Assembly: GCF_042453785.1 (NCBI RefSeq)
Contig: NC_091673.1
Location: 13,921,501-13,985,500 of the forward strand
Length of the DNA stretch: 64,000 nucleotides
Reading direction: 5' to 3'
Origin: Malus domestica
Taxonomy: Eukaryota; Streptophyta; Magnoliopsida; Rosales; Rosaceae
Shown here: piece after piece, positions 1 through 64,000 of the stretch
How positions within the stretch are numbered: the first letter of the stretch is position 1
Layout: each line of letters opens with the position of its first letter
Made by a program: the position numbers and the translations under genes
Notes under the pieces: model-generated
The model's database searches: none
What the model saw: the letters and a program-made list of their open reading frames with translations, nothing else
What the model was told of the DNA's origin: nothing

Positions 1-1133
1 CGTCGAAATCTCATGAACCAGGGAACTAGTTCTATGTAAGTTCTCTCCACAAAAGACTTAAAACGGAAAACAGAGTTCGTAAAGATAAAGGGATGAAACA
101 AAAGGAAACACATGAGGGGAAGAAAAAAAACATGTGTAAATGAAGACACTTGAATTGGAGAGGAACACGTAGTTTGTCGGTTGTTAAACGGAGACGCTTG
201 AAATCAGAAACCACCAGACAAACAAACTGGCAAATGCTAATGCTTTGAGACACATATGAGATCCCCTTTGGGAGGAGCCAAACCTGATGTGAAGAGGAAC
301 AAAATTGACCTTTTTCTCCCATGAGAGGATTTAGGATTTAGGATTTACACAAAGGTTTGTATTTTACTCTTGTTTAAGAATATTACATTAGAGACATCTG
401 CAAATCACAGTCAGATGCAAAAACAGGTCATTACGATCACAAAAAGAAAAAGTTACAAAAACAGGTCATTACAATCACAAAAAAAAAAAGTTTCTAACAC
501 GTCAAATTGTGATTTGTCCACAACATAAAGGGGTGTTGATACCCTCAAAAACCACCCACTCTTCATTTATTTGCTCACAAAAAAAAGTGAGAGCCCCACA
601 TAACAATTGGTAGGATTAGGAAAGTGACACTCCCCAACTTTTTAAATGGGGGCACTATTGCAAAAAGAGGATGCCAGTCTTATTAATCACATGACCAGCA
701 TGATATTCTCAAAGCATCCTTCACCTACACCTACATCAGCCTTAAATCATCTTTCAATCACTTGGTATAGAATTTAAGGAATTCTTATTGACACTCCAAA
801 AAATTCACCATGCACTCTCTGAGACGCAACTTCTCCTGTGTGTTTTCCCAAGTGAAAAACACAGGATAAATTTTTTAGAATGTAAATAATTGCTCCTGCA
901 AGTTGTACTGATAAAGATGTTGATTAACAATTTCTTGTTCCAATAAACAAATGAAAGCATCAAATTAAAGAGATCCAAGACATGATTAGCATTTCTAGGT
1001 AATTCTTTTATCTTGATATCTAGACATGCTTTTGGAAACAAGATCCATCACACACCTAAGAATAGGGACGGCCATAATTTAGCATTACTTTAACTGACAT
1101 GCCATTATATCTAAAGAATCAAAATATCTAGAA
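1..1133. other. Intergenic sequence without a recognised gene
   Basis: I see no gene here on either strand. Open frames are short and show no recognisable motif. A 38 bp unit is tandemly repeated about twice (starts near 423 and 461, each beginning ACAGGTCATT), ending in an A-rich tract. The stretch lies downstream of the minus-strand SCA7-type gene, so part of 1537-2144 is likely to be its 3' UTR, but no such signal reaches this far. Confidence 0.5.
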
Positions 1134-1141
1134 TATAATTA

Positions 1142-1528
1142 TGGCATATTTGTCGATTTGTTCCCAAACTTATATATAGCTATCCATTTCCTCTTTGAAC
1201 TTTAATTTTAACCGAGTAACCCCTAAACTTTTGTAAATAACCAAATCTTCCCTTGATGCTAGATTTTCAAAAAATTTCATCCAATTTTCCATTCATTTTG
1301 ATCACGCAGACAACACATGACAATTGTATGAGGGCAAAAAGAATGAAAAATTGGATGAAATTGGTTATTTATAAAATTTTAGGGGCGTAATCGATGAAAG
1401 TTAAAGTTCAAGGGGAAAATTGGCCAATTATAAAAGTTCAGGAGCGTAATTAGCTAAAATTAAAATTCAAGGAGAAAATTGGCAGCTCCATACAAATTCA
1501 TGGGGTGGGGGAAATTGACAAATACCTC
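1142..1528. mobile_element. Small inverted-repeat DNA element (MITE-like), 8 bp target duplication
   Basis: The ends are imperfect inverted repeats: the left end reads GGCATATTTGTCGATTTG and the right end, reverse-complemented, reads GAGGTATTTGTCAATTTC. Inner parts also pair (CCCCTAAACTTTT on the left, AAAATTTTAGGGG on the right). The 8-mer TATAATTA flanks the element on both sides (1134-1141 and 1529-1536), which fits a target-site duplication of hAT or Mutator size. No coding capacity is visible. Confidence 0.6.
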
Positions 1529-2144
1529 TATAATTAAGCAAGATATTTAAAAATATCGTACCACAATAACAAGAAGCAGCCTAAATCTGTTGCTGTCACA
1601 GACGTCTTGTGCTGTCTGCTGTTATCACGGATTAGGCCTGTGCGTCTTTCATTGCATAAATGTCAAATGGAAACTTACCAGGGCCCCACCAACTGAGAAT
1701 TCCCACTTAATTTCAGATTGAATTGGAGCAACATGTCTCCATCTCCACCAAACTTTCCATACCCACAGGCCCACGGGAGAGGAAAAAAAACCGATGAGGT
1801 GAAATGTTTCTCCATGTAACAGATCGAAGAGTGTACAGAAGAATTGTAGTAAAAGGAAGACGATATTAACGAAACTAATGTAACACAAAGAATATTGCAT
1901 CAATTAAAACATTCCAAGCAGTCATATTTACAAATTCAAGAGTAGCATTTGTTCGACGGAAACTTAGGACAGCATGCACAGCAAGTGATATACAAACATG
2001 GTTCAGTGTTGACTATTATGTAGAGGCCTAGAATGAACATTTTAATGATGAGTTTAGTCAATTTCGAAATGAAACCTAAGTCCTAGCCTCAAGTATTAGG
2101 TCAAAATTAAACCTTAACCGAGGCAAAAATTCCTACCAGGACTC

Positions 2145-5100
2145 CTATATAACGGGAACGCTGCCAGTTTTCTGTTGCATGGTCCCCAATGATTGTCCTA
2201 CAAAACCAATGAAACTGTCTGGGTGAAGGATTTATTTACCATTGTGGAAGTAGTTACAGAACAAACAAGTATGATCGAATCTAATGTACGCTTCTAACGA
2301 AACACTAGACTAAACATCTTACAAAGGATTCAAGAATACCTGAGTTACCCGCAAAAGAATAAGGTTTTGAAAGAATTTTGCTTCTTGCTAAACCAACGCC
2401 AGCCACCTGAGGCCTTGGAACATTATCCACAGGAAACTGATTTGAGAAATCACCATCAGGCAGGCAACCTATTGAGTTCTCCAAACAAACTTCTGAATTT
2501 TGTGCGAGAATTTGGTCAGGTTTCCGCAAAGAAGGCAAAGGTTGTGAGTCTCTCTGTTTTACAATAAGTAATTATATCTCAGAGTAGCTGCCTGTCACTA
2601 AAAAGTTTGATGGAAAAAGGAGAGGGGAGACAATTTTGCGTATCTTGTTTTGATACTCATTTAACACCTTAATACTAGTGACTCACCATGTCACCACAAA
2701 GCTCCTCAGTTGATGCCATTGCCTCATGGTATAGATGACTAAGATCTGATCGGAGCCGATTGCCTCTTTGAGAGTAATATACTTTAGTAGCCAGGGGAAG
2801 AGGACAATCTGATTAACACAAAACTCTTTGTCAAATAGTGTGAGCAGAGAGCACGTACAGTAGATTATTGGGAAAGAATGGTCATCAGGATAAACTTTCC
2901 CAAGAAGTTGATTGAAGTTCAAAATGTACATATGATGATCCATCTTTAATCCAAGACCTTATTGTTAATCTTTGCATCGAAAGTAAAAGAACTGACCAAA
3001 CGGACACTATTATTAGCATACCTTTAATTGGCAGGCAGCAGTCAAGGGCTTGCCCGGACTTCTTATATTTAAGAGCAGAAATGGCTCCTTTTGGAGAATC
3101 CCTATCTGCACACATTCAAGAAATACATACCTAGTGAATACACCATAAATTTAGAAGCAACTAGAGAATCAATAAAGTTTTAGTTACGCCAGAGGTGATA
3201 GTTACCATATTTATGCATATATAAAATAATGAAACAATGAAATCCATTTGTAGTTTATTCCCTATTTCAGTTCTTCGTTTCCTCTAGGGTGTGGGGTGGA
3301 AATCAAAAAGTTCTTTGAATTAATGCGTAATGAGAATCAAACATCAAAATCAATTATATCCAACTTCTCATACTATGAAAAATGGTTGCGATATACTCAT
3401 TCCCAAGTAATGAGGATAGCTATACATGAAAAGTTATAAATGCAAAGACCCTCTATTTTAAATTTTAAGAGTAGGGAGGATTTAAAAGTATAATATAAAA
3501 TACAGTGATTGGATATTCGATAATTGACAAGCTACATAAAAATGTAATATAAAAATTCCAAGAATTAAAGATCCTCACAAGGATATGCATCCTCAGTACT
3601 TGCAAGTTTTGATACAGCAGATGCTGTTCCTATATCATCTGATAGTGGCAGCTGATGACCTGGTATCCTACAAGTGGGGAAAAAGGCATTTTGCATCATT
3701 TAATGGAAAAGAGAGACAAATATCTAACAGCATATAAAGGCTTCTTCTATAATAAATACAAAAATAAAAAATAAAAAGAAATAGATCAACTGAACATTTC
3801 CAATAAGCCATTGCATTTGACTTATATAAAGGATGCAAGAATGTATCCCACTTTTGAAACTTTGCAATGTCACCCTACCCACCATTGGTAGGTAGCTAAT
3901 AAACAAAAATAAATAAAGATTAAAAAATTTGCAATTTAAGGCATCAACAAAAGTAGCAACTCGGCCCTTATCTCTAGAAGAAGCCAAAGGAAGCACAGGT
4001 TCAGGAACGATTAAAAGAAGAATTCACCTAGATCACATTCCTAAGCGCACATTGTCTAGACATTATTCTAACCCCACTACAGGAAATATGTCAAAAGCCA
4101 CTAAAAGTCCATTTCTCTAAATTGCTCCAGAAACACAATGCACAAGTACTCAAAATCCTTAAAAGAGGGAAAGAAAATTGACTGTGGTTCTTGGCCGTGC
4201 ATAAGATCAGAGGAACTAGGGAAGCAAAAGAAACTGACTAAAGGAAAACAGTGAGAACAGTAATGTGCAATATATGTTCAAAGTTCAAATAGAGACTTTT
4301 TAGGTACTTAAGATATGTATATATAATCATAATGCAAAGATGATTAATGGTTACAAGAATAAAAAACATACATTTTAAATCGTTTTGTCGGTGGAAGGGT
4401 CACAGATGTTGAGCCATTGGTATTTCCTGGACTAACTCCAGAACCATCCATCATGTACGTTGCGTCCGCATAAGCTGAATTCACTGTATGAAATGGTACA
4501 TAATTGAACAAATCTTTATGCAGAATAGCTGTATAATAATTTATTTTATTGCTTTATTTGGGAGATCTTTTTTGCACTCTGAAAAAGTCATTATGCACTC
4601 CTCCCTAGTGAAGAAAATAAAGGAGGGAAGAGTGCAGATTTGAGCAAATCAACTTAAGAAAGTGACATTGCTAGATGATACCAAGAATAGAACTAAACTC
4701 CAGGGAGAATCTTATATATACACACAATCTGCAATACGCCAAATACTTCACATACCAGGCCCTAAGTTATAGCCTGATTAATTTGTTGAGGAACATGATT
4801 TAAATGCCAAATTGTACCCTAATGGTGAAAAAGTAACAAGTGGGGAAAGGAAAGGAAAAACGTGATAAAACAAAGCAGAATTTTGAAATGAGGAAAGTCA
4901 AGATATCAAATTGAAGACAAGAATAAGCGCAAGAAAGAGTTACTTTTTGCCTCCATAAAAGAGCCAGGATTCATTCCAATTTGCCCATCCAACTGGAATT
5001 GTGACACAGAGTTATCGTCTGCATCTACAGATTCAGATCGTTCTAGCTCTCCAACTAAAGCGGACTGGTCTAGAAAAGGTTAAGAACCATTGAATTGTTA

Positions 5101-8024
5101 CGCAATTAGAAAACGGTATCCTCTGATTCAGAAAAAAAAAATACCACCAAGATGCTACTTGCAGAACACTCAGAAAATTGTGTTAACATAATAACTGCTA
5201 TTAACTCTTCCATAACACTTTACTACACTTTGGTTCAAGTAGAAATGAATAAGAGAAATGAGATGAGGCATCAGTAAGAAATGTAAGAAAGAACAAGGAA
5301 ACACTAAACTTTACTATTAAAATAAATAAAAAGAAGGAGTGAGCTAGGTCTAGAAATGGCTGCTGTAGCCAAATCCTATTGGGATTTTCCTTTCTAATAT
5401 AGTTGGTGGACTTCTTATCCACTTATGTGTATTTCTCTATTCTTTAATAAAATTGTTTCTTCTCAAAAAGAAAATAAATAAATAAAAAGAAGGATACTAG
5501 CATGAGCAGTTGATGACTTTTTCCTCTCCTTCCTTGGAGGCTTCCTTTGCCCCATACTTCCATCAAGCTCCAAAGTAGTTTCCTGCGTAGAATTTAATAA
5601 CCTGCAAAGTTCTGAAAATTTCGGGCTATTTCAGCACCAGGCTAAACCAGCAGACTTAAAGAGTTAGGAAGGAACCAATTAGCAAACACTACATGCAGTC
5701 CAATAAACATGGATAAGGTCTCTGCCACATTGAGAGATCCTAGATTGGAACGTGAATATTCATGCAACACATTTTTTCTCCATCAAGCATGCAACACATT
5801 TTTTTTCTCCATCAAGCATGCAACACACCACATACAAACATTTGAGCAATAAATATTGTGAAGAGAACTACTTCACATCCAAAGGTTTCCATTGGGTGCT
5901 AGCATCGAGTACTTTTTTACATGGTAGCATGCTTCAAATTATAACGCGCAAGAATACTGCGCTGACACACATACACATATAACAAGGGGGAAAAAACATG
6001 TGTGTCTGCATATAAAAGGTTTAAGTAACACAAAAAAAACTATTTGAAGGAAATAACAGAAAAAAGGACCTCCAAACCTGCATGAGCTGCATACTGACTG
6101 GCCTTGACCGGTTTTTTACAAGCATTGCAACATACCTTCACAGTATGTTAAATAATCAAATTGGATAGAGGTTATGCATAGAGATATAACCACACAAACA
6201 CATAGATATAAACAATTACACAGATCAGTTAGGTAAAGTTAGGTACCTTTTTTTATTTTATTTTTACTTAAAGTAGATAAGTTATATAAAACGCAAAAGT
6301 ATTCATATCTAACACAATCCATCTAGTAAAGGCACCTTGTGCATAATCAAAATATCATGTTTTTTTTTTTTTTTTTTTTTGAAGATTCTACCATGGCATT
6401 TTGATACTTAATAGACCATAGAGAGACAAAAGGCGCAACTTTAAGTACTTTTGTCCCTTCGGGATCAGATAAAGATTTTAGTCATTATATGCATTCACAT
6501 AAATACTTGGAGTAACAGTGTCTTCAAATTATAGAAGCAGAGGTCTTATAGTTGCCACAAACACTCTCACAGGCTAAAGTAGTCACTAATCGGGTGATGA
6601 TACTTGTTTGACTTATATAAATCTAAACCTGAGAGAAATGTCTTAATTTCTCAGTCCAGTCAAGGACGGTGGATGGTAGTCCTCTCCCATCCACAAGACC
6701 TCAAACCAAGGTAAAGGCCAGATTCAACCCCTGGTCCCTGGATATAAACCCCAAGGTACTTTACCTAAATTTCTGCTAACCACAAAATCATATTCCATAT
6801 TAGTTACTGTATCCAAGAAGTCATAAGGTTCCTACAGCAATCACACAGAAAACTGTATAAAGTTCCACTCAGCCTCTCACTGCACCATAATTCATATCGA
6901 CTTATTTATACATAAAACGAATTATTTTTTGTTACAGACAGAGACCATAGTAATTGCTGATCATCACACTGATCCAGTGTACTCAATTTGAATTTTGATG
7001 ACTTCGCGATCATTTACTTTCTTCAATGTGTTACTGCAACTATCCACTACTTGAAGTTTATTCACCCCCAGAAAATAAATTCATGTTCATTTATTAGCAA
7101 AAGAAGTCACTAGAGACTTAGATGGTTAAGGTCTCCCTTATTTCCAGTTAAGAGGAAGTTATGAGTCTTATGACCGCTATTTTATTACAAGCACACAGGT
7201 AGTAAATATAAGTTTCTAATGTTTATGACTGGAGATATAAAGAAAGTGCCAGCTTGAACAGTATTACATACGTACATGATTAGGTACAAGTTTGTTCTGT
7301 GCAAAAGCAGAAATACTCAGAATACATGGGCAAATCCATGTAATCTAAGCCTTACCAAATGTAGAGGATCATCCATCGGCTTCAAACCAAACACATGCAT
7401 ATCTGCAGACCCATATGGAAATCATTAAACAAAATTGAACCAAGAACTGTGATGCATATGCATCTGGAAAACTAAATTTTTAGAAACAGAATGAAAATAA
7501 TTAAAGTTGCACATTAATCTGCTAAAGTTGATCAAAATGGTCTTAATTATGTTTATGGATATATAGTATTTTAATGTCGAATAAAAGATGTTCCTAGTCG
7601 ATTATCATTAACCTCGTGACCGTAGAACAAGTACACTTCTTTATTAAAGCCGTGTCCGAATTAATTAAAGATATCACCTTCTTCATCAAGTAAATTAGCT
7701 TCATTTGCCTCACTTAATTCTCTGCAGATTATTTGAGCAGCAAACTTGTGATGGCCAACTCCTTCTGTACGGAGCATACAGGGAATGAGGTTAATAACAA
7801 ACCAAACAGGCAACGCAATGCCGTAGACTATAGTGAGGCAGAGTGTAGAAATCCCACATAATGAACAAGACTACATGCAAAGGTCATATAGTACCTGTTA
7901 TGCTCTGTGAGACATTCACGCCCGCCAGAAGCCTTGCCATGACGGCCATCCTCCCATTTCCAAGTGGACAGACCATCGAGACTCGTATATTTTGGTAGGT
8001 AACAATCAGCACTACTCACTTCCA
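2145..8024 (-). CDS. SCA7 (ataxin-7-type) zinc-finger domain protein, 13 coding exons
   Basis: Exons in transcript order: 8024-7895, 7721-7678, 7402-7356, 6135-6078, 5611-5498, 5069-4944, 4483-4372, 3667-3579, 3105-3022, 2957-2859, 2763-2687, 2553-2340, 2197-2145. All joins keep one frame and give about 415 residues. Exons 4-5 encode CNACKKPVKASQYAAHAELC, a C-x2-C...H-x3-C finger at about residues 76-95, the signature of the SCA7 domain known from ataxin-7 and SAGA Sgf73. A basic stretch (RKPPRKERKK) follows. The middle is low-complexity and the C-terminal half contains CNRLRSDLSHLYHEAMASTE. The family anchors deubiquitinase modules to SAGA in yeast and animals; a chromatin role here is inference. 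The start is uncertain: exon 1 has no in-frame ATG and its first codon is xTG, so the ATG is probably made by splicing to an upstream exon ending in A (for example GCGTA at 8102-8106). The 5' UTR probably lies at about 8400-8620. Confidence 0.8.
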
Positions 8025-8101
8025 CTGTCGAAAAAATGAGTCCATGTAAAACCGTACGAACATTATCCAGCCTTGCATTACCACAGAAGAACCGAAATCA
8101 C

Positions 8102-8640
8102 TACGCGGATTGTGAGCCTGCGAGTAAAAATAAATTCATATAGCAAGCACATTTCAAAATGCATGGCCAATTCACAATTACAAGCACGAAAGAATCCATC
8201 TTTTTTCGCAATTCAAATTAACCCGTACTCTAAACCCAAATTTAGCTAAAAATAAATAAAAAAGGGATTCATTAATGTGCGACCGCAATCCAAAACCCTA
8301 TCAAAACCTTCAACCTAAAGATCAATTCGAATAAATGCTTAATCAACCACTTCAAACAATCGAAATAAAAAATAAAGCAGCCGATGAGCCTCACCTACAC
8401 CTCAGTCCGTGCTCGCAAGATTCCTCCGAACAAAAGCCCTCGCAATTATCGGAAACGACACCGAATCGGAGAATCCAAATCGGCAGCAATCGAAAGTCTC
8501 CGCGAGCTCGGAGCAGGCAATGCTCGCAGTGGCGGAGCAGGAAGAGAATGCGCGAATGCGGAAACCCTAGAACGAAAGGGGAGAGAGAATTTCACTTTTC
8601 TTTTTTGTTTCTTTTTTTGGAGTGAGATTTGAAACTGGAA
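8102..8640 (-). promoter_or_regulatory. 5' leader region of the SCA7-type gene
   Basis: The stretch 8390-8600 is GC-richer than its surroundings and has no ATG on the minus strand, as expected for a leader exon. Good donors lie at about 8392 (GTGTAG|GTGAGG). A possible small exon 8117-8102 has a pyrimidine-rich acceptor (TTTTTACTCGCAG). Splicing its terminal A to the TG at 8024-8023 would create the ATG of the main reading frame. The exact structure needs a transcript. Confidence 0.4.
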
Positions 8641-8901
8641 AACGATGATTGAGTGTAGGTGGGTTTTCTGTATTTTCCGTTTTCTGCTCCTCCGACAGAC
8701 AGGGGGAGAAGAAAGGAGGGAGAGAAGAAGAGGTGGCAAAGCTGGGGACGGCCGAGAGATGTTTGTCTTTTTCCTGAATTTGTTTGGCTGCGCGTTTGAA
8801 ATTATAAGCCAACTGCCGACACGTGTACCTCGGCCCCCACGGCTTTCAAACAAATATCAGGAGAAGAACCACCAGGAACAGTGGTTAGAGATAAATTTGG
8901 A

Positions 8902-9018
8902 GAGTTTTAACGAAAAATCCACGGTCCTGTTCACTTTAATGAAAAATCATATTTTTACACTAAAAAATCAAACCTGTTATTATTCATTTTACCCTTTATT
9001 TTGTCCTTATCGTTGAGT
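8902..9018. mobile_element. Degraded copy of the GAGTTTTAACG-type MITE
   Basis: Starts with GAGTTTTAACGAAAAATCC and carries CACTTTAATGAAAAATCA, ACACTAAAAA and TTTTGTCCTTATCGTT, in the same order as the reverse complement of the fuller copy at 39752-39881. The right terminus is eroded. The family is one I associate with apple and its relatives. Confidence 0.6.
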
Positions 9019-12000
9019 AGTTTTCAAATCATTTTCATTAATTTTCCTATAAATTTTAGCCCATATTCTATACGGTGCATATTGAGTTTGATTCTTGGAG
9101 TTAGTAAATCATATGATGGTGGCCAGCAGAAGGCTAAAATGCTTCTGTGAGTCTTCCGGCTTTTGAAGAGGTGGATTGTCATGCCAAAATCACCGGCTAA
9201 TCTTTTTTTTAGAAAAAATAAATAAATAAATTCAAGAGAAGTACCGATACACTATTACTAAACTTTGATTTTTAGCTAACCAAGCATCAATTTTTCCATA
9301 TGTTTCTGGTTAGAAATATTCTTGATCCTATTGATAACGAGTAGGACCAAATAATTCAATCAAGATAGTTGTTGAACCATACCACATAATTTCAGCAACT
9401 ACAAAAGTGGCAAAAAAAGATAGCAACAATCCTATTGGGTGATGTTTTGACTCTCATGCCAATACAATAAAATATTTATAAATATTTATTTTTTTATATG
9501 CCCTTGTTTCGTTGCAGGAGATGTATGACAGTGTATTTGTGACATGTAAATTGTTCTCATAGTAATAACATTTGGTAAGCTCTTTTTTATCGTCTCCGCA
9601 TTATACACAGCGCTTTTGTACCCATAATTATGTTTTTGTTTTAAAATTTGCATTGATTTATTCAATTTAAAAATAATACTAATAATAAAATAGTGCAAAG
9701 AAACAATAAGGAAGCGCAACGATTACTTCTCGTAAAACCTTTTTATCCTAGCATTGTTTTGACACCATAATTGATTGTAACATTCTTCGCGATAAATTTT
9801 ACCTTCACAAAAGACCAAACTTATGTAATTGCAAAACAAAACTATCTTCATATCTTTACATATTACTCTCACTAGGTGACTGGAGCAACCTATCGAATGT
9901 CACAATTTTAACATTTTACGTTGTTTCAAAGTCTACCCAGTTTTATACATCAACGCCAACTTTTCTTTTCTTTTTTTCTTACCTTCATTTCTCTTGGGTT
10001 GAAAACCAAATTGAGTTTATTGGAATTTGAAGATGGTGGTAAACCAACCCAACAAGTATCCATACAGGCTTATTAGACATGGAGTATGGGATCCAAGCCC
10101 ATTGAAGATGGTGGTAAATCAACCTTCTGGGCTGGTTAAGGCCATGGTGACGAAGTTATGTTGAATTTGGTCTTCGTGATGTTCCTCTTAGGCCCATTAT
10201 GATAAGATCTAGCTTTTGGGCAATCTTATTAGTGTCATATTACAATATGTTTATATGATTAGGAAGAGGATCCTCTCTGGATTCACGTTGTCCTCATATT
10301 CTAGCAGTTTATCATACATCGTGTGGTCATTTTTCGTCAGATACTATTTATATTTAATTTTAAATAAAAAAATTAAATGATTTCTAACCGCATGATACAC
10401 GATGAATGACCCCACAAAGTGAATCCGGATAGGATCCAATTCCATATGTTTATGACACTGTTATTCTCACAGTCGTTTGATTTCAGCATTATACGTGAGA
10501 GGTATAGAATAATAAAATAGTGTATTTATAGTTGGTTGGAGCAGTCCAGATGATTGACGACTACAAACATGCTACATTCAAGTGAAATTATATTTTATTA
10601 TGCGATGCAAGATTTTACTTTCATGATGTGAGATAACCCTCTCAACGTACACATTTTTTACGCCTTCAGAAGCTAAAGTTGAATTATCGAAGTCTTCTTT
10701 AGGTTTGGTCGAAGAGATCGAAGCACTGGATTTTAAAATTCTGACATCATGCACAAAAAGGGGAGATAACTTTTAATCTCACGCCCCAACAATGAAAAAA
10801 TTAGGAGTGTTGTCAAAGACAAGATCAACACAATAATCATGGTTAGGCATATATCCATGCTAGAAGCATAATTGGGAAACAGAATCAGTGAGAAGGGTTT
10901 TGGTTGATATAGGGTACCCCTCATGGTATACCTTGGGTAGGAAGGAAACTCATGCAAACAATGGGTCCATGCATGATGCAATGTAGTATGTACTACTATT
11001 GGTCTATTAGAAGAGAGAGACTTATATGAAAGGAGTTCACCGTTACAGTGACATCATGAGTCAGCGGCGTCATGAGTCACTAATACAAGGTTATGGGTAC
11101 AACTCTCTTATCTTTGTATTAGTGGTTTGTAACACTGTGACAATTGTGAGCCCATTCCACCTAAAGCCATTCTCCCCGTCAAAAATTTCTCCAATCGAAT
11201 TTTCCTTTATGTGATCTTTACACATTTTTATGATGTATCACTATATTCTAATGTGAGTATTTCTATAGCACGTTATGTGATTAATTAGTAGCGGAGTTAG
11301 ATTGAGGTCAATAGCTGCTCATAACCCCAACAGCTTCCTCATCCATGAATTCTTTTTTTTTTTTTTGGTATATTTATCTTTGACCCCAACCAATGAGAGT
11401 GAACAACGTTGAATTACAAACCTATTGTTGCTTCTTCATTCTTTCCCATGTCTTCCTTCTCCTTTTTCTTGTGTGCAACCTAGTGGTGCACACCACATTC
11501 TCCACATAAAGCTTCCCTAGAAAAGTCTTGGCAAACAGGTCTTGACAGTCTGCTATCTTGGGCACACCTTGACAGATGCAGATGTTAGAAGAACACAAGA
11601 GTTATTGATAGCTGTCATCACAAGCTTTTGACGAATGTTGGTAAATTTGGATAAGCGATCACCAAATGCTCGACGGAATAGTGCAATGAAATTTTTTTTC
11701 TTGGTTGAAATCATGACCTCATTGTTTTAAAATTATGACTCTGCCATTGCATGTGATAGTGTGATCGTCTGAAAATTTTTCTAACCCAATGACGTGCATA
11801 CGTAACCACGTGTCAATTGAATGGTTATGATTGTGGACCATACGATTGATTGATCCAATATAATGATGATTCTTCTTCTTCCACTACTCGATCGGCCACT
11901 GTATATAAATATATTGATCGATCTTTAAAGGTTCCGGCATTAAGCTAAGCAGTTATCACAGCTTTGCACCCACAAATGGGGCATCAATGCATCATCAAGC

Positions 12001-13137
12001 AGCATGCACCACAAATTAATAAACATACAATTCTCATTTTAGGGTATCAGCTTCAATTTCTCATTTTTTACCGTCTTCTCTTACCTTAGAATATCAATGT
12101 CACGGCTCACAATTTATAAACAAATTATTTGAGTACACAAAATCGACACATTTTTTAATACAGATAAGCTTTATCATGGTCTGATATCTACGTAAATTCC
12201 ACTATATTAGAGTCCGTGTTAATAAACGTACTAGTTTTGTGTGTTTAAATAATCTGACCGATTATTTAACCACCAAAGAATAAGTGGGAAATATTTTGAT
12301 GAGACTGGTGTGGGTATTATGATTTCTATGATGGTGGCTGTACGAACCCTCCACCAGCATCGTGCCTTGTGAACGTGCGGAACCCGTTAAGTGGGGGAGC
12401 AAGGCTTGGCCCATACGTTAAGATTCTTCAATGGTTCTACTCAATATTTTCATACATACTTTGCAAATTAGGCATTAAAAAAAGCTATTAGTACCTTTAT
12501 TAGTTTGTACTTGATAATTTAGTTTATAGTGATTGCCACATTGCCTACTCTATAATTTAGAGAGAAAAACCTACTTAGATTTTGTTAAGATTTTAGGTAG
12601 ACGAGTCAGTTGTCTACTACTAAATACATTGATATTGTATTAAATTTACGTCTTATTACTTGCACAATATGATAAGCGAGAGAGCATTTAGCGTAATTAG
12701 AATTAGAACCACTCAAGACAAATCCTATTAAAATTTATCAATTATGATTGCTTTTGACATAAAACAAAAGCATATTACCATGCACAATGAAATGAATAAA
12801 ATAAAAAAAAAAAAAAAAAACTTTTGAAGATCCCCATTTCATTCATTAGACTGCGCAGATGGCAAGCATGAAAACGAACTTTCTTAAAAAAATAATTTAA
12901 TTTAATCTCTGTTTTGTCGACATGCAAAAACAAAAAAGTGACCTACCAAGAAAATAAAATAAATAAATAAAATGTAAAAAGATCCTTCGTTCAAGGGAAC
13001 ACAAACACAATGAATCAATGATGCACAACAGAACAAACAACTTGAAATATTTCCTGTTTGATTCCATCTCAATACCGCCTGCTGAATCAACGGTCACTTT
13101 TGCTCCAACTCCCCCTGGCGGTCTCTCCTCCTCATCT
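9019..13137. other. Long intergenic region
   Basis: Apart from the fold-back element at 10263-10437, I see no gene, no RNA gene and no convincing coding exon. Short open frames (for example 10733-10981 and 11026-11214) have no recognisable content. The right end, about 13100 onward, becomes pyrimidine-rich and leads into the 5' UTR of the NHX gene. Confidence 0.5.
10263..10437. mobile_element. Fold-back MITE, copy 1 of 3
   Basis: The left arm has AGGATCCTCTCTGGATTCAC, the right arm GTGAATCCGGATAGGATCC. Inside, ACATCGTGTGGTCATTTTT on the left pairs with a matching block on the right (GATACACGATGAATGACC). The centre has TTTATATTTAATTTTAAATAAAAA. The same arrangement recurs at 31444-31647 and 39127-39342. 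Confidence 0.65.
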
Positions 13138-13293
13138 TAACACTCCTCCTTTTCCTGCTCTGCTCTTTCTCTCTCTAAAGCTTTGAAATTTGATAGCTTT
13201 TGCGATTGGAATTTCAGAATCCAGATCCAAATTTGGATCGTTTGTCTGCTCAATTTTCTTGTTCAAGATCAAAACTTTGAGCACCAAAAACTG

Positions 13294-13616
13294 GTGAGTG
13301 AATAAAAAAACTGAGTTTATCTGTTTTTTTAAGCTTTAATTGATTGTTTTTTATTCAATTTCCACAATTTAAGGTGAAATAGTTGTTCTCTGTTTGGCTG
13401 GCGAGAAAATGGAGGAAAATTTGACTTGGGGGTTATCAACAGTCACAAATGGAGATATTTTCCACTGATAAAATATCTGATTTCAGATTCTCTTCCTTTT
13501 TGGGTTGTTCAGATCAGCATTACTCAAGTTCGAATAATATAGATTAACTTAGCGTAGAATATCGCTCGAATAAAATTAAAAGTTTTAAGATTTTCTTACA
13601 AATTTCCACATTTCAG
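13294..13616 (+). other. Intron in the 5' UTR of the NHX gene
   Basis: A strong donor (CTG|GTGAGTG at 13294) and an acceptor (ACATTTCAG ending at 13616) bracket 323 bp with no ATG-led coding continuation. The leader resumes at 13617 and reaches the start codon at 13684. Leader introns like this often raise expression in plants; that effect is inference here. Confidence 0.65.
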
Positions 13617-13683
13617 CTTCCCTGAAGCGGAGGCTTGACTTGGAGTGGAACTTGAATTGAATTGAGCTCTAGTACTGCCAGTA

Positions 13684-15460
13684 ATGGCGGTCGATGCGAG
13701 CTCAATTGCAACGGAATCAATGGGAATTCTGATGTCCTCTGACCACAAATCGGTGGTTTCTATGAACCTTTTCGTGGCGCTTCTCTGCGCTTGTATTCTA
13801 CTCGGTCATTTGCTGGAGGAAAGTCGATGGATGAATGAGTCCATCACAGCCCTTGCCATTGTGAGTCGGCCTTGGTTTTTCGATATCTGTATATGATTTT
13901 TTGATATATGTTCAGTACAACTGCCGGAAATAAAGAGGGTGAGCAAGGAGAATAAAGGGATGTGCGGAAATCACTTTGGTATCTTTATATGTATTATGTA
14001 TTTGTGTGTGTGTGTGTGTGTGTTTTATGGAGCATTGGAAATCATACTGTTGGAATTTTTTATTTTGGTGGGCAGGGACTGTGCACTGGAGTTGTGATTT
14101 TGCTCACAACTGGAGGAAAAAGCTCACATTTATTAGTGTTTAGTGAAGATCTCTTCTTTATATATCTGCTTCCGCCTATCATTTTCAATGCCGGGTAAGT
14201 TAAATTCGGTTTTATGGATGTAATTGTTGGAATTACGGGTTTGTCTAATAGGTGTAATTAGTTTCACAAAGTATACAATTGGTATATGGTTTGCTAAACA
14301 ACTAGACAACTTTCTAATTAACGTAAATGGTATGAAATGACCAGAGTTCTGTTCAAAAAACAGGAGCTTCCGGCTATAAGCTTAACATGTGGCATGATTG
14401 AGCCGCGAGCGATGAGTCAATGAGGGGTATCTATTTTTGGGAAAGAGGCTACCAATGATTTGTCATCATTTAATCATGCAAATTAGAAGTGCAAATTGAC
14501 TGTTACTGCATAATGAATTGATCAGTATAAATCTTTCAAAGAATAAATTAATGGACTTTGTAAAAATCTAGTTTTGAACTGTTATTCAACAGGTGGTAGT
14601 AGATTATAATTGATATTTCTTTCCAATATGTCATCAGGTTCCAGGTAAAGAAGAAGCAATTTTTTCGTAACTTCATGACTATCATGACTTTTGGTGCTGC
14701 TGGCACTCTCATATCGTTTTCCATCATATCCTTAGGTAACTCAACAACCTGAGGATTTTAGATTTCGTAGTTAGGATATTCGTTAAAATATGAGTATATA
14801 ACTATATATATATACACTTGTTTGAAACAATACATCATTTAAGGTTTGAGCAGGACTGCCTCTTCACTATAATTGGTTTCAAACAAGCTTCTTCGATTTC
14901 GATTGAACAGCGGATAATTTCAATCATGGTTTTACTTGTGGTCATGAATTCTTTTCTATTTTGAACCAGGTGCAATGCACTTTTTTCACAAGTTCAATAT
15001 TGGTTCCCTCAAGATTGGAGATTATCTCGGTATACTTTATGACTTCAATTGGTTGCTGTTTGTTTTTCTTTCATTACTTTCTGCTTAAGTTGATCGGTCC
15101 CTTGGTTGCAGCACTTGGCGCAATATTTTCTGCAACCGATTCTGTTTGCACCTTACAGGTATGCATGGTCTTGTGTCATGTGAAGATGTGCTCCTGTTTT
15201 AGACTTAGTAACGACCACTGAATTGATCTAGACTGTCGAATGCAGGTGCTTAATCAGGATGAGACGCCTTTGTTGTACAGCCTGGTTTTTGGGGAGGGTG
15301 TCGTTAATGATGCTACATCAATAGTTCTTTTCAATGCAATCCAGAGCTTCGACCTCTCTAACATCAATACAAGCACTGCTTTGCAATTTTTTGGAAGCTT
15401 TTTGTATTTGTTTGCTGCAAGTACAATGCTAGGAGTCGCAGTAAGACTCTCCCTCTCCCT

Positions 15461-15503
<43 letters not shown>

Positions 15504-17446
15504 CCTACACATGTCTTTTTTTCTTACGCCATTTTCCTGCAGGCTGGACTATTGAGTGCATATATCATCAAGAAGCTCTACTTCGGCAGGTTTGTAAAAA
15601 TTAGTGTCTTACTGGTATTTTTCTTCTAATAGCATTTTCAATCAATGAGAGCAAAAATAACAAACTCAAGTTTGTATAATTTTACGCTGAAAGACTTAGT
15701 TTTCAATGTGACTTTGAGCAGTGCTCTTATACTTGTTTTTTCTAATTTACAATAATCAGGCACTCAACTGATCGCGAAGTCGCTCTTATGATACTCATGG
15801 CTTACTTTTCATACATACTATCTGAAGTAAGATTTCTGACAACTTGTATATCATCTAATTTATTTATTTATTTTTCTTATCGAAAAGGAGCTCTGACCAT
15901 AAAATAAAATGTTGATCTATCTTGCAGCTATTTTATTTGAGTGCCATTCTCACTGTGTTCTTTTGTGGAATTGTTATGTCTCACTACACATGGCATAACG
16001 TGACTGAAAGTTCAAGAGTGACAACCAAGTACGTTAAATATCCAGAAACATCTTCCTGGACAATTGAGAGGCGTTCTCATTCGATCCGTCAACACCTATG
16101 GAAATCATTTCTGATGTTTCAATTCTCTGTACAAACTAATGCAGGCATACTTTTGCCACTCTGTCATTTGTGGCTGAGATCTTTATCTTTCTTTATGTCG
16201 GCATGGATGCCCTGGACATTGACAAGTGGAGATTTGTGAGTGATAGGTATGATTCATGCATAAAATGGAAACTGGCATCCTTCTAAACTCATTACGTCAT
16301 GTACATCATGTTTACTTGTTCTCCGATATTAGGTTAATTTTGCTTTGCTTTGCTTTATTTCTTTGTTCAGCCCCGGAAAATCCATAGCAGTGAGTTCGAT
16401 TCTGTTGGCGCTGGTTCTGGTTGGAAGAGCCGCCTTTGTTTTCCCCTTATCTTTCTTATCCAACTTGACTAAAAAATCTCCACAAGACAAGCTCAGTTTA
16501 AAGGAACAAGTAAGAGTTTATCTTATTTGATCTCTTTTGGTGTACATTCTTTGAATCAAATGAAATATTACAGATCTCCATGCATTTCCCGGTTTTCAGG
16601 TTACAGTTTGGTGGGCGGGGCTTATGCGTGGCTCTGTTTCTATGGCACTTGCTTATAATCAGGTAAAGGTTGAACGTTACGCAGTCCTTTCTGTTGCCTA
16701 TGAAACTGATATTTATAGTCTTCGGGAGTTTTAAGACAGTTGGACGAAAGTGAGAATAAATTCATGACTGTGTACTTGTGATCTTTGTTCTATGCTGCTC
16801 TTACAATGTGGTTGAGCAGTTTTAGGCTTGGGAAAGTTTTGTCACACTAAAGTTGATATTTTGTTGTGAATGCGTACGCAGTTTAGAAGCTCTGGCCACA
16901 CGGACCTGCGTGCGAATGCGACCATGATCACCAGTACCATCACAGTTGTTCTTTTCAGTACAGTGGTAAGACACCGGCGACTTAAAAACCAGACTCATTC
17001 GGGACACATTTTGTATATAAACCCGCAAATGACTGGTTTCGTATATTATCCTTTTGTTTATGCAGGTGTTTGGTTTGATGACTAAACCACTTGTGAGAAT
17101 CTTGCTTCCTGTATCAAAACACGTCTCGAGTATGATATCTTCTGAACCATCTAGCCCTAAATCAATCACTGCGTCACTACTCAGCAATGGCCAAGATTCA
17201 GAAGTGAACCGCGGGGTGGAAGATTCAGAGGCAAACATAGGGCCCGTGGACATCCCCCGTCCAACTAGTTTACGAATGCTCCTAGGCGCTTCCTCTCACA
17301 CTGTCCACCATTACTGGCGAAGATTTGACAATGCCTTCATGAGGCCTGTTTTTGGCGGGCGGGGTTTTGTGCCTGTCGTTCCAGGCTCACCTGTTGAAGA
17401 AATTGGTCATCATTGGCGTCGAGAAGGAACTAACACACGTGTATAA
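13684..17446 (+). CDS. NHX: Class I (vacuolar-type) NHX Na+,K+/H+ antiporter, 14 coding exons
   Basis: Exons: 13684-13860, 14076-14194, 14638-14735, 14970-15029, 15112-15158, 15246-15440, 15543-15589, 15760-15826, 15928-16028, 16145-16246, 16371-16509, 16600-16662, 16882-16965, 17066-17446. They join in one frame to 559 residues, slightly longer than Arabidopsis NHX1. The amiloride-binding motif LFFIYLLPPI lies at about residues 85-94. The membrane core has FSATDSVCTLQVL (conserved Asp) and FGEGVVNDATSIVLF (the N-D pair needed for exchange). Multiple hydrophobic helices follow, then a hydrophilic tail of about 120 residues rich in Ser and Pro. Family members exchange cytosolic Na+ or K+ for vacuolar protons and act in salt tolerance, K+ and pH homeostasis. 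The start sits before the conserved SDHKSVVSMNLFVALL block. No broken residues are seen, so this is probably functional. Class I is chosen from the N-terminal sequence and vacuolar-type core; the exact paralogue is not assigned. Confidence 0.95.
15445..15502 (+). repeat. CCCTCT/CT microsatellite in an NHX intron
   Basis: Directly after the donor at 15441 the intron runs into about four CTCCCT units and then uninterrupted CT dinucleotides to about 15500, before the acceptor at 15542. It leaves only a few bases between donor and repeat, so length changes could affect splicing. A shorter GT run lies in the first intron at about 14001-14020. Confidence 0.85.
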
Positions 17447-18376
17447 CTATTTACACGCGTTCACAAATGAGCACTAATTTATGTAATTTATAGGTCGGGC
17501 TTGGGAGTGGCTGCGCTGTGCATTTGTTTATCGAGCTGCTGGTTTCGTGTGGTGGTTTTGAAATTTTCGTGTCTGCATAGGTTGCTGATTAGGTTAATTC
17601 CGTAACACAGCTGATGGCCTTGTAAGTTGTGCGATTGGTGTTGTACTGAATATTATTGTTATGATCTTTCAAATTTTCGATTTCGGAGATTGTATGTGCG
17701 TACTACTGAGTGATCTTAAAAATCAATGGCTAGATCGTGCATATAGGGATCTAATGTATCTTGACAACCGTTATATGACAAATAAGATAAGGCTTGCGGC
17801 TCGTCGCCATCATTTGCATCGTGTATAGAAGAGATTAATGTCGTTTGTACACATGAGTTGTCGTTTTCAGATATCGTGATATCAAACAAATTGCCCCTTA
17901 GTTGAATGCTTGAGACTTGTCGTTTTCGGACATTAGTTCTATGGTTGAATGCCAAGGCACTCTGTAGTCTGTACCAATCATCAATGGACGAAAATGCCCT
18001 TTTGGCCGAACGTCTTTGCCGAAAAGAGAGATTACCGACTAACTCTTAGTTTAGTGGTACTTCTCAACCCAATTTCGAATGTTTATCAACTTTTTTTTAT
18101 TAACATTCAAAAAAGTAATCACACTCATCTGATCACTCGATTTCTTGCAGCATAAGCTTCAAATAAACTTGGCATCCACAGAAAGATATTTTTTACAAAA
18201 CAAAACATTATTTAGGAGCAGTTCTTACATGGAGAATTCAGATGGATCCATATATTACACATCACATTGAAGAACATCTATGGCGTCAGAAACATGCACG
18301 CAGATCCTTCTAACTCAGTCACGGAAGGAGAAACAACTTTGTTTTACTGTCTAATATTCGGCACAGAAAATTTTCT
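17447..18376. other. Convergent intergenic region between NHX and VAP
   Basis: It holds the 3' UTRs of two genes that point at each other: NHX from the left (stop at 17444-17446) and the VAP gene from the right (stop at 18377-18379). No further gene is seen. The minus-strand open frame at 17716-17955 has no recognisable features. Confidence 0.55.
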
Positions 18377-21344
18377 CTACGGATGGATGTAGTATCCGAA
18401 TGCTAGACTGATAAGGGCAACCATACAAACATGAAAGAGAGGGAAGCCAACCGTAACCCTTTTTAAATTGTTCTTCCTCCTCCTCAACGATTCCTACAAA
18501 GAGAAAAGGCGAACATCATATCTCCAGACCGGGGCACAAAAGAGCAGCAAGGTTCTGATTATGACAAAAAAGAAGACTGAAACAAAATAATGAATTGATT
18601 GGATGGAAAATGACTACTCATCCATATCTCTCCCATTCTTCATTCTATTTGATTCAAAGGCAGTTATGGGCGAGAGCGTACACTACATTTACAGCTTATG
18701 CAGCTATCCTCAGATTAAGATAATAGAAAAGCGAAGGATTCACGGAATAAATTACTCACCAATTCATGTTTAAGCATACTCTTCTCTCGAGAGGACCTGC
18801 TACTCTCTTCAGTTAACTTCGTGATGGTGAGTTCAGCCTGCAAAGAATACATGACAAATATGAAATCACTTCTCTTTACAGTTTCAAGGAGGGGTTATAC
18901 GAATTTTAGCATTACAATGAGTACTAGAAAGTCGGCTCCACCCAATGGAAATTTGAGGAGCATGCACACCTGGAATTGGGCCCTGTATGGGATAAAATCA
19001 TATGATCTTCCTACCCAGGAATGAGAAGAATTGATGCATTATAAGCCTAGTCCACCACAATGGGATATGGAATGCGGAAGAGGAAGGACGAGAGGGTGAG
19101 CGGGGTTGGGAGGCTGTGAGAAATCTTAATGTCGAATGTATCCTCAACACTTCGCATATCAGTTAACTACAGCACTTCAACGTGTTTAAATAGTAACCTC
19201 TTCCCACATTATTCCTGTCAGCTTTCTTAAATTCAGATCTTTTTCCAACTATCCTTTCATGAGAATTACAAGACCTTTTATCAAAAATAAGTTTTTCATG
19301 GTTACCATGCTATAAAGATATCTAGATGAGAAAAACAGACCTCTTTTAGCTTTGAATCCACCGTATTTAGCTTTGATTTCAGTTCCTCAAAATCCTTTGT
19401 TAAATTTAGTACTGCAGCACCCCTAGTTGGTTTCAATTCCTCCGTATCCTTGGCTGGTTTCGACTCGTCCATATCTTTCGTTGGATTTGGTTCCTCCATA
19501 TTTTTCACTGGTTTCAGTTCCTCCATATGTTTAGCTGGTTTTGATTCCTCCACATCCTTATCTGGTTTCAATTCCTGCGCATCCTTAGCTGGTTTCGATG
19601 CCACCACATCCTTAACTGCTCTTGACTCATCCATGTCCTTACAAGTTTCAAACACGTCAACATCCTCAGCAACCTGGCACAAGGAAAACAGATTATGGTG
19701 CGAAGGTTATTACAATATGAGAACAACTCTTTTTTGACAAGTCTAATTTCAGAACTGATTACAATACAAACTGATCTTGCTAGAAAGCAGGGTTTGGATC
19801 TATTTTTCTGCCCACCACATCAAAATGTTACTGCAGATATCGTTTGGCGCTAACAGACACACGCACATAATCAAGATAAATGAATATTCGAACACATACA
19901 CACAGAGCAAGTAAACTATAAATAAAAGAGGAATACCAAACAAATAAAGAAGTACAAGAGATCAGTCAAGAATTCAGTTCAACGAACAACGTTATTGCTT
20001 TTGCTCTTACCCCATGACTCGGAGGTATGTTTTCAACTTCAGTCAGAACTCTATCCTTTTTCACCGATGTTTCATAGCATGGATCTTGCTTCGACTCCCC
20101 ATTAACTGGTACAAATACTGGGGATGGGGGCGGGCTAACGAGCACCACTTTTAGCTTCCTTTCTTCAATGTATCGTCCACTACCTTTTGAAAACTGCCAG
20201 AAAGGAGACATTAAAAGGAGAATTTTACCAAACAACTTGGACCAAGAGACACCCAATAATTTGTAACTTCTTACCATCTCGGATGTTATCTCCTGTTCAG
20301 TTGTCCCAAATGGAATAACGGTGCACTGGATTAGGAACTTGTCTTTGCACTGCAAATCAGGTGGAGCAACACGCTGAGCTTGCATAGTAACTGCATTGAA
20401 TAAAAAGGTGAGAGTGAAAATCCATTTAGTTTCAACACTAGATTTTAGGTCAGCCATAACAGGCTACAAACAGTGAGGATGTAAGTTTCGGCTTGACATT
20501 ATTTTCTACTAATTCAGTACAGCCCTTGATCATCTACTTTAATTATAAAAACAAACTCATTACAGTACATGTTGCACGGTGAAACGCTGCTAGGCCATCA
20601 ATTCCAATCAAGTAAATTTGTGTTCCAACATTTGATCCGTGTTAACAATCAAACAACATAACGGATAATGCTTTTGCGTGAAGCAACATATCATCAATGT
20701 ATGCATTGGGATTGAAACCACAGCGACAACAACACATTACAGAGAAACACAAAAACCCAAGATGAAGAGAGATGAACACAAGACCTGTAAAATCACACGT
20801 TGTCTTGGGCTTTACAATGCCTGCATTCGGCCGCACACAATATTTCTTTGGGGAAGTGGTTTTCACCTGCATATAGATTTTGCCAATTTTCAAACCAAAA
20901 CATTAAGCACACCCAATTGATCTCCTAAATCTCAAATCAAACCCAAATTTATCTCAATTTTGGCCACATTTTCATGAAAAGTGACTAATCATATATGTTT
21001 CCATGCACACAAAACACAAGCTACAAAAAACAATAAATAATTCAAAAAATTGAAGCAAGTGCAATACCTTGAAAGCAACATAGTGGTCGGACTTGTTTCC
21101 GAGTTGAATCGAGCACGTACTCTGCTTCTTCACTTCAACTGCAATCGGGAAAGAAAATTAAGACACGATTAAATAACAATAATAGTAATAATTAAACAAG
21201 AAAGTGCAATCACTTGGTTCTTGGAGATTATACTAATTTACTAATTAAAGTTATGAACCCAGAAAATTAAAAGTGGGGGTGGAAATTACATGTGAATTTG
21301 AGCTCGCGGGGATGAACTTCCAGAAGCTCTGGCGCCGTCGTCAT
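18377..21344 (-). CDS. VAP-type protein: MSP domain, 9-residue repeats, coiled coil, C-terminal membrane anchor
   Basis: Exons in transcript order: 21344-21290, 21138-21068, 20866-20785, 20390-20275, 20193-20011, 19673-19341, 18837-18760, 18493-18377, giving 344 residues in one frame. The N-terminal MSP domain (about residues 5-125) starts PELLEVHPRELKFTFEVKKQ and carries the VAP block VKTTSPKKYCVRPNAGIVKP. A Pro/Ser linker (VLVSPPPSPVFVPVNG) leads to a charged stretch made of 9-residue repeats (about 184-255). After that come a short helical segment (AELTITKLTEE) and one hydrophobic helix near the C-terminus (FPLFHVCMVALISLAFGYYI), a tail anchor. Plant VAP27/PVA proteins sit in the ER, bind FFAT-type motifs and tether ER to plasma membrane and cytoskeleton. 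Localisation here is inferred from the tail. The start is the first ATG after a CT/GA-rich leader. Confidence 0.93.
19416..19631 (-). repeat. 27 bp coding minisatellite in the VAP gene
   Basis: Eight consecutive 9-codon units lie in exon 6, for example VASKPAKDA, QELKPDKDV, EESKPAKHM, EELKPVKNM, EEPNPTKDM, DESKPAKDT and EELKPTRGA. The consensus is (E/D)E(S/L)KPAKDx. All units keep the reading frame and the acidic-Pro-Lys pattern. A degenerate continuation (AVLNLTKDF, EELKSKLNT) follows. Confidence 0.9.
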
Positions 21345-21399
21345 CGGCAGTTCTTGAGAGAATGCAGGCGGATGAGAAGAACCCAGATGAAGAAACTAG

Positions 21400-21452
21400 A
21401 GAGAGAGAGAGAGAGAGAGAGAGAGTGTGTGTGTGTGTGTGTGTGGGGGGGG
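21400..21452. repeat. Compound (GA)n(GT)n(G)n microsatellite in the VAP leader
   Basis: GA units run from about 21400, then GT units from about 21425, then eight to nine G residues. It lies about 60-110 bp upstream of the VAP start codon, so on the transcribed strand it is a CT/AC-rich leader tract. A second CT-rich tract lies at 21621-21662. Confidence 0.9.
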
Positions 21453-21753
21453 GATTCTAGAGAGAGAAAGTGTTGGAGTGGAGGAATGGGTTTGGTGGGT
21501 TGGTGATGGCGAACGACTATTTGAAGAAGGTGAAGCAGAGCAGTGAAAGGCAAGTAAGGATTTGTGGGGGAGATGTTGATGGTGGTGCTGTTGCTGAAAT
21601 ATCACCACTGAACACTGCCACTCTCTCTCCTCTCTCTCTCTCTCTCTCCTCTCTCCTCTCTCCCAACTGTTGAAGTTGAACGGTTGTACCCGCTTTTCCC
21701 TCTTTCATTTTCTTTCTTAGCAAACGCCCAAGCAATCCAAATTGACCCAATTG

Positions 21754-21779
21754 CCCCCCCCCCCCCCCCCCCCCCCCCC
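21754..21779. repeat. Homopolymer tract of 26 C
   Basis: An uninterrupted run of C on the plus strand (G on the minus strand) upstream of the VAP gene. Lengths of such runs are often wrong in assemblies, and the G strand could form quadruplexes. Confidence 0.9.
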
Positions 21780-24700
21780 AAATGGTGAGGTAAATGCTTG
21801 AGATTACGTTTTAATTGTAACCAATGCATATAGTTCAAGTAGCATCACTCGTCTATTGAATATTTGTTACTTGTTCGAAAATTACTTCAATCTTTTAATA
21901 TATGTTCGTCATGTAGCGTCACTTGTTACGCAAGAGTATTTCTTTATATATAAGCGAATATAGTATGCTTATATAACTTATATAGACTTATGCACTTGAT
22001 CGAGAGTTTTTCTACTCTCTTGATTTAGATGAGTTTAAAATAGAATATCGCTTGAATAAAAGATATTACTAAACCTGTTGGATCTTAAATTTAGACTTGC
22101 ATCGACTTTTTACACTTAAAAGTGAAAGAACATATTGATCCGAATTGGAAATCATTTGAATGGAAAGTGAGACGAAGAAAAGAAGTTTACCACACGGACA
22201 TTGTTAAGAAGTTTTTAACCACAAATCTTAACGTTGCCTTATTCAAGGGTAAAAGAAAAGTAGCAAGGCAAAGCCACCAAACTTAGACAGGACAGCTGGC
22301 CAGCGTGCACCACATGGACTTGTACAGCTCCCTTGCCCTTTTTACCCCACCGAAAGTAAAAAGCTTAAAAGGAGAAGCCATAAAAAAATAACAATGCTTT
22401 TCTTCTTCTTTTTCTGCCCTTTTTCCTCTCCTTTTTCTAAGGAAAAGGCTGGAAGTCAAAAATTATATAATTTCCTCCTTTTCATTTTCCTTATTTTTGT
22501 GAAAATGAGGGATAATTTAAACACAGGATCTCAAATGCAGAGATATACGTTCATAATTACTTGAGCTACAAATATTTTGTCATTTTTCTTTGTTTTGGAA
22601 TGGATTGAAGTTGTGGCGGTACTCATTTGATGACGAAAGGGTCGCGAGGGAGGGTTGGATTCCAGACAGCAGTGACTACATCTTTTGTACAACCCCACAT
22701 GGTAACTCAATGACTTGTATGTTCACAAATCGTCAAATCCTCCGTTGGGTTTGTCATATTGGCACACAGACGAATTTCGACCATTCTCTGATGATTTTCC
22801 CAGCTTTCCTAATGGCTCCATTATAATACTCTGCAGAAGGTCATCCAGTCATTAATTCTCCACCGTTAGATGAAATTCAACAGTCCATGGATTGGTGTCG
22901 TCTGGTGTCATGTAGCACCCAATAAAACTCGGTTCAAAAGATATTAATTCATTAAACTCATGCAAGGTGCTAGTTACACTCAATTTTACCTCCCACATAC
23001 CCTTATTAATTTTTTATCATTAATTTTTGAGTAAATTGTAGTTATGGTCCATAACTTTAACTCAATTAGAGCAATGGTCCCTCAACTAAAAATCAATTAC
23101 CATTAGTCCCTCAACTCATCAAAATGTACAGTTATGGTCCATCATCTAAAAATTCATTACCATTGGTCTCTCAACTTTAATCCAACTCCAGAAATTGTCT
23201 CTTAACTTTAACCCAATTGTAGCAATAGTCCTTCCAACATAACTCGTTTTGACAAAATTTTTGACGTAGTTAACGAAAATGATCGTAATTACACACTTTG
23301 ATGAGTTGAGGGACCTTAATTATATAAATGGTTATCCCAACATAACTTATTTTGACAAAATTTTGACCAAATTGATGAAAATGACTATAACTACACATTT
23401 TGATAAGTTGAGGGACCAATGGTAATAAATTTTTAGTTGAGGGACCATTGCTACAATTTTCTCTTAATTTTTTTCTATTTTTTCGATTCGACGATTGAAA
23501 ATTAAAAATGGTGCGCGTAAAAAATAAAAATGAGTATGTAGAAAACACTACCTAAACTCATATGTGTTTTTATCTCCACTTTGATGCTACTTCACATTCT
23601 ATATGTGCAAATTGACTTGTAGATTACAAATCCAAGAATATTTAAATTTGTAAAAAAAAAAAAAAAAAAAAACTCAAATTATATATTTAATTAAGCAATG
23701 CTTTACCAAGAGGTACTTATGTGGACAAAAGAAGCAAATCAGTTTTGGATCCCTTGCAAAGAATAAAGTATGCAAAAGACAGCAAATGTAGCAGCGTCTC
23801 TAAATTTTTTTATTACATCCTTTCATTTAACTATATATTTTGTCTAATAACAAAAAACTATTTCCACACAAAAAAATAACACACTTACTAACACTCTTTG
23901 GTATATCTCACAACAAAAAGCATCACCCTTTATCGTGAAGATTGGAGAGTGAACAGAGTGAATTATGCAGCCATTTTATCGTGAAATTTGACGCATGAAA
24001 ATTGATGTGCGCAAGGTTTTTTTTCATATGAATTTGCGATTCTCGTCATAATTAAAATTGTGAAATTTCACCTATCTAAACGAAAATTAAACTCAGAGAT
24101 TCTTCGTCCCCAATTTTCACGTTCTTTTCCCCTTGAAATTAGCTTTTTATCTTACTACAAGTTCCCAAACGAGCCAAAATTGCTTTCCCATCATAACAGA
24201 CTGTTGTGGAAGGAAGCGGTGGCAATGTATGTAGGCAAGTGTAGGCAAAGTTAGGCGTTCCTAACAACTAGACAATCTTCCTTAACATTTAAGCCATGGT
24301 TCAGTTGGTTAATTAGGAATTTTATAGCTAAAAGCAACCAAAAGCCAAAGGCTACACACCATATAATTCTTGTTTACCTAACTTCATTGTGCTCTAAAGC
24401 AACAAATTATATGCACCCACAATTTGAACTAGGCAAACAAAAGTATGTACATTTATTGAAGATTTTTAAACAATTTATGTGCCTAGTGTGAATATATCAC
24501 CGACTTGAATCAAATTATGTACACATGAAGGATATATGACGAGGAGAGTGTTGATGGTGAAGTGCAAGAGGATAGCACAAATCATACTCACCTCGTGTGA
24601 TTAATTTTTTTTCACTAGGTTTGTTTGTTTGCTCTCATACTGGAAGGTTAGGTTTGAAATCCTTCGGAAACTGAATCGCTAGAAAGATCACTTCTTTCGT

Positions 24701-25017
24701 TTAAACCAAGTAACCTTAAGCCAAAGCTAACATCGTTGCGCTCCTCCTCATTGATAGTCCTTTTACCATAGACCACTTTAAATGATTACTTCCCTTTATA
24801 GTTAGTACTTGGTGGTGCAAATAGGGAAGATGAAGGGAGCCAAACAGAAGATCATGATATCCATATAACCCTCCCTGAATCCTGAACCAGGAGCCAAACA
24901 GCAAGAAAGAAAATGAAAGACCAAGGGCCCAAACATCCCCCAATTTCGATGAAAACAGAGCGAGAAAAAGGCCCAACAAATCCCAACAAACACAAACAAA
25001 CAACCAGTCCACTGCAT
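21780..25017. other. Intergenic region upstream of VAP and ACP
   Basis: VAP and the acyl carrier protein gene are divergent here, so both promoters lie in this stretch. It contains the Mutator-like MITE at 23029-23463 and otherwise only AT-rich sequence. The open frames at 22590-22826 and 24060-24254 have no recognisable content. Confidence 0.5.
23029..23463. mobile_element. Mutator-like MITE, copy 1, with 9 bp target duplication
   Basis: The termini are GAGTAAATTGTAG on the left and CTACAATTTTCTC on the right, nearly perfect inverted repeats. Inside are several blocks of GGTCCCTCAACT and its complement AGTTGAGGGACC. TTAATTTTT occurs at 23020-23028 and again at 23464-23472, a 9 bp target duplication typical of Mutator-like elements. 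There is no coding capacity. Confidence 0.85.
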
Positions 25018-25026
25018 TTATAAAAC
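25018..25026 (+). promoter_or_regulatory. TATA box candidate of the acyl carrier protein gene
   Basis: TTTATAAAA lies about 145 bp before the ATG at 25169 and is followed by a CT-rich leader (25065-25160), the usual plant arrangement. No transcript start was measured. Confidence 0.5.
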
Positions 25027-25168
25027 CCTGTTTAAAGACTCCCTTTTTCTTCCAAATCATAAACCCCCACTCTCTCTCTACAGTATACTCACACTCTTCG
25101 TGCTCTCCGCCCCTCTCCCCTCCATTTCTCACTTCTTTCGATATCAGATCTCTCCTCTGTCGACTCCA

Positions 25169-27582
25169 ATGGCTTCCCTCGCCCGAGCTTCTACTGCCCT
25201 TTCCACCTCCTTCAAGCCCGCTCTGGTAATTAGATAAAGTTTCCGTCTTTCTTCCCCCCTCCTCTTTATTTTTATTGTTTTGTGTTTCGGATTTGGGTTT
25301 GGGTTTGGGTTTGTGGGTGTAGATTTGGATCCTCAGATTGTGGAATTTGTGAATCTGGGTGTTGGTTGTTTTTGGTCAACTGTAAATCTAGAAGCTTTTG
25401 CTTTCATTTCTGATTGACTGAAATTGATTTGATTTGAAATTTTACTTTTTCTGATCACAAAGTTTGAGCTTTGAATGATCTGAGAGTAGCTTGAGTATAA
25501 CGTTTATGACTGAATTGATTTTTTAGAATAATTTGATCTGCTAATTTGAAGTTTGGAAATGGAAAATGTTTGCATGCTCCTAGTTGGGTTAGACATTTGA
25601 TGGGTCCCGTTGGTGATTTGAAGCTATTTATCAGTCTTTGATATGATGGTGCAGCTTTTGAACTTCATGATTTTGTTTTAGTTCTAGCTCGGGCACAACA
25701 GTAAATAACTTTGTTTCGAAAATCGTTTATTGGATTGTGCTGGTTACTGTATGCATTGAGTTAGATTAACCAAAACATCATATTTGGTTTACACAATTCG
25801 CTCAGTTGGTTTACACAATTAGTTCAGATTAACCAATGCCAGTGATTGATTTATCGAAGCTAATGATATCGAAAGACAGTTGCATGCGTTTTACTTGGAG
25901 AAACTCATGGTACAAGTACTGCTGAACGGATATGTTGTGTTTCTCGTGTTTTTTTACTTTAATTAGTTCTAAAAGGACACTTGCGTGTATTGAACTTGGA
26001 GAATCTTATGGTACAATTACTACCGAAGGGATACATTGTGTTTCTCATGGTTTTATTACTTTAAAGAGTTCGAAGAGACAGGGAAGATGGTATTGAGTTG
26101 GTTTTCTTCCACTCCATGAGTTCTCTCCCTCTAGAACTTTGTTTGTAGTTAGTTTGCTGTTTTGTTTAATTCAGATTTGCAACATTTCTTAGATGCTGCT
26201 CTTTTTTCAAGTTCATACGTTACATTTCATTCGTGACATTTTGTTTTTATGGTTGAATGTTGAATCAGGCACCCAGCAGCAGGAGCTCTGGTTTGAAATC
26301 AGTTTCCTTTTCCATTACTGGAAAGCGCTTTCCATCCATCAGTTCTCGACCTGGGCGCTTCCAAGTTTCTTGTGCGGTAAGCTTAATTGATCATAAAGCT
26401 ACTGTAACTTTTACTTTTGTTGTCATCTGTCTCGTGCATAAATTTCTGCATTCTAGATGTATCTTCATTTCCTGTGATGTGGCACTAGATTATAATTTAT
26501 AAATGTACATTTTCTTTTGAATTGGTAAAATACAGTGCTGGTTCTACATGTTGGAAAATCCATTTTTTGCCATAACATTTCCGCTCCACATTTTAGAAGA
26601 TTTCTGTAATTAAAGAAATTATCCATTGAGGTCCTCTTAAGACACAGAGTGCTGTTTCTTCTAACACAGACCTCAGATTGTCTTCTTTATTTTGCTAAAG
26701 GAGGGCCTGATAACAAATATTGGCATAGCCAGTGCTTTGTATCTATCTGCTCTTGGCTTGCTATGATTCCTACACTCTTCCATAGTTGTCTTTAACCTAC
26801 GAAACAAATTATTGTTTGAATATCATAACCACGTGATATGATGCTTAGCCTTGTGTTGTCTAAGAAAGCTTCTGTGTTCTTTAGAGGTACTAACTCTGTC
26901 GAGTATAAGTTAGGTAACAATGATTAGCGGTCTATGATAATGAAATATCTCAGATGCCTATTGTGTAATAATTGTAATAATATGGTATAAAAACTTTTTG
27001 CAGGCCAAACCGGAGACTATCACCAAGGTGTGTGGCATAGTGAAGAAGCAGCTGGCCTTAGCTGAAGACATCGATGTGTCTGCTGGCTCAAAATTTACAG
27101 AACTTGGCGCCGATTCTCTTGACACAGTAATTACCAATTATCTTTTGTTGCTCTCATTTTCTACGATGTTAATTAATCCTTAGCTTTCTGTTCTTTTTCC
27201 TTTTCTAGAATGCAATTAGAATTATAGAATGATAGGGGTGTTATAGCGTGGATGGATACATCAGGCTATGGCATCCGATTTGCTCTAAACCCTCTCTAAT
27301 TAGTTTTAGAGAGTAAATTTCCTTGCAACTTTCAGATTACAACGTCCTTTGACGTGTTTCTTTGTGCAAAACTGGTTGCAACTTGCTACAGATGTTTGTT
27401 TTTCTGTGTTTACTTGGTTATCCTGATTGAGATATTCCCACCCATTGATACAGGTTGAGATTGTGATGGGACTTGAGGAGGCGTTTGGCATCACCGTGGA
27501 GGAAGAAAACGCCCAGACCATCGCCACTGTTCAAGATGCAGCTGACCTGATCGAGGATCTCGTTGCGAAGAAGAGTGCTTAA
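25169..27582 (+). CDS. ACP: Plastid acyl carrier protein, 4 exons
   Basis: Exons: 25169-25225, 26269-26376, 27004-27126, 27454-27582, giving 138 residues, the normal length for a plant plastid ACP precursor. Residues 1 to about 54 are Ser/Arg-rich and poor in acidic residues ([19 protein letters not shown] and onward), as expected of a chloroplast transit peptide. The mature part starts near [17 protein letters not shown] and contains [20 protein letters not shown]. Ser93 in the DSL motif is the 4'-phosphopantetheine attachment site. ACP carries the growing acyl chain in type II fatty-acid synthesis in the plastid stroma. The gene starts with a large first intron (1043 bp), common in housekeeping plant genes. 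No damage is seen. Confidence 0.96.
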
Positions 27583-28803
27583 TGAATTTTAGAGAGAACC
27601 AACACAAACCTGTGGACCCTTTTTTAGTTTCTTTGTTTGAGTTTTATACTATGATTTTGGTACTTTTATTAATCTTTTGTTATGGATGTTTTAGTGCTCA
27701 TAATTTGAAGGTTGATCGTTAGTGGCGTTTCTAATGTTCTGTATTTGTTTACTTTTATCTCGATAAAAACAATGAAAAATTGTTTGAGTTCAAATCTCAT
27801 GGACGAGACAATTCTCAATGCGATAAGCACCAGCTTGTACGATTTAATAACAAACACTAATTTGTGCAAATTCAGAGTCCCTTCAACAAATCAAATTCTT
27901 ATTTTAATTAATTACGGGGAAGGGGATCTGAGATTCAGACTTGGGTGCAGAATGACGAACAAATTACCATGTTGACTAATTGACCATGTTAATAGGAAAG
28001 GAGTTTGCGGAGTTCAGATTCGGGTGCATAATGACAAACACTCACCTTGTAAGTAACATGATTTTGAAAATTCAGACTTGGATGCAAAATCGTTGACTAA
28101 CTAGCCTAACTCATATATGCACTTCAAATTTTACGCAAGAAAACTTTCTTAATCATTGGATGAATCAAGCCCCATGACCCACCAAGTTGGACATTTTCTT
28201 TGCTCAAATTTGTGCCCCCACCCACCCACTTTGATTGGCGTCTGACAATTCACTAGACATGCATTCATATTAAAATTCAGCCGTTACTTTTTGGATCAAC
28301 AAATCTTATTGGTATTTAAGGATCAAGACAGCAAAAACAGACAGATTAGATTACCTAAAACACCAATATTATTTTTTCTTTTGATTAGGACAACATATGA
28401 CTCGTTAGCTGTTGTACATCTTAAGATGTCACATGCACTTTCAAATAGATTTATTTTCAATTATCCGATTTCGATCTAGTTAAAATTATGTGTCACTTTA
28501 CTTTTTGGTGTTGTAATTTTCTCACGTGTGAAAATATTTAAAATATTTTTGGCTATCACTTACGAGTGTTGTTGACTCATAGTCTTTGGGGAGTGGTGAG
28601 AGTACACCAGGACACAAAACATTTCTGTTTTATAGAATCGATGTCGAAGAATTGGATAATTGAATGCAACATCTCAAACACAAAAATAAATTCTCTTAAT
28701 TATTCGAGCTACAAACTCTAAATATTACTCAACATCAATTAAAAATTCTTAACCTATACATGTATATATTGGATAATTTTTACTACAACCAATGACAATT
28801 GAA
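27583..28803. other. Intergenic region between ACP and the AGP gene
   Basis: The first part is the ACP 3' UTR. A degenerate repeat of the phrase TTCAGATTCGGGTGCATAATGACAAA-like sequence occurs about three times in 27925-28105. I see no other gene or element. Confidence 0.45.
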
Positions 28804-29232
28804 TCATGTATCCCACAACAAATACTTACACCCTAAGAAACTAACTGCATGAACCAATACACATGCAGCTGAAAATGCAAAAGTAGCAACCTTTAGAGTC
28901 CAAACTAAATCTGCAGATGCTCCTGAAGAAGCTGGCAATGACCCAAATGGTGAAAGTGCAGGGTAAGGCGGGTCGTCGAGATTCAGAGGGCTCGGGTTGG
29001 AGGGAATGGTGGGTATGGAGGAATCAGTTGGAGTGGTAGGCACCTCAGGACCTGGAGATGGCAAAAGTGGAGCTATTTCTGGAGGTACGAGTCCTTGCAG
29101 ATTAGAAGATGGAGGGGAATTGGTGAAGAATGCTGGGGAAGCTGAGATGCTTGACGCTTTTGAATTGAAGGAAAGAAGAGGTGAGGCCATGAGAGCCATC
29201 ATGAGGGCTACATTTAACCAAAAAGAGGCCAT
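28804..29232 (-). CDS. Classical arabinogalactan protein, AGP25/26/27 type, single exon
   Basis: The frame encodes 142 residues from MASFWLNVALMM. The in-frame ATG upstream at 29253 is less likely, because the hydrophobic signal peptide begins directly at MASFW. After the signal (about residues 1-27) the chain is rich in Pro, Ser and Ala, with blocks such as GLVPPEIAPLLPSPGPE, SSIPTIPSNPSPLN and PFGSLPASS, which match the pattern of Arabidopsis AGP25-27. Pro residues in such contexts are hydroxylated and carry arabinogalactan. The C-terminus has small residues (SSGASA) followed by a hydrophobic stretch, as in a GPI-anchor signal, but ends in a few polar residues (KYLLWDT), which is slightly unusual. 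Location is expected at the cell surface. A TATATAA on the minus strand (about 29281-29287) lies about 50 bp upstream. Confidence 0.85.
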   Translation of the reverse strand: MASFWLNVALMMALMASPLLSFNSKASSISASPAFFTNSPPSSNLQGLVPPEIAPLLPSPGPEVPTTPTDSSIPTIPSNPSPLNLDDPPYPALSPFGSLPASSGASADLVWTLKVATFAFSAACVLVHAVSFLGCKYLLWDT

Positions 29233-29374
29233 TTCTAATGATGAAGATATCAATTCTCACAAAATTTAGTGGAGTGTGGTTTATATATTTGTGTAGTGAA
29301 AGTGCTTTTGGAGTTTAACCAAAGAAAAAAGTACTTTGGGTGGAAGTTATGATTGGATTTTTTAAAGGATGACT

Positions 29375-29527
29375 ACAAGTTGTCTTAGTGGTTAGTACTA
29401 GCCATTTATTTATTTTCAATTATAAGTAAAAAGTCTTACGTTCGAATTTAATGCTTGACAAATTCTAACTAATTTATTCTTTCACCCCTTAGGTAAATAT
29501 ATCATTTGTATACAGAGAAAAAAAAAG
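29375..29527 (+). mobile_element. SINE-like element, tRNA-derived (tentative)
   Basis: GTCTTAGTGGTTAGTACTAG resembles a polymerase III A box, and CTTACGTTCGAATTT about 50 bp on resembles a B box. The 3' part (CCCCTTAGGTAAATATATCATTTGTA) resembles the 3' part of the SINE at 43510-43674, and an A-rich tail follows at about 29516-29526. I did not find target duplications. Confidence 0.4.
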
Positions 29528-29529
29528 AT

Positions 29530-29898
29530 AATTCTCACTTTACTCTCTCAAGTATTGTGAAAATTCGCACTTTGCAATCCTTAGTTTTTTTCTTCTCAGT
29601 TTCATACCTAAACTTTTATTTTTCTGACACTTTAATATTTCTGTTAGGTTTTTTGTTAGTTTTCCATTAAATAATGACGTGACATAATTTTGGCCCACCA
29701 TATTTGCCAAGAAGTGGTAGCCCAAAATTATACACATTATCACTTAATGGAAAACTTAATGAAAAGAAGATTAACTGAAGTATTAAAGTATCATAAAAAT
29801 CAAAGTTTAGGTAAGAAACTAGGACAAAAAAAACTAAGAGTAGTAAATACGAATTTCACGACACTTAAGTATAGTAAAGTTAGGATTACCCTAGAGAA
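29530..29898. mobile_element. Long fold-back element
   Basis: The left half (ending near 29705) and right half are inverted copies along almost their whole length. TACCTAAACTTTTATTTTT near 29610 pairs with AAAATCAAAGTTTAGGTA near 29800. TTAGTTTTTTT near 29582 pairs with AAAAAAACTAAGAG near 29829. GAAAATTCGCAC near 29560 pairs with TACGAATTTC near 29850. No protein is encoded. Confidence 0.6.
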
Positions 29899-30885
29899 AA
29901 TAATGATTATAAATATTACTTTTTATATTTATATACAAAACTATTTGTGAAAAAAAAAATAATTGAACTTAAGAACCCTGGTGCGGGTAAATGCACTTAA
30001 CAATCGAGTAGCAAGTACCTTGTAGATGATTAGAAGTTTTAGGTGGGACCAATGTGCCACATGGGTAGAGTGGAGTTTCGATGGATTTGAGCAAAACAGG
30101 TTGGCATTTGTAGGGAAGAGACAAAGATCAAAGATCGGAGATCACTTGACCAGATTTTTTAATTGGAATTAGATGATTTTTTTTCTTTTTTCCCTTTTGG
30201 TCTGTGACCTTGCTGTCCCCTTGCTTTTCTGATAATCCGAAACCCTAAGTCCTAATCTACTTGATTACTTCAATGTTACAAAACAATCACTCACCCCATA
30301 TTGCACGATCATCAAGTTGATTAACCTCTTGTTTGGAACTTTTAGATATGAGTAAATTGTTGATTGTTGTGCATCTCATAGATCAGAAAGATTTTGTTAT
30401 GGTACAACCGATATAATGCGTATTATAAGCACAAATGTTATACAATCGTTATTAGGTGAGTTAATTTTACTCCATCTAATCATATTATAATTTACTCCAC
30501 CAATCATATTATCATTTACTTGACGATTATAAGGCATGAGCATCGTAGGAAAGTACTAGGGAACGTTTGAAGGTAACACTTCATGGAAAAGTTGATTGAT
30601 GTCATAATTTGTTAATCCATATAATCCATCTTAAAACAAGAATTGCAAAAGCGAAACAATTACCACACTTGTATTTTATTCATTTGCGCTTTTTCACTTG
30701 TTTCAAGCTACAAAATTAAATAAATTAACGATAAATAGGAGACAAAGACAAGCATTGGGAAAAGTGCAAGAGAATAAAAGGCGAGTGAGAAAATTATTTC
30801 CCTTATAAATTCAGATACAACAAAGAGCTAAACAATCACTAGATTTCCTTGAGACAGTTTATATTTTTTTAAACATAAGAAATTT
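29899..30885. other. Intergenic sequence
   Basis: AT-rich sequence between two small mobile elements. I see no gene or further repeat. Confidence 0.45.
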
Positions 30886-31350
30886 GAGTAAATTGTAGTA
30901 ATAATCCTTTGACTTTAATTCAATTGGAGCAATGATCCCTTAACTAAAGATTTATTACCATTGATCCCTTAACTCATCAAAATGTGCAGCTATGGTCTCT
31001 TAACTAAAAATTCATTACCATTGGTCCCTCAACTTTAATCAAACTGGAGAAATAATCCCTCAACTTTATCCTAATTGGAGCAATGGTCCTTCAACATTAA
31101 ACCAATTGTAGAAATGATCATTCCAACATAACTCATTTTGACATAATTATTACGAAGTTGACAAATAGAGCCATAGCTACATGTTTTAACGATTGAGGGA
31201 CCCCAATTGTAACAATGGTCATTCCAACATAACTTATTTTGACAAAATTCTAACAAAGTTGACAAAAAGGACCATAGCTACACATTTTGATGAGTTAAGA
31301 GACTAATGGTAATGGATTTTTAGTTGAGAGATCATTGCTACAATTTACTC
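30886..31350. mobile_element. Mutator-like MITE, copy 2, with perfect 10 bp target duplication
   Basis: The termini GAGTAAATTGTAG and CTACAATTTACTC are perfect 13 bp inverted repeats. TAAGAAATTT is present at both 30876-30885 and 31351-31360. Internal blocks of the TCCCTCAACTTTA type match copy 1 at 23029-23463. Confidence 0.88.
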
Positions 31351-31443
31351 TAAGAAATTTTAATGTATAAAATGAACATAAATCATGCCAATCACCCCAA
31401 ACCCCCCCCCCCCAACAAAACCCCAACCCCAAAAAAAAGGAAT

Positions 31444-31647
31444 AGGATCCTCTCCATATTCTTTTTGTGTGAATTCGGAAGATCAATTAATCGTGTTTAT
31501 TTATTGTACATCGTGAGGTTAGAAATTATTTTAAATTTTAAATTGAATATAAATAATACTTAAAGAAAACTGACCACATGATATACGATGAACAGATACG
31601 ATTAATTGATCCCCGGATCCCCACAAAGAGGATCCGGAGAGGATCCT
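31444..31647. mobile_element. Fold-back MITE, copy 2 of 3
   Basis: The ends are the perfect inverted 12-mers AGGATCCTCTCC and GGAGAGGATCCT. Inside, TTATTGTACATCGTGAGG pairs with the block CACATGATATACGATGAACA, around an AT-rich centre (TTTAAATTTTAAATTGAATA). Confidence 0.75.
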
Positions 31648-31659
31648 TGTCCAAAAAAG

Positions 31660-32340
31660 ATAAGATCAAAGGAACCATTTACTGACAACGGACGTTCCAA
31701 TCAAAGGAATTTTCCCGGATGAAATCGAAACGTTGCATGAGCAGTGGATCTAAATTTTGTAGGTTGTCGATATCTAATTTGATTTGTATTGTTACAAGGG
31801 TAATGCTAAGGAAACTAAATTTGCAAACTAAATGATGTATCACCAATAAAAAAAAAGCACGTTAATCACCAATAAGTAATGATACGACTACGCAGTACAG
31901 GCACATTTGTGAGCAATTGCTAACCGTTGGTGCATTTGGGCCCAATATACGCGCAACAAAATCTTTGCGTGAAATACAATGAGCAGTGTATCAGTGGAAT
32001 CAAGAAGGATTTAGAACAAGCGTTGTCACAAAGGCAAGGAATGCACAACCTTCGTGTACATGATTTCACTGATCACATAAATTTGATGGATTCACACCCC
32101 CTAGGTAAATTTGAATGGATTAATCGAACAGCTAAACAATTTCGTACCACAACTAACCAGCATTTATCCGATTAGCATACGAGGTTTTGATCAAATTGCA
32201 GTGAAGTAAATTCCAGAAAGAAAGAAAAAAGAGATATTCAAAAGAAACAGTATTCCAATGGAGATACAAAGTTTACAAAGATTGTATAATGGCAAGCCAA
32301 CCAGAGCTGGATTGGCCTTAATATAATGCAGAACAAATAA
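31660..32340. other. Intergenic sequence and distal 3' region of RUNKEL
   Basis: No gene is recognised. The plus-strand open frame 31927-32175 has no recognisable domain. The right part probably contains the end of the RUNKEL transcript. Confidence 0.4.
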
Positions 32341-32490
32341 ACTCACCTTCATAAGTTGTCGATCCTTTATCAAGCGCTCAGGAGAAGCCGATTGATTTGC
32401 ATAGCACTGCATGCGAAAAGAAGAAATCATTAAACTCGAGAGATTATAATTAAGATGATACGAAATAGGGGAAAGAAACGAGCATGTTAC
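32341..32490 (-). other. Predicted introns in the 3' UTR of RUNKEL
   Basis: Ten bases after the stop codon there is a donor (GCG|GTAACATG, intron 32490-32407) with a good acceptor (TTTTCGCATGCAG). A 60-base exon (32406-32347) follows and then a canonical donor (AAG|GTGAGT). The second junction would lie about 70 nt after the stop. Confidence 0.45.
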
Positions 32491-32500
32491 CGCTAGTGCT

Positions 32501-35500
32501 TTACAGGCAGCGAGGCAGCCGTTGCAACTCCACAGCCACATGGAAAGCAGCAGTGGCTAAAACATGTACACCTGAACTTTTAATCTCAGAAACTATGCCT
32601 TCAATTCTTGAGATCTCGGGTATAGATATCGACAGTATCATTGCGTGTAACAAATATTGCCTACAGGAATAACCAAGGGCATGCAGCACGCGCAGCACCA
32701 ATAAGTGAGATGCGCCCCTACGCCAAGACTCGAGGACTGCAGTAACTTTTGGAAGATTAGTTAGCAGACCAGCAGTGGCTTCCCTTGGAGCTGCCTTGAG
32801 CAACAAGACAACGCATTCTGAGGCCAGATCTACCACATTTCCTCCATATGATCTACTCAACTCTAGTAAGACGCCAACATTGCTGCCGAAGTCCATGATA
32901 TCTCTAATGCCTTGTTGCTGATCAGCACCACTTGCCTCAGAAGACGCATCACCCAGAAGATCAGGTTCTTTTGAATAGATGAAGCCTTTTCTACCACTCA
33001 CTGACCGTACAAGGAAAGCCCTACATAGGCCAAGGGTTGGTTCCAGAAAATCTTCCATATCCTTTGCATATACAAACTCTAGAAGGTTTCCTATTTTCCT
33101 AACTACCTTCAGTTGAGAAAGTAACTTGGTTTCCATCTCAGGTGCCGATGTCAGAGCCAGACATAGCATGACATTGTTCACATTTGCACTTGAAAGATCG
33201 CCGAGCAAAAACTCAAAGCATTGTGAGACTATCTTAAGATTTAGAATGTCTGCAATTTTGATGTAATTAAATTCAATAAGCATCACAAGAAGCTTCTGTG
33301 CGTACAAGGGAATCGGATCTTCATCTTCAATCAAGGAAGGGTAGAGAGGAAGAAAATTCTTATTGGATATGGATTCCAGTTCTTTGGACCTTTGTTGATC
33401 TTCAGATTGTTCATTCAAAAAAATTACCATCACGTCAAACAAAATTTTCAAGCACAGAAACCTGGCATCACCATCCTTGTTACCCTTATAAAGAACAGCC
33501 AAACTGGGGAGAACCTCACGAATAAAAATGTCAGGGCTTTCAAGAATCACATGCGACTCCTCTGAGACAGACTCAAGAATTCGGAGAAGGGTAATCTGAA
33601 AGTCATCCCTGCCCTGTGAATCAATAACAAATTATTTATCAGTATCAATGTTACCGTATTACGTTCTCTTTTCATTAATCTGTTACTTTTTCTCGTCATA
33701 AGTTGGGACTAAACTACCTTTCACCCCACATAGTAGAAATTTAGCATAAGTCCAGACTCCACGCTAATGGACTTTTATGCTGTAGCCTTCCACATGCCAA
33801 CTTAAAAGCTAATGACATGGTTTTACTAGTGATTTATTAAGAAGAAAAAGGGGACTGTTAAATAGTGGAAATGATCAGGTTGTCACCTGCCCAGGCATTT
33901 ACCAACCTATAACAACCTCGGATCACTTGCCGAGACACTGTACCTAAGCACTGGGAAAGTTACATAACATCCCAAGTTCCAGTAACTAACAGTTAGTTGA
34001 TCTAATCAGCCAAAAGTATTTTAGTACTACTGTTTTTTACACCATAATTATAAGCATTGTGATAGCAACAACAAGATTAGCAATGACTTAAACACAGACT
34101 GGTTAGGCTGCTACCAACCTGAAATGGTGTCTCCACGAGTTTCATTAGATTTGCCAACTGCTGCAGGACCTGTTCATTAACCACTTTGCGCTTAAATGAC
34201 AAGCTTCGAAGAAGATGGAGAACTACGGGAAACGTATAAACATTGGTCTTTGGAGCAGCTCTACTGTTAAGGGGAGATTGATACCCATGGCGCCTACCTC
34301 CCATCATTTTCTGAATATCTCCAGTAATAGTATCCAGTAAACTGGGTATAGCAGACGCCACAACACACACAGATGCCTCTAAACACTGCTGCACATAACG
34401 GTCCTTCTCTTTCACCAACCTGTCCACTGCAGAAAGCAACTTGGCGTGGCAAAAAAAATGTGGCAGCCACCTCCTACTGCTCTTACAAAGAAGAGCAACA
34501 AAAACAAGTGCCTTTCCCTTCAAAACCTCACTTCCCTGATCAATAAGAGACACAAGACTTGGGACAAGATTCTTATCCTCCATCAATGGGAGGAGGTACC
34601 TGCCAACATTCGTGAACACATGACTTCCAAGCATGGCCATGTTTAAGAGGTTTAAGCTTATTTGCTGCTCACGCAGGCTGCCCTTCACAAGTGCCGATGC
34701 TATGTCCTTTAAGGAGAGCTTCTCTATTACTGGTTGAATGCTAGGTGGGTTAAAACGAACCAGACGGACCAAGCATGATCCTGCTGTGAGCCTCATGCTC
34801 TCCTGCTTTCCAGCAGCCCTATATAAATAACACAGGTTATTAATCATGTCCTGGCTAGTCAAACGAGCTGCCCACGGCCCTGCTTGACTGCAAATATTTT
34901 CTATTGTCCTCAATGCATATAACTGAGTTAAGTCATCCTCTCCTTTTCGTAAAATTGATGACACCAATGAAAGCAATGCATTTGAAACCTGCCCCAAGGA
35001 GGATAACTTATCAGTGACAAAATTGAGTAGAAGTGAAGGGAAAAAAAGGGAAAGTACTCAAGGACATCCAGTAATAACAGTTCTCTTGGTAGAACATACT
35101 CTTTAGCTCCAATTGATGAGGAAACAAAAAATGAGGGTTTACTAGAGCATATACAACTCCAGATTTCACTCGGTTAAGAATAAAAGTACAGGCTATTTAG
35201 AGTATAACAGTCAATCTTTATATGATCAGGAGCAATGGTACAAGTTGCAATAGTTACGACACTAACCTGCCACCCAGATGTGGACCGGCTTTCCTTTGAC
35301 GGAGACTCTGCTGGATTGCTGTCTGCCTGCTCACTTTGAGTGGATATATAGAATAGCAACTCACCCAAGGCAGCCATTGAAAACCTCCTCACCTTTTCCT
35401 GCTTGTCTCTGAGGCCATCAGCAAGTGAACCCAAAATTCCTGAATCTGCCAAATCATCTTGAATAAAAGTAGAATGTCTAATCAACAAACCAACCAGTGA

Positions 35501-38206
35501 AGCAAGTTGGACACGCAAAGCCAAAGCCTTGGACAACCGGAGCATTTTAACAAGCAGAAGCATGATAGGTCCATTGGTCAAGATATTTGCAGCATCAGCA
35601 TTATTGCTTAACATCTCAAGGTATCTAATTACATTCTGCTTCTCGCCAATGCTACTGTTCCCATTAAAAATGGCTATAATCTTACTGTTGAGTGCATCCA
35701 ACTGCTCTTTAGAGATCTTCACAAAGTCAGAGGCTTGCAGTGCCTCAAAGGGAAGAGAAGGAATTACCTCCGAATTTTTGTCAGATTTTCTGCTGGGCAT
35801 CACAGGTCTGACTGAGAGATCTGATGGATGCCAAAGAACTTGTGAAAGGTTATTTGGAGATTTTGAAGAATCATAGTCAACTGCAGATCCTGAACCTTCT
35901 TTAAATCTCTGATTTTTAATTTGAGGACTAGCACTGGGTGGAATTGCAGCCATTTCAATACTCTGGGGAGATGGTTCCTGATCATGAACTCCGGATTCAT
36001 CTGAGGCAGGTGTACTAACCACAGGCAGGGCATCTGATTGGTTCAAGTTGTTTTCCATCTCTTCCATTTTACCCTGGTGCTGACTTGAAAATTTGTTGTC
36101 GGGTGGACAAGCTTGGATATCAGACCCATCAGATTCATCATGTGTGTCATCTTCCGTGTTCTCATTAAAGTCAAGTTCCATGTCCGTGTTCTCAATTTTG
36201 ACTTCAGAATCATTCTCAGTATTAGTAGACACTGGCCTGCGGTAGTTTTCCTTCTCATTTTCCCTCTGCAGGTTCTGTTTTGCAATTCTTGAGAGCCTCA
36301 AAAGATTCACACCCCTCGTGGCACCAGAAGGATCCTTTTGCTTTTCACCAACCCCTCTGCCAGAAACCTTTGCTTGAGTTCTGCGGCTTCCAGGTGTACC
36401 CTTGACTGGAGTCTCATGACCGTTTGCTCCTAAAATAGTATTCTCATCCTGCTTAAAAGTTCCTTTAACATCCTTTTGGCAAGATTTAGGAGTTCTGATT
36501 TGGGAAGATTTATCACCATTGCGCTCTGACAGACACGGCCGAGCATATTGCTCAAGCATATTATCAAAAGCAGGCTGAGGAGGTAGAGGCACTAAAGTTA
36601 ACTTAGTCCTCCAGAAAGCATGACCACAAAGTTCAGGCCACTGTATTCTTTCTGCTGGATCCTTTATGAGTAAAAAATTTATTAGATTGACAAAAGAACG
36701 GCTAGGAGTTCCAGGTAGAGCCGGAGTTGGATCTGAGATAATGGATTTTACTAGCTGAGTAAATTCCCTACCCACAAAAGGAGGCCTCCCAGCATAGCAC
36801 TCATACAGTACACACCCAAGGGCCCAGAAATCAGATGCATATGAATGGACACCCCCTTCTTCAAAAAGCTCAGGAGCCATATAACAAGGTGTCCCGCGTT
36901 TCGCTTGTGGCAACTAAACATATACAAGAAGGGAAAGCTACATTAATATTCTCATATTTTCTAATTTCAGATTACTTTATCCAAAAAAAAAAAATCACAT
37001 GTTGTGGCAAGAAAACCTACTGAAGAAGAAGGTATTTGTGATATATCACTCAATTTTCTCGCCAATCCAAAATCACAGAGCTGCATTGTGCAAACATACT
37101 AGTTCAGATGAAGAGAAAAAAAAACATATAAAAAAATTGAGAGAAATATGCAAGGACAATAGCATGCCTTATACCTTTGTACGGCCATTCTCGTCTAACA
37201 AGATATTTGATGGTTTCAAGTCACAGTATATGATTCCCTTTGAGTGTAAAAACCTAACCGGAAGTGAACATTTCGAGAACATGAATTAAATGAAGTAAAG
37301 AAATAGAGACTCGTAACAAGGACAAAAAAATGAAGCAATTCAAGGTCCTTACAGCAAAGCTCTAACAAGGTCACACCCAAGGTCATGAATTGACTCTTCA
37401 GGTAGCTGCTTATCCTGCATTTCCATACATTATCAGTATCACAGTTCTAAAAACACAGAATCATCTCGATAAAAACATTATCACCGGTACCAAATTAGCA
37501 ATGATTCCGTCTGTACAAAATAATATATCCACAAACTCTACACATAACTTTGATGCGAGGCTCAGATTAAGTGATTAATTACCTGGTTTAATAGTGTCAT
37601 CAAATTGCCCCCAACGCAATACTCCAAAACCAACCACAAGTGAGCAGAAGTTTCATACCTGCATTTTATAGCGGCACACAAAATAGGAAATTCGCAAATA
37701 AACAATTCAATTCTTATCTCGAATCAAAGATAAACAGGTATTGATATTTCGCAAGCAATTATCCGACGAAGAATTCTCACCACCAGTAAAACTTGAGGAT
37801 ATTTTGATGATCTAGAGTGTGAAGAATCTTCACCTGCATCAAATGGAAAACTCTATAACCTAAATCGTCTTCGAATTTGAATTATCCAAACTAAATTAAA
37901 GCCCATACATTGCTAAATCCGAATTTTGTTTCATAGTTTGCTTACTAAACTTAATTACTTACTTCTTGGAGAAGCTTGCTCTTCTGTGACTTCTCGACGC
38001 TCTTAATCGCGAAGTACTCAATCGTCTTCTTCTTCCTCCCTTTGTACACAGTCTGCAAATCCAACGCCAATCGGATTAATTAAGCAACAAATTGAACTAA
38101 AAGTCGCTGAATCGGCAAGTTCGGAGAAACGCAAAAGAGCTTGCGAAGCAAATCCTACCGAGCATTTTCCGTGGCCAATGGCTTCGTAGATGTGGTACTG
38201 GTTCAT
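32501..38206 (-). CDS. RUK: RUNKEL (ULK4/Fused-like) kinase with HEAT/ARM repeats, 10 exons
   Basis: Exons in transcript order: 38206-38159, 38052-37963, 37833-37781, 37658-37583, 37414-37353, 37253-37175, 37080-37021, 36913-35267, 34988-34119, 33613-32501. They join in one frame to 1365 residues, practically the length of Arabidopsis RUNKEL. The N-terminal kinase domain (about 1-255) shows IGHGKCSTVYKG (glycine loop), EYFAIKS (ATP lysine), GIIYCDLKPSN (catalytic loop, YCD instead of HRD), LCDFGLARKL (DFG) and RGTPCYMAPELFEEGG. An acidic, low-complexity middle (NTDMELDFNENTEDD) precedes a long alpha-helical repeat region. RUNKEL binds phragmoplast microtubules and is needed for cytokinesis in Arabidopsis; the animal relative ULK4 is regarded as a pseudokinase. 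The start is the first ATG after a GA-rich leader. No disabling change is seen. Confidence 0.96.
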
Positions 38207-38241
38207 CTCTGAGCTTTGCTTCCTAGGGTTTGCAGATTTCA

Positions 38242-38245
<4 letters not shown>

Positions 38246-38278
<33 letters not shown>
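38246..38278. repeat. (GA)n microsatellite in the RUNKEL leader
   Basis: About 16 GA units, 40-72 bp upstream of the RUNKEL start codon, so a CT tract in the minus-strand leader. Such pyrimidine tracts are common around plant transcription starts. Confidence 0.9.
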
Positions 38279-38279
<1 letters not shown>

Positions 38280-38282
<3 letters not shown>

Positions 38283-39126
38283 GATTAGGCTTCTGGATTT
38301 GGGACGAAAGGTCAAATGTTTGGCACAAGGGAATGAGCGGGAATGTGGATTCCCATTGAATTGAAATGTTAAACGAGGAACTTTTAGAGAGAGAAAACCC
38401 GCTTTTTGAGCTGTATCCGAACACTCAAACAGTATCTTTCCACCCGTTTCAATTTTAAATTTTGAAAGATGGGGTGCAGTAATGACTGCCACGTGGCACA
38501 AACACATTATTATTTTTTTGTTGGAATATGCATAAAATATGTTATGAGTGTGCATGAAATTGTCACGTGTTCCTAGATTTTTAAAGCCTAAAAAAACCTG
38601 GCAGGGAATCTGGCGAACCCGCAAACCAGATTCGGCTCAAGTTGAACCATATTCTGTCTAAATCCGGTAGAGACCCGACACCCGGACCCATTTCTGAATT
38701 CGGGTCAAAATATTCCAGGTATATTCTATAACTATTTTTGTTAACTATGACGGAGTATTTCATCCTATGACAAGATATTCCATTTCCGGTAATGAAATAT
38801 TTTGTGCGGTGACAGAATATTGCATTTTCGTTGATCAACTCAGCCACCGGCGCATGTCGACCACCTCTTGGTGCATGGCGGCGCGTGGTGGCGACCCATG
38901 ACAGTGTATGGCGGCGGTCGGTGGTTTTCGAATACCGATTTTGGCAGCTTGATCTTTGTTTTTTTGGTAATCTTCATAGTTTTCGTTTACTTACTAAGTA
39001 AGGGTTGTTTATTTTAGCGCGTTTAGCAAGATGTGCGAGACCCTATATTTTTAAAGTAAGCTTATAAGTTAGTTGTTTAGCTCATGGGAATTATACTAGA
39101 AATTTATGTTTGAATTGTTTTATGAG
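38280..39126. other. RUNKEL upstream region
   Basis: It should hold the RUNKEL promoter. I see no gene; the minus-strand open frames here (38223-38624, 38581-38847) are low-complexity or unrecognised. Confidence 0.45.
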
Positions 39127-39342
39127 AAAGGATCATCGTTGGATTCTCTTTGTGAGGATTCCGGGGATCCTCCAATCGTAAATGTTCATCGTACATCGTG
39201 CGACCAGTTTTTATCAGGTACTGTTTATATTCAATTTTAAATAAAAAGACTTATAATGATTTCTGATCGCGCGATGTACGATGAACATATGTAATTAGAG
39301 GATCCCCAAGATCCTCACAAAAAGGATTCGGTAAGGATTCTC
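39127..39342. mobile_element. Fold-back MITE, copy 3 of 3
   Basis: The left arm has GGATTCTCTTTGTGAGGATT, CCGGGGATCCTC and TGTTCATCGTACATCGTGCG. The right arm carries their complements (CGCGCGATGTACGATGAACA, GAGGATCCCCAAGATCCTCA, AAAAAGGATTCGG). The AT-rich centre matches the other two copies. It is the best paired of the three. Confidence 0.75.
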
Positions 39343-39751
39343 CTGGTTGTTTTAATTGCTTGTCATCGGATTGCTTTCTACCTTTTTTCAAAAAAATATT
39401 ATTATTAAAGAGAGCGGGAGGATTCAAAACTAATATAATAATTTAATTGAATGGTAGTTTCAAACCCGAGACACATGGGTGAGAACCCAACACCCTACCC
39501 TACAATAAGAACAATCTGTTCAAAATGCCACCTTTGACTAAGCTATATGGACACCTATTTAATTTGGTGTCCAATCCATAATTATGCAAACCAATATGTT
39601 CCATGCAAGTAACTTGAGCTGGCCACGGAGTTGATAATGTCATTTTACATAGTGACAAAGGTTTAGCACCAAGTTGGTGGTGGCAAAAGACTATTTCTTC
39701 CCCTCTCCCCCCCCCCCAAAAAAAGGAAAACTAATTAAAAGGGCTTGAAAA

Positions 39752-39881
39752 TTTTTGAGTTTTAACGATAAGGACAAAATAAAAGGTAAAGTGAATAGTA
39801 CCATAATTGACTTTTTAGTGTAAGAATGTGGTTTTTTGTTAAAGTGAAAAGTACCGTGGGCTTTTCGTTAAAACTCAAAAA
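39752..39881. mobile_element. GAGTTTTAACG-type MITE, intact termini
   Basis: The ends are perfect inverted repeats: TTTTGAGTTTTAACGA at left and TCGTTAAAACTCAAAA at right, 130 bp apart. Inside are AGGACAAAATAAAAGGTAAA and CTTTTCGTTAAAACTC blocks. A target duplication cannot be read because the right flank is an A run. Confidence 0.8.
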
Positions 39882-40249
39882 AAAAAACCCACTCCACCCC
39901 ATAAACAGAGCCCAGCGTCTCAACCAGTTGAAAATCCACTGACCCAATACCTAGTTAATCTGACGCCAGGCTGACATCAGCCACATGCAATTTTTTTTTT
40001 TTTTGCACCAATAACGCGGATAACACGCTTGAGTGGGAGCGCATTCCTGACGAGTTTCAGATGTGGGCCTCGAGCTGGCAGGTGCACTAAGAGGACTCGG
40101 TAGACAAGCAACTTGGCACACCCATGGTTGTTGGATTTCCAACGGTAAAAAAATTTTGAAAGTCAAACCCAACGGTTAGTGATGTGGTAAAATTTAGACC
40201 TTTCGATTTCCAGATCAATGGTCCAGGTTTTTTGACCTAAAAGAAAAAG

Positions 40250-41507
40250 AAAATGTTAGAATCTTACCATTTGCCATGTGTCTACTTTTAGGTTGTTGGA
40301 TTTCAATCTTTTTGAAATCCAACGGTCTATATTAATTAACTTAATAAAAAGTGTTAAAAATACATAAAAATAGAATGCAAAAATTTTTTTTTTTGGATAT
40401 ATAATTACATAACCATCTTCCACAAAAATTGTACTTTTGGATAACGACATGTGGCATTACAAGGTTAGTTAAAAATCATATCCGAAATTAAAAATAAAAT
40501 TATTTTTTAATTATTTTACAAAAAATTAATAATATATTAATACGAATTGACTAGGCTATTCAGTTTATGGGTGGAGATGCATTTGGGCAGTTACTATTCA
40601 TTGCAATCAATTACTATTCATTTGGGTGGATTGAATTGACTCTTGACTAGAGGGTTTTTAGGAGTGGAGTTGCTCTTATGTCCCTATAAATAGGAGCTGA
40701 GCTAGCATGCAGTGCATGCTCCGGAGCTCACATAATACATATATATAAGATAGAGACATAGACAGAGACTAGGGTTAGTGAGCTTGTGTGTGAAGACTAT
40801 TAGTGGGCTTGTTTTGCCGAGATTCTAGCTATCGATTAAGGTGAGTGGTTTATGTAATGTGTTTCAAATATTTTTATTTTCTGATAAACGAAAAGCACAA
40901 ACCATTGTGGGGTTTCTCTATTTCCCAAAGTTCATATATTTTCTATACAAGCATGTTTGATTTGTTGAACTGCTTTTAGAGTTACTATATAATGTGGTGT
41001 GAATTATTTGGAATTGTTCATGGGGCATGTGAACTTTAGTATTGGGTTATCCAAGGAATAAATGTATGGCACACGGCAACATTAAGGCATAATGAACTAT
41101 TTAGGGTTCATATGGTGAGCTATATATTATGAAGGATAACCAACATTTAAAGGGATGATGTGACATGACATGATATATGATGAAGACTTTGATATTATAT
41201 TATGTTGCAGTGTGAGTAAAAAGGCAAATTTGATTGACATAGTACATATTCTACTCACTGGATGACAGTGGTTGTTGCTCACTCATCACCCTTTTATTTT
41301 TCAGATGAGTTATTTGACAAGACAGGTGCTAAAAGAGCAGAGGTTGTGTTAGACGAGGGATTTAAGGGTTTTATTTATTTTTGAACAATTAAGGCTTTTG
41401 GAGTAATTGTATAATAGAAGTTTGTTTGTTTGTTTTTTTAAATTTTTAGCTCACGCGATGTATTTGGGTTTGAGTTCTCAACCGACCCCGAATTAAGGGT
41501 GTGACAA
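40250..41507 (+). mobile_element. Probable solo LTR or LTR-derived sequence
   Basis: A consensus TATA box (CTATAAATAGGAG, about 40684) is followed by a leader-like stretch. The segment ends in CGACCCCGAATTAAGGGTGTGACA, a style of terminus typical of plant Ty3-type LTRs. No gag or pol sequence is adjacent. The left boundary is a guess and I found no clear target duplication. Confidence 0.35.
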
Positions 41508-42013
41508 GACAGCTACGACTATTGTGAGTGAGTGGGCTTTTTTTTTCAATCTATACTATATATTGTTGTAGCTATCTTGAAAATATTGTGGTTTTTACTG
41601 TATACTTGGAAATAATTGTTTTATTCGGTACTTGATTTTCATACTTATACTTAGTATGATTTTTTGGTAACCATACAATTTTTACAACTAGGATTATTAT
41701 GTATAGAAGAAAAACAAGATTTTATTAAACGCTTGTTTTTGCCCGCTCACACTTTATGTTTTGCCCCCTCCAGGACTAAGAGCATCTCAATGAGAATTTT
41801 ATATGGGGGCTAGAAAAGTGATGGATATAGCCCATTTTAGAGCTCTATAATTATGTAGGGCTCTAAAATGAATTTCTCCCAAAGAGGGGCTACATACCTT
41901 TCGGGGCTCTATATGGGCGTATATATTTATTCATGTATGACTCGTTTGGATGTGTTTTTAAAATGATTGAAAATGCTTTTAAAGAAAATGTTTTTGGGTT
42001 CCAAAAGTACTTA

Positions 42014-43035
42014 TGGTGTGTTTACGCATCCGGAGTTGAGGTAGAAGAAAGGGAATTCTTCCGTGGGTGATTCCGGCATTTACCAAATTTTGGGAATGCA
42101 AAATATTAGTGGGCTCTACCCAAAATCAGGAATCAAACTCCTGATATTCCCATAATTGAATTACCGACTTCAATGAGGTATTTGAATTCCGGAAGAAAGC
42201 CAACATCCGGAATCAGAAATTTCAACCGAAAATACCCTTTCAGATTCAACCCCTTCCATCTGCCTTCTGCGATTCAACCACCCAAAGCGCACCCATCCCC
42301 ACTCCTCCATTTGCCTTCTGCGATTCAACCACCCAAAGCGCACCCATCCCCACTCCTGAACCAACGCACACCACCGCAGCACCTCCCAGACTGCCAATAC
42401 CCATCACCAACCCACCCCAAAATTCTACCCAACAGACCCCCGATAGCCCCAGATCCAAATTCGAGAGAGGAGATAGAGAGAGAGATGCAAAGGGAGGTTG
42501 ACGCGTCGGGAGTGGCAAAAGTTGGCGTTTGGGGATGATCGGAGAAACAAATTGAGGAGGATGCAGAGGGAGAGAATAGTGGGTTTTGTGGAACCGTGGA
42601 GGTTCCAGAAGCTTAACCTTTTTTTTTCTGTTTTTTCTGTTCAGCTTTTACTCTTTAATAAACAAAAAGGTTCTATTGAAAATAAACATATGGAAGTTAG
42701 AATTTTAAGTAAATTAAAACATATATACTAGTGTGAAATTGGTTTAAAATGTTCAAAAATTTTCTTACTATTATATACTATATCAAATGTTATTAAAAAA
42801 GTATATAAAATATTTGATTTGAGACAAGGGCATTTTAGTAATCAGACTAGTTTATATTCCGATTCTGCTGAATTAGTAAACAGTTTTATGGAATTGTATT
42901 CCGATTTCGGACAGTTTTAGTAAACAACTTCAACAGGAATCTGATTATGATTCCATCTCATTTCAATTCCTCCTCAATCAAATTCCTCCTCAATTCAATT
43001 CATCTCAATTTGATTACGGATTAGTAAACGCGCCA
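42014..43035. mobile_element. PIF/Harbinger-like element nested in 41941-43482, TTA duplication
   Basis: The ends are TGGTGTGTTTACGCATCCG on the left and CGGATTAGTAAACGCGCCA on the right, imperfect inverted repeats. TTA flanks both sides (42011-42013 and 43036-43038), the target preference of the PIF/Harbinger superfamily. Removing it with one TTA restores a continuous host sequence (AAAGTACTTAAAGTGCTT). Inside are CT-rich captured-looking sequence and a 51 bp tandem duplication, but no transposase. Confidence 0.75.
42256..42357. repeat. 51 bp tandem duplication
   Basis: Two adjacent units with the core TGCCTTCTGCGATTCAACCA and CCCAAAGCGCACCCATCCCC. They differ at only a couple of positions, so the duplication is recent. 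Confidence 0.9.
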
Positions 43036-43509
43036 TTAAAGTGCTTCCTGGAAAAAGCATCCTTTTAGGGACAAATTCCATTTGACCATGGCTATCGCAT
43101 GCCACGCATCGTATAAAAAAGGGCAAGAAGACAGAGGGAAGCTTTTTGAACAACCAGAGATCTTCTAAAAAAGCTGCTTCTTACTTAATCTAATGGAACC
43201 CCCCCATCCCGAACAACTACAATAAATCTCAGGCAAGAGGTAGATCCACATGCGAATTTTTATTTTATTTATTTATTTTAATTTCATAGGGGAATGATGC
43301 TCAGAGAAAATGGGCCTAGTAAATAAAATAAAAAAGCCTACAAGATTGACTTATAATGTGCTTCTTGAAGAAAGCACTTTAAATCTATTTTCAGGATTTA
43401 CTTGCATCTTTACCAAAGAATGGTTTTAAAAACATTTTCACCAAAAGCGTTTTCAGTCATTTTAAAAACACATCCAAACGAGCTCGTAGTAATTTGATTA
43501 CGTGGTAAT

Positions 43510-43674
43510 ATTTTTTTTTTTAACAAATGATATTATCTATACTAAGGGGGAGGGGGTAGGTTTAGCCTTGCAGTGGACTAGCAATAATTCAAATTCACCT
43601 TTGGCGAACATCAAACCTAAGACCTCTCACTTATAAGTGAAGAGGAATGCCACTAGACCGTAGTACTAAGCGGC
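43510..43674 (-). mobile_element. tRNA-derived SINE, minus strand
   Basis: Read on the minus strand it has TACGGTCTAGTGGCATTCC (A-box region), GAGGTCTTAGGTTTGATGTT (B-box region) and a 3' part ending CCCCTTAGTATAGATAATAT, CATTTGTT and a poly(A) tail (plus-strand T run 43511-43521). GGTAAT flanks both sides (43504-43509 and 43675-43680), with matching bases beyond. The layout agrees with a widespread angiosperm SINE family. Confidence 0.75.
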
Positions 43675-43747
43675 GGTAATTTTTTATTTATTTTTGTTAA
43701 CTTTTTTTAAGTTGATTTTTGGATGTATTATCTTAAATAGTATTTAT

Positions 43748-43997
43748 TGTTATAAACTTCTTATTTAAGTGTGATTGTGTAAATCTTATATTAGATTTTA
43801 TTCTAGTTATTATTCCCTATTACGACCTGTATTCCTTAGAGGTGAATGATTTCTTTTATCTCTTATTACTATAAATAAAGGCACTGCGTATGGGGAATAA
43901 CAACATTCTCTACACAACCATACAAACACATATTTCTCTCTATTCTCTCTATGCGTTGCCGACCCCTTCCATTGTCAGTGAAACATAGGCCACAACA
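43748..43997 (+). repeat. Left LTR of the copia element
   Basis: 250 bp, TG...CA. It contains ACTATAAATAAAGGCACTG (promoter and leader) and a CT-rich 3' part. It matches 51705-51930 with scattered substitutions and a deletion of about 20 bp near the start in the right copy. Confidence 0.88.
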
Positions 43998-45657
43998 CGT
44001 TATCAGCACGTTCCTACCATTGCGCCTAGGAATCTGACGTGGAAGCTTTCTACATCAAACCAGTTCACCAATATCATCACGCAATCAGGTTCTTCCAAAA
44101 TAATGTTTTTTATCTTGATATTTTTGCAGCCCTTATAGCATGAACATTCACCATAATGCATGACTCAACTTTATATTTTTCAAATTTTAGATTCTACATA
44201 AATTGTGTATGCATTATATCCATAATTATTGAATTATATGAATTTGATATTGCCATGAATTGTATCAAATATATGTCCATGCATTAAATTATTTATATGA
44301 ATATGCATTGAATTAATCTGAAATTGAATTTTTTTTATTAAAATATGGATTAGGGTTTCATTCTAAACCCATCCACCGTGTGAGCCGTGGCTGGTGAGCT
44401 ACCAAGTCGTCGAGCCACTGGCCCCAGGCCTGCAGCCTATATGGCTAAGCTGAGATGCGAGACCACGAAGCCGAAGCTATGGGTTTTTGGTCTGAAACCC
44501 AGAAAAAAACCTAACGCCTTGCATGGCGTCTTCTCCCTCATAGGTGGGCCTGTAGCCCCATCCTGACCTTCGATCTTCGTCTTGACGACCTGAAAATAGT
44601 CCCCCGATGGGTTTTTGACCGAGATTTTTTTGAATCTCATTAGTTTTTCTTCGAAATTCCGAGTTAATTTTTCTAGGTTTTCTAAACACGTTGAGAGTCT
44701 CTACTTTCCGTTTACCTTTATACCTCGTCATCGAACCCACGATTTTTTTGCCGTGATTGTTGCACCATGACACGACTGCTTGAAGCGGTGGTTCCGATCT
44801 CTTACTTCGACGAGTTCACCTAGCAAGCGCTAGGGTGTCTGGTTCAAACCCCAAGCCCACTTAGGCTTGGCCGGTTCTCGGTGACCACTAGCCCTTTAGG
44901 CTTTGGAGCTCTTCTTGGTCCAACATCGGCCCTCTTTGGCCACGGTGTTCGCATGTCTCGCACCACAGAGGATCACAGCCCGCGTGGCTGTTACGGCTCC
45001 CATGTACAACGACGCACATGATTGCGTCCCTCGGGTACACATGTTTGCGAAGCACCAGATCAGATCCCGTTTGGGCCTTTGTCTTTGGGCTTGCACCTGT
45101 AACCTGTTTTCTATGATGCTAGGCCTACCTACATGCTAGGCATGTGCCTACCCCAGCCCAGTTTTGGGCCTGGACCTTGCGAGACACCATTTCACTCAGC
45201 CCACCCATGGACTTTGGTCCAAATTTTTGGGCCTCGAGTGTTAATTGCCTATTTTTTTAGGTACTTTTGGGTTTTATAATTTTTCACTCACACTTTAAAT
45301 TTGGCTCGAAGTCCAAATAATTAATTCCATTATAATCATAGACCTGAAGTTCTATTTGCATATTTTCTTGTTGCATATTTTTGTATATATATTTGTGTTT
45401 GTCTGCATGAACATATGAACCCGAAGTTCATAATTATTTCAAAAGCTGAAGTTTCTAAAAACTTGCCTTGTTTGAAAACCTGAAGTTTTCCTTAAAAACA
45501 TCACCCATGAAAACCCGAAACTTTTTCATGCAAATTTAAACCAATACATGTCTATTAGAACCTGAATGTTCTACTCCTATGTGAATGGATTGATTTTTTT
45601 CTCCATTACACTAATCACATCTTATCCATTTATTTTGTGATAAGAACATGTCGAATT

Positions 45658-46568
45658 TGAACAAACTCAACTTTACCGCTTTTCTTTGGAAGAAACTACC
45701 TCAAGTGGGTCCAAGATGTGAAGTTCCACCTTATTGCAAAGAAAGCCACTGCCATGATCTTCATCCAAAGACATATTCATAACGTACTACAAACCGAGTA
45801 CCTTGTTGAGGAGGATCCACAAACACTCTGGGTCGCTTTAACTGATCGCTTTGATCACCAAAATGACATCTTCTTGCATGAAGCAAAAAATGACTGGCAA
45901 CATTTGCGCTTCCGAGACTTTAAGTCTGTGAATGAATATAATTATGAAATTTGTCAAATTCGATCACTTCTCAAGTTCTGTAACGAGACTTTGACCAAAG
46001 AGAATCTCTTGGAGAATACCTATTCGACCTTCTCTACTACTAATATTATTATGCATCAACAATATAGGGCTCATAAGTTCACTAAGTTTTCAAATTTGAT
46101 CTCTATTTTACTTCTCGCTGAAAAATAGAATCAGTTGTTGATGAAAAATCATTAAGCTCGACCTATTGGGGCGACTGTTGTGCCTGAAACACACTATAGC
46201 ATAAACAAACGCCCAAAACACCAAAATAGATGTGGTAGGGGCGGCTAGAAGCCACCCCGTCAAGGTCAACAAAGGCAATGCCCATCTAAGGAAGGAAACC
46301 GAGCCCAAAGCGCTCTAACCTTGCTCCCGAGGCCCCAAACTTCAAGAATAAGGGCAAAGTACTTGAAACTATGGATGAGGACATGTGTTATCAATGTGGT
46401 TCAAAGGACCATTGGTCCCATGTTTGCATAGCTCCCCATAAGGTTGTAACTGAATATCATTCTCGTCGTAAGAAGTTTGAATCAAATTTTGTGCAAGTGG
46501 ATAAACTGGAGAGTACCAAGATGAAGGTTTCTGACTTTCAAGAAACTATTACTCCAATGGAAGATTAG
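45658..46568 (+). pseudogene. copia gag remnant with zinc knuckle
   Basis: The frame 45718-46128 encodes a UBN2/gag-type segment (YLVEEDPQTLWVALTDRFDH, LRFRDFKSVNEYNYEICQI). After a break and frame changes, 46371-46568 encodes CYQCGSKDHWSHVC, a C-x2-C-x4-H-x4-C nucleic-acid-binding knuckle at about 46386-46427. Several stops separate the parts, so no intact Gag can be made. A protease would be expected at about 46570-47000 but is not clearly readable. Confidence 0.85.
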
Positions 46569-47049
46569 AATCTTAGACGTAAACTATTTTTCTAGTTGAA
46601 ATTTAGACAATGGGGCCGAATTCCACCTAGTGGCCGAACCCCCCCTTTGTATTTGGTTTAATTTTTTGAACAATTTTCCTTTATGTTTGGATTATTTGTT
46701 AGTGATTTGTTTTTAGATGTTAAGTTTTTAATTAATTACCATCCTTGAATACTTAAATTATTTTGAATGGATATTTGTTTTTAAGAATTTTTATGCATGA
46801 GACCGATTCAAATTAATTTTTATTCTAGGTATGACTAGTGGGAAAGTTAGTTGTTTGTCACATAGTGCAACCACGTACACCGTTTTGCGTGAACATATCT
46901 ATTTCACTAACTTCATACCTAAGAATGCACCTCTGACAACCCTCTCTGGCCCATCTAACCTAATCGAATGATACGGTAAGACACGTATAATGTTGTCCAA
47001 TTGTACAATTTTGACCATTGATGGGGCTCTCAAATGATCTGGAAGAACA

Positions 47050-48058
47050 TTGTTGAGTTTCAAGGACATTAGAGATAATAATTACCACGCTGAAACTTAT
47101 GTAGAAAATGGAGTTGAATTTTTGTGCTTAACTTTCTACGAATATGGCCAGAAGCATACTTTAGAGAAGATGGAGCGTATCCCGAGTGATATGTATGCTA
47201 TGACCATATGCCCTATAGAAAGCCACTATGTGGCCGGCCCTACCTCTGGGATCACGCACGAAATTACACTTTGGCATGATCGTTTGGGACACCCTGGACA
47301 AATAGTGATGCGCCGTATCCTCAAATCATCACACGGGCATCCACTAACCCGACTTTTATGTTCGATTCAAGGAATCGCATGTCAAACCTGCTCCATGGGA
47401 AAACTTATTATTAAGCATTCTTATGACAAGATTCGTTCGAATCCTCCTATTTTTCTATAAAGGATTCAGGAGGACATGTGTGGACTGATTCACCATCTAT
47501 TCAGACCATTTAGATATTTTATGGTTTTGGTTGACGCTTCCACACGTTGGTCACATGTGTGCTTGTTGTCCACAAAGAACGATGCATTCTCCAAACTGTT
47601 GGCTCAGGTTATCAAGCTCAGGGCTCACCACCCTGATTATCCAATCAAATATATTCGATTGGATAATGCTGGAGAATTCACATCTAAAACTTTTGATGAC
47701 TATTGTATGTTGGTTGGGGTTGAAGTTGAACATCCAGTACCCCATGTTCACACCCAGAACCGCCTGGCAGAGGCATTCATTAAGCGCTTACAAATGATTG
47801 CTCGATCGTTGGTCATATGTACCAAGCTCTCGATTGTTGCTTGGGGTTATGCAATATTGCACGTATCCATGTTGGTTTACCTAAGGCATGTTGCGACCTA
47901 ACCATATAGCGTCATTCAGTTGGTTACCAGATACGAACCCGACATATCACATATGCACATTTTTGGTTGTGCTGTATATATGTTGATTTCACCGCCCTTA
48001 GGTATAAAAATTGAGCCTTAGCGAAAGATGGGAATCTATGTCGGTTTAAAAGTATGAA
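47050..48058 (+). pseudogene. copia GAG-pre-integrase and integrase remnant
   Basis: 47050-47460 encodes the zinc-binding region (TLWHDRLGHPG, then CQTCSMGK). After an in-frame stop, 47476-47901 holds the integrase core (VLVDASTRWSHVCLL, IKYIRLDNAGEFTSKTFDDY, AEAFIKRLQMIARSL), which supplies the D, D and E positions. Further stops follow. The sequence breaks off near MGIYVG at about 48050, where an intact copia Pol would continue. Confidence 0.88.
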
Positions 48059-50571
48059 TTGACGAAAAAACCCCCAGAGGCAAGGATTTTGACTTCCGTT
48101 GACCATTGTTTAAAGAGACGTATGACTCATTCTTTTAGCATATTTTATACTACTCGATGGTACGAACACGTAGGTGCAAACCAAATCGAATTTGGAGTTA
48201 CGAAGGAGATTTTATGTATTTACAAAGTTGAAGGACATTTTGGTAAATTCACAATTCCAGATATTTAACCCTTAGTTATTTTATTACTTTCCTATAAAGA
48301 ATTTCTATGTTGTGGGTCCCACACCCACTCCTCACTCTTTCCTCCTATCCCGTGTCATCTCTCTCCCAAAATCTTGATCCCTCTATTTCAAACTCTCTCA
48401 TTTCTTTTAAACCCTTGGAGCATACTCTTGTTGACACTTCACTATGTTTATTATTTTAAAAATCTCTCTCCCTTTGCTTTCATCTTCTTCTTTGAAAGCA
48501 GAGAGGTAAAAATGGGCAGTAACCAACCATACCATTCATTCCCTCACTCCGGTGCATCCTCACTGTCTCAGTCTCTCATTTTCTCAACAACACTCTCTCG
48601 GACCTCTATCTCTCTAAAACTCTCTCAACTCAACTCTCTATGCACTCACCATGCACAATGACACTGCACCACCATCACTAGCCTTCTTTTTAACCTAGTG
48701 GTTAATTGCGCTTGCATGATTCCTCAAGGTATTGGGTTCGAAGGTTGGTAGTGGTGATGATGATGATGATGAAATGATGAATGGATGTTTATTATCAAGA
48801 GAAATGTTAAATGACTCTCTCTCTCTTTCTCTGTTCTCTGTGCAACCATGTAAGTCTCGAAATCCTTCTTTTTTTTCCTTTTAAACATGTTTAGGTACCG
48901 TTTTTAACCTTTGTATGTGATTTAGGGAAATATTTGGTGTAGATTGGATGAAGGAGAGGATTTTCCAGTTTTCTGGGAAATGTAAACCGTGGCCATCTGA
49001 CCACTTTCAGATCAATTTCACAACCAACACCAACCATGATTGGGCTTCCAATAGGTATAGATCGATTCCTTACATTTCTATCTTCAAGTTGGTTTTTGTA
49101 CCATCGAATTTGGTTAAGAAATGAGCTTGTTTGGTGCTCGGGAAGTTAGACTTGCAACCTGCAAAAACTGCAGGTTTCATGAAGAAGGCGCGTGGGGAAG
49201 CCACAACATGGTGGCGCGTACGGTGCGTGGTTGCCAGTGTAGCCACTTTGTGGCGGCGTGTGGAGGAACCTGAGGTCCCTTCTTAGGTTTCTCGACGTGT
49301 CAGACCTGAATTCGTCCTCCATTTTCTAAAATTCAACCATTTTTAAAAAGTTCCTTTATTAGTCGTACTTTGTACAAAAATGCGTAATTACGTTAGTACG
49401 TTATATTTACGTAAATGTTTTCGTTTCTAGGTTAAACACATCACAAGGATCTTCGATGCCTGCGAGGCGGGTTACACCCGACGACATTATCTGTGAGTGG
49501 GTCTTTGCTTTTAAATATTATATATTTATTTAGTTTCCATTTATACATTTGACAAAGAATTTCCTACGCATGCCTAGATTAGACTAATGTTTATAAGAAT
49601 TAGCGAAATAACGGAAAATTACAAAATTATTATAAATCATATGGGATGCACATGTATGCGTACTTTTATGGGGTTTTAATGGCCATGATTAATATTTTAT
49701 TTATTACTATTATGTCGATGTGAATTATCGAATTACTGTGGCACGACTATATTTATGTTATTTGCTCATCATTTGCTACACCAGTGTTAGTACTCGCCCG
49801 GGTCAGGGCTAATCTTTCACATGTATGTGCACATCGCACCGTACGCTTACTTTGGATCCATTGTAAGTGCCAGTCCTTTCCTAGATTGCTATAGGCAATT
49901 AGAACTCGTATGTGCTGCGCATAACGCCAGTCTTTATGTGATTGTAGTACTAGAGCGTATATCATTGTTACACCCAGTCTTGTTCATGTCGGAATATATC
50001 TGCATGAACTCGTGTGTCAGCATATGTCGATGAACACTCGATATAGTATGTTTGCTTATGCGAGATTATGTGAATACATACGTCATGTACTTACCTACGA
50101 AACATTGTGTTGTATTGAATTCTTGATATTTTGCAGGCTACTGTAAGTATTTTCTTACTATACGTAATATGTATATTTTGTAAATTATACTTGTTTTATG
50201 GCGAGGGGTTATTACGTTTTCAAAAAGGTTTTTATAAAGCTTTATTTTTAGGCCCACTTACCCTTATTTTTCGTCCCTCCAGGTTTTAATGGCTGAGCTT
50301 TTGTGTCGACGAGGATTTTTGGTAAACTGTTGTTGTGGGAATACTATCGACGGTATAATTATCATCCTATTTTATTGTACTTTACATATGCTCTGATATC
50401 ACGTGTGAAATGAGTTTATTCCCGCTCACAAGTGCACTCTTATATTTAGGCACCTTTAGATAATTAAATTTATTTACATTTTCCACATCACTACACTTTA
50501 TGGCTTCATCACCCTCCTGGTGTCGGCCATCACAGCTCAATTCGGAGTCCAGGTGGACATTCCAGGTTAGG
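48050..50571. mobile_element. Foreign insert replacing the copia reverse-transcriptase core
   Basis: No copia-like reading frame is present between the integrase end (about 48050) and the RNase H-proximal segment at 50574. The insert has non-coding character, CT-rich parts, a GAT trinucleotide run (about 48757-48772), and ends in GGTTAGGGTGTGTCAC. That resembles the LTR-like terminus at about 41507, so a solo LTR is my first guess. A tRNA-like phrase (CCTAGTGGTTAATTGCGC, then GGGTTCGAAGG, about 48695-48745) may be a SINE fragment. I could not define target duplications. Confidence 0.4.
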
Positions 50572-50573
50572 GT

Positions 50574-51290
50574 GTGTCACCTATGGTCGTTCAATCGCAA
50601 GATGCAAAACTAGATCCCTTCCGTCCGAATGAGGATGATGAAGATATTTTGGAATTTGAAGTTCCTTATCTAAGTACTATAGACGCTTTATTATACTTAG
50701 CTCAATGCATTAGACCCGACATCTCATTTGCTGTTAATCTTTTGGTAAGATACAGTAATGCACCAATATGCAGACACTGGACTGGTGTTAAAGACATCTT
50801 CTATTACCTTAAGGGTACTACGAATCTGGGCTTATTTTATCCCTACGAATCCTCGAGTGATGTTGCACCCCCTTATATCGAGTTGATTCTCGCTTTGTTA
50901 GTTATACTGACGCATGATACTTATTTGATCCGTACAACGCGCGTTCTGAAACTGGTGATGTCTTTACCGTTTGAGGCACCGCAATCTCTTAGAGGTCAAC
51001 TAGACATACCTTAATTGCCACTTCGTTTAACCATGCTGAAATTCTTGACTTATATAAAGCAACTTGTGAATGCTTTTGGTTGAGAGTAGTTGTAGGCCAT
51101 ATTCGAAGATCCTGTGATCTTTACCTCGTCGTTGATGTCCTGACAACGATCTATGAAGACAACACATCATGCATCGAATAACTCAAGAAGGGTTACATCA
51201 AATGAGACAACACCAAGCACATTGCATCGAAGACGACGTTTCATAAGCTTGTTCAAGGAATTGGTATGCGTAAACTTTCTGAGTTGTAAC
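50574..51290 (+). pseudogene. copia RT C-terminal and RNase H remnant
   Basis: 50574-51014 encodes DPFRPNEDDEDILEFEVPYL, then LAQCIRPDISFAVNLLVRYS and WTGVKDIFYYLKGTTNLGLF, the conserved link between reverse transcriptase and RNase H in plant copia elements. About 51150-51290 holds further remnants (EDNTSCIE-like, then GIGMRKLSEL before a stop) in shifting frames. Confidence 0.85.
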
Positions 51291-51704
51291 ATTGCTAGTT
51301 CTCTTTGAAAATATGTTAAATTTAGGGGGAGTATCATGAAGTATACTTGCTTGATCTTAATGTACTCTTTTTCCCTACGATTGTGCGCATTTTTTCCCAT
51401 TGGGTTTTTGCTACCTAACGAGGTTTTGACGAGGCACCCACCTTGGGTTAATCATATCCTTGATGACGTTCTGTAGACGTTTCATTTGACTTTGCATTGC
51501 TTACACATTTTTCCTTATAATATAGGTTTTATCCTTACTCTGGTTTTTACCATAGCCATAGGGCTTTTTGTGAGACTTAATTCCTTATGCAAGTTCCTAC
51601 CTTATTAAGAATAGTGTGTTCTCAAAATCAGTGTCAACGAGTCGACTTCCTCAACCTCTACATGATGCCAAATCTACTTGAGTATTTACACACTCAAGGA
51701 GGAG

Positions 51705-51930
51705 TGTTATAAATTGTGTAAATCCTAGATTATTTTTTATTTTAGTTATTATTCCCTATTAGGACTTGTATTCCTTGGAGGATAAGGATTTCTTCTCTCT
51801 CTTATAACTATAAATAAAGGCACTAGCGGAATAACAAGATCCTCTACACAACTCTACAAACACATTTCTCTTTATTCTCTTTCTGTGTTGCCGGCCCCCT
51901 TCCCCTGTCAGTTAAACATAGGCCACTACA
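51705..51930 (+). repeat. Right LTR of the copia element
   Basis: 226 bp, starts TGTTATAAATTG and ends GGCCACTACA. It is followed directly by TTTAT, the copy of the 5 bp target duplication. Confidence 0.88.
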
Positions 51931-53059
51931 TTTATGAACTTTTCAACCTAAATTTTTTTAATTTAGATAAAATTAGGTTTCATATGAATTGTTCGATTAG
52001 TTCATTATTTTCCAAAATATGTTTTAATAAAAACAATAATATTTAAAATAAGTAAAATTAAAGAAAAACAAAATAGTAAAACAAAAAAAAGGCTAATTGC
52101 CAAAAGGTTACTAAAAATATAGGGGGCGTTTGTTTGCTCTCACTAAGTGTTACTGGACTAGACTGGACTAACTATTAGTCTAATCCCGTGTTTGTTCCGT
52201 AGTGAGAATATGTTTAATGAGATTAAAGGGGACTCAGTTGGACAAACTCCTTCATTAGGAATTCTTAGCGAGACCCCCTAATACCCATGGGATAGCTAAG
52301 ACCTAGTATGTTCCATCTCATCCTCTCTTTGCTCTTTGTTCTTTTGTGGACTGACAGCCACCATCACACCACAACTCGCCAACTCTGGCGGGATCACACC
52401 ACCAGCCCACCACCACTATCTCCCTCTCTCCTCACCCTGAACCCATAATTTTAAACTTAGAAATATCCCACTCTTACTGTCATCCGTCTAACTCTAGCCG
52501 TCTACTTCGCTGCGCTTCGAACTCGACCTCGGACTTGTCGACTTCACACGATTGACGGGATCTTGTGAACCCAACAGTGGGTGAGTCACCAAGTGTGCTT
52601 GAAGGAATATGGGAGGCCAAAAATGCCAAAGCTTACAACGGCGATAAAAACATTGGCTGGATTGGGACGACAAATACGTGTTCTCAACTAAGGGTAGTGG
52701 CTTGGGATTCTTGTTTTCATTTGGTTTTGATTTAAATTGGGTTTTGATTTCGACTGGGTTTGATGTGATCTGGAATTGGCATTTGATTTGCTCTGCAATT
52801 GTTTGAATGATCTGCAGGTGTGGAATGAATTTTCGGAAGATAATAAAAGAATTTAGAAAAAAGAAAAAGAGATTAAATAATAAAATATTAATATATATTA
52901 GATTAAATAATATTTGTTGGGGTACAAAATAATAATAATGGTTCCTTAATTCAAGGAAAGTGGAAATGATGGTGGCAATTAAAATCCACGGTGAAGATTA
53001 ACCAAGAAAATCTACACCATTCAATTTTTTTAAACAAATAAAAAATGAATTAAATCAGA

Positions 53060-56000
53060 AAAATTAAAGAGCTATGTTGTTGGAATGTGTGATGAGTTGT
53101 CCATTTCCTCCAATGTGCAAAAGGGAGTTGTGGATGCAAATTTCTGTCTTTTTCTTCTTAGACAAAATTGCACCTACAAAACAATTAACACCTTAGGTCA
53201 AGGCCAAGAGCCTTACGCGCCCACGATGAATGCGAGGGGCTTTGGCCGAAAAACCTCTGATGCCAAAGTTATAATGTAGAGAGAAAAGTATTTAGAGAGT
53301 TTTTGGGAGTTTTGCAAGAGTGTGGAGCTAGTCTTTCAGAGAAAATGGAGTCCTATTTATAGAGCATGGCTGACCCTTGGATGTATTTTGGGGTGTAATG
53401 GTGATTAATTTGGTGATTAATGGATTAATTAGGAATGAATCCATTAATTAGCCTAATTAATTTAATTTATATGGAAGGTTTTGAAGGTTATGGAATGATT
53501 TCTTTGTAGAGGATATAGAGTAAAGATGGATGAGATAAATTTGAACTTGTTACCTATTTTGGGCACTCTTGACTTGGTTGATGGATGATTCTCCGTTGCT
53601 CGCGTGTAGGAAACCCGGTGTGTCTCGAGGGTAATTTTGTCCTCTTTACCTAAAAATCCACGTGTCGCCTCTTGATTATTTTTTGGCTCCACAGGAGTTG
53701 ATGAAAACTACCCACTTTCCCACCCTACTCTACCTGTCACCCTAAGTCTATAAAAAGGGAGATTGATTGCAAAAGCAAGGGAAAAAAAGGAACACAAAAA
53801 TCAAGAGATAGTAAGGGGAAAAGTACACAACATCAGAGGGGGAAAAAGCAAGAAAAGAGGAAGGAGATACACGGTAAGGACAAAAGCAAATCAAAGTAAA
53901 AGAAGAAAAGCAGGGGACTTAGAAGCTACATATTTATTCTTTTGTGTTTATTTCTCTTTTTCTAGGGTGTTGTTGCTTCACTTTGCAGGAAAGAAGCACT
54001 TTGCTTCTTCCATTCCCGAAGCAAAATAAAAGGGAGATGGACACTATGCAAAAACCATCAACGCCCTCAAATGCAGAAGCAGACCCAAAGTTTTCAAACT
54101 CGTTCACATCATTTCTCTGACCGAGCCCTACATCGGAGCCTCTTAAATTTCCACGTCGTTGTCATTAAATTCTTGCTTCCTCTCGAGTTGCAGTCCAACA
54201 AACCCAATAAAACCACCATTTCCCTTTGCCGCTGTAGTGACACCCAACGAAGATTTCAACAAAACACAGTGATTGGATCTAACCAAAAGGAAGAAACAAT
54301 TGCTTGAGTGCCCAAAGAAGTTTCGAAACTGTTTTTTTCGTCGTCAACCCATCGTGCCCAACAATGGTTCCGAGGCTCGTCGACAGCATAAAGATGGACG
54401 CACTAGCAGCAACCACCACCGACTTCCTCAGAGCCCAGACAACCGCAACTTCAAAGGCTTCATGGACACTCGATCCTCTGTTTATTCTTCTCTGCCAACA
54501 ACAGTGCTTAAAAGAAAAACGAAGAAAGATAATATATGGACTTTCCAGCAATAACAACCATATCGTGACCTCTGCCCAGCAAGTTCGTCCATGCCGAGAA
54601 GAAAAATGAGCAGTCTGTGCCACTTCGTGCCGCTGCAGTTAGGCCCATGAATTTCTTTGGGGTGGTCTAAACCACCCTGTGAAGTTCCAATCTTCTTCGG
54701 GGTGATCTAAACCACTCCGTGAAGTTCCAATCAAATCTAAGTGATCCGTGCCACTCGCCGCCATAGCATTGCTGTTAGAAGGTTATGTCCACCGTAACGA
54801 GGTCATTAAAGACCCGATCGTTGTAAACGAAACAGTAATAAAATGGCAGGAGCAAGAAGTTATCTTTTTGTCTAAATGTGAAGAGAACAAAAGTACCCAA
54901 GAACTCCATTCACCGCCATCGACATCAAAACCTAGAGAAGCATCAAAATCTCGGTTTAACCTATTGATCATGGTTATCCTCAAAAGCGCTTGGTGTTCTT
55001 CCTTGCGACAAACCCAAAGAAAGCCCAGCCAAAGAAGAATGGGCATTGCTTGTTGCTGACCAAGTTGTTTTTTTTTTTCAAATTCTGTCTAAATTAGGAA
55101 TTGGAAGAAATGATCTCCAGCAAGCAAATAAAAAGGTGAAGAGGTAAAGTTTGTCGTGACTCTAGTTAAAGATTGGTTTGATCCTACAAGAACAAATCCA
55201 AACAGGAAGCCATAGCTTGACTTAATTCATGGACAAAAGAGAGCTTGTTTTAAAATAAAAAAGCTTAGCACATGGTGGTTTCCAAATGAGCAGCTCACCG
55301 TTAAATGTTGGTTCAAAGTTGAAACAAAAGCTACAAACCAAAAGCAAAGGAAGAGAAAGATTTTAAAACTCAAAAGGAATGACAAGTAAAACAAGTCTTT
55401 TTCACAACAAAAAAAAAGGGTCTGACTTTCATGCTTTCAAAGTCCTATTTCAAATAGTATTGAATTCATACGAAACCTATTGGAGAAGGAAGCTGCAAAG
55501 GAAGAGGAAAAATGAAATACCTTTCATGTGAGTTCATCATAAGTCAAATGCCAAAATATTAGTGGGTTTATCAGAAATGAACCCGTTAATTTTACTTGAC
55601 GCTTAAATGGAAAAAAGCCAATTTAAATGGCACAAAGACGATACAAAAGGCACAAAGCCGTGTTTTGCTCCAATGGCTTAAAACCTTCGCCCGCATGAGA
55701 TAAAACTGCATAAGGCATCAAATGCTCATTGCCTGTATGAGCTGAAACTGCACAAGGCATCAAACCCCAACAAATACATAAGGAACTACAAGTGACTTGA
55801 TCCCTCAACGAGGGTACGTAGGCAACCTAGGGCTCTACCTAGGTGCAGTCACAAAATCAAATAAACACCCAAATCTCCAATTTACGATTTATTCATATTG
55901 GAATCAAAGAGTATTCCTTTCCTAAAAGAAGGGTTGTAATTAATAGGCGCGTAGCCTAGAATGGGTCGAACTCAATTTAATAAAACCCTATTCGAAAAAT

Positions 56001-56100
56001 GAACGAGGGTGAAATTATGTCGGGTGAATTATTGGTTTACATATTGTGTACAATTTTTGCTCAACAATATTATATTAGAATTTGTTATTATCCAGTTTCT
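53060..56100. other. Non-coding, repeat-like sequence inside the large TIR element
   Basis: Many short open frames occur, none recognised. A 39 bp unit containing GATCTAAACCACTCCGTGAAG is tandemly repeated twice (about 54654-54731), and a GGCACAAAGCCGTG... GCATAAGGCATCAAATGCTC phrase recurs at about 55640-55765. A TATA-like CTATAAAAAGGGAG (about 53748) and the phrase CCCTCAACGAGGGTACGTAGGCA (about 55802) are reminiscent of non-autonomous Ty3-type elements, but I could not find paired LTRs. Confidence 0.35.
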
Positions 56101-56157
56101 TAGTCCAACATTACACCAAACACTTCATTAAGTTAGTCCAACTTAGTTCTTGAAACT

Positions 56158-56514
56158 TGTTGATGCACAAAACCGGAGGTCTTGGAACAATGTAAGTCCG
56201 ACCGTGAATCTACAAGTAATGTAAATAACACAAGATGTATCGTGGTTCACACCAAGGTTTGGGCTACGTCCACACTGATTGTATTTATTTGAGGGAGAGA
56301 GCTCTGAGAGTAAGAGCGTTGAGAGGGGGTGAGAGAGCCTAGGAATTGGCCTTTGAAATGGCCTCTCCTAATTGTGAGGGTGAGAGGTCCTTTTATAGAA
56401 TAAGGACTCCTCACTTATTACATATTTGCCCCTTCCTTTATCACATAATTACATTTAAGTCCCTCGAGTATTTGTACGAGATCTAAATACGAGGCCCTAA
56501 ATATGGTATAAACA
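56158..56514 (-). repeat. LTR (3' LTR in element orientation)
   Basis: 357 bp, paired with 60761-61119. It shares TGATGCACAAAACCGGAGGT at one end and CTAAATATGGTATAAACA at the other. Confidence 0.9.
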
Positions 56515-56731
56515 GTAGTCCCCTAAGTCTTCAGTCAAAAGAGTCTTTTGGCTGGAGACTTGAAATTCAGTCCATATGTGGGCCGAAGTAACTAGATGTT
56601 GTCTTAAACTGATGTTCGATGTGAGGCGGTGCTCAATCTGAAATGATGCTCAACTAGAAATAGCACATGCTGCGAGGCTGCTTGGCTCGTGGCTTATGTT
56701 GCCTTGGTTGGCTCGGCTTATGGCGTTGAAG

Positions 56732-57426
56732 GTGAGGGGGTCCCTTTTATAGAATAAGGGTTCGCTCTTCAATACATAAATGATGGGCTAGAGTTGATGC
56801 TCGGGGCGAGGCGGTTGCTTAGTAGGCGGCGATGCTCTCTAATGGTGGTGAGGGAGTCCCTTTTATAGAATAAGGGCTCGCTCCTCAATACATAAGTGAT
56901 GGGTTAGGAGTGATGCTCGCGGCGAGGCGGTTGCTCAGCTGGCGGCGTTACTCTCTAATGAAGGTGAGGGAGTCCCTTTATAGAATAAGGGTTCGCTCCT
57001 CAATACATAAGTGATAGGTTATGAGTGATGCTCGCGGCGAGACGGTTGCTCAGTTGGCGGCGTTGCTCTCTAATGAAGGTGAGGGAGTCTCTTTTATAGA
57101 ATAAGGGCTCGTTCTTCAATAAATAAGTGATGGGCTAGGAGTGATGCTGGCGGCGAGGCGGTTGCTCAACTGGTGGCGTTACCCTCTAATGAAGGTGAAG
57201 GAGTCCTTTTTATAGAATAAGGGCTCGCTTCTTAATACATAAGTGATGGCGTATGAGTGATGCTCGCGGCGAGGCGGTTGCTCAGCTGACGGCGTTGCTC
57301 TCTAATGAAGGTGAGGGAGTCCCTTTTATAAAATAAGGGCTCGCTCTTCAGTACATGAATAATGGGCTAAGCCCCCCAAGTATTTTTCATGAGGCTCAGT
57401 TGAGGCCTAATATATGGTACATAATG
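56732..57426. repeat. 116 bp tandem repeat, six units
   Basis: Units start with GTGAGGGAGTCCCTTTTATA at about 56732, 56848, 56964, 57079, 57195 and 57311. The spacing is 116 bp except one 115 bp step. Each unit also has AATAAGGGCTCGCTCCTCAA, GTGATGCTCGCGGCGAGGCG and TGGCGGCGTTGCTCTCTAAT. The start of each unit (TTTTATAGAATAAGG...CTC) is also found once in each LTR (near 56391-56415 and 60995-61019), so the array may have grown from LTR sequence. Confidence 0.9.
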
Positions 57427-57595
57427 TAGACCCCAAGTCTTCGGTCAATAGAGTCTGTTGGCTGAATACTTCAAATTCAATCCATGTATGGGCCGAAGTG
57501 GCGGTTGTTTGGAGGCGGTATTTGTATACCCTGCATTGAAGCTTTGCAAATGAAGCTTTGAAGCTAGAGCTCTGTAAATAAAGCTTTTGAAGCTG

Positions 57596-57800
57596 ATTGA
57601 CATGAGTGATGCTTATGAATGTTTATGTTGATTGACATGAGTGATGCTCATGGATGTTGTCATGCGTGATGCTCATAAATGTTAACATGAGTGATGCTCA
57701 TGAATGTTGACATGAATGATGGTCATGAATGTTTATGTATGATTGTCATGAGTGATGCTCATGAATGTTTATGTATGAATGACATGAGTAATGCTCACGT
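57596..57800. repeat. Short tandem repeat of the GACATGAGTGATGCTCATGAATGT type
   Basis: About seven units of 24-36 bp, each with ATGAGTGATGCTCATGAATG and a variable TTTATGTATGATT spacer. TGAGTGATGCTC also occurs within the 116 bp repeat, hinting at a common origin. Confidence 0.8.
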
Positions 57801-57807
57801 ATAATTT

Positions 57808-58215
57808 GGAGTACTGGGCGTTCTTTTGATCACCTGGTTGGTGGCATGAAAGAGAGTACGGGTTGTATATTTCATCACCTAGTTGGTGGCATGAATGGCT
57901 AGTTGCCAAATGATATTTAGTGTACGAGTTGTATATTTCATCACCTGGTTGATGGCATGAATGACTAGTTGCCAAGTGATATTTAGAGTACGGGTTGTAC
58001 ATTTCATCACCTGGTTGGTGGTAATAGCGGCAGGTTACCGAAGAATTTTGGAGTACTGAGCGTACTTTTGATCACCTGGTTAGTGGTAATAGTGGCAGAT
58101 TGCCGAATAATTGTGGAGTATTGGGCGTACTTTTGATCACTTGGTTGGTGGTAATAACGGCGGGTTGCCGAATAATTGTGAAGTACTGGGCGTACTTTTG
58201 ATGACCTGGTTGGTG
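57808..58215. repeat. 60-70 bp tandem repeat in two variants
   Basis: Units are marked by ATCACCTGGTTGGTGG. In 57840-58010 they carry GGCATGAATGGCTAGTTGCC and GAGTACGGGTTGTATATTTC. In 58010-58215 they carry GTAATAACGGCGGGTTGCCG and GTACTGGGCGTACTTTTGAT. About six units in total, so the array is a two-stage amplification. Confidence 0.85.
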
Positions 58216-58917
58216 TTATTTTGGGCTTATGGGCCTTCACCATCTACACAACATTTCAGCCCATTTATTTTAGGCTTTGCCCTTTTTTTTGGCGTTATTA
58301 TTATTACCCTCTGATGAGGTTTATACAGACGTCTTCGAAAGATAAGAAAAATAAATTACATGTTTTCAGCATGTTAATGGGCATCTTCTGGTCCAACAGA
58401 AAGTAGAGACAAGAAACCTTGGTAGGCATCTTCTTATCTTTAATCATGTTATCCCGTGGGATAGTGGAGTAGTGGAATAGTGGAGCATCTTCTTTTCGGC
58501 TTTTCCTTTTATGCTTTCTGCTTTTCTTTCTGATTTTCTTTCCGTTTCTTGACCCTGATGAATATGGCAGACAAGGAATGATAATAGATTTGATAATAAG
58601 AAAATACTCATATCTCCTCTTTTGCTTTCTTCTTTTCACTTTCCTCTATTTCTTTCTCTGAGCTGTCATGCATGTGCACCTTTGAATCTGCAGGTTGGCC
58701 ACGATGGTGATGCTGTGTAGGCACTGTTGGAAAAGGAGGAGCCGATCACGTTCTTTGCTTGACCAAAGCTTTGCAAACACTGCTTTTGTCGTCTTCGTTC
58801 CTGTTGCACGCTCCCACACTGCTGCTCAACCTTGACGAAGCTAGATCTTTCTTTAGGGCCCTAAGCTCCTCAGCCGATGCCATCGTCTTTTCCACAGGGC
58901 AGATCCAATCATCATTG

Positions 58918-59757
58918 CTATGGGATTGATTCACGTTCTAACCCACATTCCATTTTTGCATATTGCATTGCCGATTTGCTTTGCTTCAAAATATCAATTC
59001 CGTGAAACAGTGCCACATGAACGAGGGTTGCAGTAAATCTTGCAAATCCTGATCCAATGGACAAAGCAAAAAGCTGGCTAAGAGAAAGCTTGCCGTAACT
59101 ATTATAGGCATCAATATTAATATCAAACTGGGGTGTTAAGATCTTGGTAATGTCGTATTTATGCCCGGTAAAAGTGAAGAGCTTGCTGGAAAATATAGGG
59201 AATTTCTGAGCATCGAAAGTGTTAAACTTCCAGTAACAAAGAGGCATAATGATGTAGATGAAAATGACAAATCCAAACCCATCATTGAGAATGGAAGTCC
59301 ATGGCGTGACGAGGGGGCTGCCGTGATAAGCAGAAATCCTAGCCCAATCGAAGGTGAAGACACCAACACCAAATCCACTATAACCTGAGCCAATCTGCTG
59401 AGCTATGATACTGTGTGGCCAAGCCCATCAGACCCATGAGAAGAACGTTAAGATGGGGAAAAGATAACCAGGGAATGCATAGTAGAGAAAGCTTGCTGTC
59501 AAGGCAATGAGGAAAAACTGCATCGGGGTAAGGCCTTTCGCTTTATGGTCTTTTTCGTGGAGTGCTCTGAACAAAGAAACCTGAGCAACGTTGGAAGGCC
59601 ACCATATTTCCACCGAGTCGACCAAGTACTTCCTGAGAATCCCAGCCCATCCATACCCAATTACCTGAGTGGTGAGGACGATAACGAGGCTAAGGATAAA
59701 GCTCAAGCTCAGCTTGTAATAAGCCTTTATAATGGTGATTGCGCCAATCGAGTAGGC
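58918..59757 (-). pseudogene. Intron-free oligopeptide transporter (OPT family) fragment
   Basis: On the minus strand the frame reads GGDAYSIGAITIIKAYYKLS, then QVIGYGWAGILRKYLVDSVE and IWWPSNVAQVSLFRALHEKD. It continues through AWPHSIIAQQIGSGYSG, FDWARISAYHGSPLVTPW, YWKFNTFDAQKFPIFSSKLF, TKILTPQFDINIDAYNSYGK and FALSIGSGFARFTATLVHVA to about 58946. This is the central-to-C-terminal part of a plant OPT (peptide or metal-chelate transporter of the plasma membrane). It is continuous without introns but contains a stop (FFSWV-stop-WAWPHS, near 59425) and lacks the N-terminal half and the end. It lies in sense orientation inside the LTR element, so it is a captured, non-functional copy. Confidence 0.85.
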
Positions 59758-60490
59758 ATCACCCCTACCGTGGGAAAATAAGTGTCTAAGTTCAGAATCA
59801 CATCAAGGAGGGCAGGGTCGCCATTCCCAATCCTATTGAGCACAGCCGGGTTGAATGTCCGAATCCAATCAAGGATTTCAAGATCGACGCCTTCAGAAAG
59901 CTCCGATTCCCGTCCGGATCTGAAGTACTTATAAATTAAGACCATCACTAATAGTGACACCGGTAGGATGATACGCGCCACTGAAAACATAACTTTTTGT
60001 GAGATTGCGGCGACGACTGTAACTGAAATTGGGTTGCTAGGTTTTGCAGGATCGAAAAACCCAATCTTCGTTGAACAAATCGCAATCTTCCGTCGGCAGT
60101 TCAATCTTCTCCTCCTCCTCTTCTTCCTGAGAAGAACCCAACAATTCAATCTTCTGATCTTTGTGTTGTTCGACGATGGATTTCAGATCAACCGGCTCTT
60201 GGGTTTCATCCGAATTGTTGTTCTCCAACTAGGTTTCTTCTGAACTGTGATCCTCCAACTGGTTTCTTCTGAACTGTGATCCTCTAACTGGGTTTCGTAT
60301 AGCATCAGAGCCATCGAGATCTGGGTCTGTGATGCCACCGACGGCCGCCTCAACGACGACGCAGACATAGTCGGAGACATCATCACCGTGGAGTTTATCA
60401 GAGAATTGAATCGGCGTGGGAGGAGATGGAGGAAATTGAGAACTGGAGCCGACAACTCGTACAAGAACCCTAGATCGCTGGTCTTGTTGC
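59758..60490 (-). pseudogene. Unrecognised coding-like segments fused to the OPT fragment
   Basis: Minus-strand frames with coding character lead into the OPT fragment. One is acidic (60228-60037: IVEQHKDQKIELLGSSQEEE and onward). The next (60149-59750) has a hydrophobic stretch (ARIILPVSLLVMVLIYKYF) and then LEILDWIRTFNPAVLNRIGN, GDPALLDVILNLDTYFPTVG. Further upstream GAGGATCACAGTTCAGAAGA occurs twice, with a third degenerate copy. I do not recognise the source gene or genes. The junction to OPT lies at about 59757, where the frame changes from NLDTYFPTVG to GGDAYSIGAI. Confidence 0.5.
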
Positions 60491-60760
60491 TGCTACTTCT
60501 GCATCATCTTTCTATCTTATTTTCTCGGGAAAATTAGAAAGATTGAGGTTTTTGAGATGGGGAGCCCCATTTCTTTTCTAGCCGTTCCTTTTTATTTCCT
60601 TAGAAAGTCGGTTGTTTGGATTGGAAAGAAATAATAGAGAGGAAAGAAAACCAAATATGGGATCTGGGAAAGCTTTGGTTTGTAGATTCATGGCGGAGGT
60701 AAAAAAAATAAAAGAGAACCGACACAGCTTTTCGTGTCGTTTCCCACAGACGGTGCCAAA

Positions 60761-61119
60761 TGTTGATGCACAAAACCGGAGGTCTTGGAATAACGTAAAT
60801 CCGACTGTGAATCTGCAAGTAATGTAAATAACACAAGATGTATCGTGGTTCACCTCAAGGTTTGGGCTACATCCACACTGATTGTATTTATTTGAGGGAG
60901 AGAAAGCTCTGAGAGTGAGAGCGTTGAGAGGGGGTGAGAAGGCCTAGGAATTAGCCTCTGAAATGGCCTCTCCTAATTGTGAGGGTAAAGGGTCCTTTTA
61001 TAGAATAAGGACTCCTCACTTATTACATATTTGCCCCTTTCTTTATCATATAATTACATTTAAGTCCCTTCAGTATTTGTACGAGATCTAAATACGAAGC
61101 CCTAAATATGGTATAAACA
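60761..61119 (-). repeat. LTR (5' LTR in element orientation)
   Basis: 359 bp, paired with 56158-56514. The minus strand has a TATA-like CTATAAAAGGAC near 60990-61003, and the primer-binding-site-like TTTGGCACCGTCTGTGGG follows immediately at 60760. Confidence 0.9.
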
Positions 61120-61165
61120 AAACTAGTTCAGTTCGAGATAGTACGGTCCAACAAACGCACCCATA

Positions 61166-62375
61166 AAATCTTAAAGTTCGTTTGTCGGTTTATTCAAAAA
61201 AATATTTTGTAAAACATCATCGAATGGGCCTTCACTTGTCGGATTCAGCTTGGTATTTTAAATTGTAAGAGTAGTTCCACCATGGTGTATTACCCGGTGG
61301 ACTAGGGATGGAACAGGGCCAAATAGGCCGGCGGAAAAGGTCCAGCTTATGTCAGCCCGAGGGACAGGCCAGGCCCGAGCGACAAGCTCGGCAGGGATTG
61401 CTAGCCCGAGAGCCCGAAGGGAATGTGACATGGGCTGACGTCAGTCACAAAAAATATAAAATATTAATATATATAAAATAAAAGAAAATCCAGGCTTCGA
61501 ACTCAAACGCTCTCGTCGGAGTTCGTCGTCGAGGTTGATGATACACCCACAGACAAATGACAGAGACTAAACCCAAGGGTTTCAACTCGAAACACATAAA
61601 AAACCAGAGAATAACTCAAGCAATTGAAGTAGGGCAATAACCTCATCTGGGTTTGAGCAATGGAAGCTTGAAGCTCTCGGCTTCAATGGTGGATGACCCA
61701 AATGGTGCTCTCATGATGCATGCAAGGATATATTCGAGTTCCTCTCATCCAGGGGATTGAGATTTCAGAGTTTGTTAGTTTGATTTGCTTCGGTTTCGAA
61801 GAAGAAGAAGGATGAAAAGGAGATGAAAAGGAAAAGGAAGGATATATGGATTGGAATCTGAGTTTGTGCCTTGGCGTTGGAAAAGGAAGGATATATGGAT
61901 TGGAATATGAGCTTGTGCCTTGGCATCGGTCCATTTTGTGATTCATATGTGTGAGAGAGAGAAAGAGAGAGAGAGAAGGGGGGAATAGGAAAAGGTGTTC
62001 TGGAAAAAAAATGAGAAGTGTTATGGAAAAAGTTGAAAAGGAAAATGAGTAGGAAAAAGGAAAAAGGAAATATATTAAAAATTATTTTGTATTATTTAAA
62101 AAAAAAAAAATTTATTACCTATTGCCAATTCTATTCAAGTGTAACGGTGGAGATGCAAAATGTAATTACTATTCATTAAGGGCGATTACTGTTTACTGGG
62201 TGGATTAAATAGTGAATAGCCTCGGAAGCCTCCCACACTAGAGTTGCTCTAATTAGATGGAAAGGATCACTTTGACAACATTGGAAAAAAACAGACCAAA
62301 TCAGCTAAATTGAAAAATGTAGGGACCATTTTGGTATTAAAAGGGTTGTCTGGTAATTTAAACGGAGTTAAATTT
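61166..62375. other. Intergenic repeats upstream of the SPLAYED gene
   Basis: A GC-rich stretch (61290-61450; AGGCCAGGCCCGAGCGACAA) looks like repeat DNA. A 49 bp unit with AAAGGAAGGATATATGGATT is tandemly duplicated (61831-61879 and 61880-61928). The phrase GGGTGGATTAAATAGTGAAT...GAGTTGCTCT (62198-62250) also occurs in a variant form at about 40617-40677, so it is a dispersed repeat. No gene is seen. Confidence 0.45.
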
Positions 62376-62379
62376 CTCG

Positions 62380-63310
62380 CAAATCTCTCTCTCTCTCAAG
62401 CCAAATTGCATTTCTTAGCGCGAGGGTTTTTTTCCACAACTGCTTCTTCTCTCTCGCTCTGACTCTTATTTATGAAGCTCTCCAGCTCGCAGCAGCATCG
62501 CCTTCGAATTCCGGGTCGGATCTCCGATTAGGTAAACCCCTTTGGCCTTTCAAGCTGCCGCTTTTCCTAGTATTTTATATTGCCGTCTACAATTTTTACT
62601 GTTCCTGAACTCAATCGCTGAAAAGTTGATTAATCGAATTCGAAGACCCGTCAGTGTCAGTTTTTGTTTTTTGAGACCGAAAATTTACGCCGTAAATTTA
62701 ATTTTCTAGGGTTTTGGGACAGGATTTGCCTGTGTTTTACTAATTTTCAGCTCAATTTTCTTGCAAAAGGTCCAAGGTAGGGTTTTTGTGATTTTTTTGG
62801 GGTTTTTTGTGTTCTCGTATGTGAAAATTGACTTGGGTTTTTGTTTAAATTGAATTTGGAAAAATGGGTTGAAATTGATAGTATTAATGCTTTAGTCAAT
62901 TTTAGAAATTATTGTCACCGTTTCTCAAATAGAAAGTGTATGTCGACACCATTTGATGTTTTAATCATTGGTTTACTTTACCTAAACAAAATGCACTTAT
63001 TTCGTCACTGCAATCAATGCTTCTCCCTTTCCCTCCCAGTAGTTGAGGGGGAGAGGTGTTATTGTCTTCTAACACACTAATCATGGGTGCGTATGAGATG
63101 TCGACAAGCAGTTGTAATCGCTAGGTAGTCATTGTGATATGTTTCCCCCATTAGGTGCTGAATAGGCGGTACATCAAAACTGTAATTCTCAACATTATAT
63201 ATGTATTGCGATTCTGACTCCAAAATTTGAACCAGAGAATTCATTGATTGGTATGCTATGATAGTTATACTGTTCGTTGATTTCACTAATTGCAGGGCAG
63301 TTCGAATTAG
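62380..63310 (+). promoter_or_regulatory. 5' leader of the SPLAYED-type gene, with a leader intron
   Basis: A CT-rich stretch (62385-62465) precedes a leader exon ending at 62531 (GATTAG|GTAAAC). The next acceptor (AATTGCAG, ending at 63295) is followed after 15 bp by the start codon at 63311. The 764 bp intron has a T-rich body typical of plant introns. Confidence 0.65.
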
Positions 63311-63598
63311 ATGGCATCTTCACATAATGTTGAGTTGGAGGCAGCCAAGTTTCTCCACAAACTCATTCAAGATTCTAAAGATGAGCCTGCCAAACTTGCT
63401 ACGAAGCTTTACGTGGTTCGTGTAGTTTTCTCTTGACAAATGGTCTTTTTAAATCTTATCCCCACCCACTATTTGCTCCTATTTATTCTGACACGCATGT
63501 ACATGTATTTATTTGCATTGTGTTTGGGAAATGCAGATACTACAACACATGAAGTCAAGTGGGAAGGAACATTCCATGCCATATCAAGTGATATCAAG
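63311..63598 (+). CDS. SYD: SPLAYED-type SWI/SNF chromatin-remodelling ATPase, first two coding exons (partial)
   Basis: Exon 63311-63415 encodes MASSHNVELEAAKFLHKLIQ then DSKDEPAKLATKLYV. Exon 63537-63598 continues ILQHMKSSGKEHSMPYQVIS and ends in phase 2 at a donor (AAG|GTAAAG). This is the conserved N-terminus of the plant SNF2-class protein SPLAYED, a very large nuclear ATPase that remodels nucleosomes at developmental and defence genes. The remainder, including the helicase domain, lies beyond the window. The start is supported by the family-typical MASSHNVELEAAK opening and by the leader intron just upstream. From 63599 to 64000 there is only intron sequence. Confidence 0.92.
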
Positions 63599-64000
63599 GT
63601 AAAGGTTAATATTGTACACTCTATTTGATGGTATTTTTTCATACTGGACTTATCTTAGGGCAATCAGAAATTTTAAGATTATTATCTAGACCTGTGAAAG
63701 AATTTCAAAACTGTGCTAGCATTGTTATCATTTATATGGTGAATCCTAATGATAATTTACTTAATTATCTGATAACATCAAGCTTGCTGTGTCCAAGAAA
63801 ATAAGTTGTCTATACCTTTTAATCTGGAGGGCGCGGCTCCATTTTCTTTTATTTGGTTATTTACGCCACATATTGAGGATTGTTCGATTATATCCAATAA
63901 TATTGGTTAGGTAGTTAAATAGTTTACTTAGTTTTGGTAAAAAAATAAGATTAGTTCAATATTAAACTGCTTTAGTATGGAGATTGTTTTACATTAAGCT

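Follow-up and report, generated by a model that had tools for sequence, protein, structure and literature searches.

Host-gene fragments in a fixed slot of a non-autonomous LTR retrotransposon family of apple, with cargo that changes from copy to copy

In the 64,000-nt stretch of Malus domestica DNA analyzed here (the window), a minus-strand LTR element of 4962 bp occupies positions 56158-61119, and the question raised by this locus is how parts of cellular genes came to lie inside it. The initial annotation had described a retroelement without gag-pol that carried an intron-free fragment of an OPT transporter joined to an unrecognized coding-like segment. The features of the element are collected in Table 1.

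Table 1. Features of the LTR element and its flanks, in window coordinates
Feature	Position	Strand	Remarks
Target-site duplication AAACT, left copy	56153..56157	.	exact 5 bp
3' LTR	56158..56515	-	paired with 60761-61119
Family tail with tandem arrays	56516..58361	-	repeat-rich
Tail array, 116-nt units	56611-57442	-	
Tail array, 25-35-nt units	57572-57810	-	
Tail array, 65/66-nt units	57853-58218	-	
Shared ~603-nt segment	58362..58964	-	L035, L055 93%; parts in L054, L056, L057
Cargo 4, OPT transporter fragment	58949..59777	-	spliced C5 gene match, one in-frame stop
Cargo 3, CCCH zinc-finger-type gene family fragment	59773..60047	-	matches on C3, C13, C2
Cargo 2, TBL/PMR5N-type gene piece	60046..60296	-	94% to C7:30325854-30326104
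Cargo 1, C16 gene piece	60292..60669	-	nucleotide matches to C16 gene
Primer-site-like stretch (60760-60741) and leader	60679..60760	-	common to copies compared
5' LTR	60761..61119	-	TGTT...AACA ends
Target-site duplication AAACT, right copy	61120..61124	.	exact 5 bp

The paired LTRs and the exact 5-bp target duplication reported initially were both confirmed. The LTRs are 93.6% identical, and their K2P distance of 0.062 corresponds to an age of ~2.4 million years at 1.3e-8 substitutions per site and year, a rate (PMC5664825) that is perhaps too fast for a tree. A Ty3-type primer-site context had also been proposed, and here a stretch that is primer-site-like by sequence, TTTGGCACCGTCTGTGGGAA, was found directly inside the 5' LTR. 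Most other copies carry GGCGCC at this position, and the TTTGGCGCCGTCTGTGGGAA-like stretch conserved beside the 5' LTR is a putative primer-binding site by its position. No gag or pol domains were found by profile in the 8 window frames scanned, as had been claimed, and the one tail frame scanned in the sense direction gave nothing above the profile cut-off. The element is a non-autonomous, defective plant LTR retrotransposon. Elsewhere in the window, repeats at 23-31 kb and at 43-52 kb gave no match to the LTR, leader, or tail of this family (E 1e-3).

The OPT piece is 95% identical over 808 nt to the spliced form of a gene at C5:46458924-46461157. The OPT profile (PF03169) matches the minus strand at 58918-59427 (E 2e-28) and at 59428-59802 (E 7.6e-27), and by their coordinates the two matches form a single frame interrupted by one stop. 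The C5 parent was found by base-level alignment to contain three GT-AG introns of 539, 744, and 122 nt, all of which are missing from the window piece, with agreement exon by exon. Because these three introns are absent, the OPT piece derives from a spliced mRNA, as the initial annotation had inferred. The objection that the parent might itself lack introns across this part does not apply to the C5 gene, and the capture is not refuted on this ground. Among the four host pieces, the OPT fragment is the one for which splicing was demonstrated. A total of 36 substitutions (11, 13, and 12 by codon position) fell on the element branch versus 3 on the C5 branch, and with changes so even over the codon positions the piece is evolving free of constraint.

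The unrecognized coding-like segment is indeed present and was resolved as three further host-gene pieces, so that the cargo comes from four genes and not one. The C16 piece matches its gene at 60647-60553 (84%), at 60549-60315 (89%), and, beyond a 33-nt gap, at 60317-60292; nucleotides 60669-60648 have no match in the C16 gene and are common to element L058. The C16 gene was judged by eye to encode a predicted membrane protein. A 213-nt part of this gene that is missing from the piece was considered as an intron, and the idea was dropped when no GT donor was seen. For the CCCH zinc-finger-type piece, the best matches are to C3 (72% over the whole piece) and to C13 and C2 (85% over 100 nt), and the exact source was not found. 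Three of the four pieces could be placed, on C5 (OPT), C7 (TBL/PMR5N), and C16. All four, including the OPT piece on the minus strand, are in the sense of the element, as stated initially for OPT. Judged from the sequence, pieces of at least four host genes lie end to end between the leader and the repeat-rich tail.

The OPT piece and the tail segment meet at a homology, ATGC(A/G)AAAATGGA, that agrees at 12 of 13 nt. The other junctions have homologies of ~3-5 nt (CCCH/OPT), ~2-3 nt (TBL/CCCH), and ~5 nt (C16/TBL, where the C16 gene agrees at 4 of 5), all three being raw lengths to which chance may contribute. Such short homologies between the pieces are as predicted by template switching. One alternative is that the OPT and other pieces are LINE-made processed pseudogenes that were inserted later into the LTR element. 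Such an origin would account for an OPT interior that is spliced and was found whole nowhere else in the genome, and absence from other copies had been named by the initial annotation as the sign of a later insertion. This absence holds for OPT, but a later insertion is not favored because related copies hold other cargo, the OPT/tail junction is a shared homology, and neither poly(A) nor a flanking duplication was seen by eye at this junction or at the other pieces. Moreover, the four pieces abut with no element sequence between them, and the slot of the related copies compared contained different cargo, never an empty site. We consider processed pseudogenes very improbable.

The suggestion of a multi-copy gene-shuffling family holds for the frame of LTR, leader, and tail, whereas the exact cargo combination of the window element is single copy. 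With the 3' LTR as the query, identities of 90-100% were obtained in 40 of the 40 places scored, from 3529 candidate places. The TGTT...AACA ends were found in the window element and in 11 further copies, and 5-bp duplications in 12 of the 12 copies for which both outer LTR ends were in hand; that of L031 is a weak case because this copy lies in a TATA repeat. Other complete copies are mostly ~2.7-4.7 kb, with LTRs of ~360 bp. Comparison of 29 copies gave 27 different cargos in the slot; some of these have parts in common, and one whole cargo recurs in three copies. Of the 47,577 nt in the 29 cargos, 77% are private at blastn 1e-5, and 18 cargos have no stretch of at least 150 nt in common with another.

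Host protein fragments were recognized in 14 of the 26 cargos scanned, including transporters, CYP51, and a D14-type hydrolase. The other 12 yielded no recognized protein, a point against the capture reading. Selected cargo frames of the 26 elements contained no gag, reverse transcriptase, or integrase domains; a single RVT_3 match just above the cut-off was observed in L061.

Whole or partial sharing of cargo at ~82-94% was found for L035/L054/L055, L031/L066, L067/L068/L069, and L058/window. Because three copies share a whole cargo and several share parts, cargos have also been inherited or exchanged. The window element has a recombinant pattern, in which the tail and the 603-nt segment follow one set of copies and the leader side and the C16 piece, also found in L058, follow another; the TBL, CCCH, and OPT pieces sit between these shared parts. 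The sharing could be read as mostly vertical inheritance, with a few old cargos diverged past recognition and a variety that reflects age rather than repeated capture. However, the LTRs, leaders, and tails of the copies still align, mostly at ~80-95%, where most of the cargo does not, and the cargos match different protein families. This is the least probable of the explanations considered here. A polarity in which 3' cargo is older than 5' cargo, expected if switching happens in minus-strand synthesis only, was also considered; it was dropped in view of leader-side sharing in L058, L031/L066, and L067/L069.

The recognized fragments are mostly in the sense orientation, and the idea that all are was abandoned for two exceptions, a CCCH-type piece in L031 and ELP1 in L065. 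Simple copying of an mRNA does not predict such antisense pieces, and they count against it. They would be accommodated by capture at the DNA level, through a Pack-MULE or Helitron-like event inside the LTR element or through gene conversion, but three exact intron losses in OPT and the joining of sources from different contigs at a few nucleotides of homology make this route even less probable than processed pseudogenes.

The best explanation, which we hold with high confidence, is template-switch capture of spliced host mRNAs by a non-autonomous LTR family that is copied in trans. It rests on the spliced OPT piece, the four host sources, the junction homology, the differing cargo, and the 5-bp duplications. 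The family elements would keep only the LTRs, the primer-site leader, and the repeat-rich tail, and copying would be provided in trans by a Ty3-type helper. Inside the particle, the reverse transcriptase would quit the element RNA at short homologies, switch to one or several presumably co-packaged RNAs, whether spliced host mRNAs or those of other elements, copy them, and then go back to the element leader; the product would integrate with a 5-bp duplication. This order of events is a proposed one. A gag-pol element at C16:653600-670600 matches the cargo family in LTR end and primer site and has a second RNase H domain; elements of this type are candidate helpers. We lean slightly toward the broader proposal that a high-copy LTR family acts as a standing gene-shuffling machine, in which a fixed slot would normally be refilled at each insertion by chimeras of co-packaged spliced host mRNAs, so that a single genome would contain hundreds of different host-gene fusions, scattered and driven by LTR promoters.

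The capture of host mRNAs by LTR elements is already known; the part that appears new is a cargo that changes from copy to copy within one family. The known cases are scattered, so arguments about the mechanism have drawn on one event at a time. A fixed slot with changing cargo provides many capture events in one genome. Across the family one can tally junctions, splice states, orientation, and expression of the parents, and the template-switching model becomes directly testable. The family supplies chimeric reading frames, may give rise to RNAs in sense and antisense to many host genes, and is a trap for gene annotation.

The Bs1 retroelement of maize retains part of gag, whereas no gag was found in the scanned frames of the apple element. 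Bs1 is an LTR element with segments of three host genes (PMC13317346), represented by exons only (PMC4717578). Like the apple element, it combines parts of several unlinked host genes without their introns, the loss of introns being shown here for the OPT piece. Compared by description, the portions of these sources at hand present Bs1 as one element with one cargo, whereas most copies of the apple family have their own (PMC13317346, PMC4717578). The gene-bearing TRIM elements of soybean are small and non-autonomous, with exons without introns and 5-bp duplications; they comprise 30 elements of 7 subfamilies of 289, at 1.2-1.4 kb, and GmaRetroS15 contains pieces of three genes (PMC4717578). 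No change of cargo between copies is described in the part of that source available, whereas the apple elements are ~3-5 kb with changing cargo, and the window element, at 4962 bp, is not of miniature TRIM size. In pepper, NLR and other genes were retroduplicated in spliced form; ~72% of the NLR cases lie within LTR elements that, like the apple element, lack gag-pol, and some single LTR elements hold two or three genes (PMC5664825). The available text of that study focuses on one gene class and genome-wide counts and does not describe a fixed slot with changing chimeric cargo. In the literature searched, no LTR family with these two properties was found. The AACA/TGTT subfamilies of Rosaceae (PMC5659011) were ruled out, being described in the text at hand as Copia-like or TRIM with non-palindromic ends. 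The cargo family cannot be placed in a lineage by its reverse transcriptase because no pol domain was found in its scanned frames. Tandem repeats ahead of the 3' LTR are described for Retand/Tat-type Ty3 elements (PMC11963269, in the portion available), and the apple element resembles these in the three arrays of its tail, as does the gag-pol element on C16 in its second RNase H domain.

The element was found where the initial annotation had placed it, on contig C13 of the genome searched (651 Mb, 19 contigs). With 17 large chromosomes and paralogs paired on C5/C10, C1/C7, and C13/C16, this genome appears to be of apple type. It is oriented on the minus strand, because a primer-site-like leader is located inside the right-hand LTR. 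The two LTRs differ by a K2P divergence of 0.062, within a range of 0.017-0.145 across copies of the family. Exact 5-bp duplications, each different, flank 12 of the 12 copies for which both outer LTR ends are in hand; that of copy L031 falls within a TATA repeat.

The OPT part, proposed initially to be intron-free, was confirmed as such by comparison with its parent. The genome search matched it in four pieces (90-96%) to the gene at C5:46458924-46461157, and its identity to the C10 paralog is 89-94%. At the base level, exactly three GT-AG introns of the C5 gene, of 539, 744, and 122 nt, are missing from the element; alternative GT-AG choices of 746-752 nt are possible for the second, 744 being the fit to the element. 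Over 808 aligned nucleotides, the element branch carries 36 changes (11/13/12 by codon position), the C5 branch three, and C10 with the shared stem 31 (7/2/22), with one ambiguous site. These changes and their spread over codon positions indicate that the OPT copy in the element evolves without constraint and that its divergence from the C5 gene postdates the C5/C10 duplication. At 0.045, the element branch somewhat exceeds half of the LTR divergence (0.031), so that the capture coincided with the last insertion or came shortly before it.

The remaining pieces of the cargo, the sequence held between leader and tail, have other sources. The C7 parent of the TBL fragment has a PMR5N domain (E 5e-24), and a C14 member of the CCCH-type family has a zf-CCCH domain (E 6e-8); kinship of the N-terminal part was judged by eye. 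The C16 gene was predicted, by eye only, to encode a membrane protein. A 213-nt stretch of this gene is missing from both the window element and copy L058, and a further 33 nt are missing near the end of the piece. These gaps were not accepted as introns; the 213-nt gap has no GT donor. Eight matches of the 58918-60110 search at C14:25144873-25167012 suggest a tandem cluster of CCCH-type genes. One such gene, at C14:25150000-25156000, is a relative of the third cargo piece of the window and adjoins a Ty3 integrase-like frame, by eye.

Features of the window element and host-protein matches in the cargos of family copies
Element	Position	Feature	Match or remark
Window	56158-56515 and 60761-61119	LTRs	AAACT flanking both sides
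Window	59773-60047	CCCH-type fragment	upstream of OPT piece
Window	60046-60296	TBL/PMR5N fragment	source C7, 94%
Window	60292-60647	C16-gene fragment	84-89% identity
Window		OPT	Pfam
L039		Sugar_tr + ankyrin repeats	Pfam
L039		Tyrosine aminotransferase	sequence vs solved structures, 2.8e-8
L040		CYP51	sequence vs solved structures, 4.6e-9
L041		Sulfate_transp	Pfam
L043		DIOX_N + PfkB	Pfam
L044		Rad21_Rec8_N	Pfam
L045		Strigolactone-esterase D14/DAD2 type	sequence vs solved structures, 5e-13
L046		QWRF	Pfam
L047		Arm	Pfam
L049		ADH_N	Pfam
L061		Cyt-b5 + RVT_3	Pfam
L062		CN_hydrolase	Pfam
L064		Aldo_ket_red	Pfam
L065		DUF4408	Pfam
L065	2077-2598 (+)	ELP1 propeller fragment	antisense to element; Pfam E 7e-20

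The suggestion of a gene-shuffling family holds for the LTR/leader frame, which occurs in many places, but the genome search found no second copy of the whole 58918-60110 stretch, whose sources match piece by piece. The LTR query gave 3529 candidate places (40 scored, all 40 matched) and the query 60100-60761 gave 1611 (40 scored, the matches mostly leader-only); these numbers are rough bounds on copy number. Copies were read from LTR-query matches and from places of the 58918-60110 search, and one from the 60100-60761 query. The first comparison covered fifteen copies in which both leader and tail were present. In L051 an LTR is present and no leader or long tail match was found; no leader was found in L050, 5' of the LTR in L007. 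Ten further copies were taken by rank among the leader matches of the 60100-60761 query, skipping C2:19289659 and C13:8242694. In all ten the leader gives way to other sequence; nine also showed the tail, L069 being the exception.

The cargos compared numbered 29 (47,577 nt). L056, read without its leader, and the cargo of L070 were outside this set, and L054 and L069 were trimmed by hand since the tail start was not located. By blastn (E 1e-5), 77% of the total was private, and 18 of the 29 cargos have no stretch of at least 150 nt in common with any other. One whole cargo is common to L035, L054, and L055 (89-91%); thus, there are 27 different cargos, some with common parts. Partial sharing was found for L031/L066, for L067/L068/L069, and for the window with L057 and L058. 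The 603-nt segment adjoining the tail recurs under three different upstream cargos, and the C16 piece adjoining the leader is also found in L058. The literature searched, which excluded Repbase and most subscription papers, showed no description of a family with multi-gene cargo varying by copy; the family may already be listed as an unnamed repeat entry.

Homology at the junctions, given as raw lengths, is 12/13 between OPT and the tail-side segment (shared ATGC(A/G)AAAATGGA), about 3-5 nt for CCCH/OPT, about 2-3 nt for TBL/CCCH, and about 5 nt for C16/TBL. The data show loss of the OPT introns, a number of unlinked sources, junction homology, and mosaic sharing. In the best reading, reverse transcriptase switched template between RNAs of the element and spliced mRNAs of the host, and integration came next. 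The two kinds of RNA would be packaged together, the enzyme would switch template among them, and the product would then integrate in the normal way; we infer this order of events, and a helper supplying the cargo family.

A candidate for this helper is found at C16:653600-670600, where a cargo element with the 5-bp duplication GCTGC carries a second element nested in its tail (L070 2518 to L071 7824). The nested element is of Ty3 type, with gag, reverse transcriptase, RNase H, RVT_3, and integrase domains, and its two 512-bp LTRs are identical; it is therefore a recent insertion. The sequence TTTTGTGCATCAACATTTGGCGCCGTCTGTGGGAAACGACAC occurs at its LTR end and primer site; the window differs from this sequence by one base and the cargo copies at a few. 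The remaining LTR sequence is mostly different from that of the cargo family, with one 47-nt stretch at 81%.

At least one frame was scanned in 26 elements (the fifteen, L054, and L060-L069), and 14 were found to contain a recognised host protein, counting profile matches above the Pfam cut-offs together with matches to solved structures. Four frames (L045, L040, L039, and L042) were searched by sequence against solved structures, and that of L042 gave no match. Below the Pfam cut-off were EIF3I (L042), IRX15 (L031), DUF1995 (L044), F-box (L066), and peroxidase (L061). In the first fifteen copies, frames were picked partly by eye and were mostly sense; the 11 antisense frames scanned among them gave no match. 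In L060-L069, length alone decided the choice of frames, the longest two on each strand, and matches above cut-off were sense in four of ten loci and antisense in one. The sense orientation therefore prevails and is not a rule. The antisense pieces may originate from antisense RNAs or from switching during plus-strand synthesis.

The TATA-like part of the LTR (91-126) has repeated matches, at about 83-94%, in the tails of the copies read, and the 116-nt tail repeats at 56611-57442 of the window contain a motif that resembles it by eye. The tail may contain an array of promoter-like pieces. Further repeat pairs in the window (23054-31351 and 43774-51824; 7.9 kb apart, 84-88% identity) are perhaps other LTR elements, and the cargo-family LTR, leader, and tail had no match in them. 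Long open frames on the minus strand at 32504-36913, about 20 kb from the element, resemble by eye a protein-kinase-like gene.
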